In this document: piece after piece, positions 1 through 64,000 of the stretch
How the letters are laid out: each line of letters opens with the position of its first letter
How positions within the stretch are numbered: the first letter of the stretch is position 1
NCBI GenBank assembly: GCA_002684495.1
Contig: NYVG01000029.1
Span: 88,496-152,495 of the forward strand
Source of the DNA: Gammaproteobacteria bacterium
Lineage (GTDB): Bacteria; Pseudomonadota; Gammaproteobacteria; Pseudomonadales; Azotimanducaceae
Direction: 5' to 3'
Length of the DNA: 64,000 bases
Notes under the pieces: generated by a model
What the model was told of the DNA's origin: nothing
Database searches by the model: none
What the model saw: the letters and a program-made list of their open reading frames with translations, nothing else
Translations under genes and position numbers: made by a program

Positions 1-329
1 GCGATCAAAGGCGCCTCGAACATATGGCTTGCGAGGTAATTGCCCGCATCCAGAGCTTTGATGCTACTTGGTTTGGCGTCTTCTGGCATGGTGTCCAGAC
101 GCGCTTCATAGCCCGGCACATAGGCATCCCAATGCGGTTTGTACAGATCTTGCAGTGCTTGTTTTTTCGCCGGCTCTGTTACTGCGATGAGCCGCCATGG
201 CTGGGTGTTGCCGCCAGTTGGCGCCCAAGTTGCTGCACTGAAAATGCGTTGCTGTATGTCCTCAGCAATGGGGTCTGGTCGTAGCCTGCGCACCGCACGC
301 AGCGTACTCATTGCGTCGTATAGATCCAT
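1..329 (-). CDS. Nitroreductase family protein (partial, C-terminus outside window)
   Basis: The gene runs leftward off the window edge and only the first 109 codons are present. The start ATG at 329-327 has a GGGAGGA Shine-Dalgarno a few bases upstream. The N-terminus has the nitroreductase pattern: MDLYDAM, then RAVRRLRPDPI, then WAPTGGNTQPWR, where the Arg/Ser-rich start and the GGNTQPW segment contact FMN in this family. Members are flavoproteins that reduce nitro-aromatics, quinones or related substrates with NAD(P)H; the substrate here cannot be predicted. It points away from the proteorhodopsin gene and shares the long upstream gap with it. Confidence 0.85.
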   Translation of the reverse strand, partial: MDLYDAMSTLRAVRRLRPDPIAEDIQQRIFSAATWAPTGGNTQPWRLIAVTEPAKKQALQDLYKPHWDAYVPGYEARLDTMPEDAKPSSIKALDAGNYLASHMFEAPLI

Positions 330-957
330 AACATCCTCCCTTCCTCGTAACATCCTCTATTTGCGAGCTAATTTCTAGTGTTTGTTCGGTCATATGGCGA
401 ATACGTGGTTTCCACGAATGATTACTCACCTCTGTAAATTTGTTCATTTTTTCTGAAATTCTCAATTTTCATTAAATTCATGTAGTTAGGCTTAATTCAA
501 ACGGTTTACTCTGGTTTTTTTGGGTGAATTAGGCCCTAAAGAGCCTCTTTTAAGTGAACTCTTGACCACGCGACTTTCACCTATCCTTCATGCACCAAAA
601 TCTAACGTTGGGCTCATGTTCAGCGCGCATCTGCTCCATTACGGTGCAGGAAATCGCCAATACAGCGCGTAGATGAATAGGGGACCACCGTCGGGAGGCG
701 AGTGGTTTGAGGATGCACAAGTCGCGAGATGGAGTTTTTGGCGAAAAACAAACTCGCAGCTTTGCAATGGACTGGAGTACACCCCGCTGCCGTCTTAGGG
801 GCGGCAAGAACCTAGGAAAAATTCAAACGACAGGTGCCTATGGATCGGCCATGGATCGCGATCTCTGCTCATCGGAGGGATGAGTGGGCACTGCTGAGCC
901 AGGGTTAGGCATAGGACGCGGGGCACTCACCGTTTGAACAAATGAAGGGAGATCGAA
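330..957. other. 628-bp gap between the nitroreductase gene and proteorhodopsin
   Basis: No convincing gene lies here. The only longer frame, 577-807 on the minus strand, has a composition unlike a real protein. The gap must hold the opsin promoter and perhaps the nitroreductase promoter, but I could not pick a convincing -35/-10 pair. TTGACC at 562-567 lacks a -10 at proper spacing. Inverted repeats occur at 788-792/802-806 (TGCCG/CGGCA) and 868-873/879-884 (CTCATC/GATGAG with GGAGG in the loop), both upstream of the opsin ribosome binding site, so a long structured leader is possible. Confidence 0.6.
868..884 (+). promoter_or_regulatory. Small hairpin in the proteorhodopsin leader
   Basis: A perfect 6-bp stem, CTCATC/GATGAG, presents the purine-rich loop GGAGG about 75 bp upstream of the opsin start. 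The loop resembles a Shine-Dalgarno and contains a GGA, as do sites bound by CsrA/RsmA-type RNA-binding proteins, although the flanking bases do not fit the full CsrA consensus. Any role is inference. Confidence 0.3.
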
Positions 958-1647
958 ATGGAAACGACGTTGAACCCAAACGATTACGTTGGCGTTACTT
1001 TCTGGATCATTTCTGCGGCCATGGTCGCAGCTACCTACTTTTTCACTGTTGAACGCGACCGCGCTGAAGGCAAGTGGAAAACCTCACTAACTGTTGCCGC
1101 TATGGTGACTGGTATTGCAGCTATTCATTACTTCTACATGAGAGGTGTATGGATAGAGACAAATGAAAGCCCCTTAGTATTTCGTTATGTCGACTGGCTG
1201 CTGACGGTGCCATTGCAAATCGTTGAGTTCTATCTGATCTTGGCGGCTATTGCTGTAGTTCGCGCAGCGCTATTCTGGAAGTTGTTGATCGCATCGTTAG
1301 TGATGCTGATATTCGGCTATCTTGGAGAGCTTGGCGCCATGAACTATTGGCTAGCATTTGCCATTGGGATGGCCGGATGGATATACATTATCTATGAGAT
1401 CTTCGCTGGTGAAGCCAGTCAGATCAGCGCCAGTCAGGGGACTCAGGCGAGTCAGACAGCGTTCAACGCTTTGCGAATCATTGTGACTGTCGGTTGGGCG
1501 ATATACCCCCTCGGTTACATTGCCGAGCCAGCGTTCGGCGCTGCGGCATTGAATGTCATTTACAACCTTGCGGACTTCGTTAACAAGATCGCATTTGGTG
1601 TAGTGATTTGGATAGCAGCTACGTCTTCTTCACAGTCGAAGGCGTAA
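958..1647 (+). CDS. Proteorhodopsin, blue-absorbing type, proton pump
   Basis: A 229-residue seven-helix microbial rhodopsin. Retinal would bind Lys210 in helix G (DFVNKIAFG). Helix C reads RYVDWLLTVPLQ and carries Asp79 as proton acceptor (D97 of the reference green proteorhodopsin), Thr83 and Glu90 as proton donor (E108). This D-T-E set marks a light-driven outward proton pump. His57 matches the conserved His75. The spectral tuning position (105 in reference numbering) is Gln87, which predicts blue absorption, as in open-ocean or deeper-water strains. The start has a good AGGGAG site. The usual cleavable signal peptide is absent, and an in-frame TGA at 943-945 rules out a longer start. The retinal genes follow directly. 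Confidence 0.97.
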   Translation: METTLNPNDYVGVTFWIISAAMVAATYFFTVERDRAEGKWKTSLTVAAMVTGIAAIHYFYMRGVWIETNESPLVFRYVDWLLTVPLQIVEFYLILAAIAVVRAALFWKLLIASLVMLIFGYLGELGAMNYWLAFAIGMAGWIYIIYEIFAGEASQISASQGTQASQTAFNALRIIVTVGWAIYPLGYIAEPAFGAAALNVIYNLADFVNKIAFGVVIWIAATSSSQSKA

Positions 1648-1668
1648 TGCGGTAACCCTTTCCGGTTG

Positions 1669-1691
1669 CGGGCGTCACAAAGTGGCGCCCG
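1669..1691 (+). promoter_or_regulatory. Strong intercistronic hairpin between proteorhodopsin and crtE
   Basis: The two arms CGGGCGTCAC and GTGGCGCCCG pair over 10 bp (one G-T wobble) around an AAA loop, 21 bp after the opsin stop. No T-run follows, so it does not look like a classical intrinsic terminator. By analogy with other pigment operons it could protect the opsin message from 3' decay or reduce read-through, giving far more opsin than carotenoid enzymes. That role is inferred. Confidence 0.6.
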
Positions 1692-1756
1692 TCATCGGCC
1701 TACTTCTTCAAAGAGTAATAAGACAAGTTAACGAACAGTCACCAGGAGTCCTGATT

Positions 1757-2731
1757 ATGAGCAACGACTTTAAGGCTCAGCTTGAGGCGACGATCCGTAA
1801 ATTTGGTGATGATGCGGGCACAGTCCGAGGAGCAGCAGCTCACCACTTATCTCGCTGCGGTAAACGCACCCGCGCTAAGTTCACTTTTACCGCCGCTAAG
1901 AATTTTGAACATCCTGATGTGCTAATAAAGATCGCGGCAGCGTCTGAATTGATACATGAAGCCTCGATAGTGCACGACGACGTCCAAGACCGAACCCCCG
2001 TTCGTCGAGGCCAGCCTACCGTTTGGAAAAAATACGGCAGTAATACTGCGCTGTTGTTAGGCGACCATCTGATTGCTGCGGCCTTTCGTTGTTTGGCGGC
2101 AAGTGGCTGTCGCCATGAGGCGATCTCGGGTTTAGTGCAGGTCATGGCTGTGGCGGTGAGTCGTGCCAGCTCGGGACAACTGCAGCAACTTAAGTTACAC
2201 AGCAGCGGTGCGGCGTTGTGCAATCAATACCAGGCCATCGCGCGGCACAAGACCGGTTCGCTGCTCGCATTGCCGTTGCAATTCGCCGCGGTGTTGGCTG
2301 CAGGCGACGAACGCATGATTAACGCCGCACAAAGGTGTGGAGAACAATTGGGTTTGGCGTATCAAATTTTAAATGACCTCGAGCCACTATTGCTTGGCGG
2401 GTCTTATGCCGAGCACGAGGACATCGTTGATCGTGTGGTTACAGCGCCTGTAGTGGCGGCGAAACAACTGAGTGGCGAGGAAAAAGATTTATTCTTAGCA
2501 CTGGTTGAACGGCGCAAATTGCGCGAGTTGGCTCGTCAGCACTGCATTGCTTGGGCGGAAGATGCTGCTGATGCTGCGCGCAATTATGCCGCTTGGTTGC
2601 CGACACCGGTGGAGATGGTTGTACGGGATTTTATTGCTGACCATATAATCCAGCCCTTGCCCTGTGAGCCGTTGCCAAAGCGCTTGCCTACGGGCCCACG
2701 AACACCGCTACTCGCAACAGCAAACAACTGA
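1757..2731 (+). CDS. crtE: Geranylgeranyl diphosphate synthase-like prenyltransferase
   Basis: A 324-residue trans-isoprenyl diphosphate synthase, expected to build C20 geranylgeranyl diphosphate for phytoene. The first aspartate-rich motif is intact (DDVQD, residues 74-78, followed by RRGQPTVW), as are GKRTR near residue 35 and KTGSLLALP near 165. The second motif, normally DDxxD, reads NDLEP (206-210), which is unusual. The ATG at 1757 is chosen because AGGAG lies 8 bases upstream; the longer frame from GTG 1682 would start inside a hairpin. The stop TGA overlaps the crtI start by one base, showing translational coupling. Confidence 0.9.
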   Translation: MSNDFKAQLEATIRKFGDDAGTVRGAAAHHLSRCGKRTRAKFTFTAAKNFEHPDVLIKIAAASELIHEASIVHDDVQDRTPVRRGQPTVWKKYGSNTALLLGDHLIAAAFRCLAASGCRHEAISGLVQVMAVAVSRASSGQLQQLKLHSSGAALCNQYQAIARHKTGSLLALPLQFAAVLAAGDERMINAAQRCGEQLGLAYQILNDLEPLLLGGSYAEHEDIVDRVVTAPVVAAKQLSGEEKDLFLALVERRKLRELARQHCIAWAEDAADAARNYAAWLPTPVEMVVRDFIADHIIQPLPCEPLPKRLPTGPRTPLLATANN

Positions 2732-4227
2732 TGAGCAAGCACGCGGTAGTTATTGGCAGTGGCTTTGGCGGCATGGCGGCAGCGCTGCGAGCCCGCAAAT
2801 TGGGTTTTGAAGTCACCCTGATAGAGCGTTTGGAGCAACTTGGTGGCCGTGCACGTACGTTCAAACGGGACGGGCATACCTTTGACGCTGGTCCAACGGT
2901 TATTACCGCACCGTTCCTGTTTGAAGAATTGTTTGAGCTGTTCGATCGCCAACTGCCTGAGTACGCAGAAATATTGCCGGTATCGCCGTGGTATCGATAC
3001 GAATTTAGTGACGGCTCGCGCATGGATTACGGCGGCACGGTTGAAGACACCATAAGTGAAATCGAGCGGTTGAGTCCCCAAGACGTTGAAGGCTACAAAA
3101 GACTACTCTCGCACTCCAAGCGAATATTTGATGTTGGCTTTGGGGAGTTAGCACATGTGCCTTTTAACCGGCTCTGGTTCATGCTCAAGCAGGTTCCAGC
3201 GTTGGTGCGGTTGGGGTGTTATCGCACAGTTTGGCAGTTTACTAAGCGCTATCTAAAAGATGAGCGGCTGCGTCGCGCCTTTAGCATTCAGCCGCTGTTG
3301 GTGGGCGGTAACCCGTTTAACACCACAAGTATCTATTCTTTGATTCATTATCTCGAGCGGCGTTGGGGCGTGCATTTTCCGCGTGGCGGCACGGGCGCAC
3401 TGGTCGCAGCCATGGGGCGCCTTATGCAAGAGGTTGGGGTCAATGTAAGGCTTAATCAAGAAGTGCAGAAGATCTGCACTGAAGATGGCCAAGTTACGGG
3501 TGTGCAATTCGCCAACGGCGAGTCGGTGGCTGCTGACCTAGTTATTTGTAATGGCGACCCAGCACAGATTTATCGATCGTTAGTGCCTCGCGCAGACCGT
3601 AAGCGATGGACTGATCGGCGCATTGATGCGCTGAAATACTCTATGGGCTTGTATGTTCTTTACTTTGGTACCACCTGCCAATATGAGGACGTAGAGCACC
3701 ACACCATAGTTTTTGGTGAGCAGTATCAAGAATTATTGCAGCGGATTTTTGCGGGCGAACCGGCAGGTGACGATCTGAGTTTGTATCTGCACCGTCCAAC
3801 CGCAACAGATCCAACACTGGCGCCTGACGGCAAAGATACGTTCTATGTATTAGCCCCGGTGCCGAACCTACAGCGCCATGACTGGCTGGCCGCACGAGAC
3901 CAAGTGCGCGAGCGGGTCATTGATATATTAGAAGAACGAGTTTTGCCTAATTTGCGTCAACACATGGACGTTTGTTTTGATCTTGATCCGACCCAATTCG
4001 ATGCAGACTATGGATCGCGCTGGGGTGCAGGTTTTTCCATAGCGCCGATCTTTACTCAGTCTGCGTACTTCCGGTTCCACAACCGCTCCGAAGACATTAA
4101 GAACCTCTACTTAGTTGGGGCGGGCACTCACCCTGGAGCGGGCGTGCCTGGGGTCCTTAGTTCAGCCAAAGTTGTTGAGCATTTGCTCAAAGAGGATTTT
4201 CCACAACCCACGGGGGCAATGTTATGA
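2731..4227 (+). CDS. crtI: Phytoene desaturase
   Basis: A 498-residue flavoenzyme of the CrtI family, which converts colourless phytoene to lycopene by successive desaturations, probably at the membrane. The dinucleotide-binding motif GSGFGG is at residues 9-14, followed by the Glu of IERLEQLGGRA. The C-terminal carotenoid-oxidoreductase signature (VGAGTHPGAGVPGV) begins near residue 462. Length fits the bacterial family. It starts on the last base of the crtE stop and ends with a 4-bp ATGA overlap into crtB. Confidence 0.96.
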   Translation: MSKHAVVIGSGFGGMAAALRARKLGFEVTLIERLEQLGGRARTFKRDGHTFDAGPTVITAPFLFEELFELFDRQLPEYAEILPVSPWYRYEFSDGSRMDYGGTVEDTISEIERLSPQDVEGYKRLLSHSKRIFDVGFGELAHVPFNRLWFMLKQVPALVRLGCYRTVWQFTKRYLKDERLRRAFSIQPLLVGGNPFNTTSIYSLIHYLERRWGVHFPRGGTGALVAAMGRLMQEVGVNVRLNQEVQKICTEDGQVTGVQFANGESVAADLVICNGDPAQIYRSLVPRADRKRWTDRRIDALKYSMGLYVLYFGTTCQYEDVEHHTIVFGEQYQELLQRIFAGEPAGDDLSLYLHRPTATDPTLAPDGKDTFYVLAPVPNLQRHDWLAARDQVRERVIDILEERVLPNLRQHMDVCFDLDPTQFDADYGSRWGAGFSIAPIFTQSAYFRFHNRSEDIKNLYLVGAGTHPGAGVPGVLSSAKVVEHLLKEDFPQPTGAML

Positions 4228-5141
4228 ACCTCAAATCAAAAAATCCTGAAATGATATTCAAGGCCAATGCGAAAACGTTTTCGCTGGCCGCTCGCTTCCT
4301 GCCGAGGGCGCGCTACGATGCTGTGGCGCGTTTATATTACTTTTGCCGATACATGGACGATCTGGCGGATGCCGCACCGGCTGGCTGCAATCATGCAAAG
4401 CTCGTTGCTCTGCGTGATGACTTTATTCGTGGCGACAGCGCTGATCCGGTGATGGCGGATCTCCTAGAGCTGCAACATCACTTCGGTATTCCGGCGAACC
4501 TAGTTATAGATTTCGTCGATGCCCTCATCGCCGATCAATGGCCGCGGCATTTGCAAAGCCAAGATGAACTTGTGCGTTTTTGTTATGGAGTGGCCTCCAC
4601 CGTAGGTTTGATGATGTGTCACTTATTCGGCGTAAAAAACCCACGGGCCTACCCATTTGCTGTGGATTTGGGTGTGGCAATGCAAATGACCAACATCTGT
4701 CGCGATATCCTCGAAGATGCAGAGCGCGAAAGGGTATATCTCCCTGCCGAGATGCTTGAAGGCCGGGTGTGCGCCGCTGGCCTTGTTGCGGGAGATCCAA
4801 TGCAACGAGCTAATGCTTATACAGGGGCTGTGCGTTTATTGGGTATTGCGGATGAATACTATGCCAGTGCGGCCCAAGGTTATGGGTTCTTACCGGCTGC
4901 GGTCCGTCAGGCGATTAAGATCGCCGCGCGTTTGTATCAGGCGATTGGGGAAAAGGTGGTGGCTGCGCCTAAGCAGTACTGGCATCGCCGCACTGTAGTA
5001 CCGGCAACGACCAAGTGCCGGCTTATGTGCGAATTGTTAGGTCGCCGCATTACCGAAGGGTCTAGTACGTTAGTGATTCATCGGGCTGAACATCGACCGC
5101 GCTTGCACAAGGCGTTGGATCCGCAACGCTTCGGCACCTGA
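4224..5141 (+). CDS. crtB: Phytoene synthase
   Basis: A 305-residue squalene/phytoene synthase that condenses two geranylgeranyl diphosphates head to head into phytoene. Both Mg-binding aspartate motifs are present: YYFCRYMDDLAD at residues 38-49 (Asp45, Asp46, Asp49) and RDILEDAERERVYLP from residue 161 (Asp162 and Asp166). The start ATGA overlaps the crtI stop. Its own stop at 5139-5141 is directly followed by the possible GTG start of crtY. Confidence 0.96.
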   Translation: MNLKSKNPEMIFKANAKTFSLAARFLPRARYDAVARLYYFCRYMDDLADAAPAGCNHAKLVALRDDFIRGDSADPVMADLLELQHHFGIPANLVIDFVDALIADQWPRHLQSQDELVRFCYGVASTVGLMMCHLFGVKNPRAYPFAVDLGVAMQMTNICRDILEDAERERVYLPAEMLEGRVCAAGLVAGDPMQRANAYTGAVRLLGIADEYYASAAQGYGFLPAAVRQAIKIAARLYQAIGEKVVAAPKQYWHRRTVVPATTKCRLMCELLGRRITEGSSTLVIHRAEHRPRLHKALDPQRFGT

Positions 5142-5159
5142 GTGGGACGAGTCCGCGCG

Positions 5160-6326
5160 ATGCATAACTCGGATACCTTAGCTAGCGCCGACGTGGCGAT
5201 CGTCGGCGGCGGTATGAGTGGCTTGGCGCTGGCTTGCCAGATAGATCGTATTAACAACTGCGCATCACGTCGTATAAACAAGGCTGTGGTGATCGAACCT
5301 CGCAGCAAATACCAGCGCGACAAAACCTGGTGTTATTGGCGCAGAGGGCCCGGCCTATTCGATGGAGCAATCAGTCACTCCTGGTCGCGCTGGGAGATTC
5401 GCTCAGCAGGACGAGTGACGACGAGTGCTTGTCCTGAAACGCCCTATGTGCGGGTCGATAGCGGCCATTATTATGAATCTGCGGTCCAGCGTCTCGCGAG
5501 TTCAAATACTGTAGGCCTGAAACTAGGTGTGCGCGCTGGACAAGTAAGCCGAGACCAGCGACAGCTTTACATTGATACTGACCGAGGTCAGGTGCGCGCC
5601 GATCGAGTAATCGACACGCGGCCGCGACCGATTCCTGAAGGCACTCTGTTGCAGCATTTTTTCGGCTGGGAAATCGAAACCGACAAGGACGTATTCGACC
5701 CGACGACAGTCACACTTATGGATTTTAGTGCCGGTACTGAAGAAGAAGTGCACTTCTTCTATGTGTTGCCCTTTAGCTCACGCAGAGCTCTGGTTGAGAC
5801 CACACATTTTTCTAAGCAACAGCTTTGCGAGTCGCAATATAAAGACGAGCTTCGCGGCTACTTGCGCCAACGCTTTGCCCTATCGAATTGGCATATTTGC
5901 AGCAGCGAGGGCGGTATTCTGCCCATGCCAAAACGGCCGCCTGCTCAGCTTGAGGGTCAGCCCGATGTTGCTGTGTTCGGCCTGCATGGGGATACAGCAA
6001 AGCCCTCTAGCGGATATTGTTATCCCCATGCGCAACAGCAGGCTGAGCGCATGGCGGAGTGGTTATCTGCAGGTGCGAATAGTGGGCCGCCGGCAGCAAG
6101 GCATAGCGTTGCACGCTGGTTTGACGCTGTATTCGTAACTTTTCTTGAGAACCGGCCGGCTCAGGCTCCTGCAGTTTTTTTTCGCTTATTTCAGCGGGTC
6201 AAACCCGCCGCTTTGGTGCGGTTTCTCAGTGATGGTGCACAGTTTGCGGACTACCTGCGGGTAATATGGGCGATGCCGAAAGCTGTCATGATGCGCGAGG
6301 CGCTGCGCTATGCGCTCGGCCGTTAA
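5160..6326 (+). CDS. crtY: Lycopene beta-cyclase (CrtY type)
   Basis: A 388-residue flavoprotein cyclase that closes both ends of lycopene to give beta-carotene. An N-terminal nucleotide-binding motif (AIVGGGMSGLALA, GGG at 16-18) is followed by VIEPRSKYQRDKTWCYW, matching the conserved D-x-T-W segment of CrtY. The start is uncertain: GTG 5142 lies directly behind the crtB stop and would add six residues, while ATG 5160 fits the family N-terminus better. Neither has a strong ribosome binding site, so coupling to crtB translation is likely. The last 17 bases overlap blh. Confidence 0.92.
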   Translation: MHNSDTLASADVAIVGGGMSGLALACQIDRINNCASRRINKAVVIEPRSKYQRDKTWCYWRRGPGLFDGAISHSWSRWEIRSAGRVTTSACPETPYVRVDSGHYYESAVQRLASSNTVGLKLGVRAGQVSRDQRQLYIDTDRGQVRADRVIDTRPRPIPEGTLLQHFFGWEIETDKDVFDPTTVTLMDFSAGTEEEVHFFYVLPFSSRRALVETTHFSKQQLCESQYKDELRGYLRQRFALSNWHICSSEGGILPMPKRPPAQLEGQPDVAVFGLHGDTAKPSSGYCYPHAQQQAERMAEWLSAGANSGPPAARHSVARWFDAVFVTFLENRPAQAPAVFFRLFQRVKPAALVRFLSDGAQFADYLRVIWAMPKAVMMREALRYALGR

Positions 6327-7158
6327 GCCCTACACATGGTTTTTGCTGGGCTCAGTGATTGTTTTGTGTGCAGCGGCTTGGATGGTTGAGCAAAGTCCGT
6401 TGCTGATTTTTTTGTGCAGTGCGCTGGTTTTGGTCACAGGTTTGCCCCATGGCGCATATGACTGGGTCATTATGCGCACGCACTACAAGAAGGGGCGGTT
6501 TGGCGCTGCAGTAGCTGGATATGTGGCTCTTGTGCTCTTGGTGATTGCACTTTGGTTAATCGTACCCCTGGCCTTATTGGGTGTGTTTTTGGCGTACTCG
6601 GCTTATCACTTTGGCGACTCCGATTTACCGAATGCATCTCTATTGCATCAATTCACTTGGGGCATGGCGATCATTGGCTTGCCAGGTTTATTAGCGGGCG
6701 CAGACGTTCAGGCGCTGTTCAGCGTGCTTACCGAGAAGTCCATTGCATCGGCGCCGATCAGTGCTTTGGGAATAATGGGTTGCATTGCGGCTTTCACCCA
6801 TGTGTGTTCTGCTCCCAAGCGCTGGGTGTCGATCGGTTTACTGGGCGTCTATGGTGCTGTTTGTTCGGGCGCCGGCGCGTTGGCAGGTTTTGCTTGTTAC
6901 TTTGCATTACTGCATAGCCCGATCCATTTAACGCGCTGGCGTCACGCGTTGAATCAGCAGGGCTCTGTGACCATCCTAATGCTTAGTTTGGTCGTGATGG
7001 GCGCTATCGCAGGAGCCGTGTGGATGAGCGCAGCTGACCCTGCAGTTACATTTGAAACCATCAATCAAACGACCTTTCGATACACCTTTATAGCGTTAGC
7101 TGCGCTGACGGTGCCGCATATGGTTTTGCTGAGTCACGCTAATCGATGCATTTATTGA
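6310..7158 (+). CDS. blh: Beta-carotene 15,15'-dioxygenase, Brp/Blh family
   Basis: A 282-residue, very hydrophobic membrane enzyme that cleaves beta-carotene into two retinal molecules, the chromophore of the upstream opsin. Conserved histidines expected to bind iron are visible: His47 (GLPHGAYD), His100 (AYHFGDSD), His202 and His206 (LHSPIHLTRW) and His270 (TVPHMVL). It overlaps crtY by 17 bases and is the last gene of the phototrophy block. The next gene is on the opposite strand. No terminator was found behind it. Confidence 0.95.
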   Translation: MRSAVKPYTWFLLGSVIVLCAAAWMVEQSPLLIFLCSALVLVTGLPHGAYDWVIMRTHYKKGRFGAAVAGYVALVLLVIALWLIVPLALLGVFLAYSAYHFGDSDLPNASLLHQFTWGMAIIGLPGLLAGADVQALFSVLTEKSIASAPISALGIMGCIAAFTHVCSAPKRWVSIGLLGVYGAVCSGAGALAGFACYFALLHSPIHLTRWRHALNQQGSVTILMLSLVVMGAIAGAVWMSAADPAVTFETINQTTFRYTFIALAALTVPHMVLLSHANRCIY

Positions 7159-7179
7159 ATGGGGGAATAGCGCTCAGCG

Positions 7180-7545
7180 TCAGCCTTCTACATGGAATAG
7201 TTTGTTATAAATCACCCAGTTCTCATCGATTTTTAGCATCGACAATGTGTCGACGAAAATCATCCCTAAATAACCGTCACGCACTTTCGCTACAGCGGTG
7301 TCGCCAGTAATGTCTACTGACAAGATTTCCAGCATCGGTTCCTCGCCCTGGTCTTTTGCAGAAGGAGTCTGTGCGCCAACGAAGTTCGCAAATTCTTCCA
7401 CAGTCTGCTCGAGTAAGTTTCCACCCATGTAGCCAGTGATTTTTGCGTGTGGATGGAATGCTTGCAGCACTTTGTTGCGGTCGGACAAGTACATGGAATC
7501 AAAATAGATTTGCATCGTGGCCGCAATGGCTTGTTTGTTGTCCAT
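7180..7545 (-). CDS. Nuclear transport factor 2-like protein (lumazine-binding type)
   Basis: A 121-residue protein with the SnoaL/NTF2-like alpha+beta fold pattern: an N-terminal helix (QAIAATMQIYFDSMYLSD), the HPHAKITGYMGGN strand, a central AVAKVRDGYLGMIFVDTLSML strand pair and a closing WVIYNKLFHVE strand. This resembles the putative lumazine-binding subgroup, whose function is unknown. The ATG at 7545 has AGGG seven bases upstream; a TTG six codons earlier is less likely. It converges with blh, with only 21 bp between the stops. Confidence 0.65.
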   Translation of the reverse strand: MDNKQAIAATMQIYFDSMYLSDRNKVLQAFHPHAKITGYMGGNLLEQTVEEFANFVGAQTPSAKDQGEEPMLEILSVDITGDTAVAKVRDGYLGMIFVDTLSMLKIDENWVIYNKLFHVEG

Positions 7546-7610
7546 ATTCAGCCCTTCGTACAAAAGCCAAAGTATAGGGCCACCGCCGTGACGAAGCTAG
7601 AGAGTGACGA

Positions 7611-7892
7611 TCAATCGATAATGATTGGGACGAGTTTGAATAGGGATAAGTTACGGTCGTGCTGCACGCTATCAACTTGGTCATCCACTACGGTGACGAA
7701 GCGCTCGCTACCGAGGCGGGAACGGAAGACTAGAACCACCACATCTTCAGCAACAACGCGGCGATCAATAGGATAGCCATGCTTCGCTATGACGTCTGCC
7801 TCGGAAAGTCCTACGTAATCGGGCGGTACCGCCTTAGACGCACAGGCCCCTAGCAGCACGATACAGCTCATGAACGGTAAAAAACGACGCAT
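7611..7892 (-). CDS. Small lipoprotein, SmpA/OmlA-like
   Basis: A 93-residue lipoprotein. A short positively charged start, a hydrophobic stretch and the lipobox LLGAC give Cys19 as the lipidated residue. The mature part reads YVGLSEADVIAKHGYP and resembles the G-x-S-x-x-D-V-x-x-x-x-G-x-P segment of small BamE/SmpA-type lipoproteins, followed by strands ending VDSVQ. The function is unknown and probably envelope-related. I use ATG 7892; GTG 7904 is an alternative. It is followed by the NTF2-like gene 65 bp downstream on the same strand. Confidence 0.7.
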   Translation of the reverse strand: MRRFLPFMSCIVLLGACASKAVPPDYVGLSEADVIAKHGYPIDRRVVAEDVVVLVFRSRLGSERFVTVVDDQVDSVQHDRNLSLFKLVPIIID

Positions 7893-7949
7893 AAAGGGGA
7901 TCACGGGGTTGGTTCTGTGTTTTCGGTTCGGATGTTTCGCAGTGGTTCT

Positions 7950-8105
7950 TTAGTCTTGGGGCATAGACCAGGTTTTGCTACAGCGTCGCGCACGCTCGAA
8001 CTCCGAAAGTGTTTCTTCGACTTCGTGCAACTCTGGGCTTTTCTTGGTCTCAGTCACGTCCTCTTGGAGAGGTTCGATGATCCGTTGGGCAGCTGCGTTT
8101 TGCAT
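7950..8105 (-). CDS. Possible small hypothetical protein (51 aa)
   Basis: A 51-residue frame rich in Glu and Arg, predicted mostly helical, with no recognisable family. It starts at ATG 8105 without a clear ribosome binding site and lies in a roughly 390-bp stretch that otherwise lacks genes. Residue composition is plausible for a real protein, but nothing else supports it. Confidence 0.3.
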   Translation of the reverse strand: MQNAAAQRIIEPLQEDVTETKKSPELHEVEETLSEFERARRCSKTWSMPQD

Positions 8106-8278
8106 GGGATTTGGCCTTATTGAATTATTTAAGATGTCAGCGATCATGTAATGGGTGCACTGTAGCAATGGGATTAAGCGCTGAAAAAGGAATAATTAAC
8201 AATCAATATATTCCTTTAAAGAATGATTTGGACGGATGATTTAGTGCTCGAGCCTAGCGCCCAAATGCCAGCAGCCGT

Positions 8279-8497
8279 TTGTCAGCAAAACGTAACCGTT
8301 GGTCAGAACTCCTGCATGAACTTATTGCGCCGGCATCAATCGACCCCGTTACGGCGCAGCGCATGCGGCAGTTGCTTGAAGAATGTGTTGATAATTTTGT
8401 CGCCGTGATGCCGCCCAAAGCAGAGGGCGGTCTCAAATATTACGAAGCGCGAGTGGGTTATGAATTCGCCTCACCTGAGTGCGCCCAGCAACTCTAA
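8279..8497 (+). CDS. Hypothetical protein, possibly frameshifted
   Basis: A 72-residue frame with protein-like composition (RNRWSELLHELIAP, MRQLLEECVDNFVAVMPP) and no family I recognise. It has no ATG near its beginning; the first possible start is TTG 8279, just after an in-frame TAG at 8255. A second frame from ATG 8223 (MIWTDDLVLEPSAQMPAA) overlaps the start. Joining the two with a one-base shift near 8275 would give a roughly 90-residue protein with a normal start, so an indel or sequencing error is possible. Confidence 0.45.
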   Translation: MSAKRNRWSELLHELIAPASIDPVTAQRMRQLLEECVDNFVAVMPPKAEGGLKYYEARVGYEFASPECAQQL

Positions 8498-8650
8498 AAG
8501 ACGGCCATAAGGGTGATGCTAGTGTCCGAGGACGCTGACTCTGTGATGACGATTCCGCTCAACCTCGTGTCGAGTGGACAAGAATTGCAATTGGCCGCAT
8601 AAGTCATTTGTAGACGTTGCCTGAAGCTTGGTCGAGGCGGCCCGAACGCT

Positions 8651-9505
8651 TTAATCGGCGACAAAGCGCATAGATAAATCCATGGGTAATATGGTTTTGG
8701 TCAGTTCTCCACTAGATATGTAGTCCACGCCGGTAGCAGCGATTTCGGCGAGGGTTTGTTCGTTGATGCCGCCAGAGGCCTCCAACTTGATCTGTCCGGC
8801 AGATCTGGCCACCGCTGTGTGAGTGTCGGCTAAGGAAAAGTTGTCGATCATGGCGATATCGGCGTTGGCGGCTATGGCTTCGTCCAGCTCCCCAAGATTT
8901 TCGACCTCAACTTCAATTGGCTTTTCAGGATTATTGCTGCGCGCCATGGCCACTGCAGTACTAATGCTGCCCGCAGCGGCGATGTGATTCTCTTTCAACA
9001 GATAGGCATCGAATAAGCCGATTCGATGATTGCTGCCGCCGCCGCACTTAACCGCGTACTTTTGGGCCAAGCGTAAGCCCGGAATAGTTTTTCGTGTATC
9101 CAGTAGCTTCGTTTTATGTCCCTGCAGTAGTGCTACGTAGTAAGCGGTGCGGGTTGCGGTGCCTGACAGTAACTGTACAAAGTTTAAGGCCGTGCGCTCG
9201 GCGGTGAGTAGGCTTGCGGCTGGGCCGGTCAGTGTAAATAGATGTTGGTCGGCCTCGACCGCATCGCCATCGTTGGTATACCAATCAACACCGATGCTGC
9301 TGTCTACTTGTTGCATGGTCTCATTGACCCAGAGTTGGCCGCAGAATACTCCGGGTGTGCGGGTAATAATGCGCGCGGTTGCGCTCCGTTTGGCAGAGAT
9401 AAGGCTAGCGGATAGGTCGCCGGAGCCTATGTCTTCGTCAAGCGCAGCGCGCACATTGGCGTGTACTGCGGTGCGCAGACTTTGTTGGGGCAGCTCAGTA
9501 TTCAT
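8651..9505 (-). CDS. nadC: Nicotinate-nucleotide pyrophosphorylase (carboxylating)
   Basis: A 284-residue quinolinate phosphoribosyltransferase that makes nicotinate mononucleotide from quinolinate and PRPP in de novo NAD synthesis. Hallmarks are all present in order: [54 protein letters not shown] and LEASGGI. ATG 9505 gives the usual N-terminal length; ATG 9520 would add five residues. It is divergent from ampD, with about 100 bp between the chosen starts. Confidence 0.96.
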
Positions 9506-9603
9506 GAATAGGCGTTCCATACATGGTTGGATGTGGTTTATGGCTAGCGAATTGCTGTGTGCGGCGTAGAATTATAGTGCTCTTGGGCCAACGGACAATC
9601 CAT

Positions 9604-10170
9604 TTGCAGATTAATGCTGAACATCGGTTAGATCAGGTTATGTGGCGACCGAGCGCCCACTGCGACCTGCGGCCTCGTGGTCTGCAGCCAGAACTGATTG
9701 TAGTGCACTGTGTTTCGTTGCCCGAGGGCGAGTACGGGACGGATGCTCCCCAACGTTTGTTCACTGGTGAGCTGGATTGTGCTGAGCACCCGAGTTTTGC
9801 CGATCTCGCCGGCCTCAAAGTGGCGCCACACCTGATGATCGATCGCAATGGCCAGATAGAGCAATTTGTGAGCTTTGATAAACGTGCCTGGCATGCCGGT
9901 ATTTCCAACTGGCGTGGCCGCAATAGCTGCAATGATTTCAGCATTGGCGTAGAATTAGAAGGGTCGGTTAAGGAAGATTATACGGTCGACCAATACCGTA
10001 CACTGATACAGCTTGTTATCATGTTAATGGGCGCGTATCCGCAAATCAGTGCCGATGCCGTAGTGGGACACTGCGACATCGCTCCGGTTCGCAAGACTGA
10101 CCCCGGGCCGAGATTTGACTGGTCATGGGTAGTCACGCAGGTGCATCAAAATATTGGGGCGCTCTTGTAA
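9604..10170 (+). CDS. ampD: 1,6-anhydro-N-acetylmuramyl-L-alanine amidase
   Basis: A cytoplasmic Zn amidase that removes the peptide from anhydro-muropeptides during cell wall recycling. Family motifs are clear: LIVVHCVSLPEGEYG with the first Zn His, WHAGISNWRGR, FSIGVELEG with the catalytic Glu, and VGHCDIAPVRKTDPGPRF with the second Zn His, the catalytic Lys and the Zn Asp. The start is uncertain. TTG 9604 gives the usual leader before the SAHCDLRP segment; GTG 9577, ATG 9640 and the far upstream ATG 9523 are alternatives. The permease AmpG, which imports its substrate, is encoded about 6 kb downstream. Confidence 0.93.
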   Translation: MQINAEHRLDQVMWRPSAHCDLRPRGLQPELIVVHCVSLPEGEYGTDAPQRLFTGELDCAEHPSFADLAGLKVAPHLMIDRNGQIEQFVSFDKRAWHAGISNWRGRNSCNDFSIGVELEGSVKEDYTVDQYRTLIQLVIMLMGAYPQISADAVVGHCDIAPVRKTDPGPRFDWSWVVTQVHQNIGALL

Positions 10171-10356
10171 AAAAGTGCCTCGCTCGAAAGTGTTCGAGAA
10201 GTTTTTGCAAGTAGAGTCGCGGAAAAGAAGGCGCTCTCGCATTAATAGATGCCCTCGTAAAGAAGCGACGCCGTGAACTTGCGAAGGTTACTGCATAGGT
10301 TGTAATGCTTGGGGGTGAGCAAAAGCCGTGCAAACTACAAACAATGAGGTGGCTCT

Positions 10357-10488
10357 ATGACTGAGCAGGATCAACGTCGACGCATGTCTAACGAGATCAC
10401 TGGGATGCATGAGCAATGGGCCTATCGCATCAAAACCCTCGTCTCTACTCTGCAACCCCTTGGGTGCTTGGGTAAGGCGACACTTTAG
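10357..10488 (+). CDS. Small ORF (43 aa) immediately upstream of aceE
   Basis: An ATG with a GAGGTGG site upstream opens a 43-codon frame rich in Arg, Gln and Met. Its stop TAG at 10486-10488 overlaps the AGGAG ribosome binding site of aceE, which starts 11 bases later with TTG. The arrangement suggests a translated leader coupled to aceE, or simply a small protein of unknown function. No regulatory peptide motif such as a codon run is visible. Confidence 0.45.
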   Translation: MTEQDQRRRMSNEITGMHEQWAYRIKTLVSTLQPLGCLGKATL

Positions 10489-10499
10489 GAGTAAAGCAG

Positions 10500-13196
10500 T
10501 TGGTCAGCCCGACCCGCAACACCCCGTCGATCCCAGAACCTGATCGACTAGCCCTACAAGAATGGTATGACGCCTTTGATGATGTGCTACGAATTGAAGG
10601 TCCTGAGCGCGCATCACAATTACTCAGCAGCCTAGCTGCTCGACTTACGCAGACCGGAGCGGCGCTGCCTTTTGCAGTAACCACGCCCTATCGCAACACT
10701 ATTCCTGCCCATCAACAAGCGCCGATGCCCGGTGATTTATTTATGGAACGGCGTATCCGGAGTCTCATACGTTGGAATGCGTTGGCCATGGTGGTTCGTG
10801 CTAACAATCGCCCAGGTGACCTTGGTGGGCACATTTCCAGTTTTGCCTCCTCGGCAACACTATATGACGTTGGCTTTAATCACTTTTTCCGAGCCCCTAA
10901 CGAGGCGACAGGCGACGCCGGCGACCTAGTGTATTTTCAAGGGCACGCGGCGCCCGGGATATACGCCCGCTCGTTCTTAGAGGGTCGGCTAGATGAACAA
11001 CAAATGGACAATTTCCGTCGCGAGGTTGACGGCGAGGGGCTGTCTTCCTATCCGCACCCATGGTTGATGCCTGAATATTGGCAATTTCCAACGGTTTCGA
11101 TGGGACTGGGACCGCTGCAGGCGATTCATCAAGCCCATTTGATGAAGTATTTGCAGAACCGGGGTCAGGCGAATGTAGCCAGACGTAAAGTTTGGGCTTT
11201 TCTCGGTGACGGCGAGTGCGATGAACCCGAAGCGTTGGGCGCATTGGCGTTAGCTGGTCGCGAAAAGCTCGACAACCTGATTTTCGTTGTGAATTGCAAC
11301 CTGCAGCGTTTAGACGGACCGGTGCGTGGCAACGGCAAGATTATTCAGGAGCTTGAAGGCTATTTTCGCGGAGCAGGCTGGAATGTAATCAAGGTGGTAT
11401 GGGGGCGCCTTTGGGATCCGCTATTGGCGCGGGATGAAGACGGTCTATTGCAGCAAGCCATGGACGATACGGTAGATGGCGAGTTTCAAAATTTTAAAGC
11501 GAAAGGCGGCGCCTACGTGCGAGAGCACTTTTTTGGCCAACATGCGCAACTTTCGGCGATGGTTTCGGATATGACTGACGAAGACATCTACCGGCTTAAC
11601 CGTGGTGGCCACGACCCTTATAAAATTTATGCGGCATACCGAGCAGCAGTCCTGCACGAGGGTCAGCCTACGGTCATTCTGGCAAAGACGGTAAAGGGTT
11701 ACGGAATGGGCGATGCCGGGGAGTCGGAAAATACTACCCATCAGGTCAAAAAGCTCAATTTAGAAGAGTTGAAACAATTCCGTGACCGTTTCGATGTACC
11801 GCTGTCCGACAAACAGTTGCGCGATATTCCCTATTTCCGCCCAGCCGACGACAGTGCGGAAATGGCGTATCTGCGCGAACGGCGTGCGGCCTTGGGCGGA
11901 TCTATGCCACGGCGTTTATTAGACAATAAAACGTTGGAAATGCCGCCTTTGAATGCATTCTCGGCCCAACTCAAGGGCAGTGGTGAGCGCAAGATAAGTA
12001 CGACGATGGCATTCGTACGCATCCTTGCAACCCTAGTGCGAGATAAGAATATTGGCTCCCGCGTGGTGCCGATTGTGCCTGATGAGGCGCGCACGTTCGG
12101 TATGGAAGGTATGTTCCGACAGTTGGGCATCTATTCTTCTGTGGGGCAGTTGTATCAGCCCGAGGATGCAGAGGCATTGGCTGCGTATCGGGAAAGCGAG
12201 GATGGTCAGGTTATCGAGGCCGGCATCAACGAAGCTGGAGCGTTCGCTGCCTGGATGTCTGCGGGCACCGCCTACAGTAACCACCTGCATACGTTGATTC
12301 CGTTTTACATTTATTACTCTATGTTCGGCTTTCAACGTATCGGCGACTTGGCGTGGGCGGCAGGTGATCTGCAGACAAGAGGCTTTTTGTTGGGTGGTAC
12401 GGCCGGGCGCACAACGTTAAACGGTGAAGGGTTGCAGCATCAGGACGGTCACAGCCACGTGCTTGCTGCCACCATTCCCAACTGTGTCAGCTACGATCCG
12501 GCCTATGCGTATGAGTTAGCGGTCATCATTCAGCGTGGTCTGCAGCATATGTTCGTTGAGCGAGCGCCGGTCTATTACTACATCACAGTTATGAACGAAG
12601 CGTATGAGCAACCGCCCATGCTCGAGGGGGTAGAGCAGGCCATTATCAAGGGCATGTATTGTCTTGAGAGTGATGATTCGGAGGCCGTATCGCGTATTCG
12701 CTTGCTGGCCAGCGGTACGCTATTGCGCGAAGCATTAGCGGCGGCAGAAACATTGCGCCAAGACTATTCAGTAGCGGTGCAAGTATGGAGCGTTACCAGC
12801 TATACGGAGTTGTCTCGAGATATTGACGACGTTAAACGTTGGAACATGCTGCACGCAGATGCTGAGCCGCGCCGGGCCCATGTCGAGACATGTCTGCAGA
12901 GTGGCGACTCTTGGCAAGATGCACCGGTGGTCGCTGTTTCCGATTATGTAAAAGCTCTGGCCGAGCCGCTGCGGGGGTCGATATCTGCGCCGCTGCACGT
13001 ATTAGGCACGGACGGTTTTGGGCGCAGCGATACGCGCTCGCAATTGCGAGATTTTTTTGAGGTTGATCGTCGCTACATTACGTTGTGTGCACTAAGCCAA
13101 TTGGCCCAAAGTAATGTGATCGGAGTTGAGGTGGTGCGATCAGCGCAGCAAGTCTTGGAGATCAATGAAGACAAGCCTAACCCTCGTGGCGAATAG
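10500..13196 (+). CDS. aceE: Pyruvate dehydrogenase E1 component, homodimeric type
   Basis: An 898-residue thiamine diphosphate enzyme that decarboxylates pyruvate and passes the acetyl group to the lipoyl arm of E2. The N-terminal region (RNTIPAHQQAPMPGDLFMERRIRSLIRWNAL) and the thiamine motif, GDGE at 236-239 to NCN at 265-267, fit the single-chain AceE family, as does the HNT-type core GLQHQDGHSHV. It begins with a rare TTG codon behind a strong AGGAG site that overlaps the stop of a 43-residue frame. aceF follows after 77 bp. No E3 (lpd) gene is in the window. Confidence 0.97.
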   Translation: MVSPTRNTPSIPEPDRLALQEWYDAFDDVLRIEGPERASQLLSSLAARLTQTGAALPFAVTTPYRNTIPAHQQAPMPGDLFMERRIRSLIRWNALAMVVRANNRPGDLGGHISSFASSATLYDVGFNHFFRAPNEATGDAGDLVYFQGHAAPGIYARSFLEGRLDEQQMDNFRREVDGEGLSSYPHPWLMPEYWQFPTVSMGLGPLQAIHQAHLMKYLQNRGQANVARRKVWAFLGDGECDEPEALGALALAGREKLDNLIFVVNCNLQRLDGPVRGNGKIIQELEGYFRGAGWNVIKVVWGRLWDPLLARDEDGLLQQAMDDTVDGEFQNFKAKGGAYVREHFFGQHAQLSAMVSDMTDEDIYRLNRGGHDPYKIYAAYRAAVLHEGQPTVILAKTVKGYGMGDAGESENTTHQVKKLNLEELKQFRDRFDVPLSDKQLRDIPYFRPADDSAEMAYLRERRAALGGSMPRRLLDNKTLEMPPLNAFSAQLKGSGERKISTTMAFVRILATLVRDKNIGSRVVPIVPDEARTFGMEGMFRQLGIYSSVGQLYQPEDAEALAAYRESEDGQVIEAGINEAGAFAAWMSAGTAYSNHLHTLIPFYIYYSMFGFQRIGDLAWAAGDLQTRGFLLGGTAGRTTLNGEGLQHQDGHSHVLAATIPNCVSYDPAYAYELAVIIQRGLQHMFVERAPVYYYITVMNEAYEQPPMLEGVEQAIIKGMYCLESDDSEAVSRIRLLASGTLLREALAAAETLRQDYSVAVQVWSVTSYTELSRDIDDVKRWNMLHADAEPRRAHVETCLQSGDSWQDAPVVAVSDYVKALAEPLRGSISAPLHVLGTDGFGRSDTRSQLRDFFEVDRRYITLCALSQLAQSNVIGVEVVRSAQQVLEINEDKPNPRGE

Positions 13197-13273
13197 TTGT
13201 TAGACGTTAGGCAGCATCGGTATAGCAGCACGAAAAAATTAGGTACAAGAAGAACAGTGAGCAGCGATAGACC

Positions 13274-14890
13274 ATGGACATTCTGATTCCCAGCCTAGGT
13301 GACATCGACAAGGTTGAAGTCATCGAATTGTGTATTGAACCCGGCGCAGCGGTGGTCACGGGCGATACGCTCATCGTTATCGAATCGGATAAAGCATCCA
13401 TGGATGTGCCAGCCACATGCGATGGTGTTTTGCAGGCCTATACCGTGCAGCTAGGCGACCTTGTGAGTGAAGGCACTTTGATAGCAACGGTGACCCCTGA
13501 TGCTGGGGAAGCGGACTCGCTGGCAAGCGAGGTTATTACGGCTGCAACCACAACCGCAGCGGCGACTGAATCTACGGCGGCTGAGTCCCAAGCGACCCAG
13601 GCCGTTTCTAAGGTCGACATATTGGTGCCCGATCTCGGCGATATTGAAGATGTTGAAGTGATTGAGGTTGCGGTGGCTGCAGGCGATCTTATTAGTTATG
13701 ACAGCTTGTTAGTGGTGCTGGAGTCGGACAAGGCGTCGATGGAGGTGCCGGCAGAGCAGGAAGGTACGGTGATCAGTGTTGCGGTCGCTGTAGGTGACCG
13801 GGTAGGCACAGGTGCACTTATTGCAACAGCCGAGGTAACCAATGCCGAGCCAGCGGCGGTAACAGAACCGGTGGCTGAGCCAGTGCAAGCTGCAGCGCCG
13901 CCAACAATGCAACCGGCAGCGGTTAAGGCCGATGTCCCGTCAGCTCCGGAGCCCCCGGCCGCCACAAATGACCGTGCCAAGTCGGCCGAGGTAACGGTCT
14001 ATGCTGGTCCTGCCGTGCGGCGGTTAGCCCGGGAATTGGGGGTGGCATTAGATCAGGTCAAAGGCAGCGGCCAACGCGGCCGCATCACCAAAGACGATTT
14101 AAAGAGCCACGTAAAGCAGCAAATGAATGCATCAGCGGCTAAATCTTCAGGTGCCGGTATTCCCGAAATACCGGCGGTAGATTTTGCGCGTTTTGGCCCG
14201 GTTGCAGAACAGTCGCTGACGCGTATGCAGCAGCAGGTTGCCGCCAATATGCAGCGTAGTTGGTTGAACGTACCCCATGTCACCCAGCACGATTTGGCAG
14301 ACATTACCGATATGGAAGAGTTTCGTCAGAGCCTCAAAGCAGAGGCCGGGCAGCGGGGCATAAAACTGACACCGCTGGCGTTCATTGTTCGTGCTGTTTG
14401 CTATGCCTTAGCGCAAAAGCCAAAGTTCAATAGCTCACTGCATCCAGATGGCCAACATTTGATCGTTAAGGAATACATTAATGTTGGTATCGCAACCAAT
14501 ACGGCCGAGGGCTTACTGGTGCCGGTGATTCGTGGCGCTGATAAAAAAGGCCTGTGGGAATTATCCGAGAACATCGCGGAATTGGCAGAGAAAGCACGGG
14601 ATAAAAAATTAGCATTAGACGACCTGGGTGGTGGGACCTTTACCGTCTCGAGCTTAGGTTCGATCGGTGGCACTGGTTTTACCCCAATTGTTAATGCACC
14701 TGAGGTCGCCATTCTGGGTGTTGGCCGTCTGAGCACTCAGCCCCAATGGAATGGTCAGGAGTTTTTGCCTCGGCAAATGCTTCCGCTGTCCTTGTCTTAC
14801 GATCATCGGGTGATCAATGGTGTCGACGGTGGTGAATTTATGCAGTTGTTGTCGCAGCTGCTGTCTGATGTACGTCGGTTAGCGCTTTAG
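13274..14890 (+). CDS. aceF: Pyruvate dehydrogenase E2, dihydrolipoamide acetyltransferase
   Basis: A 538-residue E2 core subunit that carries acetyl groups and transfers them to CoA. Two lipoyl domains (lipoyl Lys40 and Lys153, both in ESDKASM) are joined by Ala/Thr/Pro/Glu-rich linkers. The E1/E3-binding domain spans about residues 243-276 (YAGPAVRRLARELG, then GSGQRGRITKDDL) and the acyltransferase core ends with LSYDHRVINGVDG. The catalytic His511 is present; the usual Asp of HxxxDG is Asn515, as known from Azotobacter/Pseudomonas E2p. Confidence 0.97.
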   Translation: MDILIPSLGDIDKVEVIELCIEPGAAVVTGDTLIVIESDKASMDVPATCDGVLQAYTVQLGDLVSEGTLIATVTPDAGEADSLASEVITAATTTAAATESTAAESQATQAVSKVDILVPDLGDIEDVEVIEVAVAAGDLISYDSLLVVLESDKASMEVPAEQEGTVISVAVAVGDRVGTGALIATAEVTNAEPAAVTEPVAEPVQAAAPPTMQPAAVKADVPSAPEPPAATNDRAKSAEVTVYAGPAVRRLARELGVALDQVKGSGQRGRITKDDLKSHVKQQMNASAAKSSGAGIPEIPAVDFARFGPVAEQSLTRMQQQVAANMQRSWLNVPHVTQHDLADITDMEEFRQSLKAEAGQRGIKLTPLAFIVRAVCYALAQKPKFNSSLHPDGQHLIVKEYINVGIATNTAEGLLVPVIRGADKKGLWELSENIAELAEKARDKKLALDDLGGGTFTVSSLGSIGGTGFTPIVNAPEVAILGVGRLSTQPQWNGQEFLPRQMLPLSLSYDHRVINGVDGGEFMQLLSQLLSDVRRLAL

Positions 14891-14912
14891 TTCGTAAAAT
14901 CGCAATTGCTGC

Positions 14913-15485
14913 CTACGCCGGCGCACTCGGGCCGCGCCACTGGGCTTCGTCTGGATCGTTGGACAAGATTCTGGCCTGCACAAATAAAAAGTCGCTGAGA
15001 CGATTTAAGTAGCGGCCCGCTTGCTTAAATGCCGTTTCGCTGTCTGTATTCAAATCGGTGGTTTCTAGAACCGCCCATACATTAGCCTCTGCGCGACGAC
15101 ATACCGTTCTGCAGAGATGACACTGAGCGTTTGTTTGATTGCTTCCTGGTATGACGAACTCGCGCAGCGGTGGCAATGTACTATTACAGGTTTCGGTAAT
15201 GGATTTTAACTCGTCGATGCGCAGGTCCATTTGTTCTACCTGATATTGCCCTTCCATAGCCAGAATTGCGCCGATGTCGAATAGTGCCTGTTGGACATCG
15301 GTAATCTGGGTATTCAGTTCAGGGTTGATTTGAAAATTGCGCAATACGCCAAGCAGACTCGACAGTTCATCCACGCTGCCGAGTGCTGTAATGATTGGAT
15401 CGGTCTTGCTGACTCGACGACCGGTGCCTAGGGCCGTGGTGCCGTTGTCACCGGTTTGAGTTGTAACGCGATTGATTCTGGACAT
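14913..15485 (-). CDS. Cob(I)alamin adenosyltransferase, PduO type
   Basis: A 190-residue enzyme that adenosylates cob(I)alamin to coenzyme B12. The family signatures are TGDNGTTALGTGRRVSK (ATP binding), ALGSVDELSSLLG, CRRAEAN and YLNRLSDFLFVQAR. ATG 15485 gives the standard start (MSRINRVTTQTGD); a further ATG ten codons upstream is possible. It converges with aceF, with 22 bp between the stops. No B12-dependent mutase lies in the window. Confidence 0.93.
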   Translation of the reverse strand: MSRINRVTTQTGDNGTTALGTGRRVSKTDPIITALGSVDELSSLLGVLRNFQINPELNTQITDVQQALFDIGAILAMEGQYQVEQMDLRIDELKSITETCNSTLPPLREFVIPGSNQTNAQCHLCRTVCRRAEANVWAVLETTDLNTDSETAFKQAGRYLNRLSDFLFVQARILSNDPDEAQWRGPSAPA

Positions 15486-15560
15486 GAGTTGTCTGGCTCC
15501 AAGATAAGCGTGCATGGTATAACGAATGCCTCTGATATCCAGCCGGGAGAGCGCAAAATC

Positions 15561-16043
15561 ATGCCGTCATTTGATGTTGTTTCTGAAGTTGACCTGCACG
15601 AGGTCCGTAATGCAGTGGATCAGGCGCTGCGCGAATTGCGCAATCGTTTTGATTTTCGCGGAGTGGACGCAAATATCGAGTTAGAAGAGCAGAGCATTTT
15701 GCTTAGCGCGCCAGAAGAATTTCAGCTTGGTCAGATCAAGGACATCCTGCGCGATAAAATGACCGCACGTAATGTCGATAGCCGCGCGCTCACGCCCGGT
15801 AGCATCGAGGGGGCGGGAAAGTTAAAGCGCCAATCCTTCGCTCTGGCTCAGGGCATTGATAAAGACAGCGCGCGACAAATTACCAAGATTCTCAAAGAGT
15901 CGAAGCTAAAAATTCAAAGCCAAATTAATGGCGATAAAGTGCGCGTAACCGGCAAGAAGCGAGATGACTTGCAGGCGGCCATGGCGGCGCTAAAGGAATC
16001 GGATATAGCCATGCCACTGCAGTACAACAATTTTCGTGACTAA
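15561..16043 (+). CDS. yajQ: YajQ family nucleotide-binding protein
   Basis: A 160-residue protein of the YajQ family, known to bind nucleotides and, in Xanthomonas and others, cyclic di-GMP. The N-terminus MPSFDVVSEVDLHEVRNAVD, the core FDFRGVDANIEL and the C-terminal RVTGKKRDDLQ and PLQYNNFRD are diagnostic. ATG 15561 has GGGAGAG upstream and is preferred over longer in-frame starts. ampG begins 7 bp downstream, so the two probably share a message. Confidence 0.95.
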   Translation: MPSFDVVSEVDLHEVRNAVDQALRELRNRFDFRGVDANIELEEQSILLSAPEEFQLGQIKDILRDKMTARNVDSRALTPGSIEGAGKLKRQSFALAQGIDKDSARQITKILKESKLKIQSQINGDKVRVTGKKRDDLQAAMAALKESDIAMPLQYNNFRD

Positions 16044-16049
16044 GCCTGC

Positions 16050-17333
16050 GTGAGCGACCTCCACAACCAAGGGCCCGCATTTTTCCAACAGGTGCTCAAT
16101 CAGCGCATGTTGATTTGTGTTGCCACAGGCTTTGCGTCGGGTCTGCCACTATATCTGCTCATCCAACTGGTGCCAGTTTGGTTGCGGCTAGATGGCGTTA
16201 GTCTAACGATGATTGGCGCGCTCAGTGCCATTCAATATTTGTATGTCTTGAAGTTTATGTGGGCGCCGTTGTTGGATCGGTATTCGTTATCGTTTCTCGG
16301 TCGCCGCCGCAGTTGGATGCTGGCTACACAAATTCCCCTGATTTTATTCATTGGCTCTTTAGGTTTTTGGGAAGTTGCAAGTCAGTTAACCGTCATAACT
16401 GCACTAGTCTTTGGGGTGGTGGCTTTTAGTGCTACCCAAGATGTCGCACTTGATGCCTACCGCCGCGAAATACTTGAGACTGAAGGCGAGCTTGCCCTGG
16501 GTAACTCTATCCATGTACAGGCCTATCGTCTTGCTGGGCTCGTTCCCGGCTCGTTGGGTATGGTTCTAATTGATGACGTCAGCTGGGAAATGAATTTCAT
16601 CATCATGGCGGCGTTTATGAGTGTTGGCGTCATAATGGCGTTGCTGGTCGAAGAACCTAAACAATATGGCCCGCCTCCTAAGAGCCTTGCTGAGGCAACG
16701 GTCATTCCTTTCAAAGAATTTTTTCAACGGCGTGCGCTGGGTCCAACATTGGCGATGTTGGCATTTCTCGCGCTCTACAAGCTTGGCGACAATATGGCGA
16801 CTGCGCTGGCTTCGCCGTTCTATCTGGATATGCAATTCACCACTGACCAAATTGGCATCATTGCCAAGCAAGCGGCGTTGTGGCCGTCAATTATTGGTGG
16901 TCTGCTGGGCGCATTGGTGATTGTAAAAATTGGCATCAACAAAGCGTTGTGGATTTTTGGTGTGATTCAATTGATTACAATTTTTGGTTTTGTTTGGTTG
17001 TCCGGAGTGGGTCCGGATCCCGTTATTCTGGCGGTGGTCATTGCCGGAGAGTACTTAGGTGTTGGTTTAGGCACTGCGGCGTCTGTTGCGTTTATAGCGC
17101 GTGAGACCTCGCGCTTGGCTGTTGCAACACAGTTTGCGATGTTTACAGCAATAGCATCTTTACCGCGTGTTGTGGCATCAAGCGTTAGCGGTTTGCTCGT
17201 CGACGCCATCGGCTGGACTGACTTTTTTTACCTCAGTGCGCTGCTGGCTGTGCCGGGTATGGTATTACTTTACTGGGTCGCCCCTTGGAATGGGTCACCA
17301 CCGCAGTCGGAACGCCTAAATCATTCCCAATAA
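16050..17333 (+). CDS. ampG: AmpG-type muropeptide permease (MFS)
   Basis: A 427-residue major facilitator with about 12 membrane helices. It imports GlcNAc-anhydro-muropeptides for cell wall recycling, feeding AmpD encoded upstream. The first helix GFASGLPLYLL, the loop YVLKFMWAPLLDRYSLSFLGRRRSW and AFSATQDVALDAYRRE are characteristic of AmpG. It starts with GTG, 7 bp after yajQ. Its end overlaps the end of the converging alkyltransferase-like gene by 13 bp. Confidence 0.9.
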   Translation: MSDLHNQGPAFFQQVLNQRMLICVATGFASGLPLYLLIQLVPVWLRLDGVSLTMIGALSAIQYLYVLKFMWAPLLDRYSLSFLGRRRSWMLATQIPLILFIGSLGFWEVASQLTVITALVFGVVAFSATQDVALDAYRREILETEGELALGNSIHVQAYRLAGLVPGSLGMVLIDDVSWEMNFIIMAAFMSVGVIMALLVEEPKQYGPPPKSLAEATVIPFKEFFQRRALGPTLAMLAFLALYKLGDNMATALASPFYLDMQFTTDQIGIIAKQAALWPSIIGGLLGALVIVKIGINKALWIFGVIQLITIFGFVWLSGVGPDPVILAVVIAGEYLGVGLGTAASVAFIARETSRLAVATQFAMFTAIASLPRVVASSVSGLLVDAIGWTDFFYLSALLAVPGMVLLYWVAPWNGSPPQSERLNHSQ

Positions 17334-17677
17334 AATTCTTTGGCCACGGTGTCGCGGTTAAAGACAATGCCTTCGGCGCGTAAACGGCGTTTTTGCTCAC
17401 TTATCCGGGCACTGCCCCTAGGAGCAATCTTGCGGCTGGCATTTACCACGCGATGCCAGGGCAGGCCGGTGTCCTTGGGTAATTTGCCCAGAGTGGTCCC
17501 AACGAAACGCGCGTACCCCGGTAGTCCGGCGCGCTGGGCAACATCGCCATAGCTGATAACCCGGCCTGTGGGTATGTGTGCGATTACCTGCCAAATGCGT
17601 TCGGCTTTACCGATGGCTTGATTTACATCGGTTACGGCCGCAGATTGATGGTTCGCGACACGATCAGGTGATCCCAT
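17321..17677 (-). CDS. Alkyltransferase-like protein (ATL), MGMT family without active Cys
   Basis: A 118-residue DNA-binding domain of the O6-alkylguanine alkyltransferase family. The conserved helix-turn-helix (TGRVISYGDVAQRAGLPG), the Arg finger (YARFVGTTLG) and the active-site loop are present, but the loop reads PWHRVV where real alkyltransferases have PCHRV. ATL proteins bind O6-alkylguanine and hand it to nucleotide excision repair. ATG 17677 is preferred; a start at 17710 would overlap fxsA further. The start codon shares a CATG with the fxsA start on the other strand. Confidence 0.88.
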   Translation of the reverse strand: MGSPDRVANHQSAAVTDVNQAIGKAERIWQVIAHIPTGRVISYGDVAQRAGLPGYARFVGTTLGKLPKDTGLPWHRVVNASRKIAPRGSARISEQKRRLRAEGIVFNRDTVAKEFYWE

Positions 17678-18128
17678 GCCTTGGCTTATGCTGTTTTTTT
17701 TGACGCCCATTATCGAAATGTATCTGTTAATCGAGGTGGCTGGCTACATTGATGCTTGGCCGACTATCGGCCTGGTGATGCTCACCGCGGTAGTTGGTGT
17801 GGCGTTATTGAAACGTCAGGGCATCGCGACCCTCACCCGCGGCGTGCGGCGCGCCCAGCAGGGCCAGATGCCGGCAACAGAAATGGCCGAGGGAATATTG
17901 CTCGCCGTAGCGGGCGCGCTACTGATAACCCCGGGCTTTGTTACGGATTTTGTGGGGTTCACCCTGTTGTTCCCGCCGAGCCGAGTGGCGATCGCGAAAA
18001 TCCTGATGCAGCGGGTAGCCATGAGCGCCACAGTTATGAGCCCTCCCCACGCCCGAGGTGCAGATTCTGCAGCTAATGATGCGGGCAACGTCCTAGATGG
18101 TGAGTTTCAGCGTAAAAAAGATGAATAG
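17676..18128 (+). CDS. fxsA: FxsA family membrane protein
   Basis: A 150-residue inner membrane protein with hydrophobic segments near residues 3-22, 26-46 and 73-105. The family core is present (FFLTPIIEMYLLIEVAGYI, MAEGILLAVAGALLITPGFVTDFVGF), followed by a hydrophilic tail. In E. coli FxsA affects exclusion of phage T7 by the F plasmid; its cellular role is unknown. AGGTG lies six bases before the ATG. The stop TAG is followed in the same frame by PaiB-like coding sequence. In many gammaproteobacteria fxsA lies upstream of groESL, as here. Confidence 0.93.
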   Translation: MPWLMLFFLTPIIEMYLLIEVAGYIDAWPTIGLVMLTAVVGVALLKRQGIATLTRGVRRAQQGQMPATEMAEGILLAVAGALLITPGFVTDFVGFTLLFPPSRVAIAKILMQRVAMSATVMSPPHARGADSAANDAGNVLDGEFQRKKDE

Positions 18129-18386
18129 TGTGAGCATCTTGATGCGATGACCGCGCAAATGGAAAGCACCAGGCCGAGTCCATGGAAAATGGCAGACGCG
18201 CCGACAGAGTATACGCAACTCCTGCAGAGCAAGATTTTCGGTTTTGAAATCGCTATCGAGTCGATAGAAGCGAAGTTTAAATCCAGTCAAAACAAATCTA
18301 AGGCGGATCGTGAAGGGGTTAGAACAGGGCTAGATATGCAAAAACGCAGCGCTCCCCCCATCTATGAATTCCTAGTGAAAGATTAG
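18129..18386 (+). pseudogene. Remnant of a PaiB-type FMN-binding transcriptional regulator (C-terminal part only)
   Basis: An open frame directly after the fxsA stop codes for the last third of a PaiB-like protein: HLDAMTAQMES, then PWKMADAPTEY, then IFGFEIAIESIEAKFKSSQNKS and REGVRTGL. Intact family members are about 200 residues with an N-terminal FMN-binding domain; only about 85 codons remain. The similarity begins at the fxsA stop and upstream sequence is all fxsA, so the N-terminal two thirds are deleted. An ATG at 18147 could start a 79-residue peptide, but it lacks a good ribosome binding site. Confidence 0.75.
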
Positions 18387-18500
18387 AAATATCCTAGTGG
18401 TCACGCGGAATGGCCGATAAAAGCTCGCCAGAGCGTTAATCTGCCATCCATTTGGGAAGGCAGGGCATCTAAGGATTTTATGCAAAATGCTCAGGTGGGC

Positions 18501-18529
18501 CTTGAATATCCCGAACTCGCCCCTATGAT
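18501..18529 (+). promoter_or_regulatory. Sigma-32-like (RpoH) promoter of groESL
   Basis: CTTGAA at 18501-18506 is followed after 13 bp by CCCCTATGAT at 18520-18529, matching the heat-shock sigma factor consensus (CTTGAA, then CCCCAT-T). It lies 12 bp upstream of the CIRCE operator and about 165 bp before groES. This is the only strong promoter-like element in the 308-bp stretch between the PaiB remnant and groES. Confidence 0.75.
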
Positions 18530-18541
18530 AGCGTCCTCGAA

Positions 18542-18568
18542 TTAGCACTCACGATACGAGAGTGCTAA
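18542..18568 (+). promoter_or_regulatory. CIRCE operator (HrcA binding site)
   Basis: A perfect inverted repeat TTAGCACTC-N9-GAGTGCTAA, identical to the canonical CIRCE element bound by the repressor HrcA. It sits just downstream of the sigma-32-like promoter, probably at or shortly after the transcription start, so HrcA would block groESL transcription until heat stress titrates the chaperonin. Confidence 0.95.
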
Positions 18569-18694
18569 AAGCTGAAGCCTCGCCGAATAACGGTGGGCGA
18601 GAAATGGGGAGCATGATTCGGCGATTAGCGCGAAGCGGCTACACCAGTAAGTAAAGTAATCCAAGCAATTGGAGCAATTGGGAGACCATAGGTA

Positions 18695-18985
18695 ATGAAC
18701 ATTCGACCCTTACACGACCGCGTTGTCGTGCGTCGTTTGGAAGAGGAAACCACCAGCGCTGGTGGCATCGTGCTTCCTGACTCTGCAACTGAAAAGCCGT
18801 CACAAGGTGAAATCCTTGCTGCGGGTCCGGGCAAGATGACTGACGGTGGCGATGTACGGCCTTTAGACGTCAAAACGGGCGACAAAATTATTTTTGGTCA
18901 GTACGCCGGAAGCACGGTCAAGATCGATGGAGAGGAACTCCTGATTTTGAGTGAAAGTGAAATCTTTGGAGTGCTGGAAGGTTAG
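18695..18985 (+). CDS. groES: Co-chaperonin GroES
   Basis: A 96-residue Hsp10 that caps the GroEL ring. [14 protein letters not shown], the mobile loop [16 protein letters not shown] and the C-terminal [16 protein letters not shown] are typical. It is preceded by GGGAG and followed after 37 bp by groEL. Expression is expected from the sigma-32-like/CIRCE control region upstream. Confidence 0.99.
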
Positions 18986-19004
18986 ACCTTCGCACTTTAG
19001 TTAA

Positions 19005-20663
<1,659 letters not shown>

Positions 20664-20680
20664 ATCGATCTTTGATCGAG

Positions 20681-20711
20681 AAAAAACCCGGCAATAGCCG
20701 GGTTTTTTTTT
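20681..20711 (+). terminator. Rho-independent terminator of groESL
   Basis: The stem CCCGGC/GCCGGG with loop AATA, extended by six A-T pairs, is followed directly by a run of nine T residues. This is a textbook intrinsic terminator, and with the A-run it could also act in the reverse direction. Confidence 0.95.
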
Positions 20712-20836
20712 GCATAGGCTAAAGTCCCTGCACGTGATATAGATTGTCAGGATCGAAACTCGCTTGCAGCGCTGGTACCGGCGGCGGCGTTTAGCTATTC
20801 TTGTCAGCAGCTTTTGGGGCAACAACAGGGGTTACG

Positions 20837-21487
20837 ATGGAACTATTAGTGGAATATTTGGCACGCTTCGGTCACGTGCTGGCAGGTGTGGTGTGGATTG
20901 GCATGCTGTACTACTTCAACTTTGTGCAAACAGAGTACTTTAAAGAAGCAGAGGGCGATGCGCGGGTAGATGCCTTCTCTAAATTGGTGCCTCGGGCGTT
21001 ATGGTGGTTCCGTTGGGGCGCGATGCTAACGTTTTTAACCGGTGTGATTTTGCTGGGCTACAAGCACTCTGGTCTGACGCCTGATATTACTCTGGGCGCG
21101 ACTATGGGAACTCTAATGTTCCTTAATGTGTGGCTGATTATCTGGCCCAACCAGCGCATCGTGATTGCTTCAAACCAAGCCGTTGCCGCCGGTGGTGAAG
21201 CGGATCCTGCGGCCGCCGCAGCGGCACCTAAAGCAGCACTGGCGTCCCGGACAAATACTCTGTTTTCGATTCCAATGTTGTATTTCATGGGTTCAAGCGC
21301 ACACTTCGCAATAAATGGCAGCATTGGCGCTAACGCCACCGCGCTGGGCATTGCACTGGCGATTATTGCAGCCATTGAAATCAACGCGATCGTCGGTAAG
21401 CAAGGTGTATTGACCACTATTCGTGGTGTTATTACATCGGGTTTCGTCTTGACCGTGGTTATGGCAGGTATTTTGTATTACCTATAA
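20837..21487 (+). CDS. Membrane protein, urate oxidase N-terminal (PuuD-type) domain
   Basis: A 216-residue protein with about six membrane helices. The start LARFGHVLAGVVWIGMLYYFNF and the paired PRALWWFRWGAMLTFLTG segment resemble the membrane domain of PuuD-type urate hydroxylases. Full PuuD proteins are about 400 residues and end in a cytochrome c domain, whose CxxCH is absent, so urate oxidation is doubtful. A low-complexity Ala-rich loop lies near residues 120-137. ATG 20837 has AGGGG six bases upstream; a longer frame from 20801 is less likely. Confidence 0.75.
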   Translation: MELLVEYLARFGHVLAGVVWIGMLYYFNFVQTEYFKEAEGDARVDAFSKLVPRALWWFRWGAMLTFLTGVILLGYKHSGLTPDITLGATMGTLMFLNVWLIIWPNQRIVIASNQAVAAGGEADPAAAAAAPKAALASRTNTLFSIPMLYFMGSSAHFAINGSIGANATALGIALAIIAAIEINAIVGKQGVLTTIRGVITSGFVLTVVMAGILYYL

Positions 21488-21503
21488 CTGACGCTTAGAT
21501 TGT

Positions 21504-21534
21504 GAGTGGCCTTCGGCTATGCCGATGGTCACTC
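21504..21534 (+). terminator. Possible terminator or intercistronic hairpin
   Basis: Outer arms GAGTG/CACTC and inner arms TCGGC/GCCGA around TAT form a long imperfect hairpin 17 bp after the membrane protein stop. Only a weak T-rich stretch (TGTTCT) follows, so intrinsic termination is uncertain. Confidence 0.4.
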
Positions 21535-21561
21535 TGTTCTCCGGTACTGAATTGGTAAGGT

Positions 21562-22317
21562 ATGACTAACGACGCTGACCAGTCTCTATCGACCGAACCC
21601 GGTGGGTATCGACCGAGCGGTGGTGGGCGCCGTCCGCAGCGCAGTAGACCTACCGAAGGCGGCCGAAGTGTCTTTCTAAATGGGGTTATGGTGGTTTTGG
21701 TAGGTGGTCTTGTCGCGGCCGGATGGTTCATCGCCAATCAACAACAGGCGCTGATTGCGGAACAAGCCCGATTGACCGATGCGAACACTCGACTCCAGCG
21801 CTTAGAGCAGCGTTTGTCAGCAACAGATACAGCCCTGTCTCAGGGTGGTGAAGATACTCAGGAACAACTCTCTCTTTGGGAATCCGAGATTCGCAAGCTG
21901 TGGGCTGTCGCGAATGAGCGCAACAAGGACTGGATCAAAGACAATCAAAAGGCAGTAAAGGGTCTCGACAAATCAGTGACTGGACTGCAATCCACTGCCC
22001 GGGATCTCAAAGCCGCTACGGCGCGACATGAAGAAGCCTTTTCCCAACAAACCGCGTTGATCGATCAGCTAACGAGCGTTGATATCCAGTTGCAACAGTT
22101 GGTGCGCGCCCAGCAGGACCTAGTCGATAAGGTCAACACGACCAGCCAGTCGGTAGCAAAACTGCGCGCTAATTTAGATACCCAGGTGGAAGAGAATACC
22201 GAAGCCATTGCTGCTATCGACGCCTACAGAATCGCAACGAATTCGCGGTTCCGAGACCTTGAACAACGTCTTGAGGAATTGCGCCGGGCACTCAGCCCAG
22301 CAGCGGCTGTGAATTGA
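21562..22317 (+). CDS. Single-pass membrane protein with long coiled coil
   Basis: A 251-residue protein of unknown function. It has a hydrophilic Gly/Arg-rich N-terminus (about 1-36), one membrane helix (FLNGVMVVLVGGLVAAGWFI, about 38-57) and a roughly 190-residue periplasmic part dominated by heptad-like helices rich in Gln, Leu and Glu, probably a coiled coil. Similar one-helix coiled-coil proteins are common in gammaproteobacteria and often carry a vague ATPase label, but no nucleotide-binding motif is present here. It converges with the acyltransferase gene, with 9 bp between the stops. Confidence 0.75.
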   Translation: MTNDADQSLSTEPGGYRPSGGGRRPQRSRPTEGGRSVFLNGVMVVLVGGLVAAGWFIANQQQALIAEQARLTDANTRLQRLEQRLSATDTALSQGGEDTQEQLSLWESEIRKLWAVANERNKDWIKDNQKAVKGLDKSVTGLQSTARDLKAATARHEEAFSQQTALIDQLTSVDIQLQQLVRAQQDLVDKVNTTSQSVAKLRANLDTQVEENTEAIAAIDAYRIATNSRFRDLEQRLEELRRALSPAAAVN

Positions 22318-22326
22318 GCGGGCGTT

Positions 22327-23217
22327 TTAGCGGGACGCGATAGCGTCCTCGTTTAGTGTTCTCGCGATCAATTGGTCTTTCTCCAACCAAATTTGCCGCA
22401 TCCATTGGGCCAGACTGGTTTTACGATGTGCGGGGTCCGTAACACCGGCTAACTCCGGCAACGGTAGGTGTCTTATGTCTATATGGACGTCTCTGCATTT
22501 ACCCTGTAAGAAGTCCCAGAAGGTTGGTACACCGCCTGGATACACGATGGTGACATCCACGACGTGGTGCAGTTGTTCTTCCATACCCTGTAGCACATAG
22601 TCGATGCCACCGGCCTTTGGCCGCAGGAGGTGGTTATATTCGCTGTTTTGTCGCTGATGTTTCTCGGCCGTAAAACGAGTGCCTTCAACAAAATTAAGTA
22701 CGCAGGTCGGGTGATTATTAAATCCCTCGCAAGCCTTGAATACGTTGTCACGGTCGACGTGGCGTAATTCGGGATTAGCGCGGATCTGGTCGCGGCTGAC
22801 GCGTTTTACATAGGGGAAGCCTAATACGTACATGGCTAAACCAACAAAGGGGATCCAAATGAGCTGAGACTTAGTAAAAAACTTGAGTGGCGGAATTGTG
22901 TCTAGCAGAAAGGTTTGTAGCAACAAAATGTCGGCCCAGCTTTGATGGTTACAAATCACCAAATACCATTGGTCTGGCTTCACTTCCGCAACGTTGTGCC
23001 AGTTGACATGGGCATTTGTTAAGCCCAAAGCCTTGATCATGAGGCGATTGGAGCTAGTCCACCAGATTAGGATGTTGTCCATTCTGCGTTTGAGTTTGGC
23101 GCGGGCCACGCCCTTGGTAAAATTTAGTCTGAATGCCCACCATGCGAGGACAGAAAACACGCTGACAGTGGCTAACAATAAAGCGACGCAGGCCAAAACG
23201 CCTTTGAGAAGATGCAT
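22327..23217 (-). CDS. Lysophospholipid acyltransferase family protein (YihG-like)
   Basis: A 296-residue membrane acyltransferase of the PlsC superfamily. An N-terminal hydrophobic helix (residues 5-28) precedes the catalytic HX4D motif NHQSWAD (His91, Asp96) and the acceptor motif FVEGTRF. The overall pattern, including FFTKSQLIWIPFVGLAMYVLGFPYVKR, matches the YihG/YihG-like branch, which acylates lysophosphatidic acid or related lipids. The start lies 61 bp from the divergent lipoprotein gene's start. Confidence 0.9.
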   Translation of the reverse strand: MHLLKGVLACVALLLATVSVFSVLAWWAFRLNFTKGVARAKLKRRMDNILIWWTSSNRLMIKALGLTNAHVNWHNVAEVKPDQWYLVICNHQSWADILLLQTFLLDTIPPLKFFTKSQLIWIPFVGLAMYVLGFPYVKRVSRDQIRANPELRHVDRDNVFKACEGFNNHPTCVLNFVEGTRFTAEKHQRQNSEYNHLLRPKAGGIDYVLQGMEEQLHHVVDVTIVYPGGVPTFWDFLQGKCRDVHIDIRHLPLPELAGVTDPAHRKTSLAQWMRQIWLEKDQLIARTLNEDAIASR

Positions 23218-23277
23218 AGCAACCCTACAGGAAATCGTTATAACAATGTTGGCACTGTGTGCTGGTCACAGCAACTC

Positions 23278-24426
23278 ATGAAGAGCATAAAATTTCTCTG
23301 CTTAGCCTGGGCGTGTTGCTTATTCAGCGGCTGCGAGTCATTGCGGTTTTATCAACAAGCAATCTTCGGCCAAGGTGAGTTGCTGTTGCGCGGTACCCCA
23401 ACCGACAGCGTAATAAGCGACCCAGCCACTTCGGCACAGCTGCGCGCTAGGTTGCAGACGATCCAGTCGATGCTGCAGTTCGCTGAAGATGAGTTGCAGT
23501 TAGTAGTTGCAGATCGCTACCAGCGATATGTACACCTAGAGCGTGATTATGTCGTGTGGAATGTGTTTGCCGCGCCGCCCTTAAGCATGCTCAGTGAGGA
23601 GTGGTGCTATCCGCTTATTGGCTGCGCACCCTACCGCGGCTTTTTCGATGAAGCTGATGCGCGTGCCTTTGCTGCGCGCTATGAGAAAAATGGCTTTGAT
23701 ACCTATGTTGGGGGTGTTGCAGCCTATTCGACGCTGGGTTGGTTCGATGATCCGTTGCTCAGTAGCTTTGTATTTTATAGCGAGCCGGCATTGGCTAATT
23801 TGTTGTTCCATGAATTAGCGCACAGCGAAGTCTGGCTAAACGGTGATGTTGCTTTCAACGAGAGCTTTGCCAGCTTTGTCGGTGCTGAGGGTACACGGAT
23901 GTGGCTATCTGCCGTTGCTGATGATAACGGCACAAAGCGTTTTGCGCGTTGGCGGCGTGGCCAGGCTGAATGGGCGCGGTTTAAGACATTTGTCTTGGCT
24001 GCTAAAGCCGATTTAGCCAAACTTTACCAACAGCAGTCAGGGGATACGACTGAGCGTATGCGGCAACGCGACGAGCGGCGAGTCCATTGGCAAGACTGCT
24101 ATTCCGCAAATATTGGTCAGCTTGGCAACGGGCGCTTTGACGCTCTTATGGGTGAACGATTTAATAACGCGTTGTTGCTATCGCTTGGAACTTACGAAGA
24201 TTGGGTCAGCGCTTTCGCGCAGATGTTTTTCGAGGTTAATGAGGACTGGCCCAAGTTTTACGCTCAGGTCAAAGCGCTGACAAAATTATCGGCAGCGAGT
24301 CGCCTCGAGCATTTGCAAGGATTGCGCCAGCGGGGGCTATTGCAGCAGCAAAACGCACGACGAACTGATCACCAAAACACCCAGCAGGTTCAATGCCAAG
24401 CCTTCGCGGACCATATCCTGAATTGA
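23278..24426 (+). CDS. Putative aminopeptidase, lipoprotein metalloprotease (HELAH)
   Basis: A 382-residue putative zinc aminopeptidase. The N-terminus is a lipoprotein signal (lipobox LFSGC, Cys19), which fixes the start at ATG 23278 although an in-frame ATG occurs at 23212. The Zn motif HELAH (His178, Glu179, His182) and the downstream NESFASFVG with Glu195 match the bacterial putative aminopeptidase family. The last 30 codons lie inside the converging transporter gene and look like a C-terminal extension (QQQNARRTDHQNTQQ) rather than conserved domain. Confidence 0.88.
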   Translation: MKSIKFLCLAWACCLFSGCESLRFYQQAIFGQGELLLRGTPTDSVISDPATSAQLRARLQTIQSMLQFAEDELQLVVADRYQRYVHLERDYVVWNVFAAPPLSMLSEEWCYPLIGCAPYRGFFDEADARAFAARYEKNGFDTYVGGVAAYSTLGWFDDPLLSSFVFYSEPALANLLFHELAHSEVWLNGDVAFNESFASFVGAEGTRMWLSAVADDNGTKRFARWRRGQAEWARFKTFVLAAKADLAKLYQQQSGDTTERMRQRDERRVHWQDCYSANIGQLGNGRFDALMGERFNNALLLSLGTYEDWVSAFAQMFFEVNEDWPKFYAQVKALTKLSAASRLEHLQGLRQRGLLQQQNARRTDHQNTQQVQCQAFADHILN

Positions 24427-25725
24427 GAAGCGACCTGTAGAAAACGTCACCACATTGGGCGGCGTAGCCACTGGCAACATGAAGGCGCAGGATGCGCTCA
24501 TAGCTGCAGGGATCATCAATAGAATAGGGTCGATGCCAGCGCCCATCGCGGCGGCGGCTAAAATGGGCATGAGGAGTACGGTAGTGGCCATATTGCTGGT
24601 GACCTCGGTGAGGAAGGTCACTGCGAGGCAAATAGTTGCGATCATCAAAAGTATCGGTAACGTCGACAAAGACTCTAAGCCTGCGCCGATTACATTACTT
24701 AGTCCCGAATTGGTAAATGCCGTTGCGATGGTGATGCCTGCCCCGAACAGCAGTAGCATACCCCACGGAATTCGCTCTGCTGTCTGCCAGTCGAGCAGGC
24801 GCGATGATTCACCGGTGTCGCTATTACGTTCGCCATTGGGAATGATGAATAACGCGATAACCGCAAGAAATGCCACCATGGCGTCGTTCGTATAAGGCAA
24901 TTGCAATAGCTCTGACCAACCACCGAAGGGGCCCGTGCGGGTTACCCACAACAGGGCAGTAAGAGAAAATACAATCAGCACGCGTCGCTCGCTGGTGCGC
25001 CACGCGCCTATTTCTGGTAACGCAATCGCGCCGCTGGAAGAAAGATTGCGCGTAATCCAGAAACCCGCCAACGGCAACAAGACCAGTACCACTGGCAGCG
25101 CCCATAGCATCCACTGGCCGAAGGATATGGCGGTGTCGCTGATCTCATTGTAAACGCCCATAAATACCATGTTTGGCGGTGTGCCGATTGGGGTGCCTAT
25201 GCCGCCTATGCTTGCAGCGTAGGCGATGCCTAAAAGCAGTGGCGTGGCCAGGCGTTTGTCTTCTGTGCTCTCCAGTGCTGCCAATGCGACGGGCAATAAC
25301 ATCAGCGTAGTGGAGGTATTGGATATCCACATGCTCAAGGCAGCACTGGCAAACATAAAGCCCAGCACTAAGCGGCGCGGGCTGTTACCGCCGAACAGCC
25401 GCACCATAAAAACGGCGAGGCGGCGATGGGCACCGCTGCGCTCAAGGGCCGTCGCGATCAAAAAGCCACCGAGCATCAGCAGCACCAATGGATTGCCGTA
25501 GGCTGCGCCCAATTCTTTCGCGCTGATAATGCCAAACATCGGCAGCAAGGCCATGGGTAATAGCGAGGTTACGGGTATTGGTATTGGTTCAAAGATCCAC
25601 CACACCACTACCCATAGGGTTATGCCTAGGGTCAGGGCCGCAGCGACATTCGCGGTGGCGAAATAAAATACAGCGCCGCATAGAATCGCCGCAGTGGGGC
25701 CGAGCAACAAGGCTATGGTTTTCAT
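24337..25725 (-). CDS. DASS-family (SLC13) anion transporter
   Basis: A 462-residue carrier with about 11-12 membrane helices of the divalent anion:sodium symporter family, which moves dicarboxylates, phosphate or sulfate. The paired SNT-type motifs are visible: WISNTSTTLMLLPVALA in the first half and LTEVTSNMATTVLLMPIL in the second, plus GGIGTPIGTPPN. The substrate is not predictable. ATG 25725 is used; a frame from 25767 would begin within a CATG shared with the divergent sbcB start. The 3' end overlaps the aminopeptidase gene by 90 bp. Confidence 0.93.
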   Translation of the reverse strand: MKTIALLLGPTAAILCGAVFYFATANVAAALTLGITLWVVVWWIFEPIPIPVTSLLPMALLPMFGIISAKELGAAYGNPLVLLMLGGFLIATALERSGAHRRLAVFMVRLFGGNSPRRLVLGFMFASAALSMWISNTSTTLMLLPVALAALESTEDKRLATPLLLGIAYAASIGGIGTPIGTPPNMVFMGVYNEISDTAISFGQWMLWALPVVLVLLPLAGFWITRNLSSSGAIALPEIGAWRTSERRVLIVFSLTALLWVTRTGPFGGWSELLQLPYTNDAMVAFLAVIALFIIPNGERNSDTGESSRLLDWQTAERIPWGMLLLFGAGITIATAFTNSGLSNVIGAGLESLSTLPILLMIATICLAVTFLTEVTSNMATTVLLMPILAAAAMGAGIDPILLMIPAAMSASCAFMLPVATPPNVVTFSTGRFSIQDMVREGLALNLLGVLVISSSCVLLLQ

Positions 25726-25765
25726 AATCAGGTATGGTTGTGTCTCCCCGGCGAGGTTAAAGGAC

Positions 25766-27208
25766 ATGGCGAACTCTTTCTATTGGTATGACCTAGAAAC
25801 CTCTGGTACGGATCCAAAATGGGACCGTATGGTTCAAGTGGCAGGGCTGCGTACCGATCAGGACTTGAATATTGTGGGTGACGAATTGTGCACCTACGTT
25901 CACCTAGGTGACGACGTATTGCCAAATCCGGACGCCTGTTTAGTTACCGGGATTATGCCTGCAACGCTGCAACGGGAGGGCATACCTGAGGTGCAGGCTT
26001 GGGAAGAGATCATGCGTCGTTTCACGGTGCCTGAGACCTGTGTAGTCGGCTACAACAGCCTTCGTTTCGATGACGAGTTTGTGCGTTATGGGTTGTACCG
26101 CAATTTATTTGATCCCTATGCGCGCGAGTGGCAGAACGGCTGCTCACGGTGGGACCTTTTAGACCTAGTTAGAGCGGCTGGGGCATTGCGTCGCGAGGGC
26201 ATTAATTGGCCACAAAGTGCAGAGGGATTACCGGTATATAAGCTAGAGGAGTTGACCAAGGCCAACGACATTGGGCACAGCAATGCTCATGATGCTCTCG
26301 CCGATGTGCACGCGACAATTGCGATGGCGCGCTTAATAAAGCAACAGCAACCGAAGTTGTTTGACTACTATTTTGCACTGCGCAATAAACGCGCGGTGCG
26401 TGAGTTGCTGGAACCCTATGGTGCGCAATTGCTCGTGCATGTGAGCGGAATGAATCCCCGGGAACGGTTTGGTGTTGCACCGGTGGTGTCGTTGACCCGG
26501 CATCCGACAAATACCAATTCGGTAGTTGTTGTTGATTTGGCGCAAGACGTTACGCCGCTACTTGAGCAATCTGCAGAAGAGATCCGCGAGCAGCTTTTTA
26601 CGCCTGGTCAGCATGTGCGGCCGCCATTAAAGGAGGTGAAAATAAATCGCTGCCCGTTTATCGCACCCATTGATGTGCTAAATGATGAAAATCGTCAGTG
26701 TTTGCAGCTGAATATGCGTGATATCAAGGAGCGGGCGCGGCGGCTAAAGCAGCCCGGACTAATGCAAAAAATTCGCAGTGTATATACGCAGCCGCAGCAG
26801 CGGCTCGCTGAGGATGCAGATGCGGCGCTTTACCAGGGTTTTCTCCAAGATCAGGATCGCTCGCGCTGCCAGCACTTCCATGCATCTAGACGCCAGGGTG
26901 ATTGGCCTACCATGGACTTCAGTGACTCACGGTTGATACCCCTGGCCCAGCGGATGAAGGCCCGGGGTCATCCAGAATTACTGGACGCCGAAGAGCAGGC
27001 CCAGTGGCAGGACTTTGTTGTGGCTAAGCTCTATGGAGAAGGAGATTGGCTGAATCTGCGCAGTTTTCATGCTCGCCTTGATGAGCTTTGCGTGACCTTA
27101 GAAGCCCCAGGCGAAGCAATCAAGCTCGGACAGATGCAGCAACTGCGTGAGTATGGATTAGCTCTAGCGGATCGCTATCCTGACACCACAGGCGCAGACA
27201 GTGAGTAG
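25766..27208 (+). CDS. sbcB: Exodeoxyribonuclease I
   Basis: A 480-residue 3'-5' single-strand DNA exonuclease used in recombination and mismatch repair. The DnaQ-like active site is intact: FYWYDLETSG (Asp9, Glu11), VVGYNSLRFDDEF and HDALADVHAT, followed by the SH3-like and C-terminal helical domains of ExoI. AAAGGA precedes the ATG. The ABC transporter gene starts inside its last codons (8-bp overlap), so the two may be co-transcribed. Confidence 0.95.
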   Translation: MANSFYWYDLETSGTDPKWDRMVQVAGLRTDQDLNIVGDELCTYVHLGDDVLPNPDACLVTGIMPATLQREGIPEVQAWEEIMRRFTVPETCVVGYNSLRFDDEFVRYGLYRNLFDPYAREWQNGCSRWDLLDLVRAAGALRREGINWPQSAEGLPVYKLEELTKANDIGHSNAHDALADVHATIAMARLIKQQQPKLFDYYFALRNKRAVRELLEPYGAQLLVHVSGMNPRERFGVAPVVSLTRHPTNTNSVVVVDLAQDVTPLLEQSAEEIREQLFTPGQHVRPPLKEVKINRCPFIAPIDVLNDENRQCLQLNMRDIKERARRLKQPGLMQKIRSVYTQPQQRLAEDADAALYQGFLQDQDRSRCQHFHASRRQGDWPTMDFSDSRLIPLAQRMKARGHPELLDAEEQAQWQDFVVAKLYGEGDWLNLRSFHARLDELCVTLEAPGEAIKLGQMQQLREYGLALADRYPDTTGADSE

Positions 27209-27950
27209 CATCTCGGCTTCTGCGGATACATGTGTTGCCTTCCACGGGGTGAGCAAGAAATTTGGCGATCTGGTCGTATTCAATGATTTGTCACTGATGT
27301 TACCCAGCGGCCAAACTACGGCCATTGTCGGCGCCAGTGGCAGCGGTAAGACTACGTTGTTGCAGATGGTTAATGCGCTAGAACATCCAGACCAGGGCTG
27401 TGTACAAGTTTTTGGTGAGCCAATTCCCAAGTATCAGTTGCAACAATTTCGCCATCGTATTGGCTATGCGGTGCAGGGCGCCGGGTTATTCCCGCACTTA
27501 TCAGCACGCGACAATGTTGTGCTGGTAGCGCGCTTGCAGGGCTGGTCAGAGGCGCGCATTCAACAGCGCTTTGATGAGTTGCTTGAGTCTATGGCACTGC
27601 CGGCAAGTGTGGCGGAGCGTCCGCCGAGAGAAATGTCTGGAGGTCAGCAGCAGCGCCTTGGCTTGTGTCGGGCGCTAATGTTGGAACCAGATTTATTATT
27701 GCTGGACGAACCATTTTCGGCAGTGGATCCGGTGACGCGACTCGGTTTGTACGAGCGCTTCGAGGAGGTGCAACGCAGGCAAGCAATAAGCGCGTTGTTG
27801 GTCACCCATGATATGCGCGAAGCGCGCCGGCTGGCCGATGTTTTAGTGGTTTTGGAGCATGGGCAAATTATCCAAAGTGGTTCGCCAGATGATGTTTTTG
27901 CGGCCCCTGCGAGTCCCTATGTTGAGCGGCTGATCGCCAGTGTTGCGTAA
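27201..27950 (+). CDS. ABC transporter ATP-binding protein (OpuCA/ProV-like)
   Basis: A 249-residue ATPase. Walker A GASGSGKTT is at 44-52, the signature MSGGQQQRLGLCRAL precedes Walker B LLLLDEPFSAVDP, and the H-loop is VTHDM. Together with the next gene it forms an importer of the glycine betaine/choline/osmoprotectant class. It starts with GTG 27201, overlaps the sbcB stop, and its own stop overlaps the permease start by 11 bases. Confidence 0.9.
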   Translation: MSSISASADTCVAFHGVSKKFGDLVVFNDLSLMLPSGQTTAIVGASGSGKTTLLQMVNALEHPDQGCVQVFGEPIPKYQLQQFRHRIGYAVQGAGLFPHLSARDNVVLVARLQGWSEARIQQRFDELLESMALPASVAERPPREMSGGQQQRLGLCRALMLEPDLLLLDEPFSAVDPVTRLGLYERFEEVQRRQAISALLVTHDMREARRLADVLVVLEHGQIIQSGSPDDVFAAPASPYVERLIASVA

Positions 27951-29442
27951 CTTTTGCAGTGCCGTCTTGCTGGCGTGTCTGGCGTTAGCATTGTCAGCGC
28001 AGGCTAACCAATCTAATCCCGTGCGGGTGGCGAGCAAAAATTTCGCAGAAAACTACTTACTGGCTGAGATCGTGGCGCAATTGTTGGAGGGTGAAGGCAT
28101 TGCCGTGGAACGGGCCTTCGGTTTAGGCGGCACGCTCATTTGCTATCAGGCGCTGCTAAATGAAGAAATTGATTTGTATGTGGAATATACAGGAACACTG
28201 TCTCAGGCGATTTTGCAGCGGCCAGAACTCACCGGCCGCGATGAGCTGAACTCGGCGCTCACCGAGCGTGGGATTCGTTTGCTGCCGCAGTTGGGATTTA
28301 ACAATACCTATGCGATAGCGGTTCGAAGTCAGCTTGCGGAGTCGTTAGGGCTGCGCAACATTGGCGATCTGGCTAAGCACCCGCAATTACGCTTGGTATT
28401 TAGTCATGAATTTCTCGAGCGCGGTGACGGCTGGCCAGGACTATCAAAGCGCTACGCACTGCCTCAGAGCGTTGAGGGCATTGAGCACGCTTTGGCTTAT
28501 CAGGCGATTGCTGATGGGGCTATTGACGTGACTGATGCGTACAGTACCGATGGTGAATTGAGCCGCTATCCGCTGCGTGTACTGGCGGACGATTTAGCCT
28601 ATTTCCCGGCCTATATGGCAGCACCCCTAGTGCGCACAGATTGGCTCGAGCAGGCGCCTGTCGCTGCAGCATGGGTACGGCGTTTGGCTGCCACCATAGA
28701 CGCTGAAACCATGCAGCGTTTGAATGCTAAGGTGGCGGTGGAAGGCATGAGTTATGTCGAAGTCGCCAGCGCATTTCTTGATGCCCAGCGACAGCCGCTT
28801 GGTCTAAGCGCGCGCGTTTCGGAAATCCCGACCACCAAGTTGTGGCCACAGTTGACGAGTCATGTGCTTCGACATTTGCAATTAACCGGCTTGGCGTTAG
28901 TGGCAGCTATTCTTATCGGCCTTGCAGTGAGTCTAGCGGTATTCTCTAACCCGCGGTTAGCCAATGCGGTGGTGTATTTTTGTGGGCTGCTACAGACTGT
29001 GCCGTCGCTGGCACTGCTGGCTCTTATGATCCCGATTTTTGGCATTGGCTTCACGCCAGCTGTGGTAGCGTTGTTTCTTTATTCGCTGTTGCCCATCGTG
29101 CGCAACGCTGTAACGGCGCTGTCTACTATAGATCCAACTCTGGTAAGGGTGGCGACGGCATTGGGCCTGAGCCGGTGGCAGCAATTGCGGCATCTGCGCT
29201 TGCCGTTGTCGTTACCAATGATTTTCGCGGGTATTCGTACCGCCGCCGTGATTAGCATAGGTACCGCTACCTTGGCGGCATTTATTGGAGCTGGCGGATT
29301 AGGCGAACCCATCGTAGTGGGTTTGTCGCTGAACGATACCGATATGATATTGCGGGGTGCTATACCGGCGGCAATGCTGGCAATCTTGGCAGAGTTCTTG
29401 TTTGCTGCTGTGCAAAAGCGCGTATCCCGTGGCTATCAGTAA
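27940..29442 (+). CDS. Fused substrate-binding protein and permease of an osmoprotectant-type ABC importer
   Basis: A 500-residue fusion. Residues 1-22 are a signal peptide (LLACLALALSAQAN). Residues about 25-295 form an OpuAC-type binding domain (VRVASKNFAENYLLAEIVAQ, YVEYTGTLSQ, VTDAYSTDGEL). Residues about 310-490 are a permease domain with five to six helices and the loop contacting the ATPase (ATALGLSRWQQLRHLRLPL). Related systems import glycine betaine, choline or carnitine. It starts with GTG 27940 inside the ATPase gene. In this order the binding domain precedes the membrane part, so it stays tethered in the periplasm. Confidence 0.9.
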   Translation: MLRNFCSAVLLACLALALSAQANQSNPVRVASKNFAENYLLAEIVAQLLEGEGIAVERAFGLGGTLICYQALLNEEIDLYVEYTGTLSQAILQRPELTGRDELNSALTERGIRLLPQLGFNNTYAIAVRSQLAESLGLRNIGDLAKHPQLRLVFSHEFLERGDGWPGLSKRYALPQSVEGIEHALAYQAIADGAIDVTDAYSTDGELSRYPLRVLADDLAYFPAYMAAPLVRTDWLEQAPVAAAWVRRLAATIDAETMQRLNAKVAVEGMSYVEVASAFLDAQRQPLGLSARVSEIPTTKLWPQLTSHVLRHLQLTGLALVAAILIGLAVSLAVFSNPRLANAVVYFCGLLQTVPSLALLALMIPIFGIGFTPAVVALFLYSLLPIVRNAVTALSTIDPTLVRVATALGLSRWQQLRHLRLPLSLPMIFAGIRTAAVISIGTATLAAFIGAGGLGEPIVVGLSLNDTDMILRGAIPAAMLAILAEFLFAAVQKRVSRGYQ

Positions 29443-29501
29443 CGAATGAGATCCACAGCCTTTTGGCAATCAGTTTAGTAGGGGAACTAAGGAGCATTAG
29501 T

Positions 29502-30281
29502 GTGCAACCACTGCAGCGCGAGAATATTCGACTAGCAGCGACCGTCATGTTGATTCGAGACAATCCAGCGGGATTACAAGTTTATATGGTGAAGCGACCG
29601 GGACGTGGTGATTTCCCGGATCTACATGTTTTTCCTGGCGGCAAAGTTGACGAAGACGACTGGCAGCCGGACTCATGTCCGAAGTTAACGGATCAAGAGG
29701 CGAGTGCTCGTTTGGGTGTGAGCGCTGGAGGCCTGCGTTATTGGGTCGCGGTGGCGCGAGAGTGTTTTGAGGAATGCGGGGTATTGTTGGCGAATAGTGC
29801 CACCGGCCCGATACAGCTGGATGCGGCGCAACAACAGAGTGTTGGTGCATCGCGTCAAAATCTTCTGCAGGGCGATATAACCTGGACGACTGTGCTGCAA
29901 CAGCAGCAAGTGACGATTGCCTCGGACCGGTTGGTTTATTTTAGTCACTGGATTACGCCGCCTTCTGTGCCGCGTCGTTTTGATACTCGGTTCTTTCTGG
30001 CTGCCATGCCAGCGGATCAGAATGCTGCTGCGGACACCGATGAAACAGCTGACGATGGCCATTGGGTGAACCCCAGTGAGGCATTGGAAAACGCGCGCCA
30101 AGGCGAGTGGCAGATGATTGAGCCCACCAAGCGCTCATTGGAAACTCTAAGTCAGTATTCAAGTGTAGAACAGGCGCTGCAAGAGGTGGATTCGGAACGT
30201 CATGTAACGCCTTGGACCGAAGCCGCTGGGCAACAAGGAATGCAGCCATTTCGTCCAGACTGGAGTGGTATTGCCAAATGA
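29502..30281 (+). CDS. Nudix hydrolase (NUDT19-like)
   Basis: A 259-residue Nudix-fold protein. VFPGGKVDEDDW and, after a long insertion, VARECFEECGVLLA make up a split Nudix box as in the CoA-diphosphatase/NUDT19-like branch. Such enzymes hydrolyse nucleoside diphosphates linked to another group, often acyl-CoA; the substrate is unknown here. GTG 29502 is preferred because AAGGAG lies eight bases upstream. It overlaps the next Nudix gene by 4 bp (ATGA). Confidence 0.88.
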   Translation: MQPLQRENIRLAATVMLIRDNPAGLQVYMVKRPGRGDFPDLHVFPGGKVDEDDWQPDSCPKLTDQEASARLGVSAGGLRYWVAVARECFEECGVLLANSATGPIQLDAAQQQSVGASRQNLLQGDITWTTVLQQQQVTIASDRLVYFSHWITPPSVPRRFDTRFFLAAMPADQNAAADTDETADDGHWVNPSEALENARQGEWQMIEPTKRSLETLSQYSSVEQALQEVDSERHVTPWTEAAGQQGMQPFRPDWSGIAK

Positions 30282-30865
30282 GTGAGGGATCAAAGCCAGG
30301 TGAGCTTGATTGGCAACATCTAGGCTCGCGCTACGAAGATGCTGGATTGATGCTGTTTGAAAAGCGTATCGATAAATTACGCAATCCGCGTAATGACAAA
30401 GTTTTCGAACGGTTGGTGCTGGAGTCAGTGGACTGGGTGAATGTGGTCGCCCTGGATGCCGACGGCCGTAGTCTAATGATCCGGCAGTATCGGTTTGGCG
30501 TTGGCTACACTACATTGGAAACCCCTGGCGGTATGGTCGATCCGGGCGAAGATTCGAAGACTGCTGCGGCCCGTGAATTGTTAGAGGAAACGGGATATGT
30601 CAGTGATCGCTGGCGCTATCTGGGCGCTGTCGAACCTAATCCTGCCTTTCATAATCACTTATGCCACCACTGGCTTGCTGAAGATGTTTATCGCGCGCAG
30701 TCTCAAGATTTAGGTGAGGGTGAATCTATAGCTTTGGAATTTATGACCCAAGAGCAGGTGCGCGATTCGGTATGCAGTGGCGAGCTAAAACATGCTCTTG
30801 CGCTATCTGCGCTCTCTCGTGTGTTCCCGGTCTGGCCGATGCCTTTTGTGCACGGGGAATCTTAA
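30278..30865 (+). CDS. Nudix hydrolase (ADP-ribose pyrophosphatase-like)
   Basis: A 195-residue hydrolase with a compact Nudix box GGMVDPGEDSKTAAARELLEETGY (given here as its two halves GGMVDPGEDSK and AARELLEETGY), preceded by the strand MIRQYRFGVGYTTLETPGG typical of ADP-sugar pyrophosphatases. It starts in an ATGA overlap with the preceding Nudix gene, so the pair is translationally coupled. The substrate is unproven. Confidence 0.88.
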   Translation: MSEGSKPGELDWQHLGSRYEDAGLMLFEKRIDKLRNPRNDKVFERLVLESVDWVNVVALDADGRSLMIRQYRFGVGYTTLETPGGMVDPGEDSKTAAARELLEETGYVSDRWRYLGAVEPNPAFHNHLCHHWLAEDVYRAQSQDLGEGESIALEFMTQEQVRDSVCSGELKHALALSALSRVFPVWPMPFVHGES

Positions 30866-31019
30866 CTTTCACGATGATGAAGCAAAAAATTTGTCGCAGG
30901 TCGCTTGGTTTATCGGCTACAGAGCGCAAGCTGGGCATCAGTTGCTGCTACACTATGCAGGTATTCGCCTGACCCACCGAACCTGATGGGTCTTTAGTGA
31001 CAAAGCGTACGAGCCAGTA

Positions 31020-32255
31020 GTGAAAGGATTTACCAGCAAAATTGTACATAGCGATCGGCAGCAGGCCATAGAGCATGGCGCGGTGCATAAACCCGTGCAC
31101 GATTCTGTGGCATTCAGTTTCGAAGATGCTCATGAGTTAGCGGCGGTATTTCAGGGCAAGCAGTCGGGTTATACCTATGGGCGTCAAGTAAACCCGACGG
31201 TAAGCGCGCTGGAAAATAAAATTACTGCGATGGAGCAAGGGGTTGCCAGCGTCTGTTTCGGTACTGGCATGGCGGCTATTGGCACCACCATGTTTGCGCT
31301 GCTGCGAGCTGGTGATCATGTCGTCTCAAGTGCTTTTTTGTTTGGTAATACCACCAGTTTATTTAACAGCTTTGACCGCCAAGGTCTGAATATCAGTTTT
31401 GTTGATGCCACCAATGTCGACAATGTGGCTAATGCAATTACGGCCGAAACGAAAATGGTCTTTGTCGAAACCATAGCCAACCCGCGCACACAGATTGCCG
31501 ACCTCAAAGCAATCGGCGAACTCTGCCAACAACGGGGCCTGATCTATGTAGTCGACAACACGATGACATCACCGTACCTGTTTCAGCCGCGTTCGGTGGG
31601 GGCCAGTCTGGTTGTAAACAGCCTCACAAAATATATAAGCGGTCATGGCAATGTGCTTGGTGGTGTGGTTACTGAGCTAGGTACCTTTGACTGGAGTGCG
31701 TTTCATAATATTTATGATGACTACCGCAAGGGCGACAGCGTGCGCTGGGGTATCACGCAAATTCGAAAAAAGGGCCTCCGCGATCTTGGTGCAGCCCTAA
31801 CAGCCCAGTCCGCCCACGACATCAGTAAGGGCGCTGAAACCTTGGCCTTGCGCATGGAGCGGCAGTGTTCGAATGCCCAGGTGTTGGCTGAATTTTTACA
31901 GCAGCAGCCGTCCACTAGTGTGCAGGCCGTCTATTATCCAGGCTTACCCCAGCATCCTCAGCATCATCGTAGCCAGGACCTTTTCGGTCGCTCTGGCGCC
32001 ATTCTAAGTTTTGAGTTGTCGGCAGATCGCGATCTCTGGCAGTTCTTGAACGCGTTACAAGTGGTGATTAAATCCACCAACTTGGGTGATAACCGTTCCT
32101 TAGTCATCCCGGTGGCGCAAACGATTTATCACGAAGTGGGCGCCAAGGTGCGAGCAGATATGGGCATTGCCGATACGCTAATACGTGTTTCGGTCGGTAT
32201 AGAAGATGTTGAGGATTTGACTGACGACTTTGTTCAGGCATTCGCTCGGAGCTAA
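31020..32255 (+). CDS. Cystathionine gamma-synthase / O-acyl-homoserine sulfhydrylase family PLP enzyme
   Basis: A 411-residue member of the Cys/Met metabolism PLP family. PLP-binding Lys204 lies in NSLTKYISGHGN, Asp179 in YVVDNTMTSPYL, and the phosphate-binding FGTGMAAIGTT is near residue 80. Family members make cystathionine or homocysteine from activated homoserine, or cleave cystathionine or methionine; motif reading cannot choose among these. It begins with GTG 31020 without a clear ribosome binding site. The 154 bp upstream showed no recognisable S-box or SAM riboswitch. Confidence 0.88.
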   Translation: MKGFTSKIVHSDRQQAIEHGAVHKPVHDSVAFSFEDAHELAAVFQGKQSGYTYGRQVNPTVSALENKITAMEQGVASVCFGTGMAAIGTTMFALLRAGDHVVSSAFLFGNTTSLFNSFDRQGLNISFVDATNVDNVANAITAETKMVFVETIANPRTQIADLKAIGELCQQRGLIYVVDNTMTSPYLFQPRSVGASLVVNSLTKYISGHGNVLGGVVTELGTFDWSAFHNIYDDYRKGDSVRWGITQIRKKGLRDLGAALTAQSAHDISKGAETLALRMERQCSNAQVLAEFLQQQPSTSVQAVYYPGLPQHPQHHRSQDLFGRSGAILSFELSADRDLWQFLNALQVVIKSTNLGDNRSLVIPVAQTIYHEVGAKVRADMGIADTLIRVSVGIEDVEDLTDDFVQAFARS

Positions 32256-32277
32256 AACAAAAGCAACAATCACTGAT

Positions 32278-32320
32278 GGCTTCAACGAAGCCGAAAATGG
32301 CCGTCTGAGAGGCCTCTCGG
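32278..32320 (+). promoter_or_regulatory. Two adjacent hairpins upstream of the HMG-CoA synthase gene
   Basis: GGCTTC-AAC-GAAGCC (32278-32292) is followed by a second long inverted repeat, GTCTGAGAG/CTCTCGGAC, spaced by GC (about 32301-32320). They lie between two same-strand genes and lack a T-run. They may be a weak terminator of the upstream gene or leader structure of the downstream one. Confidence 0.35.
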
Positions 32321-32366
32321 ACGCCTAGACAAATGCTCTCATTGTAGGATCCAGCTAAGGAAAAAT

Positions 32367-33920
32367 ATGCCACGGGTCGGTATCGACGATATTGCGATTT
32401 ACGTGCCGCGGTTGTATCTCGCTATGCAAGATTTCGCCAAGCTAAGAGGCGCTGATTTCGAAAAATTGAGCCAAGGTCTTGGTCTCTCCGCCATGGCCAT
32501 TCCTGACGCTCATGAAGATGCGGCGACTATGGGCGCGAATGCCGTTGCGCAATTGATTGACAGTAATTCAATCGATCCGCGCACGATCGGGCGCATATAT
32601 CTGGGTACTGAGTCTGCACTCGATGGCGCGAAACCCACCGCAACCTACATCATGGACATGCTGCAGCAAAAGTACGCTGATGACTATGGTCCCGGATCGC
32701 TCAGCCACTGTGATGTTGTTGATTTAACCTTTGCCTGTATAGGCGCGGTGGATGCGCTGCACAACATGTTGGATTGGGTGGTGCGCGGTGGTGCTGAGGA
32801 AGATCGTGTTGGAATTGTTGCCTTTGCAGACCATGCCAAGTACGACCTAGGTTCTAGTGGTGAATATACCCAGGGAGCAGGTGGTGGTGCGATACTGATC
32901 AAACATAATCCGAGATTGTTGGCGATTGCGGATATTTGGGGTGTTGCCACCACGCCGGTTCATGACTTTTTCAAACCCCGCCGAGAAATCCCTGTTCGTT
33001 CGATGCTGGAAAGCGTGTTTGAATTGGTCGAACAAAGTGGCGAGACCGTTACCAAGGGATTGGTCGATAAAATTCTTAGTGCTTTGCCAGCCTCCGATAA
33101 CAGCACAGCCCAGCTATTTGCAAACGAAACAATTACGCTGCATAGCGATACGCCCGTATTTGATGGGCAATTCTCGAATAGGTGTTATGCGGAAGCGGTT
33201 AAAAGCGCATTCGCAGACTTCACAAAAAAGGCGGTGCGCAGTGGTCGTTTTGATCCTGAAAGTGACAAACCCCTTACAGACCGGTGGTCCAGGCTTGTGG
33301 TGCATTTGCCCTATGCTTATCAAGGCAAACGAATGTTGCCGGATGCTTTTCAATTCGATCGCAGCCACTTGCCGGATTGGCAGGCTGTTGTTGCAGACAT
33401 TGGCTCGGCGCCTGTGGCAGAACACTACGAAGATTCTCCAGATGGGCGTGAGGACTTTGCTAAGGCGAAGGATCAATACCGGCGGTTGCTCGCAAATACT
33501 CCGCAATTTCGTGCATTTGTCGAGCGCAAGCTTGAAAAGTCGCAAAGAGCATCAAGCCTTGTCGGCAATCAATACACAGGTTCTATATTTTTGGCGCTAG
33601 TATCGGTACTCGAGAGTGATTACCGAGAACAAGTGGATTTGCGCGGTCAGACTCTTGGATTTTGTGGCTACGGCTCTGGTGCCAAGGCCAAGGTATTCGA
33701 AGGTGAGGTGCAGGATCATTGGCAACAAGTGACTGGGAAATTTCGCTTATTCGAAAGATTGGCAGACCGGCACGCTATTGACGCCGCAGCGTATGAATCC
33801 CTTCACCGTGGAGTCAGAAAAAAATCTCTCCTGCGTCCAAGGAGAGAATTTGTATTGTTAGGCGTAGGTGCAGGCCGAGGGCTCGAGGGTCAACGCAGCT
33901 ACGCTTGGGTCGATGAATAG
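32367..33920 (+). CDS. Hydroxymethylglutaryl-CoA synthase family protein
   Basis: A 517-residue thiolase-fold enzyme predicted to condense acetyl-CoA with acetoacetyl-CoA, or a related acyl pair, into an HMG-CoA-type product. The catalytic triad can be placed: Glu82 (YLGTESALDGAKPTA), Cys124 (DLTFACIGAVDAL) and His313 (VVHLPYAYQGKR). The NQYTGSIFLALVSVLE and CGYGSGAKAK segments also match. It is longer than the roughly 390-residue bacterial MvaS, with an extra C-terminal part. AAGGA precedes the ATG. No mevalonate kinase or HMG-CoA reductase gene is in the window, so the pathway is unclear. Confidence 0.85.
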   Translation: MPRVGIDDIAIYVPRLYLAMQDFAKLRGADFEKLSQGLGLSAMAIPDAHEDAATMGANAVAQLIDSNSIDPRTIGRIYLGTESALDGAKPTATYIMDMLQQKYADDYGPGSLSHCDVVDLTFACIGAVDALHNMLDWVVRGGAEEDRVGIVAFADHAKYDLGSSGEYTQGAGGGAILIKHNPRLLAIADIWGVATTPVHDFFKPRREIPVRSMLESVFELVEQSGETVTKGLVDKILSALPASDNSTAQLFANETITLHSDTPVFDGQFSNRCYAEAVKSAFADFTKKAVRSGRFDPESDKPLTDRWSRLVVHLPYAYQGKRMLPDAFQFDRSHLPDWQAVVADIGSAPVAEHYEDSPDGREDFAKAKDQYRRLLANTPQFRAFVERKLEKSQRASSLVGNQYTGSIFLALVSVLESDYREQVDLRGQTLGFCGYGSGAKAKVFEGEVQDHWQQVTGKFRLFERLADRHAIDAAAYESLHRGVRKKSLLRPRREFVLLGVGAGRGLEGQRSYAWVDE

Positions 33921-34045
33921 CTTTAGCCTCCGATTCATCGGCGAAGGACATTGTGGCCAGGGCAGCCGATATTGTGATTAAGTATCAATAGAAGTGTTAA
34001 TTCATGGTCGTGCACTAATTTGCTGTGCTAGCAGGAGGGGGAGTA

Positions 34046-34807
34046 ATGCGATTAGAGGATAAAGTGGCGGTCATAACCGGCGGCGCCGGTGGCATAGGGG
34101 AAGCGGCAGCCGCGAGATTTCTTGAAGAGGGAGCCAGCGTGTTGCTGGTTGATCTAGATGCCGGCGCTTTGGCGGAGGTCGCTGCGCGTTTGGGTAGCAA
34201 TCGGGTGAGCTATCATGTGGGCGACGTCACCAAGGCGGCGGACAATCAAGCCATGATTGATACCGCCACCGAGCGTTATGGTGGCGTAGACATATTTTTA
34301 GCCAATGCGGGCATTGAGGGCGATGTGGTGAGTTTGCTTGACTACCCAGAGCAACGCTTTGATGAGCTTATGGCGATCAACGTCAAAGGCCCGTTCTTGG
34401 GGTTGCGTGCCGCAATTCCGGCAATGCGTCTGCGCGGTGGCGGTAGTGTCATCATTACCTCCAGTATTGCCGGTCTTACCGGCGCCCCCCGGTTAGCGCC
34501 TTATGCGACGAGTAAACATGCGGTTATTGGGTTGATGCGATCGGCTGCCAAGGAGTTTGCGCCGGAGGGCATACGCGTCAATACCGTTAATCCCTCGCCT
34601 GTGAATACGCGCATGATGCGCTCGATCGAACAAGGTATTAGTCCAGACGAGCCTGAAGAGGCCATGCAAATGATGGCGGCAGGCATACCGATGCAGCGTT
34701 ATGCAGAGCCACGGGATATAGCCAACATAATGCTATTTTTAGCCAGTGACGAAAGCGCTTTTATTACCGGTTCCGTCTACATGGCCGACGGGGGTAGTTC
34801 TGCGTAG
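34046..34807 (+). CDS. Short-chain dehydrogenase/reductase
   Basis: A 253-residue classical SDR. The cofactor motif TGGAGGIG is at residues 11-18, NAG is at 87-89, and the catalytic Ser140, Tyr153 and Lys157 lie in TSS and YATSK. Asp36 after the second strand (LLVDLD) suggests NAD rather than NADP. ATG 34046 has AGGAGGGGGAG just upstream, much better than ATG or TTG starts before it. The substrate is unknown. It stands alone between the HMG-CoA synthase gene and purC. Confidence 0.9.
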   Translation: MRLEDKVAVITGGAGGIGEAAAARFLEEGASVLLVDLDAGALAEVAARLGSNRVSYHVGDVTKAADNQAMIDTATERYGGVDIFLANAGIEGDVVSLLDYPEQRFDELMAINVKGPFLGLRAAIPAMRLRGGGSVIITSSIAGLTGAPRLAPYATSKHAVIGLMRSAAKEFAPEGIRVNTVNPSPVNTRMMRSIEQGISPDEPEEAMQMMAAGIPMQRYAEPRDIANIMLFLASDESAFITGSVYMADGGSSA

Positions 34808-34998
34808 CGCTGGAGAGTGTGGCGATAAAGTGGTTGAGGAAATGGCTCTCTGGTCTTAATTTGTTGGGTTCGGCGGCTTTGGTGCCGACTCAGGAATGTC
34901 GTAAAATTGCTGCCGGAGCAAAGCAGTAAAACGCTAGAATAGCGGGTAACAATAAATGCAACGCGATACCGCGTTAGACAATTTTAAAAGGAGCAACA

Positions 34999-35922
34999 GT
35001 GGCCACAGCGGTACTTAGTACGGATCTTAGTCTGCCCAATAAGCGATCAGGCAAGGTTCGTGATCTCTACGATGTGCAATTAGCGTCAGGTGAAGACGCC
35101 ATACTCATCATTGCCACAGATCGGATCAGCGCATTTGATGTCGTAATGGGTAATGGCTTGCCGGGTAAGGGTGTTGTGCTGACCCAGATTTCCAAGTTTT
35201 GGTTTGATCATTTTGCCAGCACGGTGCCCCATCATTTGCTCAGCACTGATGTAAATGATGTGCCGGGATTGACCAGTGCTGAACGGGAACAGCTGCGTGG
35301 GCGCATTATGCTGTGTCGCCGCACCGAAGTGGTACCCATCGAGTGTATTGCCCGTGGTTACATTACTGGCAGTGGTTGGAAGGATTACCAGCGGTCCGGT
35401 TCGGTCTGTGGTATTGCCCTACCAGAAGGTTTGCGTAACAGCGATCGTTTGCACGAGCCGTTGTTCACACCGTCAACGAAGGCGACCGACGGCCATGATG
35501 AAAACATCAGTTTTGATGAGGGCGCTGAAGTAGTGGGCGCTGAACTGATGGCTTGGTTGCAAGATAAAACATTGTCTTTGTATACCGCAGCGCGCGACTA
35601 CGCTGCTGAGCGGGGCATTATCCTGGCTGATACTAAGTTTGAGTTTGGGCAAATCGATGGTCAGGCGGAGCCGCTGTTGATCGATGAGATATTTACCCCA
35701 GACAGCTCGCGGTTTTGGCCCGCAGACGATTGGGAGCCAGGCCGAGAGCAGAATAGTTTTGATAAGCAGATTGTGCGCAATTATCTCGAGACTGTGGTAA
35801 GTGCCGGAGACTGGGATAAAAACCCGCCCGGGCCAGAACTGCCAGAGGCAGTGGTCGAACAAAGCATTGCCCGTTATATAGAGGCGTACAACCGTCTAAC
35901 AGGCGACCAACTGACCCTTTAA
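34999..35922 (+). CDS. purC: Phosphoribosylaminoimidazole-succinocarboxamide synthase (long form)
   Basis: A 307-residue SAICAR synthetase that joins aspartate to CAIR in purine synthesis. KRSGKVRDLYDV, ATDRISAFDVVM, EVVPIECIARGYITGSGWKDY and LIDEIFTPDSSRFW are diagnostic. Many gammaproteobacterial PurC proteins are about 235 residues; this is the longer yeast/alphaproteobacterial-like form. It starts with GTG behind AAGGAG. The carboxylase operon begins 27 bp downstream, so transcription may continue into it. Confidence 0.96.
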   Translation: MATAVLSTDLSLPNKRSGKVRDLYDVQLASGEDAILIIATDRISAFDVVMGNGLPGKGVVLTQISKFWFDHFASTVPHHLLSTDVNDVPGLTSAEREQLRGRIMLCRRTEVVPIECIARGYITGSGWKDYQRSGSVCGIALPEGLRNSDRLHEPLFTPSTKATDGHDENISFDEGAEVVGAELMAWLQDKTLSLYTAARDYAAERGIILADTKFEFGQIDGQAEPLLIDEIFTPDSSRFWPADDWEPGREQNSFDKQIVRNYLETVVSAGDWDKNPPGPELPEAVVEQSIARYIEAYNRLTGDQLTL

Positions 35923-35949
35923 TAGGGTCAGACGCGTCGGGGGCGCAGT

Positions 35950-37290
35950 ATGCTGGCTAAGATTCTGGTTGCCAATCGTGGGGCGATTGCGCGGCGCATA
36001 ATTCGCGCCTGTCAGGCGCTGAACATCGCCAGTGTTGCTGTGTATTCGGAAGCGGACAGAGACGCCCCCTATCTTGCCGAAGCTACCCAGGCTGTGCCGC
36101 TGCGCGGTAATAGCGCCGCTGAATCTTATTTAGATCAACAACAACTTTTGGCTGCGGCAGTGGCATCCGGCGCCGATTCAGTGCATCCGGGGTATGGTTT
36201 CCTTGCAGAAAATGCAGGTTTCGCCGCTGCAGTGATTGCTCAGGGTATGACCTTCATTGGCCCGGATCCCCATTGGATCGAACAGATGGGTGATAAGGTC
36301 AATGGCCGTCGAATGCTTGCTGAAGCGGGCATGCCGGTGTTCGCTGGAAGCGGGTTGATTGATGATATGGCCGCGGCGGAAGCTTTCGTTGCCAAAGTAG
36401 GATTGCCGGTTGTAGTTAAGCCTTCCGGGGGTGGCGGCGGCATTGGCATGCATGTAGTGCGCAGCCCTAAAGAATTGCCGAGTGCTATTAATGCTGCGGT
36501 GGAAACTGCTCAGCGCGCCTTTGCATCGGCGGGGGTTTTTTTGGAGCGTTGGATTGAAAAGCCGCGCCATATCGAATTCCAAATTTTGGCGGATCTGCAT
36601 GGTAACGCTATGCATCTCTACGAGCGCGATTGCTCCGTGCAGCGGCGACATCAAAAATTGATTGAAGAAAGTCCCGCACCAGGGCTTGAGCGTGGGCAAT
36701 TGGAGCAACAGGCCCAGCAGTTCAGTGATATATGCCAGGGTCTTGGATACAACAATTTGGGTACGGTTGAGACCTTGTTTGCCCCCGACGGTGGGTTAGG
36801 TTTTCTGGAGATGAATACTCGTATACAGGTCGAGCATGGGGTTACGGAAGAAGTTACCGGCGTCGACTTGGTGGCCGCGCAGATAACTTTGGCGGCGGGT
36901 GGTCAACTGCCGTGCCAAACGCCATTGCAAGGTTTTGCGATGGAGGTCAGGCTCTACGCTGAAGACTCGCAGACCCTATTTCCATCCACGGGCACGCTGA
37001 CAGTTTTTCGGCCACCGAAATTACATGGCGTGCGCATCGAGACGGGCTATCGTGAAGGTCAGGTGGTGACGCCTTACTATGATCCGCTGCTGGCCAAAAT
37101 TATTGCGCGGGGCGCGACTCGGGAACAAGCCATCGGGCGGTTGGCTGTAGCGCTGCGCGCCTTTGCTGTCAGGGGCGTAAGCACTAATGCACAATTGCTG
37201 CTTAACATTTTACAGGATGACTTGTTTGTTAAAGGTCAGGTGGATACTGGCATGGTGGCGCGGATTTTAGCCCAGCAAAATGTTCATTGA
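35950..37290 (+). CDS. Biotin carboxylase subunit of an acyl-CoA carboxylase
   Basis: A 446-residue ATP-grasp biotin carboxylase that carboxylates biotin with bicarbonate and ATP. Recognisable parts are ILVANRGAIARRIIRAC, HPGYGFLAENAGFAA, the Gly-rich ATP loop KPSGGGGGIGM, ERDCSVQRRHQKLIEE and the metal/substrate site FLEMNTRIQVEHGVTE. It has no carrier domain; that is encoded by the next gene. Length equals AccC, but the operon content points to an acyl-CoA carboxylase other than acetyl-CoA carboxylase. Confidence 0.93.
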   Translation: MLAKILVANRGAIARRIIRACQALNIASVAVYSEADRDAPYLAEATQAVPLRGNSAAESYLDQQQLLAAAVASGADSVHPGYGFLAENAGFAAAVIAQGMTFIGPDPHWIEQMGDKVNGRRMLAEAGMPVFAGSGLIDDMAAAEAFVAKVGLPVVVKPSGGGGGIGMHVVRSPKELPSAINAAVETAQRAFASAGVFLERWIEKPRHIEFQILADLHGNAMHLYERDCSVQRRHQKLIEESPAPGLERGQLEQQAQQFSDICQGLGYNNLGTVETLFAPDGGLGFLEMNTRIQVEHGVTEEVTGVDLVAAQITLAAGGQLPCQTPLQGFAMEVRLYAEDSQTLFPSTGTLTVFRPPKLHGVRIETGYREGQVVTPYYDPLLAKIIARGATREQAIGRLAVALRAFAVRGVSTNAQLLLNILQDDLFVKGQVDTGMVARILAQQNVH

Positions 37291-37349
37291 TGGATTGTGT
37301 AAAGCATAGGTACGTGCCATAACAGCAACGTAAAAAAATAGGAGGGAAC

Positions 37350-37571
37350 ATGGCAAGAGTTGAAGTAGAGAGCGAGATCACTGGCAATGTTTGGAAAGTT
37401 CAGGTCAGTGCGGGCACAGAGGTGGCAGAAGGCGATGTGCTGATAATTCTTGAGTCGATGAAAATGGAAATTCCAGTGGAGTCGCCAGTAGCCGGCAGCG
37501 TGCAGGAGGTGCTGGTACGACCAGAAGATCAAGTCGAAGAGGATCAGCTGTTGTTGGTCATCGACGCATAA
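37350..37571 (+). CDS. Stand-alone biotin carboxyl carrier protein (73 aa)
   Basis: A 73-residue biotinyl domain with the biotinylation site ESMKMEIP (Lys38), preceded by GDVLIIL and followed by PVAGSVQEVLV. It is a bare domain without the N-terminal linker of AccB, so it works as a free carrier between the carboxylase and carboxyltransferase encoded in the same operon. An AGGAGGG site precedes the ATG. Confidence 0.93.
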   Translation: MARVEVESEITGNVWKVQVSAGTEVAEGDVLIILESMKMEIPVESPVAGSVQEVLVRPEDQVEEDQLLLVIDA

Positions 37572-37623
37572 CGAGGCTGTGTTGCAAAGCCAAAGCAGTA
37601 GGTGCAAGCAGGAGTAAGCAGAG

Positions 37624-38451
37624 ATGCAAGAAGAATTGGTTACAGTTGAGATCGAAGATGGTGTAGCGGATGTGCGGCTTAACCGGCCCGAAAAGTACAA
37701 TGCGTTAAGCCAGCCTATGTTCAAAGCAATCATTGAGACGGGTGAGCGATTGCGCGACGAAAAGTCTTTGCGTGCGGTGGTTCTGTCAGGCAACGGGCGT
37801 GGCTTTTGTGCCGGTCTGGACATGGGCAGTTTTGCTAAAATGGGCGACAGCGATAATTCGGCCGAGGGCAGTAAGGCGGATACGCCTCGCTCGCTACTCG
37901 ATACCGATGGCCGAGTCGAAAATTTTGCCCAACGGCCTGCGCTGGTGTGGAAGTACTTACCGGTACCGGTGATCGCAGCATTGCATGGAGTCGCCTACGG
38001 TGCTGGTGCCCAAGTGGCTCTAGGTGCCGACATTCGTATTGCTGCGCCCGATCTAAAGCTGTCCATTATGGAGATAAAATGGGGCCTAGTGCCGGACATG
38101 AGCATTACTCAAACCATACGCGATATCTTGCCTATGGATGTTGCGAAGCAACTTACCTTTACCGGACAAATTCTCAGCGGTCAGGAGGCTCGGCAGTTAG
38201 GGCTTGTCACTCAGATTGCAGAAGATCCCCATGCCGAGGCCATGAGCATGGCCCGAGAGATTGCCAGTAAGTCGCCTGGAGCGATTCGGGCGGCCAAGCA
38301 GCTATTTGAAACAGCATGGCATGCTGATGCGAAAACTGGACTTGAGTTAGAAGCTAAGTTGCAGGTCGGTTTGATTGGGTCAGCCAACCAACGCGAAGCC
38401 ATCGCTGCGAACTTTGCGAAACGCGCGCCGGAATTTCGCGACCCCGAGTAG
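37624..38451 (+). CDS. Enoyl-CoA hydratase/isomerase (crotonase family)
   Basis: A 275-residue crotonase. DVRLNRPEKYNALS, the oxyanion-hole segments GRGFCAGLDM and LHGVAYGAGAQVALGADIRI, and the active-site Glu region IMEIKWGLVPDMS are present. The family hydrates or isomerises enoyl-CoA thioesters. Its place between the carrier and carboxyltransferase genes suggests a substrate or product of the carboxylase, for example an enoyl-CoA derived from a branched or short acyl chain. Confidence 0.92.
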   Translation: MQEELVTVEIEDGVADVRLNRPEKYNALSQPMFKAIIETGERLRDEKSLRAVVLSGNGRGFCAGLDMGSFAKMGDSDNSAEGSKADTPRSLLDTDGRVENFAQRPALVWKYLPVPVIAALHGVAYGAGAQVALGADIRIAAPDLKLSIMEIKWGLVPDMSITQTIRDILPMDVAKQLTFTGQILSGQEARQLGLVTQIAEDPHAEAMSMAREIASKSPGAIRAAKQLFETAWHADAKTGLELEAKLQVGLIGSANQREAIAANFAKRAPEFRDPE

Positions 38452-38455
38452 AGCT

Positions 38456-40009
38456 ATGAGTTGGGAACAAGAAGTTAAAGAGATTGAGCGGCGCCGGTAT
38501 CTGGCCCAGCAGCAGGGTGGCAAGGAAGGGATAGCCAAACAGCATGCGCGTGGGCGAATGACCATTCGTGAGCGCATAGGCGTATTGCTGGACAAAGGCA
38601 GTTTTCAGGAGCACGGACGTGCTACGGCCAGTCCGGTGTATGACGATAACGGCGAGTTGATTGAATACGTGCCGGCCAATTATGTGGTGGGCTTCGGTCA
38701 AGTCGACAAACGTCGCATTGTTGCAGCTGGCGAAGACTTTACCCTCAAAGGCGGTTCACCGAATGCCGCCGGATTGCGTAAGAGCGTCTATGCAGAACAT
38801 CTGGCGGTGCAGTACAAAACCCCATTGGTGCGGATGCTCGAAGGTGGCGGTGGCAGCGTCAAGGGTGGCGCCAAGAAGGGCGGCACAGTCGGGGAACCAG
38901 TATTTACTGAGCCACGCTTTAAAATCATTGCTGACGCGATGGGTACTGTGCCAGTGGCCTCGGCTGCCCTAGGTGCTGTTGCGGGATTCCCGGCGGGACG
39001 TTTGGTCGCGTCGCACTTTTCGGTGATGACTGAACATACGGCACAGGTGTTAATCGGTGGGCCCGCGCTGGTTACACGAGCGCTTGGCGTAAAAATGACA
39101 AAGGAAGAGTTGGGCGGGGCGGCTGTGCATCTACGTAGCGGCATTGTCGATAACTTGGCCGCTGATGAGCATGATGCATTGGCTCAGATTCGCCGATTCT
39201 TGTCGTACCTGCCGAGTAATGTTTGGCAACGCACCCCGCGTTATCCCAACGAAGATCCGGTGCAGCGTATGGAGCAAGCGCTGTTGGAGGCGGTTCCGCG
39301 CGACAGTAATAGCGGATTCGATATGCGCGCAATCATCCACATGATTGTAGATAAAGAGAGTTTTTTTGAGATCGGCGAGTTTTATGGCCCTAGCCAAATC
39401 TGTGGTTTCGCTACTTTGGCCGGTCAACCGGTGGGTATCTTGGCCAACGACTGTATGCACTATGCCGGGGCGATGACCGCAGAAGCGGCGCAAAAGTACC
39501 GCCGCTTTGTTGAAATGTGTGACACCTTTCATTTGCCGGTGGTCAATTTTGTGGATCAGCCCGGATTTATGATTGGGCCGGAATCCGAACGGGCAGGAAC
39601 CATCCGTTATGGCATGGCCGCGGTTGCGGCGGCGGCGCAAGCGACTGTGCCTTGGGCGGTAATTCAAGTGCATAAAGGGTTTGGTGTTGCTACCGCAGCG
39701 CACTACGCCCCTGGGGCGTACGTATTGGCTTGGCCTTCGGTAGAATCTGGCGCGCTGCCGATAGAGGGCGGTGTTGCCGTGGCCTTTCATCGCGAGATCG
39801 GGGCGGCAGCTGATCCTGATGCAAAGCGTGCTGAGTTGGAGGACAGGTTGCGCGAAGCGCGTTCACCGTTCCCACGGGCTGAGTCTTTTGCTGTTCATGA
39901 ACTAATTGATCCGCGGGAAACGAGGCCCGTTTTGTGTGATTGGATCGAGTGGATTCAACCCTCGTTGGATACACTGACAGGGCCAACTCAATTTCCTATA
40001 CGACCTTAA
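38456..40009 (+). CDS. Acyl-CoA carboxylase, carboxyltransferase subunit
   Basis: A 517-residue carboxyltransferase of the propionyl-/methylcrotonyl-CoA carboxylase beta type. It transfers carboxyl from biotin to an acyl-CoA. The N-terminal KQHARGRMTIRERIGVLLD, the first-half oxyanion region GGGGSVKGG, and the C-terminal GFMIGPESERAGTIRYG are typical. ATG 38456 starts 4 bp after the crotonase stop; the long in-frame extension from 38375 lies inside crotonase and is rejected. The acyl substrate cannot be read from sequence alone. Confidence 0.92.
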   Translation: MSWEQEVKEIERRRYLAQQQGGKEGIAKQHARGRMTIRERIGVLLDKGSFQEHGRATASPVYDDNGELIEYVPANYVVGFGQVDKRRIVAAGEDFTLKGGSPNAAGLRKSVYAEHLAVQYKTPLVRMLEGGGGSVKGGAKKGGTVGEPVFTEPRFKIIADAMGTVPVASAALGAVAGFPAGRLVASHFSVMTEHTAQVLIGGPALVTRALGVKMTKEELGGAAVHLRSGIVDNLAADEHDALAQIRRFLSYLPSNVWQRTPRYPNEDPVQRMEQALLEAVPRDSNSGFDMRAIIHMIVDKESFFEIGEFYGPSQICGFATLAGQPVGILANDCMHYAGAMTAEAAQKYRRFVEMCDTFHLPVVNFVDQPGFMIGPESERAGTIRYGMAAVAAAAQATVPWAVIQVHKGFGVATAAHYAPGAYVLAWPSVESGALPIEGGVAVAFHREIGAAADPDAKRAELEDRLREARSPFPRAESFAVHELIDPRETRPVLCDWIEWIQPSLDTLTGPTQFPIRP

Positions 40010-40027
40010 TCATTATTGGAGAACCAC

Positions 40028-40900
40028 ATGACCGTTTCATTTGCAGATCAAGTTGCCATCGTAACCGGTGCCGGAGGCGGCCTAGGTCGGTGCCATGCGC
40101 TGGAGCTGGCGCGTCGAGGCGCTAAGGTTGTAGTAAATGACCTAGGCGGTGCTATGGATGGTAGTGGGGATTCATCCGCTGCGGCAGAGGCTGTGGTTGC
40201 CGAAATTAAAGCCATGGGCGGTGAAGCCTTGGCAAATGGGGGTTCGGTGTCGGATCGTGCCGGTGCCCAAAGTATGGTCGACGATGCCATGAATGCCTGG
40301 GGCCGAGTTGATGTGCTCATCAATAACGCCGGTATTTTACGTGACAAGTCGTTCTCGAAAATGACTCTCGACGACTTTGATATGGTGGTGAACGTGCATT
40401 TACTTGGCGCTGCCTACTGCTCTCATGCTGTATGGCCAATCATGCGTGAGCAGAACTATGGCCGTATATTGATGACTACTTCGCCCACTGGCTTATACGG
40501 TAATTTTGGTCAAACCAATTACGGTGCTGCTAAGTTGGGGCAAGTTGGTCTTATGAACAGCCTTAAGATTGAAGGTGCAAAAAACAATATCCATACCAAT
40601 ACCATTGCGCCTGTGGCGGCGACGCGGATGACAGAGAATTTGATGCCCGATGAAGTACTGCAAAAGCTTGGGCCAGAGCTGGTCACCCCCGCAGCATTGT
40701 TTCTGGTAAGCACCGATGCGCCGAATGGGGTTATTTTGCAAGCACAGGGCGGCACATTCTCTCTTGCGGGTATTTTTGAAAATGACGGTGTGAATATTGG
40801 TGTTGATGCGACTGTTGAAGACATTGCTGCCAATTATGCAACTATCGTTGATATGAGTGCGCTGAAGCCCAGAGGCATGTTGCAACTTAACTCAATGTAG
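40028..40900 (+). CDS. SDR of the multifunctional-enzyme-type hydroxyacyl-CoA dehydrogenase group
   Basis: A 290-residue short-chain dehydrogenase. The cofactor motif TGAGGGLGRCHALELARRGA followed by VVNDLGG is the pattern of peroxisomal multifunctional enzyme type 2 hydroxyacyl-CoA dehydrogenases, as are NNAGILRDKSF and the active site TSPTGLYGNFGQTNYGAAK. It probably oxidises a 3-hydroxyacyl-CoA made by the crotonase upstream. ATG 40028 has TGGAGAA eight bases before it. It is the last clear gene of the carboxylase operon. Confidence 0.88.
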   Translation: MTVSFADQVAIVTGAGGGLGRCHALELARRGAKVVVNDLGGAMDGSGDSSAAAEAVVAEIKAMGGEALANGGSVSDRAGAQSMVDDAMNAWGRVDVLINNAGILRDKSFSKMTLDDFDMVVNVHLLGAAYCSHAVWPIMREQNYGRILMTTSPTGLYGNFGQTNYGAAKLGQVGLMNSLKIEGAKNNIHTNTIAPVAATRMTENLMPDEVLQKLGPELVTPAALFLVSTDAPNGVILQAQGGTFSLAGIFENDGVNIGVDATVEDIAANYATIVDMSALKPRGMLQLNSM

Positions 40901-40922
40901 GCGTACCTAGTGCGAAGCTGAT

Positions 40923-41111
40923 ATGGCCGGGATTGTGATGACATTGGTTGGGAGTTTTCTACTCGCCGCTGTACTTTGGTTGATTATTGGCAGTCGTTTT
41001 CGGTTCGCGTCCGGGCGTTCCGGAAACGATTTGCTTAACATAGCGGCCTATTTTGGCGGTTGCCTACCTATCGCATTTGTAATTATTTTCTTTGGTATCG
41101 GTGGTAGTTAA
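40923..41111 (+). CDS. Small two-helix membrane protein (62 aa)
   Basis: A 62-residue hydrophobic protein with two predicted membrane helices (about residues 4-22 and 40-58) joined by a basic loop (GSRFRFASGRSGND). No family is recognised. It begins 23 bp after the SDR stop and ends just before the methyltransferase gene, so it is probably co-transcribed with its neighbours. Confidence 0.6.
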   Translation: MAGIVMTLVGSFLLAAVLWLIIGSRFRFASGRSGNDLLNIAAYFGGCLPIAFVIIFFGIGGS

Positions 41112-41115
41112 CAGC

Positions 41116-41736
41116 ATGATGCAATTGCCCCTTGATCCCGAACAAGTGAAAGGATTCCTGCACCCTGACGAAGGCGCGTGTCTATATCAGTTGGCACGCA
41201 CCTCTTCGGTGTTGGGGCCATCATTGGAAGTCGGTAGTTATTGCGGCAAGTCGACGTTGTACTTAGGTACGGGTGTACGCGATGGCGGTGGCTTGTTGTA
41301 TGCGTTGGATCATCATCGTGGTTCAGAAGAACATCAGCTGGGTGAGGAATATCATGACGCTGAGTTGTATGACATGCAGCTTCAGCAAGTGGATTCATTG
41401 CCGACGTTTCGCCGCACTCTCGCGTTAGCACAGCTTGAGTCGACGGTATTACCTATTGTGGCTAAAAGCGCTCAGGCTGGGCGCTATTGGCAAACCCCGC
41501 TCGCGCTGGTATTCATCGACGGCGGTCACAGCTTCGAGGCTGCGCTTACGGATTACCGTACTTGGGTGCCACATATCTTACCGGGCGGCTATCTGGCTAT
41601 TCATGACATTTTTCCTGATCCGGCCGATGGCGGTCAGGCACCTTATGAAATTTATAAGTTGGCTATGGCTTCGGGATTATTTGAGGCCGTTGAAATGCGT
41701 CGAACTTTAGGGGTGCTAAGGCGTATTGCACACTGA
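41116..41736 (+). CDS. Class I SAM-dependent methyltransferase
   Basis: A 206-residue protein of the Methyltransf_24 type. The SAM-binding motif LEVGSYCGKSTLYLG, the acidic loop YALDHHRGSEEHQ and the strand LALVFIDGGHSFEAALTDY followed by LPGGYLAIHDIF match this group, often found with sugar or natural product genes. ATG 41116 (or 41119) is used; GTG 41092 would overlap the previous gene. The end overlaps the converging alpha/alpha-barrel gene by 21 bp. Confidence 0.82.
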   Translation: MMQLPLDPEQVKGFLHPDEGACLYQLARTSSVLGPSLEVGSYCGKSTLYLGTGVRDGGGLLYALDHHRGSEEHQLGEEYHDAELYDMQLQQVDSLPTFRRTLALAQLESTVLPIVAKSAQAGRYWQTPLALVFIDGGHSFEAALTDYRTWVPHILPGGYLAIHDIFPDPADGGQAPYEIYKLAMASGLFEAVEMRRTLGVLRRIAH

Positions 41737-42747
41737 GGTAAATAACTTTGAACCTGGAGTGAAATGGTGCAACGCGTCTGCTGCTAAAAGCACAGCCGCT
41801 GCGGTCCAGGTCGGGCGCTCATCGGGCCAGTAAATTCCCTCACTAAACACATAGCCGGTCCACCAGCTGCCATCGGCTAACTGGTGTTGCGCGATGTCAT
41901 CAAAGACCTGACGGGCGTGATTAGGTAAGTCTGCCGCAACACATGCCATGACCAGCTCGCAGCTCTCAGCGACCGTGACCCAAGGCTGATCAGCGACACA
42001 GCGGCAGCCAAAACCGCGTTTTACAAAAGTATCCCAGCGTTTTAGTAATCTCTGCTGTGCCGCGTCTTTTGTTACAACGCCACCAATTACTGGGTAAAAC
42101 CAATCCATTGAGTAGCGGGCTTTACTTGCCCAAGTGCGATCGAATAATTCTGGGTGGTTGCGGATCGCATTGCCCAAACGCTGGCGTGCGGTGCGCCATG
42201 TGCTGCGGGCTTCGTTCAACTCGGCAGCTATGTTCAGGGCGCATTCCAAAGATTTATAAATCGAGCTGCAGCCGGTGATCAGGGCGTCTTTATTCGCGCC
42301 CTTATGTTTGTCTACGGCCCAGTATATTTCGCCGCTATCAGCTTGTTGGGCAAGCACGAACTCAATGGCTCGATCGACCATGGGCCAGAATTTTCTGAGC
42401 ACATCGCGCTGCCCGGTAATTAGAAAATAATGCCAGAGGCCGGTGGCGACATAGGCAACGAAATTAGTTTCCGCGCGACTGTCGTCGGCTACGCCCTGGT
42501 CATTGTAGGCTGCATACCATGCACCATCCGAACGCTGTCGTTCGGCAAGCCACTGTAGGCCTGCTACGGCTCCGCTCCAGTGACCATGCACAGTTAAGCC
42601 CATCAGAGCTTCGATATGGTCCCAGGGGTCGGTGATGCCGCCATCAAACCAAGGAATGGCGCCATTGGGCCGTTGCAGCTTAGCGATATAGTCGGCAGTG
42701 GCGTGCAGTTGTGGAAACCCACTGAGCGCTGAATGTTCTGCGGCCAT
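41716..42747 (-). CDS. Alpha/alpha-barrel (prenyltransferase/glycosidase-like) protein
   Basis: A 343-residue protein made of repeated helical hairpins typical of the six-hairpin alpha/alpha barrel: YIAKLQRPNGAIPWFDGG, ALMGLTVHGHWSGAVAGLQWLAERQRSDGAW and QHQLADGSWWTGYV. The repeated Q-x-x-D/N-G-x-W pattern resembles terpene cyclase/prenyltransferase-like and glycoside hydrolase-like families. I cannot tell a catalytic class. It lies 5 bp downstream of a methyltransferase and a GT4 glycosyltransferase in the same direction, so a glycan or glycolipid role is inferred. Confidence 0.7.
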   Translation of the reverse strand: MAAEHSALSGFPQLHATADYIAKLQRPNGAIPWFDGGITDPWDHIEALMGLTVHGHWSGAVAGLQWLAERQRSDGAWYAAYNDQGVADDSRAETNFVAYVATGLWHYFLITGQRDVLRKFWPMVDRAIEFVLAQQADSGEIYWAVDKHKGANKDALITGCSSIYKSLECALNIAAELNEARSTWRTARQRLGNAIRNHPELFDRTWASKARYSMDWFYPVIGGVVTKDAAQQRLLKRWDTFVKRGFGCRCVADQPWVTVAESCELVMACVAADLPNHARQVFDDIAQHQLADGSWWTGYVFSEGIYWPDERPTWTAAAVLLAADALHHFTPGSKLFTSVCNTP

Positions 42748-42752
42748 AACGA

Positions 42753-43466
42753 TTATTCGGCCTCATTACGAAAATACATGACCACACTTTTGCCCATTAC
42801 AGGGTTGAGTAAGCGGTCCAGGGTGCGTGTGATCCACGGTTTCTGCATTAGATCCCAAACCAACAGTCGGTGATATTGACTAACGATGGGTGTGCGCTCC
42901 CCCCGTTGCCAAAAGGCGCAGCGCAGCCACCAGTAGGGAACGTGTAAACTGTGGGCCCAGTGCCGTGACAAAAAGCGCATCTGTAAGTTCGTAATTGCAC
43001 CCCTAAGTTCAGACGTTCTAAATATGCGCAAATGGCCGCCAGGCATTTCGTGATAGGCGCTGCTAAGCATCCAGCATACCCACTCGGGAAAGTACCGGGG
43101 CACGCTCACGGCGAACAGTCCGCCAGGTTTGAGTACCCGTTTAATCTCCTTCAGCACGCCGTGGTAGTCGACAATGTGTTCGAGTACCTCGGAGCAGATA
43201 ACTTGATCAAAGCTATTATCTGCAAAAGGAAGGTGGAGCCCGGATGCTCGTACAAAATCGCAGCGGCTTGACTCTTTGAGGTCGAAATCCTCAAGGCGTT
43301 GTCTCGCGGTAATAAGATCATCGTGGCTAAGGTCTAAACCGACAACACGAATATCAGCCTGCAAGCGTGCGCTAATACTATGCCGACCCTCACCGCAGCC
43401 GAGATCTAGGACAGAATCTCCGGGGCGAAAGTTCAGGCGCTCAAAGTCGATGGTTTCTAGGCTCAA
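42753..43466 (-). CDS. Class I SAM-dependent methyltransferase (Methyltransf_11 type)
   Basis: A 237-residue methyltransferase. SAM motif I VLDLGCGEGRHSI, the acidic strand end VVGLDLS, and LPFADNSFDQVICSEVLEHI followed by KRVLKPGGLFAVSVPRYFPE are textbook. The C-terminal half is rich in Trp and Arg and may contact membrane or lipid. The frame begins with TTG 43466, four bases after the glycosyltransferase stop, so translation is probably coupled. Confidence 0.88.
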   Translation of the reverse strand: MSLETIDFERLNFRPGDSVLDLGCGEGRHSISARLQADIRVVGLDLSHDDLITARQRLEDFDLKESSRCDFVRASGLHLPFADNSFDQVICSEVLEHIVDYHGVLKEIKRVLKPGGLFAVSVPRYFPEWVCWMLSSAYHEMPGGHLRIFRTSELRGAITNLQMRFLSRHWAHSLHVPYWWLRCAFWQRGERTPIVSQYHRLLVWDLMQKPWITRTLDRLLNPVMGKSVVMYFRNEAE

Positions 43467-43470
43467 AGTG

Positions 43471-44760
43471 CTATCTCGAGGCTTGGCGAATGTCGTGGTA
43501 ATAATCGGTGAGTTGCACCGCCACCTTATCCCAATTAAAACTTTGCAAAATGCGCTGGCGGCCCTCTTGTGCTAATCGGTCGCGCAGCTCTGGGTTGACC
43601 AAGAGTTTGCGAATTCCCGCAGCGAGAGCTTGAGCATCTTTGCAGGGGACTATGATACCTGCATCGCCCACGACTTCGGGTAAGGCACCCCCGGAAGTTG
43701 ATACCACGGCGACCTCGCATGCCATGGCCTCTGCTGCAGGAAAACCAAATCCTTCATATTCTGAAGGCACCACGGCGATGCTGGCGCGGGCATAGAGATC
43801 AGCGATGGCATCTGCCTCGATGCCGTGATGAAACTCAATACGTGATTTTAGCCCTGTAGCTTCAAGCCGCTGATCAGTTGGTCCGCCTGGATTAGGCGTG
43901 CCAATAAAGATCAGGCGCAGATCCGGAAATTCGGCAGACAGTAGCGCCATCGCCTCAATAAGGTAGCGTGTGCCTTTGAGTGGCTGGTCAGCGCTGGCTG
44001 TGGAAATCAGTTGCATTGGCTGCCGTTGCACATTTGCGCGTGGCGCGAATGTCTTGCTGTCGACGCCATTGTATACAACGGTAAGTCGCTCAGTATCGAC
44101 GCCGAAGTCGCTGCTGATGTCGCGTTTGGAATTTTCGCTAACGGTCACGATATTTTTAAGTCGTTTGGCCACCCGGATCTGCATGCGCAAAAACAGATGC
44201 CAGCGTTTGATCAATAAACGCATACCCCAGTTATCTTCGTGAGCCAGAGCAATGGCGCGGTCGTGGGTGATCGGGTGGTGGATCGTTGCAACTACAGGGA
44301 TGTTTTGCCGCTGTAGGGTCAGCAATGCGGGTGCCAGGCACTGGTTGTCATGAATGATGTCGTAGCACTTGTTGGACTGCCGCAAATACCTCAGCAGTCT
44401 TCTACCGAAGGTATAGGGTTCGGGAAAGCCGCCAGAGTTAAATGACAGCCATTCAAAGAGGTCTGTGACGCTCAGTAGATGTCGCCACTGCAGTGCGCGG
44501 AAGGGTTTGGCTGCGGCAAATAAATTCAGTCCGGGTAGTTTTATCAGATTAATGCCAGCGTCGAGTTCTGGGTACGGCTCGCCGGAGATAACGTCAACGC
44601 TGTGGCCTGCGTCGGCCAGGGCTTTGGCCAAATGTTTAAGGTAAATCCCTTGGCCGCCACTATATGGATTGCTGCGGTAACCGAGCAGGGCAATGTTCAG
44701 AGAGCGACTCATCGTGCAGCTGGTGGCCGGTTGATCTGGCGCTTCGTCGCACGACGGCAT
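43471..44760 (-). CDS. Glycosyltransferase family 4
   Basis: A 429-residue GT-B fold transferase. The N-terminal GYRSNPYSGGQGIYLKHLAKALADAGH, the middle NIVTVSENSKRDI and VVYNGVD, and the C-terminal donor site VPSEYEGFGFPAAEAMACE (EGFGFPxxE, with the catalytic-type Glu) are GT4 signatures. It likely uses a nucleotide sugar for a surface glycan or glycolipid. ATG 44760 is chosen because GGAA lies six bases upstream; ATG 44796 or 44712 are possible. It is the first gene of a three-gene minus-strand operon. Confidence 0.9.
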   Translation of the reverse strand: MPSCDEAPDQPATSCTMSRSLNIALLGYRSNPYSGGQGIYLKHLAKALADAGHSVDVISGEPYPELDAGINLIKLPGLNLFAAAKPFRALQWRHLLSVTDLFEWLSFNSGGFPEPYTFGRRLLRYLRQSNKCYDIIHDNQCLAPALLTLQRQNIPVVATIHHPITHDRAIALAHEDNWGMRLLIKRWHLFLRMQIRVAKRLKNIVTVSENSKRDISSDFGVDTERLTVVYNGVDSKTFAPRANVQRQPMQLISTASADQPLKGTRYLIEAMALLSAEFPDLRLIFIGTPNPGGPTDQRLEATGLKSRIEFHHGIEADAIADLYARASIAVVPSEYEGFGFPAAEAMACEVAVVSTSGGALPEVVGDAGIIVPCKDAQALAAGIRKLLVNPELRDRLAQEGRQRILQSFNWDKVAVQLTDYYHDIRQASR

Positions 44761-44904
44761 TGTGGGTTCCTTTTCGTTTGTTGATGCAAATTTCAAAGGG
44801 CGGTTATCATAAAGGACTTAAGTCGCTAGGCATAGCCTCGGCAGTCTGTGAGCTTAATGTGCAGCCTCGGTGACCCAGAGGCAGAATGACAGCTTGCTCC
44901 AATA

Positions 44905-44923
44905 TGAATAAACTGCATATTCA
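44905..44923 (+). promoter_or_regulatory. Candidate MetR operator upstream of metR
   Basis: An interrupted palindrome TGAATA-N7-TATTCA lies 25 bp before the metR start. It resembles the TGAA...TTCA sites bound by MetR and other LysR regulators, which commonly control their own gene. The spacing is wider than the enteric MetR consensus (TGAA-N5-TTCA), so the assignment is tentative. Confidence 0.5.
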
Positions 44924-44948
44924 AAGCTGCGGAAAATGAAAACTAGTC

Positions 44949-45893
44949 ATGTCCCAAATTGAGCTCAGACACCTGCGCACCCTAGTGGCTCTCCGCGACA
45001 GCGGTAGTCTGGTAGAAGCTGCGGAGCGGGTGCATCTCACTCAATCAGCGCTTTCTCATCAGATGAAGGAGTTAGAAACGCGTATTGGGTGTGCACTGTT
45101 TGTGCGTAAGACGCGTCCTGTTCGTTTTACCAGTGCAGGCACACGCCTATTGGCCCTGGCAGATCAGACGTTGCCGTTGGTGCACAGCACCGAGTTGGAT
45201 TTGCAGCGCCTAGCCGGCGGAGAATCTGGGCGCATTTATATGGCCATTGAATGCCATAGTTGTTTTGAGTGGCTGTTGCCAGCGATTGATGCTTATCGCA
45301 ATGAATGGGCTGATGTTGAGCTGGACATTGCCAGTGGATTTCACTTTGCGCCGCTGCCCGCTCTTGCGCGGGGTGATTTGGATCTGGTGATTACTGCTGA
45401 CCCAGTGGATGAGCCGGGTATCCATTATTTTCCTTTGTTCAGTTATGAGGCCAAGCTCGCTGTGGCCAAAGACCATGAGTTGGTTGCTAAGGAATGGGCC
45501 GAGCCTGAGGACTTAGTGGGAGAAACGATTATTAGCTATCCCGTTGATCGGGATCGTCTCGATCTGTTCACAAGTTTTCTGGATCCGGCTGCCGTCGAGC
45601 CCGGACAGATTCGGCATGCCGAACTCACAACTATGATCGTGCAGTTAGTTGCCAGCGGCCGCGGCGTTGCTTGTTTGCCGAACTGGGCTCTGCACGAATA
45701 CCTGCAAAACGATTATTTGTCGGTGCGCTCGCTTGGTGAGGAGGGCGTATGGCCGACACTTTATGGCGCGGTGCGGGCAGATCAGGCGGATGCGCCGTTC
45801 ATGCTGGGATTTGTTGATGTTGCGAAGGACGTATGCTTCAAGAATCTGAAAGGAATTGTTACTGCTGAATTAGAACCGCTGAAGTTTCGTTGA
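44949..45893 (+). CDS. metR: LysR-type regulator MetR
   Basis: A 314-residue LysR-family activator. The winged helix at residues 1-60 (LRTLVALRDSGSLVEAAERVHLTQSALSHQMKELE, read as two parts) and the effector domain with the MetR-specific AIECHSCFEWLLPA and GDLDLVITADPV follow enteric MetR closely throughout. MetR responds to homocysteine and activates methionine synthesis genes. No met gene target lies next to it. A palindrome upstream may be an autoregulatory site. Confidence 0.93.
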   Translation: MSQIELRHLRTLVALRDSGSLVEAAERVHLTQSALSHQMKELETRIGCALFVRKTRPVRFTSAGTRLLALADQTLPLVHSTELDLQRLAGGESGRIYMAIECHSCFEWLLPAIDAYRNEWADVELDIASGFHFAPLPALARGDLDLVITADPVDEPGIHYFPLFSYEAKLAVAKDHELVAKEWAEPEDLVGETIISYPVDRDRLDLFTSFLDPAAVEPGQIRHAELTTMIVQLVASGRGVACLPNWALHEYLQNDYLSVRSLGEEGVWPTLYGAVRADQADAPFMLGFVDVAKDVCFKNLKGIVTAELEPLKFR

Positions 45894-45911
45894 GGCTCTG
45901 TGGTTGTTAAT

Positions 45912-46484
45912 TTAAGGCACTAATACTTCTTCTAGCCACTCAGCGCCTGTCAGGGTATAGCGCCGCCGGTCATGTAAGCCGCTCAATTCATTTAGATCAA
46001 GCCGTTCCAGCATTGTGGGTTTAATCAGTAAGCCGCATGCGCTGGTGGGTGCGGTAATTGGGTCGGGCAAAGACAAATTGTTTAGGCCTTGCTCAAGTTC
46101 TGCGCGGCTACCGATGGTTGTGCTCTGAGGTTGCTGTAAGTCGTAAAACCAATCCATACGCTTTGGCGTGTCTGGGCGATATTGCCAACTCGCCGCGACC
46201 ACCGCAGGGTCAATGGGTTGGGTGGTGAAGCGCATGCGGTATTGAATTTCTATACTGGGCCAATAGGTGTTGATCGATCCACCGTGGGGCAGTTGTTGCC
46301 ACTTAGGACTGCTGGCGTGCATGAATAGCGCCAGATCCTCTTCGACCTGTCGCAATATCAAGGTTCGGGCCTCAGGATGGCCGTGCTCATTTACAGTCGC
46401 CAGCACACAAACTGCCGCCATCGGATCACCAGCTTCCCGAGCACGAGTTCGATCAGCCTGAAATTGTTCTACCGGCGACATCAT
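45912..46484 (-). CDS. Pyridoxamine 5'-phosphate oxidase family protein (PdxH-like)
   Basis: A 190-residue FMN-binding split-barrel protein. The N-terminal PVEQFQADRTRAREAGDPMAAVCVLATVNEHG and the RTLILR strand match PdxH, which oxidises pyridoxine or pyridoxamine 5'-phosphate to pyridoxal phosphate. The C-terminus differs: the usual RLHDR and WxxxRLxP end of PdxH is replaced by LHDRRRYTLTGAEWLEEVLVP. I therefore keep the family name and only suggest PdxH activity. It converges with metR, with 18 bp between the stops. Confidence 0.8.
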   Translation of the reverse strand: MMSPVEQFQADRTRAREAGDPMAAVCVLATVNEHGHPEARTLILRQVEEDLALFMHASSPKWQQLPHGGSINTYWPSIEIQYRMRFTTQPIDPAVVAASWQYRPDTPKRMDWFYDLQQPQSTTIGSRAELEQGLNNLSLPDPITAPTSACGLLIKPTMLERLDLNELSGLHDRRRYTLTGAEWLEEVLVP

Positions 46485-46573
46485 GCGCTTAAAGCAGCGT
46501 ACCGGTTGCTGCGGATTCGCCCTATCCGGCGATATACAAGAGCGCAGTTTTGCCTATCGCTAACAGTCATCGC

Positions 46574-46744
46574 TTAGTCTGTCCCAGATTCGTCAGCGAC
46601 GACCGCAGGGCTCTGACTCTTACGGATGTCTGCAACGTCGCGTTGGATTTCGCTGAGGCGAAACAATACATCCGGTAGTTGATCACTAATGCGCCACAGC
46701 AGATACGCGATGACAACCAAAATAACGAAGGATAGAAAGCCCAT
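46574..46744 (-). CDS. Small single-pass membrane protein (56 aa)
   Basis: A 56-residue protein starting at ATG 46744 with GGAG eight bases upstream. One N-terminal membrane helix (about residues 3-17, FLSFVILVVIAYLLW) is followed by a charged helix (ISDQLPDVLFRLSEIQRDVADIRK) and a short acidic tail. The clean ribosome binding site and helix pattern support a real gene despite its size. The function is unknown; the shape resembles small membrane-anchored coiled-coil proteins. Confidence 0.6.
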   Translation of the reverse strand: MGFLSFVILVVIAYLLWRISDQLPDVLFRLSEIQRDVADIRKSQSPAVVADESGTD

Positions 46745-46828
46745 TTAAGTTGCTCCAGTTTGAGAATGGCTAAAGTATACCCGCTGCCTAGTGGCGTCCA
46801 GTTCTGGCGGTGTTACAGGAACAATGAA

Positions 46829-47494
46829 TCAAGCTAATGAACCTGTAATGGATTTGCGTTGGCTGATCTCAATCCAGTTACCGTCGGGGTCGCGCACAAA
46901 AGAGATGTAGGCCACGTCGCCCAAGCGTACCGGTGCCATGCCTTCAGTACCGCCATTAGTTACAATGGCATGATGCTCGCCGACTACATCGGCGACCTGA
47001 AAGGTCATATATCGTAACCCGGTCGCTTTTTGTGGAACGTCGCCAAGAGTGCCCGTTTGCAAAACGATCTCAGAGGCACCGACCAAAAAAGCGCCTTGGT
47101 CATTGCGCTCGAGGCCGAGCGTGGTCGCGTAGAATCGTTCGCTGACTGCGTAATCGTTTACCTGCAAAGTGAGTCGAAGATTCGGTGCTAGTTCATGCTG
47201 TGGATGCAGCTCAAGCTTGTTGCCGTCCGGATCGAGTAGCAGTTGTGGCCCAGCGACCAGATTATGAAATAACGCCAGTTGCGCTAACCCTGATGGGCCG
47301 GTGGGCAGTGGCGTGCGACTGTGATTGATCTTTAGCACGCTGTCGCCAATGGCGTGCCGGTGCTGGTGTACGCCACCGCCAACCGGTAACAACTCAGAAA
47401 AACGTAGACCTGCTTGTTGTTGCCAGAAGGTCAACATAGGATCCAGATCATTGGTATAAAGGCCGACGTCCAAGGCAGGTTTTACAAGTTGCAT
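46829..47494 (-). CDS. VOC (glyoxalase/dioxygenase fold) family protein
   Basis: A 221-residue protein with two beta-alpha-beta-beta-beta modules. The first (about 5-95) ends in LLLDPDGNKLELHPQ and the second (about 100-215) in FVRDPDGNWIEISQR; both endings are the classical VOC metal-ligand segment. The metal-dependent reaction (glyoxalase, dioxygenase or epimerase) cannot be assigned. ATG 47494 has GGAG seven bases upstream and is preferred over the frame from 47518. Confidence 0.85.
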   Translation of the reverse strand: MQLVKPALDVGLYTNDLDPMLTFWQQQAGLRFSELLPVGGGVHQHRHAIGDSVLKINHSRTPLPTGPSGLAQLALFHNLVAGPQLLLDPDGNKLELHPQHELAPNLRLTLQVNDYAVSERFYATTLGLERNDQGAFLVGASEIVLQTGTLGDVPQKATGLRYMTFQVADVVGEHHAIVTNGGTEGMAPVRLGDVAYISFVRDPDGNWIEISQRKSITGSLA

Positions 47495-47526
47495 CGTATT
47501 CTCCATCAATCCCAACACAGCCTAGC

Positions 47527-48513
47527 ATGGCGCTAACCCATAAAGTGCAACCGGCGCTGCACGCGTCGGTTGCTCAAGCCATGCATAATAACGTGCCGGC
47601 TGGCCTAGCCGACCGCGAGGTATTCTGTTTGCGCCTGCAAGAAGTTTATGGCCCCGCAATAGCCAGCGAAATACTGGATGCTATGGGTACGAACCAATAT
47701 CGCTGTTACTGGCTGAATCCCCTGCAGCCTTCGTCGCTACGTGCCGAGGATTTGGGTGGCGAGCCAGTTGTGAATCTTGCAGAGGTCTATCAGGTTCCTG
47801 TGGATGCTCCCATTACTCAACATCCTGCGGCCGCGGACGGGAGGATCTACATACAGAATCCGTCCAGTTATTTTGCGGTAGCAACCCTTGCGCCAATGCC
47901 TGATGAGGAAGTTTTGGATTTGGCGGCAGCACCGGGTGGTAAGACTTTGGCTATGGCCGCGCGAATGCAGAATACTGGTCGTATCGCTGCCGTGGAGCCT
48001 ATCCGCGGCCGCTTTCATCGTATGCAGGCGAACTTACAGCGCTGCGGGGTGAATAACGTTCAATATTATCAGCGCGACGGTCGTAGCGTTGGTCGAGTAG
48101 TGCCGGAACGTTTTGACCGCGTACTGCTCGATGCGCCCTGTTCATCAGAATCGCGGATGCGTTGGCAGGATCACCAAAGCTTTGGACACTGGAGTTTGCG
48201 CAAGGTCAGGGAGACCCAGCGCAAGCAAAAGAGCTTGCTGCGTTCTGCCTACGCCGCACTGAAGCCGGGTGGGGAAATGGTGTATTGCACCTGCAGTTTT
48301 GCGCCTGAGGAGAATGAATTGGTGGTGAACGCATTGCTCCGGAAGAGCGACGCAATATTGCTACCGATCGCAAATGCGCCAGAAAATTCACAGTCCGGTT
48401 TGACCCAATGGATGGGTAAAGATCTGGATTCTCAACTCAGTCACAGTCTGCGCATTACGCCAAAGGGGCCCTGGGATGGATTTTATTTGGCGCATATTGC
48501 CAAGCCTCAGTAA
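47527..48513 (+). CDS. RsmB/NOP-family RNA (cytosine-5) methyltransferase
   Basis: A 328-residue m5C RNA methyltransferase. The SAM loop DLAAAPGGKTLAMAARM, motif DAPCSSES (Cys205) and YCTCSF (Cys256), which supply the two cysteines used in catalysis and product release, are intact. The target could be rRNA or tRNA; the N-terminal NusB-like domain of RsmB and the PUA-type tail of RsmF are not evident, so I do not name it. The 3' end overlaps sixA on the other strand by 7 bp. Confidence 0.9.
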   Translation: MALTHKVQPALHASVAQAMHNNVPAGLADREVFCLRLQEVYGPAIASEILDAMGTNQYRCYWLNPLQPSSLRAEDLGGEPVVNLAEVYQVPVDAPITQHPAAADGRIYIQNPSSYFAVATLAPMPDEEVLDLAAAPGGKTLAMAARMQNTGRIAAVEPIRGRFHRMQANLQRCGVNNVQYYQRDGRSVGRVVPERFDRVLLDAPCSSESRMRWQDHQSFGHWSLRKVRETQRKQKSLLRSAYAALKPGGEMVYCTCSFAPEENELVVNALLRKSDAILLPIANAPENSQSGLTQWMGKDLDSQLSHSLRITPKGPWDGFYLAHIAKPQ

Positions 48514-48995
48514 TCACCAGGCTGTAACTGCAGAGTTAAGTTTGCGCACTGTGGTCTGAGATCGACCCATTCGGCAGTGGTCTCGAAACTGACCAAGCCT
48601 GCTGTGGGCAGTTCAATACGCGCTTGCTGATGGCTCAACAGGCCAGCCAGATAGCTGATGCCTGGGTTGTGACCGACCATAAAGACGTGAGCAATGTCTG
48701 GGGGTGTTTGTCTCAAGATGTCTAAGAGCTGATGTTCAGGCGCAAGGTATAGCTCTGGACTATCCACACACGGGCAATTCCATACTCTTTTGAACGGTTC
48801 TGCGCTCGAATGAGTGCGCGTAGCAGGACTGGCGTAGATCCAATCGGCGCAGAGATTCAAATGTAAACATCGCTGGGATAATCGCCGGATATCATCCACG
48901 CCGCGAGCGCTTAACATCCGGCCGTAATCCTCTGCGCCCGGCGCTGCAGCTAGGGCATCGCCGTGGCGCAGAAGGGTGAGCGCCCGTGTGGCCAC
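48507..48995 (-). CDS. sixA: Phosphohistidine phosphatase SixA family
   Basis: A 162-residue histidine phosphatase. The catalytic RHG motif (LLRHGDA, His11), the central WIYASPATRTHSSAE and the second His in FMVGHNPGISYLAGLL match SixA, which removes phosphate from histidine of signalling or phosphotransfer proteins. It begins with GTG 48995, sharing a base with the upstream LLM gene stop (TAGTG), so the two are translationally coupled. Confidence 0.88.
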   Translation of the reverse strand: MATRALTLLRHGDALAAAPGAEDYGRMLSARGVDDIRRLSQRCLHLNLCADWIYASPATRTHSSAEPFKRVWNCPCVDSPELYLAPEHQLLDILRQTPPDIAHVFMVGHNPGISYLAGLLSHQQARIELPTAGLVSFETTAEWVDLRPQCANLTLQLQPGDY

Positions 48996-49900
48996 TAATC
49001 CCAGAGCGCGAAGAATTCCTCAAGCGCTTGGATTTGGCCGCCTGATGCTGACGAGGGTACGACGATAGGCGTCTTTATACCCGCATCGAACCAGGCCTCG
49101 ATACCTTCGCGGACTTCGCTGGCGCTACCGAATAGAGTGGTGTCTGCGAGCCAGCGGTCTGACAAGCACTCTGGTACGCGGTCGAAATCTTTCTCGGCGA
49201 TGGCCGTTTCTACACCATTCATCTCTTCCTCGTATCCGGCTTGCTTCCAGTAATTGCGATAGTTCGGCAAGAACGCGTAGCTGGTTAGAGTTTTGCGATT
49301 TACCGCGGCGGCCGCAGCTTTGTCATCGCTGATGCAGGTCGGCACCATGTTGCCAATAAAGAAGTCATCATTGGCTCTAGTTTGCGCACTTAGATTCCCC
49401 AGTGAGTGTTCCATATAGGAGCGCGCACCGTTGGCGAATACCATGCCGCCCCCGATCTCTTCAGCCAGGTGAATCATTTTGTCGCGCAGGGTGGCCAGCA
49501 CGATGGGTGGCAGGTCGCCGACACGTGGTACTGCATGCATATCTTCGACAAACTGGCGCATGTCGCCCAGCGGCTTACCCGCTGTAATACCCATACGGTT
49601 GAGGGCCGGCGCGTGGCTGACGCCTACACCGAAACGGAAGCGGCCGTTGGATACTTCGTGCAGAAACGCCGCCGTTTGCGCAAAGTCTGTGACATTGCGG
49701 GTATAGATTGGGGTAATGCTGGTGCCGATCATGACGTCACTGGTGCTCAGCGCGATGGCATTGCACAGTGACAAACTGTCCCCAAGGCTTGGCCCAAATA
49801 TGCCGGGAAAGCCTCGTCGTTCGATTTCTTGAGCGATCTCTATGGTCTTGAGTCTGCGACCCGGAACAGCTGCCAAACTTACAGCGGGTAGTTGTGTCAT
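48995..49900 (-). CDS. LLM-class flavin-dependent oxidoreductase
   Basis: A 301-residue luciferase-like (beta/alpha) barrel. The family pattern is visible in the AQEIERRGFPGIFGPSLGDSLSL start, GTSITPIYTRNVTDFAQTAAFLHEVSNGRFRFGVGVSH (read in two parts), and the late VREGIEAWFDAGIKTPIVVPS. Members use FMN or F420 for oxidation of diverse substrates; no F420 genes are visible. ATG 49900 has GGAGGG upstream (in the codons of an alternative start at 49912). Confidence 0.87.
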   Translation of the reverse strand: MTQLPAVSLAAVPGRRLKTIEIAQEIERRGFPGIFGPSLGDSLSLCNAIALSTSDVMIGTSITPIYTRNVTDFAQTAAFLHEVSNGRFRFGVGVSHAPALNRMGITAGKPLGDMRQFVEDMHAVPRVGDLPPIVLATLRDKMIHLAEEIGGGMVFANGARSYMEHSLGNLSAQTRANDDFFIGNMVPTCISDDKAAAAAVNRKTLTSYAFLPNYRNYWKQAGYEEEMNGVETAIAEKDFDRVPECLSDRWLADTTLFGSASEVREGIEAWFDAGIKTPIVVPSSASGGQIQALEEFFALWD

Positions 49901-49959
49901 GTTTCCCTCCACAATGCATAAAAAAACAGGTTACTCGAGTTAACACCCAAGACCAACAC

Positions 49960-50436
49960 TTAACGGTCTCGAGTGGTCACCTTATGGATATCGTCCCAGT
50001 CGCTATAGCTGCGACGGCCATGGGATTTGGTCATGCTCCGCTTAATGTCCGGATAGTGAACAACATCTACCGGGGCTGATTCGCCACCCATAAGATAAAT
50101 CAAATCCTCTGCGGAACTGTTGTGCAGACTATGGGGCTCTGACGGAGCAGTGAAGCCCATAAAATCGCCGGCACCGATGCTAAAGCTTTCATCGCCGATT
50201 CTGGCAGTCCCCGTGCCGGCAATGATATAGATAAATTCCTCATCCGCGTCGTGGTAATGATGAGTGGTCGAGTCACAGCCCGGCTCCAGAGTCACCAGAT
50301 GTAGCCCTAAACGTTGCAACCTCACCGCAGCGCCCAGTGACCGAGTCAGTCGCACTGCGTTGGCATTAAATTGATGTTGGACTCTCTCGATGGGCATTGC
50401 GGCAATGTCGGTAGCGCGTAACAGAGGTTTGTGCAT
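49960..50436 (-). CDS. Cupin domain protein
   Basis: A 158-residue single-domain cupin. The first metal motif reads HHYHDADEEFIYIIAGTG (His60, His62, Glu66 or Glu67) and the second includes GDFMGFTAPSEPHSLHN with its late His. Fits the small cupins often annotated as metal-dependent or as regulators of amino acid and aromatic metabolism. It follows the hisC homologue, with 18 bp between the genes. Confidence 0.85.
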   Translation of the reverse strand: MHKPLLRATDIAAMPIERVQHQFNANAVRLTRSLGAAVRLQRLGLHLVTLEPGCDSTTHHYHDADEEFIYIIAGTGTARIGDESFSIGAGDFMGFTAPSEPHSLHNSSAEDLIYLMGGESAPVDVVHYPDIKRSMTKSHGRRSYSDWDDIHKVTTRDR

Positions 50437-50454
50437 AGCTCAGTGGCCTCCAGA

Positions 50455-51534
50455 TCAGCGAACAAGGCGTCGCAGGTGGTTTAGCAGTACTTGGTTTTGC
50501 TCCTCGGTGCCTATGCTGATGCGTAATTTGTCATCAAGGCGTGGGTGGTTGAAATAACGCACTAAGATATTCTCAGCTTTCAGCCGCGTGTAGATTGCCT
50601 CCGCGCCGATACTGTCGCTGGGTGGCGTCGACAGCAAAAAATTGGTTTCACTGGCGACACATGCCCAGCCCAGTTCGCTGAGCTGTTGCGCCAAAAGCTG
50701 GCGTTGTTCGCGTACCCTGGTCCATGTGCTGCGCGCATAGGCTTGGTCTTCCAGAGCGGCGATGCCGAGTCGCTGACTGATGGCATCGATGTTATAGCTA
50801 TCACGAGTTTTTTCGATAATGGGCGTTATCAGGCTTTCGTTGCCAAGCAAATAACCCAACCGTAACCCGGCAAGACTATACCCCTTACTAAAAGTGCGCA
50901 GTACTAGAACATTGTCATGTTGTTCAACTAACTCGCGACTTGTATAGCCGATTTCGGGATCAATGAAATCTGCATAGGCTTCGTCGATCAGTAATACGCC
51001 GCTGATATCCTCGGCGATCCGGTGCAACTGCTCAGCTCGGGAGAGGTGGCCGCTTGGGGCATGGGGATTTACTACGCAAGTGAGTTGAGCATCCGCAGCG
51101 CAGGCTTGTGCTGCGAAGTCAGCAGGGATAGACCAGTTGGTCTCCAAGTCGACGTTAAAGGTTTGCGCGTCCTGAATCTGTGCGAGTACTGGGTAAAGGG
51201 AATAACTTGGGTTAGTGCTGGCGAATGTGCCACCCGGGCTAACGTAAGTGGTCACCGCCAGGCGTAGCGCTTCGTCGCCGGCGTGGGTGACGACGACCTG
51301 ATTCTTGCTGAGACCATGCAGTTGGGCGATTCGCTGGCGCAGAGGGTCAGCAGTAGGCTGTGGGTAGGTGCGAAGATCCGTGGTTGCGAAGTTGCTCAGT
51401 GCCGCTGCGACGGTAGGACTGGGTGGATAAGGGTTTTCGTTGGTATTGAGCTTAATCGCATGACCATCCTTAGGCTGTTCGCCCCAGCTATACCCCTGCA
51501 TACGTTGAATGTTAGGTCGTTGGTAGGTACTCAT
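50455..51534 (-). CDS. hisC: Histidinol-phosphate aminotransferase family
   Basis: A 359-residue fold type I PLP aminotransferase. KLNTNENPYPPSP, the PLP-binding Lys217 in RTFSKGYSLAGLRLGY, LLIDEAYADF and the C-terminal VRYFNHPRLDDKLRISIGTEEQN are HisC signatures. HisC makes histidinol phosphate, and paralogues act on other amino acids. No other his gene is nearby, so this may be a second copy. It overlaps the AI-2E-family gene start region by 4 bp (ATGA). Confidence 0.88.
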   Translation of the reverse strand: MSTYQRPNIQRMQGYSWGEQPKDGHAIKLNTNENPYPPSPTVAAALSNFATTDLRTYPQPTADPLRQRIAQLHGLSKNQVVVTHAGDEALRLAVTTYVSPGGTFASTNPSYSLYPVLAQIQDAQTFNVDLETNWSIPADFAAQACAADAQLTCVVNPHAPSGHLSRAEQLHRIAEDISGVLLIDEAYADFIDPEIGYTSRELVEQHDNVLVLRTFSKGYSLAGLRLGYLLGNESLITPIIEKTRDSYNIDAISQRLGIAALEDQAYARSTWTRVREQRQLLAQQLSELGWACVASETNFLLSTPPSDSIGAEAIYTRLKAENILVRYFNHPRLDDKLRISIGTEEQNQVLLNHLRRLVR

Positions 51535-52622
51535 GAGGATGCTTCTGGTGGCTGCTCGTCATTTGCGGGCTCTAAGTCCGACGCAGCGGCCGGCTCTGGA
51601 TCGGCAGGTCCTAAAAGATGAGCGATCCAAGCCGTGTCTGGATTGGCTTCCATGGCTATTTTGGCGGTCATGGTTAATGGCACAGACAGCAGCATACCAA
51701 CGGGGCCCAGTAGCCAGCCCCACAGCACCAGCGATAGAAATACCACCAAGGTTGATAGACCAAGGCTGCGTCCCATAAAGCGCGGTTCGACCATGTTGCC
51801 CATCACCATATTGATTAGGAAAAAGCTTGCTGCGACAGCGCCAGCAGTTGCAGGGCCAATTTGCACAATTGCCAATAATACCGGCGGTACTGCCGCGATA
51901 ATGGAACCGATAGTTGGGATAAAGTTCAGCAGCACTGCCAGCAGTCCCCACAGCAGTGGAAAGTCCACCTTTAGAGCCCAAAGCACTATGGTAACGACAA
52001 TCCCGGTGCCGATACTGACACTGGTCTTGATGGCAATATAACGGTTCATATTCGTAGTAAATTGCGCAAAAAGCGGTAAGTCGCGCTGTGGATCGGAGAG
52101 AATTTGGCGCAGTTTGCTGGGAAAGCTTGTAGCTTCAGCGAGAATGAAGACCACTGTTAGGGTAATCAGCAGACTGTCGCTGAGTACCGCACCAATGCCG
52201 GCCAAGGTGGAACTTGCAAAGGTTAAAGCGGAGCCAGGTGACAAGTTGGTGACCATACTGGTCAGGTCTAATGGAATATCAAATTGCTGGAGAAACGCCA
52301 CCAGCTGGGCCTGCAGCAGTGCAAGGCGCTCCTGATAAAAGGGCAGTTTTGCTGCAAACGCAGAGGTCGATGAGGCCAGTAGAGCGGCCAGTACTGCAAG
52401 TATTGTCATGATGCCAACAATTACTGTGGGCAATGCAACATTATTGTTTAGGCCTCGCGCGCGCAGCCAAAACAGGGGTGTTGCCGCGATGGTTGCGATA
52501 AACACCGACAGCAGGAACGGCACGATGAGCGCCTGGGCGGATTTCAGACCCGCTGCGATAATGATAAGAGCTGCGACTATTAAGAGATTGTTAGTCGTGC
52601 TGGTCTTTTTATCATCTGCCAT
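51531..52622 (-). CDS. AI-2E/PerM family transporter
   Basis: A 363-residue membrane protein with about eight helices. The N-terminal LIVAALIIIAAGLKSAQALIVPFLLSVFIA, the long central extramembrane section and the late LLWGLLAVLLNFIPTIGSIIAAVPPVLLA and MGRSLGLSTLVVFLSLVLWGWLLGPVGMLLSVPLT (read in parts) are typical of the family, whose members export small molecules or Na+. The acidic C-terminal tail is unusual but hydrophilic. It is the first gene of the hisC-cupin stretch. Confidence 0.9.
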   Translation of the reverse strand: MADDKKTSTTNNLLIVAALIIIAAGLKSAQALIVPFLLSVFIATIAATPLFWLRARGLNNNVALPTVIVGIMTILAVLAALLASSTSAFAAKLPFYQERLALLQAQLVAFLQQFDIPLDLTSMVTNLSPGSALTFASSTLAGIGAVLSDSLLITLTVVFILAEATSFPSKLRQILSDPQRDLPLFAQFTTNMNRYIAIKTSVSIGTGIVVTIVLWALKVDFPLLWGLLAVLLNFIPTIGSIIAAVPPVLLAIVQIGPATAGAVAASFFLINMVMGNMVEPRFMGRSLGLSTLVVFLSLVLWGWLLGPVGMLLSVPLTMTAKIAMEANPDTAWIAHLLGPADPEPAAASDLEPANDEQPPEASS

Positions 52623-52637
52623 GGTGCTGCTCTACCA

Positions 52638-53468
52638 CTACGTAAAAGGTTGGCGATTTTTCAGGCTAGGAAGCTGTTCGCGCACGCGCTCAACCTCGGC
52701 TGGGTCTACGCTAGCGATGGCATATCCGTCGCCGTCATCGACTTCTGCGAGCACTCGTCCCCACGGATCGATGATTACTGAATGGCCATAGGAAGCGCGA
52801 TTAGCGCTGTGCTGACCATGTTGTGCCGGGGCAATAATGTAGCTTTGGTTTTCGATCGCGCGAGCGCGCAGCAATGCGTGCCAATGGGCATCGCCGGTAG
52901 TTGCTGTAAATGCTGAGGGCACGCTGTGCGCGATTGCACCCTGATCTGTAAGGCTCTGGTACAAAGCCGGGAAGCGCAGGTCATAGCAAATAGTAAGTCC
53001 AAGAGTGCCGAAGGCGGTTGCCGTGATCACTGTCTGGTCCCCGGCGGCAGTTTGACGCGACTCCTGCAATTGCGGCCCGTCTACGATATTGACGTCAAAC
53101 AAGTGAATTTTTCGATACAAGGCTTTTATTGAACCTGTTTCGTCCAGATAAACGCTGGTGTTAAAGCAGCGTTGCGGGTCCTCGGGGATGGCTTCATGGA
53201 ATCCGCCGAGCAACAAAGCGCAGTCGAGTTCTTGGGCTAATGCCTGGCAGCGGCGCAAAATAGGGCCGCCTGTGGGCAAAGGTTCGAGGATTTCTTGTTT
53301 ACCTTCATGCCGACCAAGGTAGGCGAAGGCCTCTGCCCAGGTGATCAGTTGTGCGCCCTCTGCAGCGGCCTGGCGACTCAATTTAGTTAGGGTGCTGAGG
53401 TTGGCTTCGACATCTGTACCGGCATTGTGCTGAACAACAGCGACCTTGGTCGAAGCGGTATTAGACAT
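52638..53468 (-). CDS. Carbon-nitrogen hydrolase (Nit/omega-amidase-like)
   Basis: A 276-residue nitrilase-superfamily enzyme. The catalytic triad is readable: Glu46 (ITWAEAF), Lys120 (ALYRKIHLFD) and Cys161 (LTICYDLRFPALY). This pattern fits the Nit1/Nit2 branch, which hydrolyses deaminated glutathione or omega-amides of 2-oxoacids. It lies upstream of the AI-2E-family gene with 15 bp between. Confidence 0.92.
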   Translation of the reverse strand: MSNTASTKVAVVQHNAGTDVEANLSTLTKLSRQAAAEGAQLITWAEAFAYLGRHEGKQEILEPLPTGGPILRRCQALAQELDCALLLGGFHEAIPEDPQRCFNTSVYLDETGSIKALYRKIHLFDVNIVDGPQLQESRQTAAGDQTVITATAFGTLGLTICYDLRFPALYQSLTDQGAIAHSVPSAFTATTGDAHWHALLRARAIENQSYIIAPAQHGQHSANRASYGHSVIIDPWGRVLAEVDDGDGYAIASVDPAEVERVREQLPSLKNRQPFT

Positions 53469-53503
53469 AATTCCTCACGGCGTATGCTGCCATAGCGCGA
53501 GTG

Positions 53504-54724
53504 TTATTCGGCAGCATCGCTTAAGTCTTCCGGTTGCACACATTTGATTTGATTGCCCAAGTATTCTTCCAAAGCGGGTAGGTTAAATGCATCGTCCTCA
53601 GAGACAAAGCTGATAGCGACCCCTTCCGCGCCGGCCCGACCGGTACGGCCAATGCGATGCACATAATCCTCAGGGTCTTCTGGAAGCTCAAAATTAATCA
53701 CATGGGTAACGCCGTCAACGTGGATCCCACGGCCAGCTACGTCAGTAGCGATTAGGTACTGTAGTTTGCCTTCCTTAAACCGGTTCAGAGTCGACAGGCG
53801 TTTCTTTTGCGGAATATCGCCGGCTAAACCCTCGCACTGCATGCCGTGCTTGCTTAGATAACTGACCAAGCGATGGGTCTGGTCGCGGCGATTAGCGAAG
53901 ATAATGGCCCGTGCGGGTTGTTTCACCGACAAGAAATCGTGCAGTAGTTTCTGCCGCCCGCTACCGCTGACCAGCCAAAACTTTTGATCGACGGTATCGG
54001 TGGCAACGCTATCTGGTTCTACCACGATATGCTCTGGGTCAATGGTCCAAGACTGCGCCAGACGCATAACGGTTTCATTAAACGTCGCAGAGAAGAATAA
54101 GGTCTGGCGTTGTCGTTTATGCGGAGTCTGAAAGACGATGCGTCGAACGTCGGGGATAAAGCCCATGTCGAGCATGCGGTCTGCCTCATCAATCACCAAG
54201 GTCTCGACTTTGCTCAAATTCACGTGGCGCCGCTCAAGAAAGTCGATAAGTCGGCCCGGGGTAGCCACCAATATGTCTACCGGCTTTGCAGCTAAGCGTT
54301 CCTGTTGTTTGGTAAAATCCATACCACCCACAACGCTCACCGTGTGGGCGCCCATATATTTCGCGAGGCCCTCTGCGTCACCTTCGATTTGCAAGGCTAA
54401 TTCTCGCGTTGGTGCGAGTACCAAGGCGCGCGGTGTGCCCATCGGCAGTGGGTCTTGTGGTGGATTTTCCCAGAATCGGGTCAATAGAGTAATGAGGAAG
54501 GCAGCAGTTTTCCCGGTGCCCGTCTGTGCCTGCCCGGTGACGTCGTAGTCTGCGAGACTGAACGGTAACGCTCTGCCCTGGATCGGCGTGCAAAATTCAA
54601 ATCCCAGATCATCGATAGCCCGCATCAACGGATCGGGCAGGGCGTAGTCTTGGAACCGATCTGGCTCTGCGGTCGATTTAGTTGCGGAATTATTTAGGTC
54701 AGTAGCCGGTAAAAGATCGGTCAT
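53504..54724 (-). CDS. rhlB: DEAD-box RNA helicase RhlB
   Basis: A 406-residue ATP-dependent RNA helicase, in E. coli part of the RNA degradosome. The Q motif (FCTPIQGRALPFSL), motif I AQTGTGKT (66-73), PTRELA, the DEAD box (179-182), SAT, and the C-terminal domain HRIGRTGRAG are all in place, and the QDYALPDPLMRAIDDLGFEFCTPIQ start matches RhlB. ATG 54724 has AGGA upstream; the 54760 frame is less likely. The long C-terminal RNA-binding tail of enteric RhlB is short here. Confidence 0.93.
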   Translation of the reverse strand: MTDLLPATDLNNSATKSTAEPDRFQDYALPDPLMRAIDDLGFEFCTPIQGRALPFSLADYDVTGQAQTGTGKTAAFLITLLTRFWENPPQDPLPMGTPRALVLAPTRELALQIEGDAEGLAKYMGAHTVSVVGGMDFTKQQERLAAKPVDILVATPGRLIDFLERRHVNLSKVETLVIDEADRMLDMGFIPDVRRIVFQTPHKRQRQTLFFSATFNETVMRLAQSWTIDPEHIVVEPDSVATDTVDQKFWLVSGSGRQKLLHDFLSVKQPARAIIFANRRDQTHRLVSYLSKHGMQCEGLAGDIPQKKRLSTLNRFKEGKLQYLIATDVAGRGIHVDGVTHVINFELPEDPEDYVHRIGRTGRAGAEGVAISFVSEDDAFNLPALEEYLGNQIKCVQPEDLSDAAE

Positions 54725-54731
54725 AGTTTTC

Positions 54732-56030
54732 CTAGGATTGTGCGAGCAAAAGGCGTGCACTGGCGAGTTTTACGCATAGCGTTAGTATCTGCATGGCGAC
54801 AGCCAATTCTTCTAAGCTGCCAAACGTTGGGGCGATGCGTACGTTGCGATCATCTGGATCGATACCGTATGGGAAAGTGGCACCCGCTGGAGTGAGGACT
54901 AAGCCCGCATCTTTTGCCATCGCAACGACTTGTTGCGCAAGACCTGGCAGTAGGTCAAGGGAAACGAAATAGCCGCCATTGGGCTGGGTCCAGTGGGCGA
55001 TGCGCAGAGCACCCAATTGTTCGGTTAATACGCGTTCGACTAGTGCAAACTTCGGCCGCAAAATTTCTGCATGGGCTGCCATATGCTCGGTAATGCGCCC
55101 ATTTAAGAAGCGTGCATGTCGTAACTGGTTTACTTTGTCGGGTCCAACAGTCTGTACGCTTAAGTGCGCAGTAAGATTCTTCAGTACGGTGGCGCCGGAG
55201 GCGACAAAGCCAACGCCGGCGCCGGCGAAAGTAATTTTTGAGGTAGAAGCGAACTGCACAATATGTTCTTGGGTTCCAGCAGCGATTGCAGCATCGCGAA
55301 TACTGGCCAAGGCATCCCCCGGTTGCTGCAAATGATGCACTGCATACGCGTTGTCCCAAAGGACAACGAAGTCCTCGGCGGCAGCCTGATTGGGTAGATC
55401 GGCTAGTGCGCGCACAGTGCTGTCGGTATAGGTGTTGCCAGTAGGGTTCGCGTACTTAGGTACGCACCAGATGGCTTTAATGCACGAATCTGCTGCGGCC
55501 AGTTCGGCGGCTCGTTGCATATCAGGGCCATCTGGAAGCATGGGGATATTGACCATTTCCATGCCGAAATGTTGGCAAAGGACAAAGTGTCGATCGTAGC
55601 CGGGTACCGGCGTTAGCACCTTGACGGTCTTGCTATCACGCCATTTGCGCGCGTCTCCCCACAGGCCAAGCTGCAAGGCGGTACTTAATACCAAATGCAT
55701 AAGATTTAGGCTTGAATTGCCTGCGGCCACGATCTCTGCTGCAGGTACCTCCATGATTTCGGAGCCAAGCTCGCGTGCTTCGGCGATGCCCATTAAGCCG
55801 CCATAGTTGCGGGTGTCGGTGCCATCGGCACTGATGTAATTGCCTGCGATCATGGTTTCCAAGGCGTCGCTGAGGCTGAGTTGCTCAGCGCCAGGCTTGC
55901 CACGGCTTAAGTCCAATTGTTGATTGGCGCCATTTATCGGGGTCAGCTCCGCGGCCCAAGCTTGTTCTAGCGCCTGTAAGTCTGTCTTCGATAGCTCTGC
56001 CAGGGGTCGCCCTGATTCACCAGCGGTCAT
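54732..56030 (-). CDS. Aminotransferase, class I/II fold (bacterial aspartate aminotransferase subgroup Ic-like)
   Basis: A 432-residue PLP enzyme. The PLP Lys lies in FASTSKITFAGAG; other signatures are DLSRGKPGAEQL, GNSSLNLMHLVLS, VPGYDRHFVLC and KYANPTGNTY. This pattern belongs to the DUF-type aspartate aminotransferase group (Ic), distinct from AspC. It overlaps argC by 4 bp (ATGA), so the pair is coupled, and rhlB follows 8 bp downstream. Confidence 0.88.
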   Translation of the reverse strand: MTAGESGRPLAELSKTDLQALEQAWAAELTPINGANQQLDLSRGKPGAEQLSLSDALETMIAGNYISADGTDTRNYGGLMGIAEARELGSEIMEVPAAEIVAAGNSSLNLMHLVLSTALQLGLWGDARKWRDSKTVKVLTPVPGYDRHFVLCQHFGMEMVNIPMLPDGPDMQRAAELAAADSCIKAIWCVPKYANPTGNTYTDSTVRALADLPNQAAAEDFVVLWDNAYAVHHLQQPGDALASIRDAAIAAGTQEHIVQFASTSKITFAGAGVGFVASGATVLKNLTAHLSVQTVGPDKVNQLRHARFLNGRITEHMAAHAEILRPKFALVERVLTEQLGALRIAHWTQPNGGYFVSLDLLPGLAQQVVAMAKDAGLVLTPAGATFPYGIDPDDRNVRIAPTFGSLEELAVAMQILTLCVKLASARLLLAQS

Positions 56031-56965
56031 AGTCCAAGTTCCTCTTGCATGCCAAGCATAATGTTAAGGTTTTGTATGGCGGCGCCGGCAGCGCCCTTTC
56101 CTAAATTGTCATAACGCGCGTTGATAATTACGCGTTGCGCATCACCGAATACCATTAATTCTAGATTGTTTGTGCCGTTGCATGCGGTGGGATTCAAGTA
56201 TCCGTTCACCAGTTGCTGCTCGGCGTTAACCGGGGCTACTCGAATGAATGGTTCATCGGCATAGCGCTGCTCTAAAATGGCCTGAACCTCGGCCGGCGTC
56301 GCACCGTTCAGTTCGCTCGCGAATAACGCGACACTGGTGACCATGCCCTTGTAATAATTGGCTACAGTTGGCAAAAAAATCGGTGCTACGGTGGTGCCGC
56401 TAAAGTGCTGCATTTCCGGCAGATGCTTATGGCTTTGGGTGAGTCCATAAGCCTGAGTGTTGTAGGTATCCGCCTGCTGCGGCGTAAAGTCACCGAAAGA
56501 TTCAATCATCTGGCGCCCACCACCAGAATAACCAGAGACAGCGTTGCATCGAAGCGGTGTGCTGGGGTTTAACAGGCCGGCCTCAATTAACGGCAGAACG
56601 CTGAGAATAAAGCCTTGTGGATAGCAACCTGGATTGCTGACTTTATCGGCCTTGGCAATGGCGTTGCGATTTTGCGCGTTTAGCTCGGGCAGCCCATAGG
56701 CCCATTCGGGGTGAACGCGATGAGCGCTGCTGGCGTCGAGTATCCGGCAGTTGTGGTCGGCCAGCGTGCACGCCTCCAGGGCTGCAGCGTCCGGTAGACA
56801 TAGAATTGCGATGTCGGCCTGTTTAAACATCTGTTCACGGATTTCCGGATCCTTGCGGTGTTCGTCCGCGATAGTCAAAAGCTCAAGATCACTGCGCCCA
56901 CGCAGTCGGGTGGTAATCTCAATACCCGTGGTGCCGGCCTGTCCGTCGATAAAAATTGTTGCCAT
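56027..56965 (-). CDS. argC: N-acetyl-gamma-glutamyl-phosphate reductase, short type
   Basis: A 312-residue reductase of arginine synthesis that makes N-acetylglutamate semialdehyde. The NADP motif DGQAGTTGIEI opens the protein, catalytic Cys114 lies in NPGCYPQGF, and the ending NLGKGAAGAAIQNLNIMLG is diagnostic. It is the roughly 310-residue type 2 form, not the 345-residue form common in enterics. ATG 56965 is set by the family N-terminus; the frame extends 83 codons upstream into sequence antisense to nothing conserved, and has no clear ribosome binding site. Confidence 0.94.
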   Translation of the reverse strand: MATIFIDGQAGTTGIEITTRLRGRSDLELLTIADEHRKDPEIREQMFKQADIAILCLPDAAALEACTLADHNCRILDASSAHRVHPEWAYGLPELNAQNRNAIAKADKVSNPGCYPQGFILSVLPLIEAGLLNPSTPLRCNAVSGYSGGGRQMIESFGDFTPQQADTYNTQAYGLTQSHKHLPEMQHFSGTTVAPIFLPTVANYYKGMVTSVALFASELNGATPAEVQAILEQRYADEPFIRVAPVNAEQQLVNGYLNPTACNGTNNLELMVFGDAQRVIINARYDNLGKGAAGAAIQNLNIMLGMQEELGL

Positions 56966-57090
56966 GGTAAAAATGCCGATGCGCTGTGTTCGCGTAAGAA
57001 AAAGCATTGGATTTGCGGCCTGAGCCTGAATCACGCTCGTGTTCAGCGGTTTGCCGTCAAAAAGCCGCGGAGAGTCTAAACTATTCTGGC

Positions 57091-58299
57091 TTAGAACGTA
57101 ATTTGGTTGCGCAGTGAAATAGGCAGCTTGGCTAAGGTCTGGCGCAAGCTTATGTCGGGGTAAAACTCGCTTGCTCGATGTATGAATCGCAGTGTTTTTA
57201 AGGCATCGAACCAATTGGTGAGCAAACGCCGGCGCTGCTCGGGGTTCGGTTGTTGGTAAAATTTATCGTTCAAGATTTTCGGCAAGCCCAGGTGCTGGAG
57301 AATCTGTACGATGCGCACGTGGTCGCTGTCATTGGGCGCAGTTACGGTGGCAAACCCAGCGTTATGACTGTACTGCTGCAGGTAGATTAAGGCTTTGCCG
57401 AGCAGTTCAAAGCACCGATGGTCATAGCTTAGATAGCTATGACCACTGGGGTCGTCGCGCAGTAGGGTGGCGATTTTTTCCAGAGCGGGGCCTGTACCAA
57501 AGACTACCCGGGTCGATCGTCTCGCCTGGACCTCGATTACGGGCTGGTGCAGCCACGTTACTGGCGCGAGTTTGTTCAGTTTATTGAGAAAGTGAAAATC
57601 TTCGCCAGCATTACGTTTTGGAAAACCACGTGCTCTGGCATAACTATTTGCTTGCACCGCAATAGTGCTGCCGAGGGTTGGATACGCATAAGGGCTGCCC
57701 TGACGAGCCAGCGCCTTAACGTAGTACTGCATATGTGCATCGTACAGGTGCGCGGCAAATTGCAGCATGGCATCGTCGCTAACGTGCTGATGGCTAAAAA
57801 CCACAGTACCCTGGTGGGATGCGAGTGCTGAGAAATAGTCCTTTGGCAGGCAGGCATCAGCATCGGTTTGACAGAGCCAGGGCGATGTAACGTGGCCGTC
57901 ACGATATAAGCGCAAAGCGATATCTGAGCCTATTTTTCGTGCCAGCCCCACGCCCTGCTTCGGCGGCAGCTGTTTGCCGGGGCTGGCTCGATCAACCACC
58001 ACTAACGGGGTTTGCTCGCTATGCTCTAGGCTCGCGAGTAATTTGCTCGTTGACCTGACTTTTGCGGTTTCGATGTTTTGGTCGTCGGGCGCGTTGACGA
58101 CGACGATACTTAAAAGGTCTTGGTTGCCACAGCGGCGGAGCACACTGGATAAGAAACACGCCGATTCAGCGAATGCCGGAATGATCAATACATGCTGATA
58201 GCGCTGTTTGTTTTTTAGCGCGGGGTGGTCGGCTAAGGTGAAATTCAGCGCCTCGGGTTCCGCATGGCGTTGCAGATATTGATCGATGGCGCGATCCAT
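57091..58299 (-). CDS. Putative GT2-like glycosyltransferase
   Basis: A 402-residue protein with a GT-A-like beginning: VLIIPAFAESACFLSSVLRRC, then IVVVNAPDDQNIE and the DxD-like CQTDADACLPKDYF, followed by RNAGEDFHFLNKLNKLAPV, the E-D segment that coordinates the acceptor base in GT2 enzymes. The last third is helical and of unknown role. Donor and acceptor are unknown. It lies 13 bp upstream of a miaE-like gene on the same strand. Confidence 0.75.
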   Translation of the reverse strand: MDRAIDQYLQRHAEPEALNFTLADHPALKNKQRYQHVLIIPAFAESACFLSSVLRRCGNQDLLSIVVVNAPDDQNIETAKVRSTSKLLASLEHSEQTPLVVVDRASPGKQLPPKQGVGLARKIGSDIALRLYRDGHVTSPWLCQTDADACLPKDYFSALASHQGTVVFSHQHVSDDAMLQFAAHLYDAHMQYYVKALARQGSPYAYPTLGSTIAVQANSYARARGFPKRNAGEDFHFLNKLNKLAPVTWLHQPVIEVQARRSTRVVFGTGPALEKIATLLRDDPSGHSYLSYDHRCFELLGKALIYLQQYSHNAGFATVTAPNDSDHVRIVQILQHLGLPKILNDKFYQQPNPEQRRRLLTNWFDALKTLRFIHRASEFYPDISLRQTLAKLPISLRNQITF

Positions 58300-58312
58300 G
58301 ACGTGATTTGAG

Positions 58313-58909
58313 TCAGTGCAGCGCAGCGCGCAGCGGTAGAGTTTGAATAATCTTTGCCTCGCGTTGAGATAACTCGTTAAAGCGTTCGATCACCGTCGCC
58401 ACGTCAAAGTGCTCTACCGCCAAATCTATGAATAGCTCCCAGTGGCGTTGCTCGCTGGTTGCAATGGCTTGATAGAAGCGCTGTAGTGCAGGGTCGTCGC
58501 ATAAACTGTCTGCAACTAATGCAAAGCGTTCTGCGCCGCGTCTTTCGACCACTGCAGCAACGGTCAAGCGGTCAAGCAAAAAGTGCTCAGCGGCTTTGCG
58601 CACTTGGCCATTCAGAGCATGAATATAGGGGTCTTTAAGGTCTGCTGCAGGGGTCAGTTGGCGCGCTAAAATAAGCCGCATGACTTCGCGATAATGGTTT
58701 AATTCCTCCACCGCCAGTTCGATCATCGCACGCACGATTGAGGGCTGATCGGGGTAGTGCGAGACCATGCTCATAGCCATGCCAGAGGCCTTTTTCTCTG
58801 CCGATGCATGATCCATAAGAAACCCATCAAAATCAGCCAGCACGGTCTCGAGCCAGCCGCTGGGTGTCGCCGCCAGTGGGCTTAGTTGGGATAAATCGAT
58901 GCGAGCCAT
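58313..58909 (-). CDS. miaE: tRNA-(ms2io6A)-hydroxylase, MiaE family
   Basis: A 198-residue ferritin-like diiron protein. The metal motifs are the Glu38 region (LMDHASAEKKASGMAM), the E-x-x-H pair Glu69/His72 (VEELNHYREVM), and a second set, RGAERFALVA and SEQRHWELF. MiaE hydroxylates the isopentenyl group of the modified adenosine next to the anticodon. ATG 58909 is used; ATG 58939 and the frame start 58969 are alternatives. It overlaps the esterase gene's end by 28 bp. Confidence 0.88.
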   Translation of the reverse strand: MARIDLSQLSPLAATPSGWLETVLADFDGFLMDHASAEKKASGMAMSMVSHYPDQPSIVRAMIELAVEELNHYREVMRLILARQLTPAADLKDPYIHALNGQVRKAAEHFLLDRLTVAAVVERRGAERFALVADSLCDDPALQRFYQAIATSEQRHWELFIDLAVEHFDVATVIERFNELSQREAKIIQTLPLRAALH

Positions 58910-59556
58910 TGACTGATATGGGTTATTTCCTGGGGGCATACCTGATGGCCCATGGCGTATTCGTGCCATTCAACGCGGTAGTTAAGTCCGATAAGGGCCT
59001 CACGCGAGGTGATCGCGCGAGTGATAGGAATTACTGGGTCCGATAGGCCGTGTGCCATGAAAATAGGCGTATCGACATTTGCCAAGCCGATACGCTCCGT
59101 GACCTGCTCGTGATCGTGAAGATAGGTTGATAGCGCCATAATGCCGGCCAAGGGTTGGCTATGGCTTAAGCCCAGTTCCAAGGCAATGACGCCACCCTGA
59201 GAGAAACCAGCGAGAGCAATGCGTTCGCTGGGAATGCCGGCCGCGATTTCTTCTGCAATGATTGAGCGAATTGCGGCAACGGAATTTTTGATGTCCTCAC
59301 CACCAGCAAGTGGTGCGCCTGGATCGATGTCGTACCAAGCACGCATTTCCATGCCGCCGTTTATGGTGACCGGTCGGATCGGCGCATTTGGAAAGATAAA
59401 ACGCACGCTAGCTTCAAGATCGAGCATCGGTACCAATGGCTCGAAGTCCGTGGCGTCCGCGCCAAGGCCGTGCAACCAAATAACACTGGCTGTTGGATTA
59501 TCTGCGGTTTCACGCCGCAAGCATTCTAAAGTCGTCGAATTCAGAGTCTCTGCCAT
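58882..59556 (-). CDS. Carboxylesterase (alpha/beta hydrolase, YpfH/EstB type)
   Basis: A 224-residue alpha/beta hydrolase. The oxyanion segment VIWLHGLGAD, nucleophile Ser119 in AGFSQGG, the acid in AHGLSDPVIP and the His in AMGHQVC complete the triad. Members of this group hydrolyse short acyl esters or act as acylprotein/lysophospholipid esterases. The 3' end overlaps miaE by 28 bp, suggesting coupling. Confidence 0.9.
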   Translation of the reverse strand: MAETLNSTTLECLRRETADNPTASVIWLHGLGADATDFEPLVPMLDLEASVRFIFPNAPIRPVTINGGMEMRAWYDIDPGAPLAGGEDIKNSVAAIRSIIAEEIAAGIPSERIALAGFSQGGVIALELGLSHSQPLAGIMALSTYLHDHEQVTERIGLANVDTPIFMAHGLSDPVIPITRAITSREALIGLNYRVEWHEYAMGHQVCPQEITHISQWLASIYPN

Positions 59557-59755
59557 CAGGTGTGTCCTTGTTTTGACGCCGGCACCTTAGCTTTATTCAG
59601 CCGGACATTTCAACGCCATTGCATTACGACGGATCGCCAGCATATTGACCTTACGGCCCAAGGCCAAGTACCTTGCGTAGTCGCGCTCGTCGAGCGCACA
59701 TGCTAGGCGCCGTGTCAGGCTGCCGGTGCTAAGAAATCGTGGTGGCAAAATTTAC

Positions 59756-61534
59756 ATGACCGAATACCTAGAAGATCGTGAAACGTCGCGCAATATGCAG
59801 CGTTTGACGCCTGCTTTAAGTTTTCTCAAGCCCTACCGTCTGCAAGTGGCACTGGCCAGTATCGCGCTGTGCGTGACCGCCGTCGCCACGCTGTTATTGG
59901 GGCAGGGCATCCGGATAGTTATTGATAACGGCTTTGCCAGCGGTGAAACAGCGTTACTTACCGAGTCACTGATGCTATTTGTTGTGTTCGTAACGGCGCT
60001 GACTGTTGGTACCTTCGTGCGGTTCTACTTTGTATCTTGGGTGGGCGAAAAAGTCAGCAACGATATTCGTCAAGCCGTATTCAACCACCTGATTCATATG
60101 CACCCGGGGTTTTTCGAAACGAATACTCCAAGCGAAATACAGTCGCGCGTCACAACCGATACTACGCTGCTGCAAACAGTCATTGGATCATCCGTGTCTA
60201 TCGCTCTGCGTAATGCGCTGATGTTGGTTGGCGGCTTGGTATTGCTGGTAATTACCAATGCAAAATTGTCATTGCTGGTACTTGGCAGTGTGCCCTTTGT
60301 CGTACTACCGGTGGTGCTCTTTGGCCGCCGAGTGCGCTCGTTGTCGCGATCCAGTCAAGATCGGCTCGCGGATGTGGGCAGCCAAGTCAGTGAAAGCTTC
60401 CGCAATATAAAGATTGTGCAGTCTTTCAATCATCAGGGTGCCGATGTCTCACAATTTGGCGAGCGGCTAGACCGATCTTTAAGTGTGGCTTTGCAGAGAA
60501 TCTGGCACCGCGCGGTGCTCGTGGCGGTGGTTATGCTGGTGGTTTTTGGGGCCGTCGCGACGCTACTGTGGGTTGGTGGTCAAGATGTACTCGCTGGTCG
60601 CACATCTCCAGGAGACTTGGCGGCGTTTATTTTTTACGCTTTTATTGTTGCTGGGTCGGTCGGTGCAATCTCTGAAGTCTGGAGCGATTTGCAGCGCGCT
60701 GCAGGTGCTACCGAGCGCCTGATGGAATTGCTGCATGCGACTAATGATCTCGTTGATGGCGACGATACAGCCGCGAAAGACTGCTTGCTTGAGCAGGCAT
60801 CTGCGACGTTATCGCTACGTAATTTGTCTTTCAGCTATCCCTCGCGGCTCCAACATATGGCGTTAAACGACATCAGCTTGGATGTGGAAGCCGGAGAAAT
60901 GGTTGCCGTTGTCGGACCATCGGGGGCGGGTAAGAGCACCCTCTTTGATCTGTTGCAGCGGTTCTATGATCCCAATAGTGGTGCAATATTGCTCGACGGT
61001 GTTGATTTGCGCGAGCGCTCACTTGCAGCCGTGCGTGCCGGATTTGGCTTTGTTCCCCAGGATCCCGTTTTGTTCTCAGGTACTTTGCGCGACAACCTAA
61101 TGTATGGACGACCTAACGCTACTGCAGACGAAGTAAACCAGGCGCTAGAGCTCGCCTATGCAAGTGAATTTGTGCAAGGCCTGCCCGAGGGTCTAGATAC
61201 CCGCGTAGGTGAGAATGGTGTTGGCCTCTCTGGAGGCCAGCGCCAACGTCTGGCGATTGCGCGAGCACTGCTTGCACAGCCCCGATGTTTATTACTTGAT
61301 GAAGCGACCAGCGCCTTGGACGCGCAAAGCGAAGACTACGTTGGTAAGTCCTTACACAGCCTCAAGGGCAAGATGACGATAGTAGTTATCGCTCATCGAC
61401 TGTCCACGGTTCGCACTGCTGATCGTATTTGCGTAATGGATGATGGGGTGCTGCTTGCCGAGGGCAGTCACGAGCGCTTGCTTGCGGAAAATGCGTTGTA
61501 CAAGGAATTCGCGCATATTCAATTTGCGGCCTAA
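59756..61534 (+). CDS. ABC exporter, MsbA/transport-ATPase type
   Basis: A 592-residue half-transporter with six N-terminal helices (about 1-310) and a C-terminal ATPase. The ATPase shows Walker A VGPSGAGKST, the Q-loop VPQDPVLFSGTLRDN, the signature LSGGQRQRLAIARAL and Walker B LLLDEATSALD, plus the H-loop IAHRLSTV. This pattern fits lipid or drug exporters. ATG 59756 gives the family N-terminus; the frame from 59726 would add ten residues. The last codons overlap dinB by 4 bp, tail to tail. Confidence 0.92.
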   Translation: MTEYLEDRETSRNMQRLTPALSFLKPYRLQVALASIALCVTAVATLLLGQGIRIVIDNGFASGETALLTESLMLFVVFVTALTVGTFVRFYFVSWVGEKVSNDIRQAVFNHLIHMHPGFFETNTPSEIQSRVTTDTTLLQTVIGSSVSIALRNALMLVGGLVLLVITNAKLSLLVLGSVPFVVLPVVLFGRRVRSLSRSSQDRLADVGSQVSESFRNIKIVQSFNHQGADVSQFGERLDRSLSVALQRIWHRAVLVAVVMLVVFGAVATLLWVGGQDVLAGRTSPGDLAAFIFYAFIVAGSVGAISEVWSDLQRAAGATERLMELLHATNDLVDGDDTAAKDCLLEQASATLSLRNLSFSYPSRLQHMALNDISLDVEAGEMVAVVGPSGAGKSTLFDLLQRFYDPNSGAILLDGVDLRERSLAAVRAGFGFVPQDPVLFSGTLRDNLMYGRPNATADEVNQALELAYASEFVQGLPEGLDTRVGENGVGLSGGQRQRLAIARALLAQPRCLLLDEATSALDAQSEDYVGKSLHSLKGKMTIVVIAHRLSTVRTADRICVMDDGVLLAEGSHERLLAENALYKEFAHIQFAA

Positions 61535-62598
61535 GTTTCGCTAAAAAGACCGAATTGCAGGCCGTCCTTGTCGCTCCGCGGTTCCGCTTTTAGCTGTACA
61601 CCGAGACCCAATAATCTGATGGGTAAGCCTTTGCGCTGCCAGGCTTCGTCTAAAAGTTGCCGATAGCAGACCATGTCCAGCGCAATTCCGGCTCTGCTTA
61701 CGGTCGTGATTGAAAAATCATCAAAGCGCAATTTAAGCGTGCGAGACTTAACGAGGTTTTGGCAATTTGCCCGTGCCACGCGTTTTTGTAAGTCGTTAAA
61801 GAGGTATTCAATTTCATCGTTGCAAGCTGTCGGGTTGGTCAGATCTACCGCGTAGGTGCGCTCGGTGCTTACTGATTTTCGTTGTCGGTAGGGACTCACG
61901 GGCCGGTCGTCTTGGCCTCGGCATAGATCAAATAACCGAGCACCAAATTTGCCGAAGTGCTTGGTTAGTTCAAGGATCGACAGCCTTTGTAGATCCGCGC
62001 AAGTGGTCAGACCCATGTTGTGCATCTTTTTTGCGGTTACGGAACCCACACCGAAAATTTTCTCCACCGGCAGAACGCTGATAAATGCTGCCACTTCGGC
62101 CGGCTCCACGGTCATTTGGCCATCGGGCTTGTTCCAGTCGGAGGCAATTTTGGCGAGGAATTTGTTGTTTGCGATGCCCGCCGAGATGGTAATGCCTATT
62201 TCAGCGCGCACCCGATCGCGAATTTCTTTGGCGATGAGCGTAGCGCTGCCATTGGCGATTGAACTATCGCTGACGTCTAAAAACGCCTCGTCTAACGACA
62301 ACGGTTCTACCAAGTCGGTATATTCCCGAAAAATCGCCTGTACCCGCTTAGATTCCTCTTTGTATTTGCTCATATTGGTGCTGACCACGACTAAATCCGC
62401 GCAGTTGCGCAGCGCTGTGGACATGGGCATCGCTGAGCGCACCCCATAGGCGCGAGCGGCATAATTGCAAGTAGCGACAACGCCACGCTGGTCAGGTCTG
62501 CCGCCGACGGCAATGGGTTTGTCACGCAAATCTGGGTTGTCGCGCATCTCAATGGATGCGTAAAAGCTGTCGCAATCGCAGTGGATGATTTTACGCAT
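61531..62598 (-). CDS. dinB: DNA polymerase IV (Y family)
   Basis: A 355-residue translesion polymerase. The metal-binding residues are in HCDCDSFYASIEM and PLSLDEAFLDVS, with VGGRPDQRGVVATCNYAARAYGVRSAM and GITISAGIANNKFLAKIASDWNKPDG also diagnostic. The C-terminal LQFGLF resembles a beta-clamp binding motif. ATG 62598 is chosen over 62616. No CTGT-N8-ACAG LexA box is visible within about 120 bp upstream, so SOS control is not supported. Confidence 0.95.
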   Translation of the reverse strand: MRKIIHCDCDSFYASIEMRDNPDLRDKPIAVGGRPDQRGVVATCNYAARAYGVRSAMPMSTALRNCADLVVVSTNMSKYKEESKRVQAIFREYTDLVEPLSLDEAFLDVSDSSIANGSATLIAKEIRDRVRAEIGITISAGIANNKFLAKIASDWNKPDGQMTVEPAEVAAFISVLPVEKIFGVGSVTAKKMHNMGLTTCADLQRLSILELTKHFGKFGARLFDLCRGQDDRPVSPYRQRKSVSTERTYAVDLTNPTACNDEIEYLFNDLQKRVARANCQNLVKSRTLKLRFDDFSITTVSRAGIALDMVCYRQLLDEAWQRKGLPIRLLGLGVQLKAEPRSDKDGLQFGLFSET

Positions 62599-62909
62599 GG
62601 AAATCAGATGGTCCAAAAAGGTGCAAAATTACTGAATTTGCGATCATATTCGCGAAAAATTTATCCAACAAACCATATTTAACAGGGGACAGCGCTTCGA
62701 TTATTGGTTTAATATTGTGCGCCCTCCGTTCAAATCGTCAATCAAAGGTTAACGCCTGAGATTTGCGTAATGCAGATGAGCGAACGAGTTAGGGCTAATT
62801 TATTTGCAGGTCGCTGGCCTTTTAGTGCTGCTGTTTGGTGCTAACCAAATGAGTAAGGGTCATGCGTTTGCATATACAATGTTGACAGTCCGCTGAATAA
62901 GGAGTTCCG
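62599..62909. other. 311-bp A/T-rich gap between dinB and the next gene
   Basis: No gene or RNA is recognisable here. The sequence is A/T-rich compared with the surrounding genes, and should contain the dinB and downstream gene promoters, which point away from each other. I found no LexA box, terminator or long repeat. Confidence 0.5.
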
Positions 62910-63410
62910 ATGAGCGTAGAGTTGTTAGACAACCCCAGGTTTTTTGGTTTTCGGGTCCGCCGGCAAATCGATGGCAAAACCTATCAAGAGTATTTTTCCC
63001 TTAAAGCAAATGGTAAGCGCATGCGTGGAGCTGCTCGTGCTGAGGTGAAAGCAGTGGCTGATGCGCGTGATGCAACGCTTAAAGAGTTGCAACAAAAAAA
63101 TCGTGACCGCAAAGACAAAGAGATAGACCTAGATCCTACTGGCCAGATCCGTGGAATATTGTGCCGTATGAAGCGTGAAAAGAGCGGCACCCTCACACCG
63201 GTATTTCAGGTCGGCGTTATGTCGCGTGTGCGCGGTAAGATCGTTAACACAACGGTGTCTATTACCAAGCACGGGCGTGTAGAAGCGTGGGCCCGCGCAG
63301 TGGATTTTTATTGCGAGCACAAGAAAATTGGCAAGCGATCAAATGTCTACAAGGAACTGATTTCACGTTGCCCCAAACCCGCTCAAATCAAGAAATTTAC
63401 AGCTCAATAG
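62910..63410 (+). CDS. Basic hypothetical protein with two AP2/integrase-arm-like modules
   Basis: A 166-residue basic protein of unknown function. Two similar segments are visible: residues about 10-60 (FFGFRVRRQIDGKTYQEYFSL) and about 83-145 (GILCRMKREKSG, then FQVGVMSRVRGKIVNTTVSI). Each reads like a three-stranded sheet with a following helix, as in AP2 or integrase arm DNA-binding domains. This suggests nucleic acid binding, by inference only. ATG 62910 follows an AAGGAG-like site. prpE starts 117 bp downstream. Confidence 0.6.
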   Translation: MSVELLDNPRFFGFRVRRQIDGKTYQEYFSLKANGKRMRGAARAEVKAVADARDATLKELQQKNRDRKDKEIDLDPTGQIRGILCRMKREKSGTLTPVFQVGVMSRVRGKIVNTTVSITKHGRVEAWARAVDFYCEHKKIGKRSNVYKELISRCPKPAQIKKFTAQ

Positions 63411-63527
63411 GCTCGTCTGCCGAGTAAATGCGGTAAGCTTGCGGCGTCAGCAATTGTCGCAGCAGGCGCACCGCACATCCCGCATTTTGATAAGCCGCTG
63501 CTGTTACCACTAGAGCAGAGGCAAAGC

Positions 63528-64000
63528 ATGCAGTACGCGGAAACATATCAGCGATCGATTAGTGACCCCGAGGCGTTTTGGGCAGAACGCGCCGAGGACA
63601 TTCCCTGGTTCACTCCTCCTCAGGCTATCCTTGGTAAAGATGTGAATGGCGTCGCGCGCTGGTTTGCTGACGGCACTCTGAATACCTGTTTCTGCGCAGT
63701 GGATTACCACGTTCAGCAGGGCCGCGGCGATCAGACAGCCCTGATTTATGATTCACCGGTGACAAAGACTGTGGCCCGCTACAGCTACGCAGAGCTTATG
63801 CACTGGACAGCACGAGTCGCCGGCGGCTTGGTAGAACTCGGCGTAGCTAAAGGGGACGTGGTCATTATTTACATGCCCATGGTGCCTGAAACAATCGTAG
63901 CCATGCTGGCATGCGCGCGAATTGGCGCTGTGCATTCTGTGGTGTTCGGTGGTTTTGCTGCGGATGAACTAGCTATGCGCATTGATGATGCCGCGCCCAA
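63528..64000 (+). CDS. prpE: Propionyl-CoA synthetase (partial, C-terminus outside window)
   Basis: The first 157 residues of an AMP-forming acyl-CoA synthetase, cut by the window edge. YAETYQRSISDPEAFWAE, WFADGTLNTC, ALIYDSPVT and IIYMPMVPETIVAMLACARIGAVHSVVFGG are close to PrpE, which activates propionate to propionyl-CoA; acetyl-CoA synthetase has a different N-terminus. AGAGG lies seven bases before ATG 63528. The AMP-binding loop and the acylation-sensitive Lys lie outside the window. Confidence 0.9.
   Translation, partial: MQYAETYQRSISDPEAFWAERAEDIPWFTPPQAILGKDVNGVARWFADGTLNTCFCAVDYHVQQGRGDQTALIYDSPVTKTVARYSYAELMHWTARVAGGLVELGVAKGDVVIIYMPMVPETIVAMLACARIGAVHSVVFGGFAADELAMRIDDAAP

Follow-up and report, generated by a model that had tools for sequence, protein, structure and literature searches.

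Carboxylases of this superfamily are, according to excerpts of PMC4673880, often misannotated. Propionyl-CoA carboxylase (PCC; 6ybp/6ybq, S. coelicolor PccB) carries its carrier domain fused to the biotin carboxylase (BC) and possesses an aspartate associated with substrate specificity. The methylcrotonyl- and geranyl-CoA carboxylases (LiuBD and AtuCF) are biotin dependent too, and genes encoding enzymes of this type often adjoin one for a crotonase. YngHB (BLAP) of Bacillus subtilis provides a precedent for a free carrier, while BC, carrier and carboxyltransferase (CT) are encoded by separate genes within one neighbourhood on plasmids of Variovorax sp. SRS16, Cupriavidus sp. EM10, Diaphorobacter sp. 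HDW4B and Rhodococcus qingshengii (BC about 440-475 aa, carrier 70-73 aa, CT about 515-530 aa). The plasmid records label the members of this clade by domain only, or the carrier as a subunit of acetyl-CoA carboxylase, and no characterised member of the split-carrier clade was found in the open-access literature searched.

Here, a locus with the same three components was examined within a window of 64,000 nucleotides (the whole stretch of DNA analysed) from a gammaproteobacterium of the family Azotimanducaceae. An earlier note on this DNA had described a carboxylase without a carrier domain, a bare 73-residue carrier, a crotonase, a CT and a short-chain dehydrogenase (SDR) in that order, separated by 59, 52, 4 and 18 bp. 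The description is accurate: all five ORFs are present in this order on the same strand, recomputation returned the same gaps (37290-37350, 37571-37624, 38451-38456 and 40009-40028), Pfam finds no carrier domain in the 446-aa BC, and the 73-aa protein comprises a Biotin_lipoyl domain. The genes and their neighbours are as follows.

34999..35922, + strand: purC, SAICAR synthetase (PF01259, 243.5 bits; NF010568 above cut-off)
35950..37290, + strand: stand-alone biotin carboxylase (BC), 446 aa, without carrier or BT domain (Pfam Biotin_carb_N, CPSase_L_D2, Biotin_carb_C)
37350..37571, + strand: bare carrier protein (BCCP), 73 aa (PF00364, Biotin_lipoyl, 61.8 bits)
37624..38451, + strand: crotonase-fold protein, PRK07509 type (ECH_1; NF005699, 333.3 bits)
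38456..40009, + strand: carboxyltransferase (CT), 517 aa (PF01039, Carboxyl_trans, 297.9 bits)
40028..40900, + strand: SDR, 290 aa, predicted MFE-2-type (3R)-hydroxyacyl-CoA dehydrogenase (adh_short)
40923..41111, + strand: 62-aa ORF, syntenic in relatives
41116..41736, + strand: Methyltransf_24 protein, downstream neighbour (PF13578, 78.7 bits)

The outermost genes were absent from the earlier description. purC ends 27 bp 5' of the BC start and is possibly the first gene of the carboxylase transcript, while the SDR gene is followed by the 62-aa ORF, for which no Pfam or NCBIfam match was obtained at E 0.001, and then by the Methyltransf_24 gene. A pattern scan returned promoter-like sites (six, all on the minus strand, against 6.5 expected) and terminator-like sites (seven against 7.7 expected) at chance level, so that the case for the five genes being co-transcribed is one of gene spacing only.

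Residue conservation was counted in those alignment rows that reached 45% identity and 85% coverage, the query sequence included. Thirteen of the 14 BC positions checked, which we take to be catalytic, are invariant in 53/53 rows, with the remaining position (H234) retained in 46/53. The BC is 50-51% identical to the separate BCs of Variovorax and Cupriavidus, and 44% identical to the best fused BC (a PCC alpha subunit); the separate Rhodococcus BC, at 43% versus 44% for fused PCC alpha, is no closer to the operon BC. Identity as an AccC of the AccABCD type was rejected on the basis of a score of 473.0 bits against model TIGR00514, which is below the cut-off of 626.5. The closest NCBIfam models to the BCCP are those for BLAP / PRK05889 / PRK08225 carriers, namely NF004547 (71.0 bits, cut-off 75) and NF006079 (68.9 bits, cut-off 95), both matched below cut-off, and its best solved relative is 1z6h, a biotin/lipoyl attachment protein that is presumably from B. 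subtilis. Identity is 52-55% to the Variovorax and Cupriavidus carriers, as against 31% to the AccB of the same genome. The BCCP has K38, within the motif ESMKMEIP, as its predicted biotinylated lysine, a residue kept in 63/63 rows.

Phylogenetic analysis placed the CT in a 24-row clade (support 100/99) together with the CTs of the Variovorax, Cupriavidus, Diaphorobacter and Rhodococcus split sets, separate from the propionyl-CoA, methylcrotonyl-/Atu-type and single-chain carboxylases. Several long branches meet in this tree, according to a warning issued by the tree tool; the Rhodococcus/Variovorax subgroup has support of only 93/76, and a second Cupriavidus CT (L183b), encoded next to a split BC, is not a member of the clade and sits on a very long branch. 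The CT is 45-46% identical to its counterparts in Variovorax and Cupriavidus, compared with 32% for the best sequence outside the clade; for BC and BCCP as well as CT, these two sets were the closest of the comparators tested. The grouping of the CT with those of other split sets makes the split a known anatomy. Its novelty is not supported, since plasmids of Burkholderiales and Rhodococcus also have BC, a small carrier and CT annotated as separate genes of this kind, and YngHB is a precedent; the earlier note's description of a split acyl-CoA carboxylase beside a crotonase and an MFE-2-type SDR is supported. The EGGGG motif at CT residues 129-133 is kept in 77 or 78 of 78 rows. Among solved structures, the CT scored 267.8 bits against 6ybq (PCC beta) versus 163.0 bits against 3u9r (MCC beta). 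The alignment with PCC beta starts with CT residue 8 against chain residue 6, and the long N-terminal helix that marks MCC and GCC beta, according to excerpts of PMC4673880, is thus missing. Together these features suggest that the CT belongs to the alpha-carbon (PCC-like) lineage. Identity as a methylcrotonyl- or geranyl-CoA carboxylase was rejected on the higher PCC-type score, the lack of the helix extension and the separate tree branch, and that as a single-chain long-chain acyl-CoA carboxylase because BC, BCCP and CT are three ORFs. The genome encodes a further CT of the split-carrier clade, an orphan, at G000:C22:361250.

The crotonase scored above the cut-off of 249 for NF005699 (PRK07509), and its best solved relative is 4og1. 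Alignment with 7eum puts Q130 opposite the first hydratase Glu and E150 opposite the second, positions that we take to be the catalytic hydratase glutamates, and Q130, E150 and D158 are present in 48/48 rows. The protein probably resembles an isomerase and not a two-Glu hydratase; identity as enoyl-CoA hydratase 1, a two-Glu crotonase, was rejected because of the invariant Gln. Relatives of this crotonase occur outside the family in 37 genomes, and the 12 of these that were fetched all lack BC, carrier and CT in the fetched flanks. The best matches of the SDR are the dehydrogenase domains of MFE-2 (417.4 bits to 2et6, 259.8 bits to 1gz6), with which it shares S152, Y165 and K169 (36/36 rows) and the stretches NAGILRD and GNFGQ.NY. 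In sequence it matches the (3R)-specific MFE-2 type, although, unlike MFE-2, it is a stand-alone domain without a fused hydratase 2.

The gene-neighbour comparison envisaged in the earlier note was conducted with 80 loci, the best 80 of 89 confirmed, which were located by exact peptides of the operon CT, and hence the sample leans to close relatives. Loci with little flank or a cut CT were dropped (23 from upstream counts, 22 from downstream counts and 34 from the two-flank table), and a neighbour counted as not found when tblastn, with fixed limits on identity, gave no match in the 8 kb upstream or the 5 kb downstream. Among these best 80 of 89, BCCP was found near the CT at 48/57 loci (not found at 9/57), BC at 42/57 (not found at 15/57), crotonase at 33/57 (not found at 24/57) and SDR at 30/58 (not found at 28/58), with purC upstream at 39/57, and the 62-aa ORF and the Methyltransf_24 gene downstream at 42/58 and 29/58, respectively. 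BC, BCCP, crotonase and SDR all surround the CT at 19/46 two-flank loci, and where CT identity is at least 80% the crotonase is present at 16/17 and the SDR at 17/17 loci. None of the four was within limits at the three two-flank loci with CT identity below 70% (L123, L129 and L130), L130 having a 33% carrier match outside the limits used for neighbour counts. The set thus recurs in relatives with invariant residues, and is not a chance arrangement, but the crotonase and SDR were not found at many CT loci.

The genome that harbours the operon has other carboxylases: a methylcrotonyl-type pair elsewhere (MCC beta, 839.0 bits to 3u9r), a pair beside an AtuA protein at another locus, where a crotonase is also encoded, three single-chain carboxylases at other loci, and a 1601-aa AccADCB-type protein (1697.5 bits to the solved 9kkm; carrier motif EAMKI). 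Only one of its seven BC matches, that of the operon, is in a stand-alone-sized frame. No methylmalonyl-CoA mutase match was obtained in this genome, as opposed to 11/40 genus genomes; in the three genus genomes fetched (3/3) a fused PCC pair lies beside the mutase, with operon-type CTs on other contigs. Above cut-off, accC was found in 0/40 genus genomes, although an orphan accB has been retained and there is an acetyl-CoA carboxylase of the AccADCB type; accA was found in 0/150 and accD in 1/150 family genomes. This family-wide switch from a four-gene acetyl-CoA carboxylase, with orphan accB often kept, offers a test case for the replacement of an essential enzyme. The orphan AccB was considered as a partner of the operon BC and CT, and no link was found; at the thresholds used, accB but no CT was matched in genomes G041 and G082, and CT but no accB in G006, G007, G009 and G013.

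The earlier note had proposed that the five genes run carboxylation, hydration and oxidation as one pathway, that is, a Liu/Atu-like catabolic module in which an unsaturated acyl-CoA is gamma-carboxylated, hydrated by the crotonase and oxidised by the SDR. The tight gene order and spacing accord with this, as do the full set at 19/46 two-flank loci, the near-constant presence of both accessory genes at the closest CT loci, the Diaphorobacter split carboxylase, which lies near a MaoC hydratase and an SDR 42% identical to that of the operon, and the B. subtilis free carrier gene, which in excerpts of PMC4016012 is among genes proposed to encode methylcrotonyl-CoA carboxylase. However, the proposal is unlikely given a CT of apparent alpha-carbon lineage, a crotonase with Gln in place of the first hydratase Glu, the many CT loci at which crotonase or SDR was not found, and the fact that no gene in 34046-41736 encodes an acyl-CoA dehydrogenase, CoA ligase or thiolase. 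Moreover, crotonases yield (3S) products, whereas the SDR is apparently of the (3R) type.

A propionyl-CoA carboxylase in split form would account for the CT scoring best against PCC beta chains among solved structures. This reading is nevertheless very unlikely: the Asp tied to propionyl-CoA use in excerpts of PMC7835884 (D422/D427, D422 being ScPccB numbering) is opposite a gap in the alignment with 6ybp, its position is opposite A414 in that with 3ibb, and Asp is absent at CT residues 411-417 in 78/78 rows. Furthermore, the CT is only 31-32% identical to mutase-adjacent PCC beta, the genome gave no mutase match, and there is no BC-BT-BCCP alpha subunit, since the BC ends without a carrier. 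It is more improbable still that the operon serves as the housekeeping acetyl-CoA carboxylase, in replacement of the missing AccC, AccA and AccD of the family. The accC, accA and accD counts and the uniquely stand-alone size of the operon BC would suit such a role, which was rejected in view of the AccADCB-type protein and the distribution of the CT: operon-type CTs (at least 60% identity) occur in 119/150 family genomes, and genomes that are 93-96% complete, such as G010, G042, G083, G097, G113, G133 and G140, gave no CT match at E 1e-100.

The reading that we favour, and consider likely, is that BC, the 73-aa BCCP and CT constitute a three-polypeptide acyl-CoA alpha-carboxylase, to which the crotonase and SDR are lineage-specific accessories. 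In the predicted complex, the BC would carboxylate biotin on carrier K38 using ATP and bicarbonate, the free carrier would move from BC to CT, and the CT would use it to carboxylate an acyl-CoA at the alpha carbon, with a substituted malonyl-CoA as the product. The crotonase would probably perform an isomerase-type step and the SDR would oxidise a (3R)-hydroxyacyl-CoA. Both were presumably recruited to the carboxylase core in this family, with the crotonase apparently the earlier arrival. The orphan CT may also draw on the same free BC and carrier. The substrate role is probably none of the textbook ones, since the genome or genus has better candidates at other loci for carboxylating housekeeping acetyl-CoA, propionyl-CoA destined for the mutase pathway, methylcrotonyl-CoA and geranyl-CoA. 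For the clade as a whole, the use of acetyl- or propionyl-CoA is disfavoured by the specificity residue, by the position in the tree and by genome context. An enzyme of broad range, with propionyl- or acetyl-CoA among its substrates, is conceivable, since the Asp, in excerpts of PMC7835884, is not the sole determinant of carboxylase specificity. More speculatively, the clade could represent a separate class of alpha-carboxylase with a non-textbook substrate, in which one BC/carrier pair serves two CTs within a genome and whose product, in this marine family, is linked to the metabolism of (3R)-hydroxyacyl-CoA.

Compared with known systems, the operon CT is of the same family as PCC, with which it also appears to share the alpha-carbon lineage, but the carrier is separate, the specificity Asp is absent and identity to the genus PCC beta is about 32%. 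To the CTs of LiuBD and AtuCF, which are on another branch of the tree, identity is only 27-30%. The four plasmid sets are the nearest relatives in organisation (BC 43-51%, BCCP 43-55% and CT 41-46% identical), although about 6 kb separates the CT from BC and carrier in Variovorax. Their neighbours encode CoA transferases, AMP-binding proteins, thiolase, tripartite transporter proteins and GntR/TetR regulators, whereas the present set adjoins purC and includes the crotonase and SDR. Split BC, carrier and CT sets are known from other bacteria, and the crotonase and SDR are, in the favoured reading, lineage-specific accessory genes.

The five genes share one orientation and are separated by 59, 52, 4 and 18 bp, as had been described, and the domain labels assigned in the earlier note agree with the results of domain searches.

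35950-37290, plus strand, biotin carboxylase (BC), 446 aa, without a carrier domain
37350-37571, plus strand, biotin carboxyl carrier protein, 73 aa, consisting of a Biotin_lipoyl domain alone (motif ESMKMEIP)
37624-38451, plus strand, crotonase
38456-40009, plus strand, carboxyltransferase (CT)
40028-40900, plus strand, MFE-2-type dehydrogenase (SDR)

Two flanking features had gone unmentioned: purC, which ends 27 bp upstream of BC, and, downstream of the set, a 62-aa ORF followed by a Methyltransf_24 protein. A scan of the locus revealed no promoter or terminator signals above chance, so that it is spacing and synteny only that suggest an operon. Many relatives, including fetched loci L060 and L061, have an ORF of ∼120 aa between purC and BC (a 34-locus cluster, median 125 aa), which the window itself does not. 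Residue conservation was assessed in alignments comprising the window and the best 80 of 89 related loci (at least 45% identity and 85% coverage), with row numbers varying between proteins because of contig ends and these limits. Thirteen of the 14 positions checked in BC, which we take to be catalytic, are invariant in 53 rows, and the fourteenth is conserved in 46 of these; the lysine of the carrier is kept in 63/63 rows and the EGGGG glycine stretch of the CT in 77 or 78 of 78. Judged by this conservation, the gene set appears to be alive.

The top solved structures for the window CT are propionyl-CoA carboxylase (PCC) beta chains (267.8 bits), with those of the methylcrotonyl-CoA carboxylase (MCC) type far lower (163.0 bits). 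In a tree of 33 CTs it falls within a 24-row clade (support 100/99) with plasmid CTs from Variovorax, Cupriavidus, Tistrella, Rhodococcus and Diaphorobacter, separate from the PCC, MCC, Atu-locus (AtuA-associated) and single-chain CT types of the genus. Four of the five plasmid records annotate, among the neighbours, a stand-alone BC and a carrier of 70-73 aa; the Tistrella record carries no annotation. Among the comparators tested, those of Variovorax and Cupriavidus are nearest to the window parts (BC 50-51%, carrier 52-55%, CT 45-46% identity); lower values come from the best fused BC (44%), the genome's own AccB (31%) and the closest CT from beyond the clade (32%). Counting against this affiliation, the separate Rhodococcus BC is 43% identical to that of the window, no nearer than fused PCC alpha, and a second Cupriavidus CT (L183b), adjoining a separate BC, falls outside the clade on a very long branch. 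Given that branch, and a warning from the tool that several long branches meet, the deep order of the tree is unsure.

Two lineages have been described (PMC4673880): alpha-carboxylases (PCC, ACC), and gamma-carboxylases (MCC and geranyl-CoA carboxylase, GCC), whose beta subunit has an additional helix at its N-terminus. Since the window CT scores with the alpha lineage, and its alignment to PCC beta begins at residue 8, alpha-carboxylation is the better guess for its predicted activity. An aspartate (D422/D427) has been tied to propionyl-CoA use, albeit not as sole determinant (PMC7835884). This position is a gap in the window CT against 6ybp, and in 3ibb, where it is Ala, lies opposite A414; Asp is absent from CT positions 411-417 in all 78 rows.

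Textbook carboxylase roles would fit other loci of the genome, namely a methylcrotonyl-type pair on contig C48 (839.0 bits to 3u9r), a pair on C46 adjoining an AtuA protein and having a CT that matches MCC beta at 482.5 bits and GCC beta at 432.4, three single chains each with BC, carrier and CT, and an AccADCB-type protein. The last (1601 aa; G000:C33, L136:5605-10410, plus) has ACCA-type and BC domains, a C-terminal EAMKI motif and 1697.5 bits to the solved multifunctional acetyl-CoA carboxylase AccADCB (9kkm), with no Biotin_lipoyl match at E 1e-5. The best accA matches among those listed for family genomes are mostly in frames of about 1600 aa. Methylmalonyl-CoA mutase has no match in this genome and is matched in 11/40 genus genomes; in all three of these 11 that were fetched, a fused PCC pair adjoins the mutase and the window-type CT is on a different contig. 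A second split-clade CT of the same genome (G000:C22:361250; L139:6230-7885, minus), 43% identical to the first, has two acyl-CoA dehydrogenases and a histidine phosphatase in its vicinity; apart from a single-chain protein ∼6 kb off, nothing nearby matches BC or carrier. At a guess, the BC and carrier of the window might also serve this CT.

An orphan accB gene (137 aa, ESMKM; G000:C25:29284-29694, L135:9285-9695, minus) has prmA immediately after it, the two overlapping by 4 bp, and accC is not present at this locus. Of the 12 genus loci inspected, 11 show this accB-prmA order, the present one included, and the twelfth stops at a contig end. While accB is kept in 33/40 genus genomes and matched in 94/150 family genomes, accC exceeds its cut-off in 0/40 genus genomes (controls 10/14), with frames of 446 and 470 aa below it (575-583 bits) in genomes G167 and G115; accA exceeds its cut-off in 0/150 (controls 7/14) and accD in 1/150 (controls 6/14) family genomes.

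The earlier note had proposed that the five genes encode one catabolic pathway of carboxylation, hydration and oxidation. Where 8 kb or more of upstream flank was available (57 loci), the carrier was found in 48, BC in 42, purC in 39 and crotonase in 33; where the downstream flank was 5 kb or more (58 loci), SDR was found in 30. When 46 two-flank loci, from the best 80 of 89, were sorted by CT identity, crotonase and SDR were present in 16/17 and 17/17 at 80% or above, 12/26 and 7/26 at 70-79%, and 0/3 and 0/3 below 70%. The set is thus stable among close kin, which favours a link between its genes, and unstable further out. Crotonase seems to have joined before SDR, since five loci have crotonase without SDR and one the reverse. 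In 14 of 15 two-flank loci with carrier and no crotonase, the carrier alignment stops 16-156 bp before CT (2865 bp in L076). Within the order, CT at E 1e-120 occurs in 7/7 own-family genomes and 1/187 others (46% identity). Crotonase matches at E 1e-60 occur in 43/194, 37 of them outside the family; in the 12 of these 37 with flanks fetched (∼2 to 6 kb per side), no BC, carrier or CT was found nearby, and one has a weak SDR match (28%).

The crotonase, for which 4og1 is the best relative among solved structures, exceeds the PRK07509 cut-off (333.3 versus 249 bits). Aligned with the enoyl-CoA hydratase/isomerase 7eum, it has Gln (Q130) in place of the first catalytic Glu and keeps the second (E150), and its D158 lies opposite an Asp of the 1,2-epoxyphenylacetyl-CoA isomerase 4fzw; all three are unchanged in 48/48 rows. 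Taking the roles of these positions from the crotonase literature, we read the protein as isomerase-like, which would weaken the hydration step. The SDR matches MFE-2 (3R)-hydroxyacyl-CoA dehydrogenases (2et6, 417.4 bits; 1gz6, 259.8 bits), and 36/36 rows keep S152, Y165 and K169. Since crotonase hydratases yield (3S) products, the two enzymes would be stereochemically mismatched for a hydration-oxidation relay. The single-pathway reading is possible but not the best supported; the genes look like those of a working, split alpha-carboxylase for acyl-CoA, accompanied by two lineage-specific neighbours.

Elsewhere in the window, 958-7158 is a light-pump and retinal cluster, with rhodopsin followed by polyprenyl synthetase, an amine-oxidase-type flavoprotein (presumably phytoene desaturase-like), squalene/phytoene synthase, lycopene cyclase and beta-carotene dioxygenase. 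At 32367-33920 a 517-aa HMG-CoA synthase homologue, matched in two pieces, is under the cut-off of every NCBIfam model matched (244.0 versus 800 bits, haloarchaeal model); by tblastn in the best 80 of 89 loci, some of which end short of the place, it was found in L077 only.

The set belongs to a known kind, for which a characterised substrate was not found in the open-access literature. In Diaphorobacter, the surroundings of the split set include an SDR with 42% identity to that of the window and a MaoC/MFE-2 hydratase protein, there a matched pair. The acyl-CoA carboxylase group has been described as built from two kinds of subunit, BC and carrier sharing a single chain (PMC3199775). The split carrier, earlier regarded as unusual, is nevertheless not new, because the annotated plasmid sets and YngHB of Bacillus subtilis precede it; YngHB, likewise a free carrier, is described as biotinylated in vitro, and its neighbours have been proposed as a methylcrotonyl-CoA carboxylase (PMC4016012).
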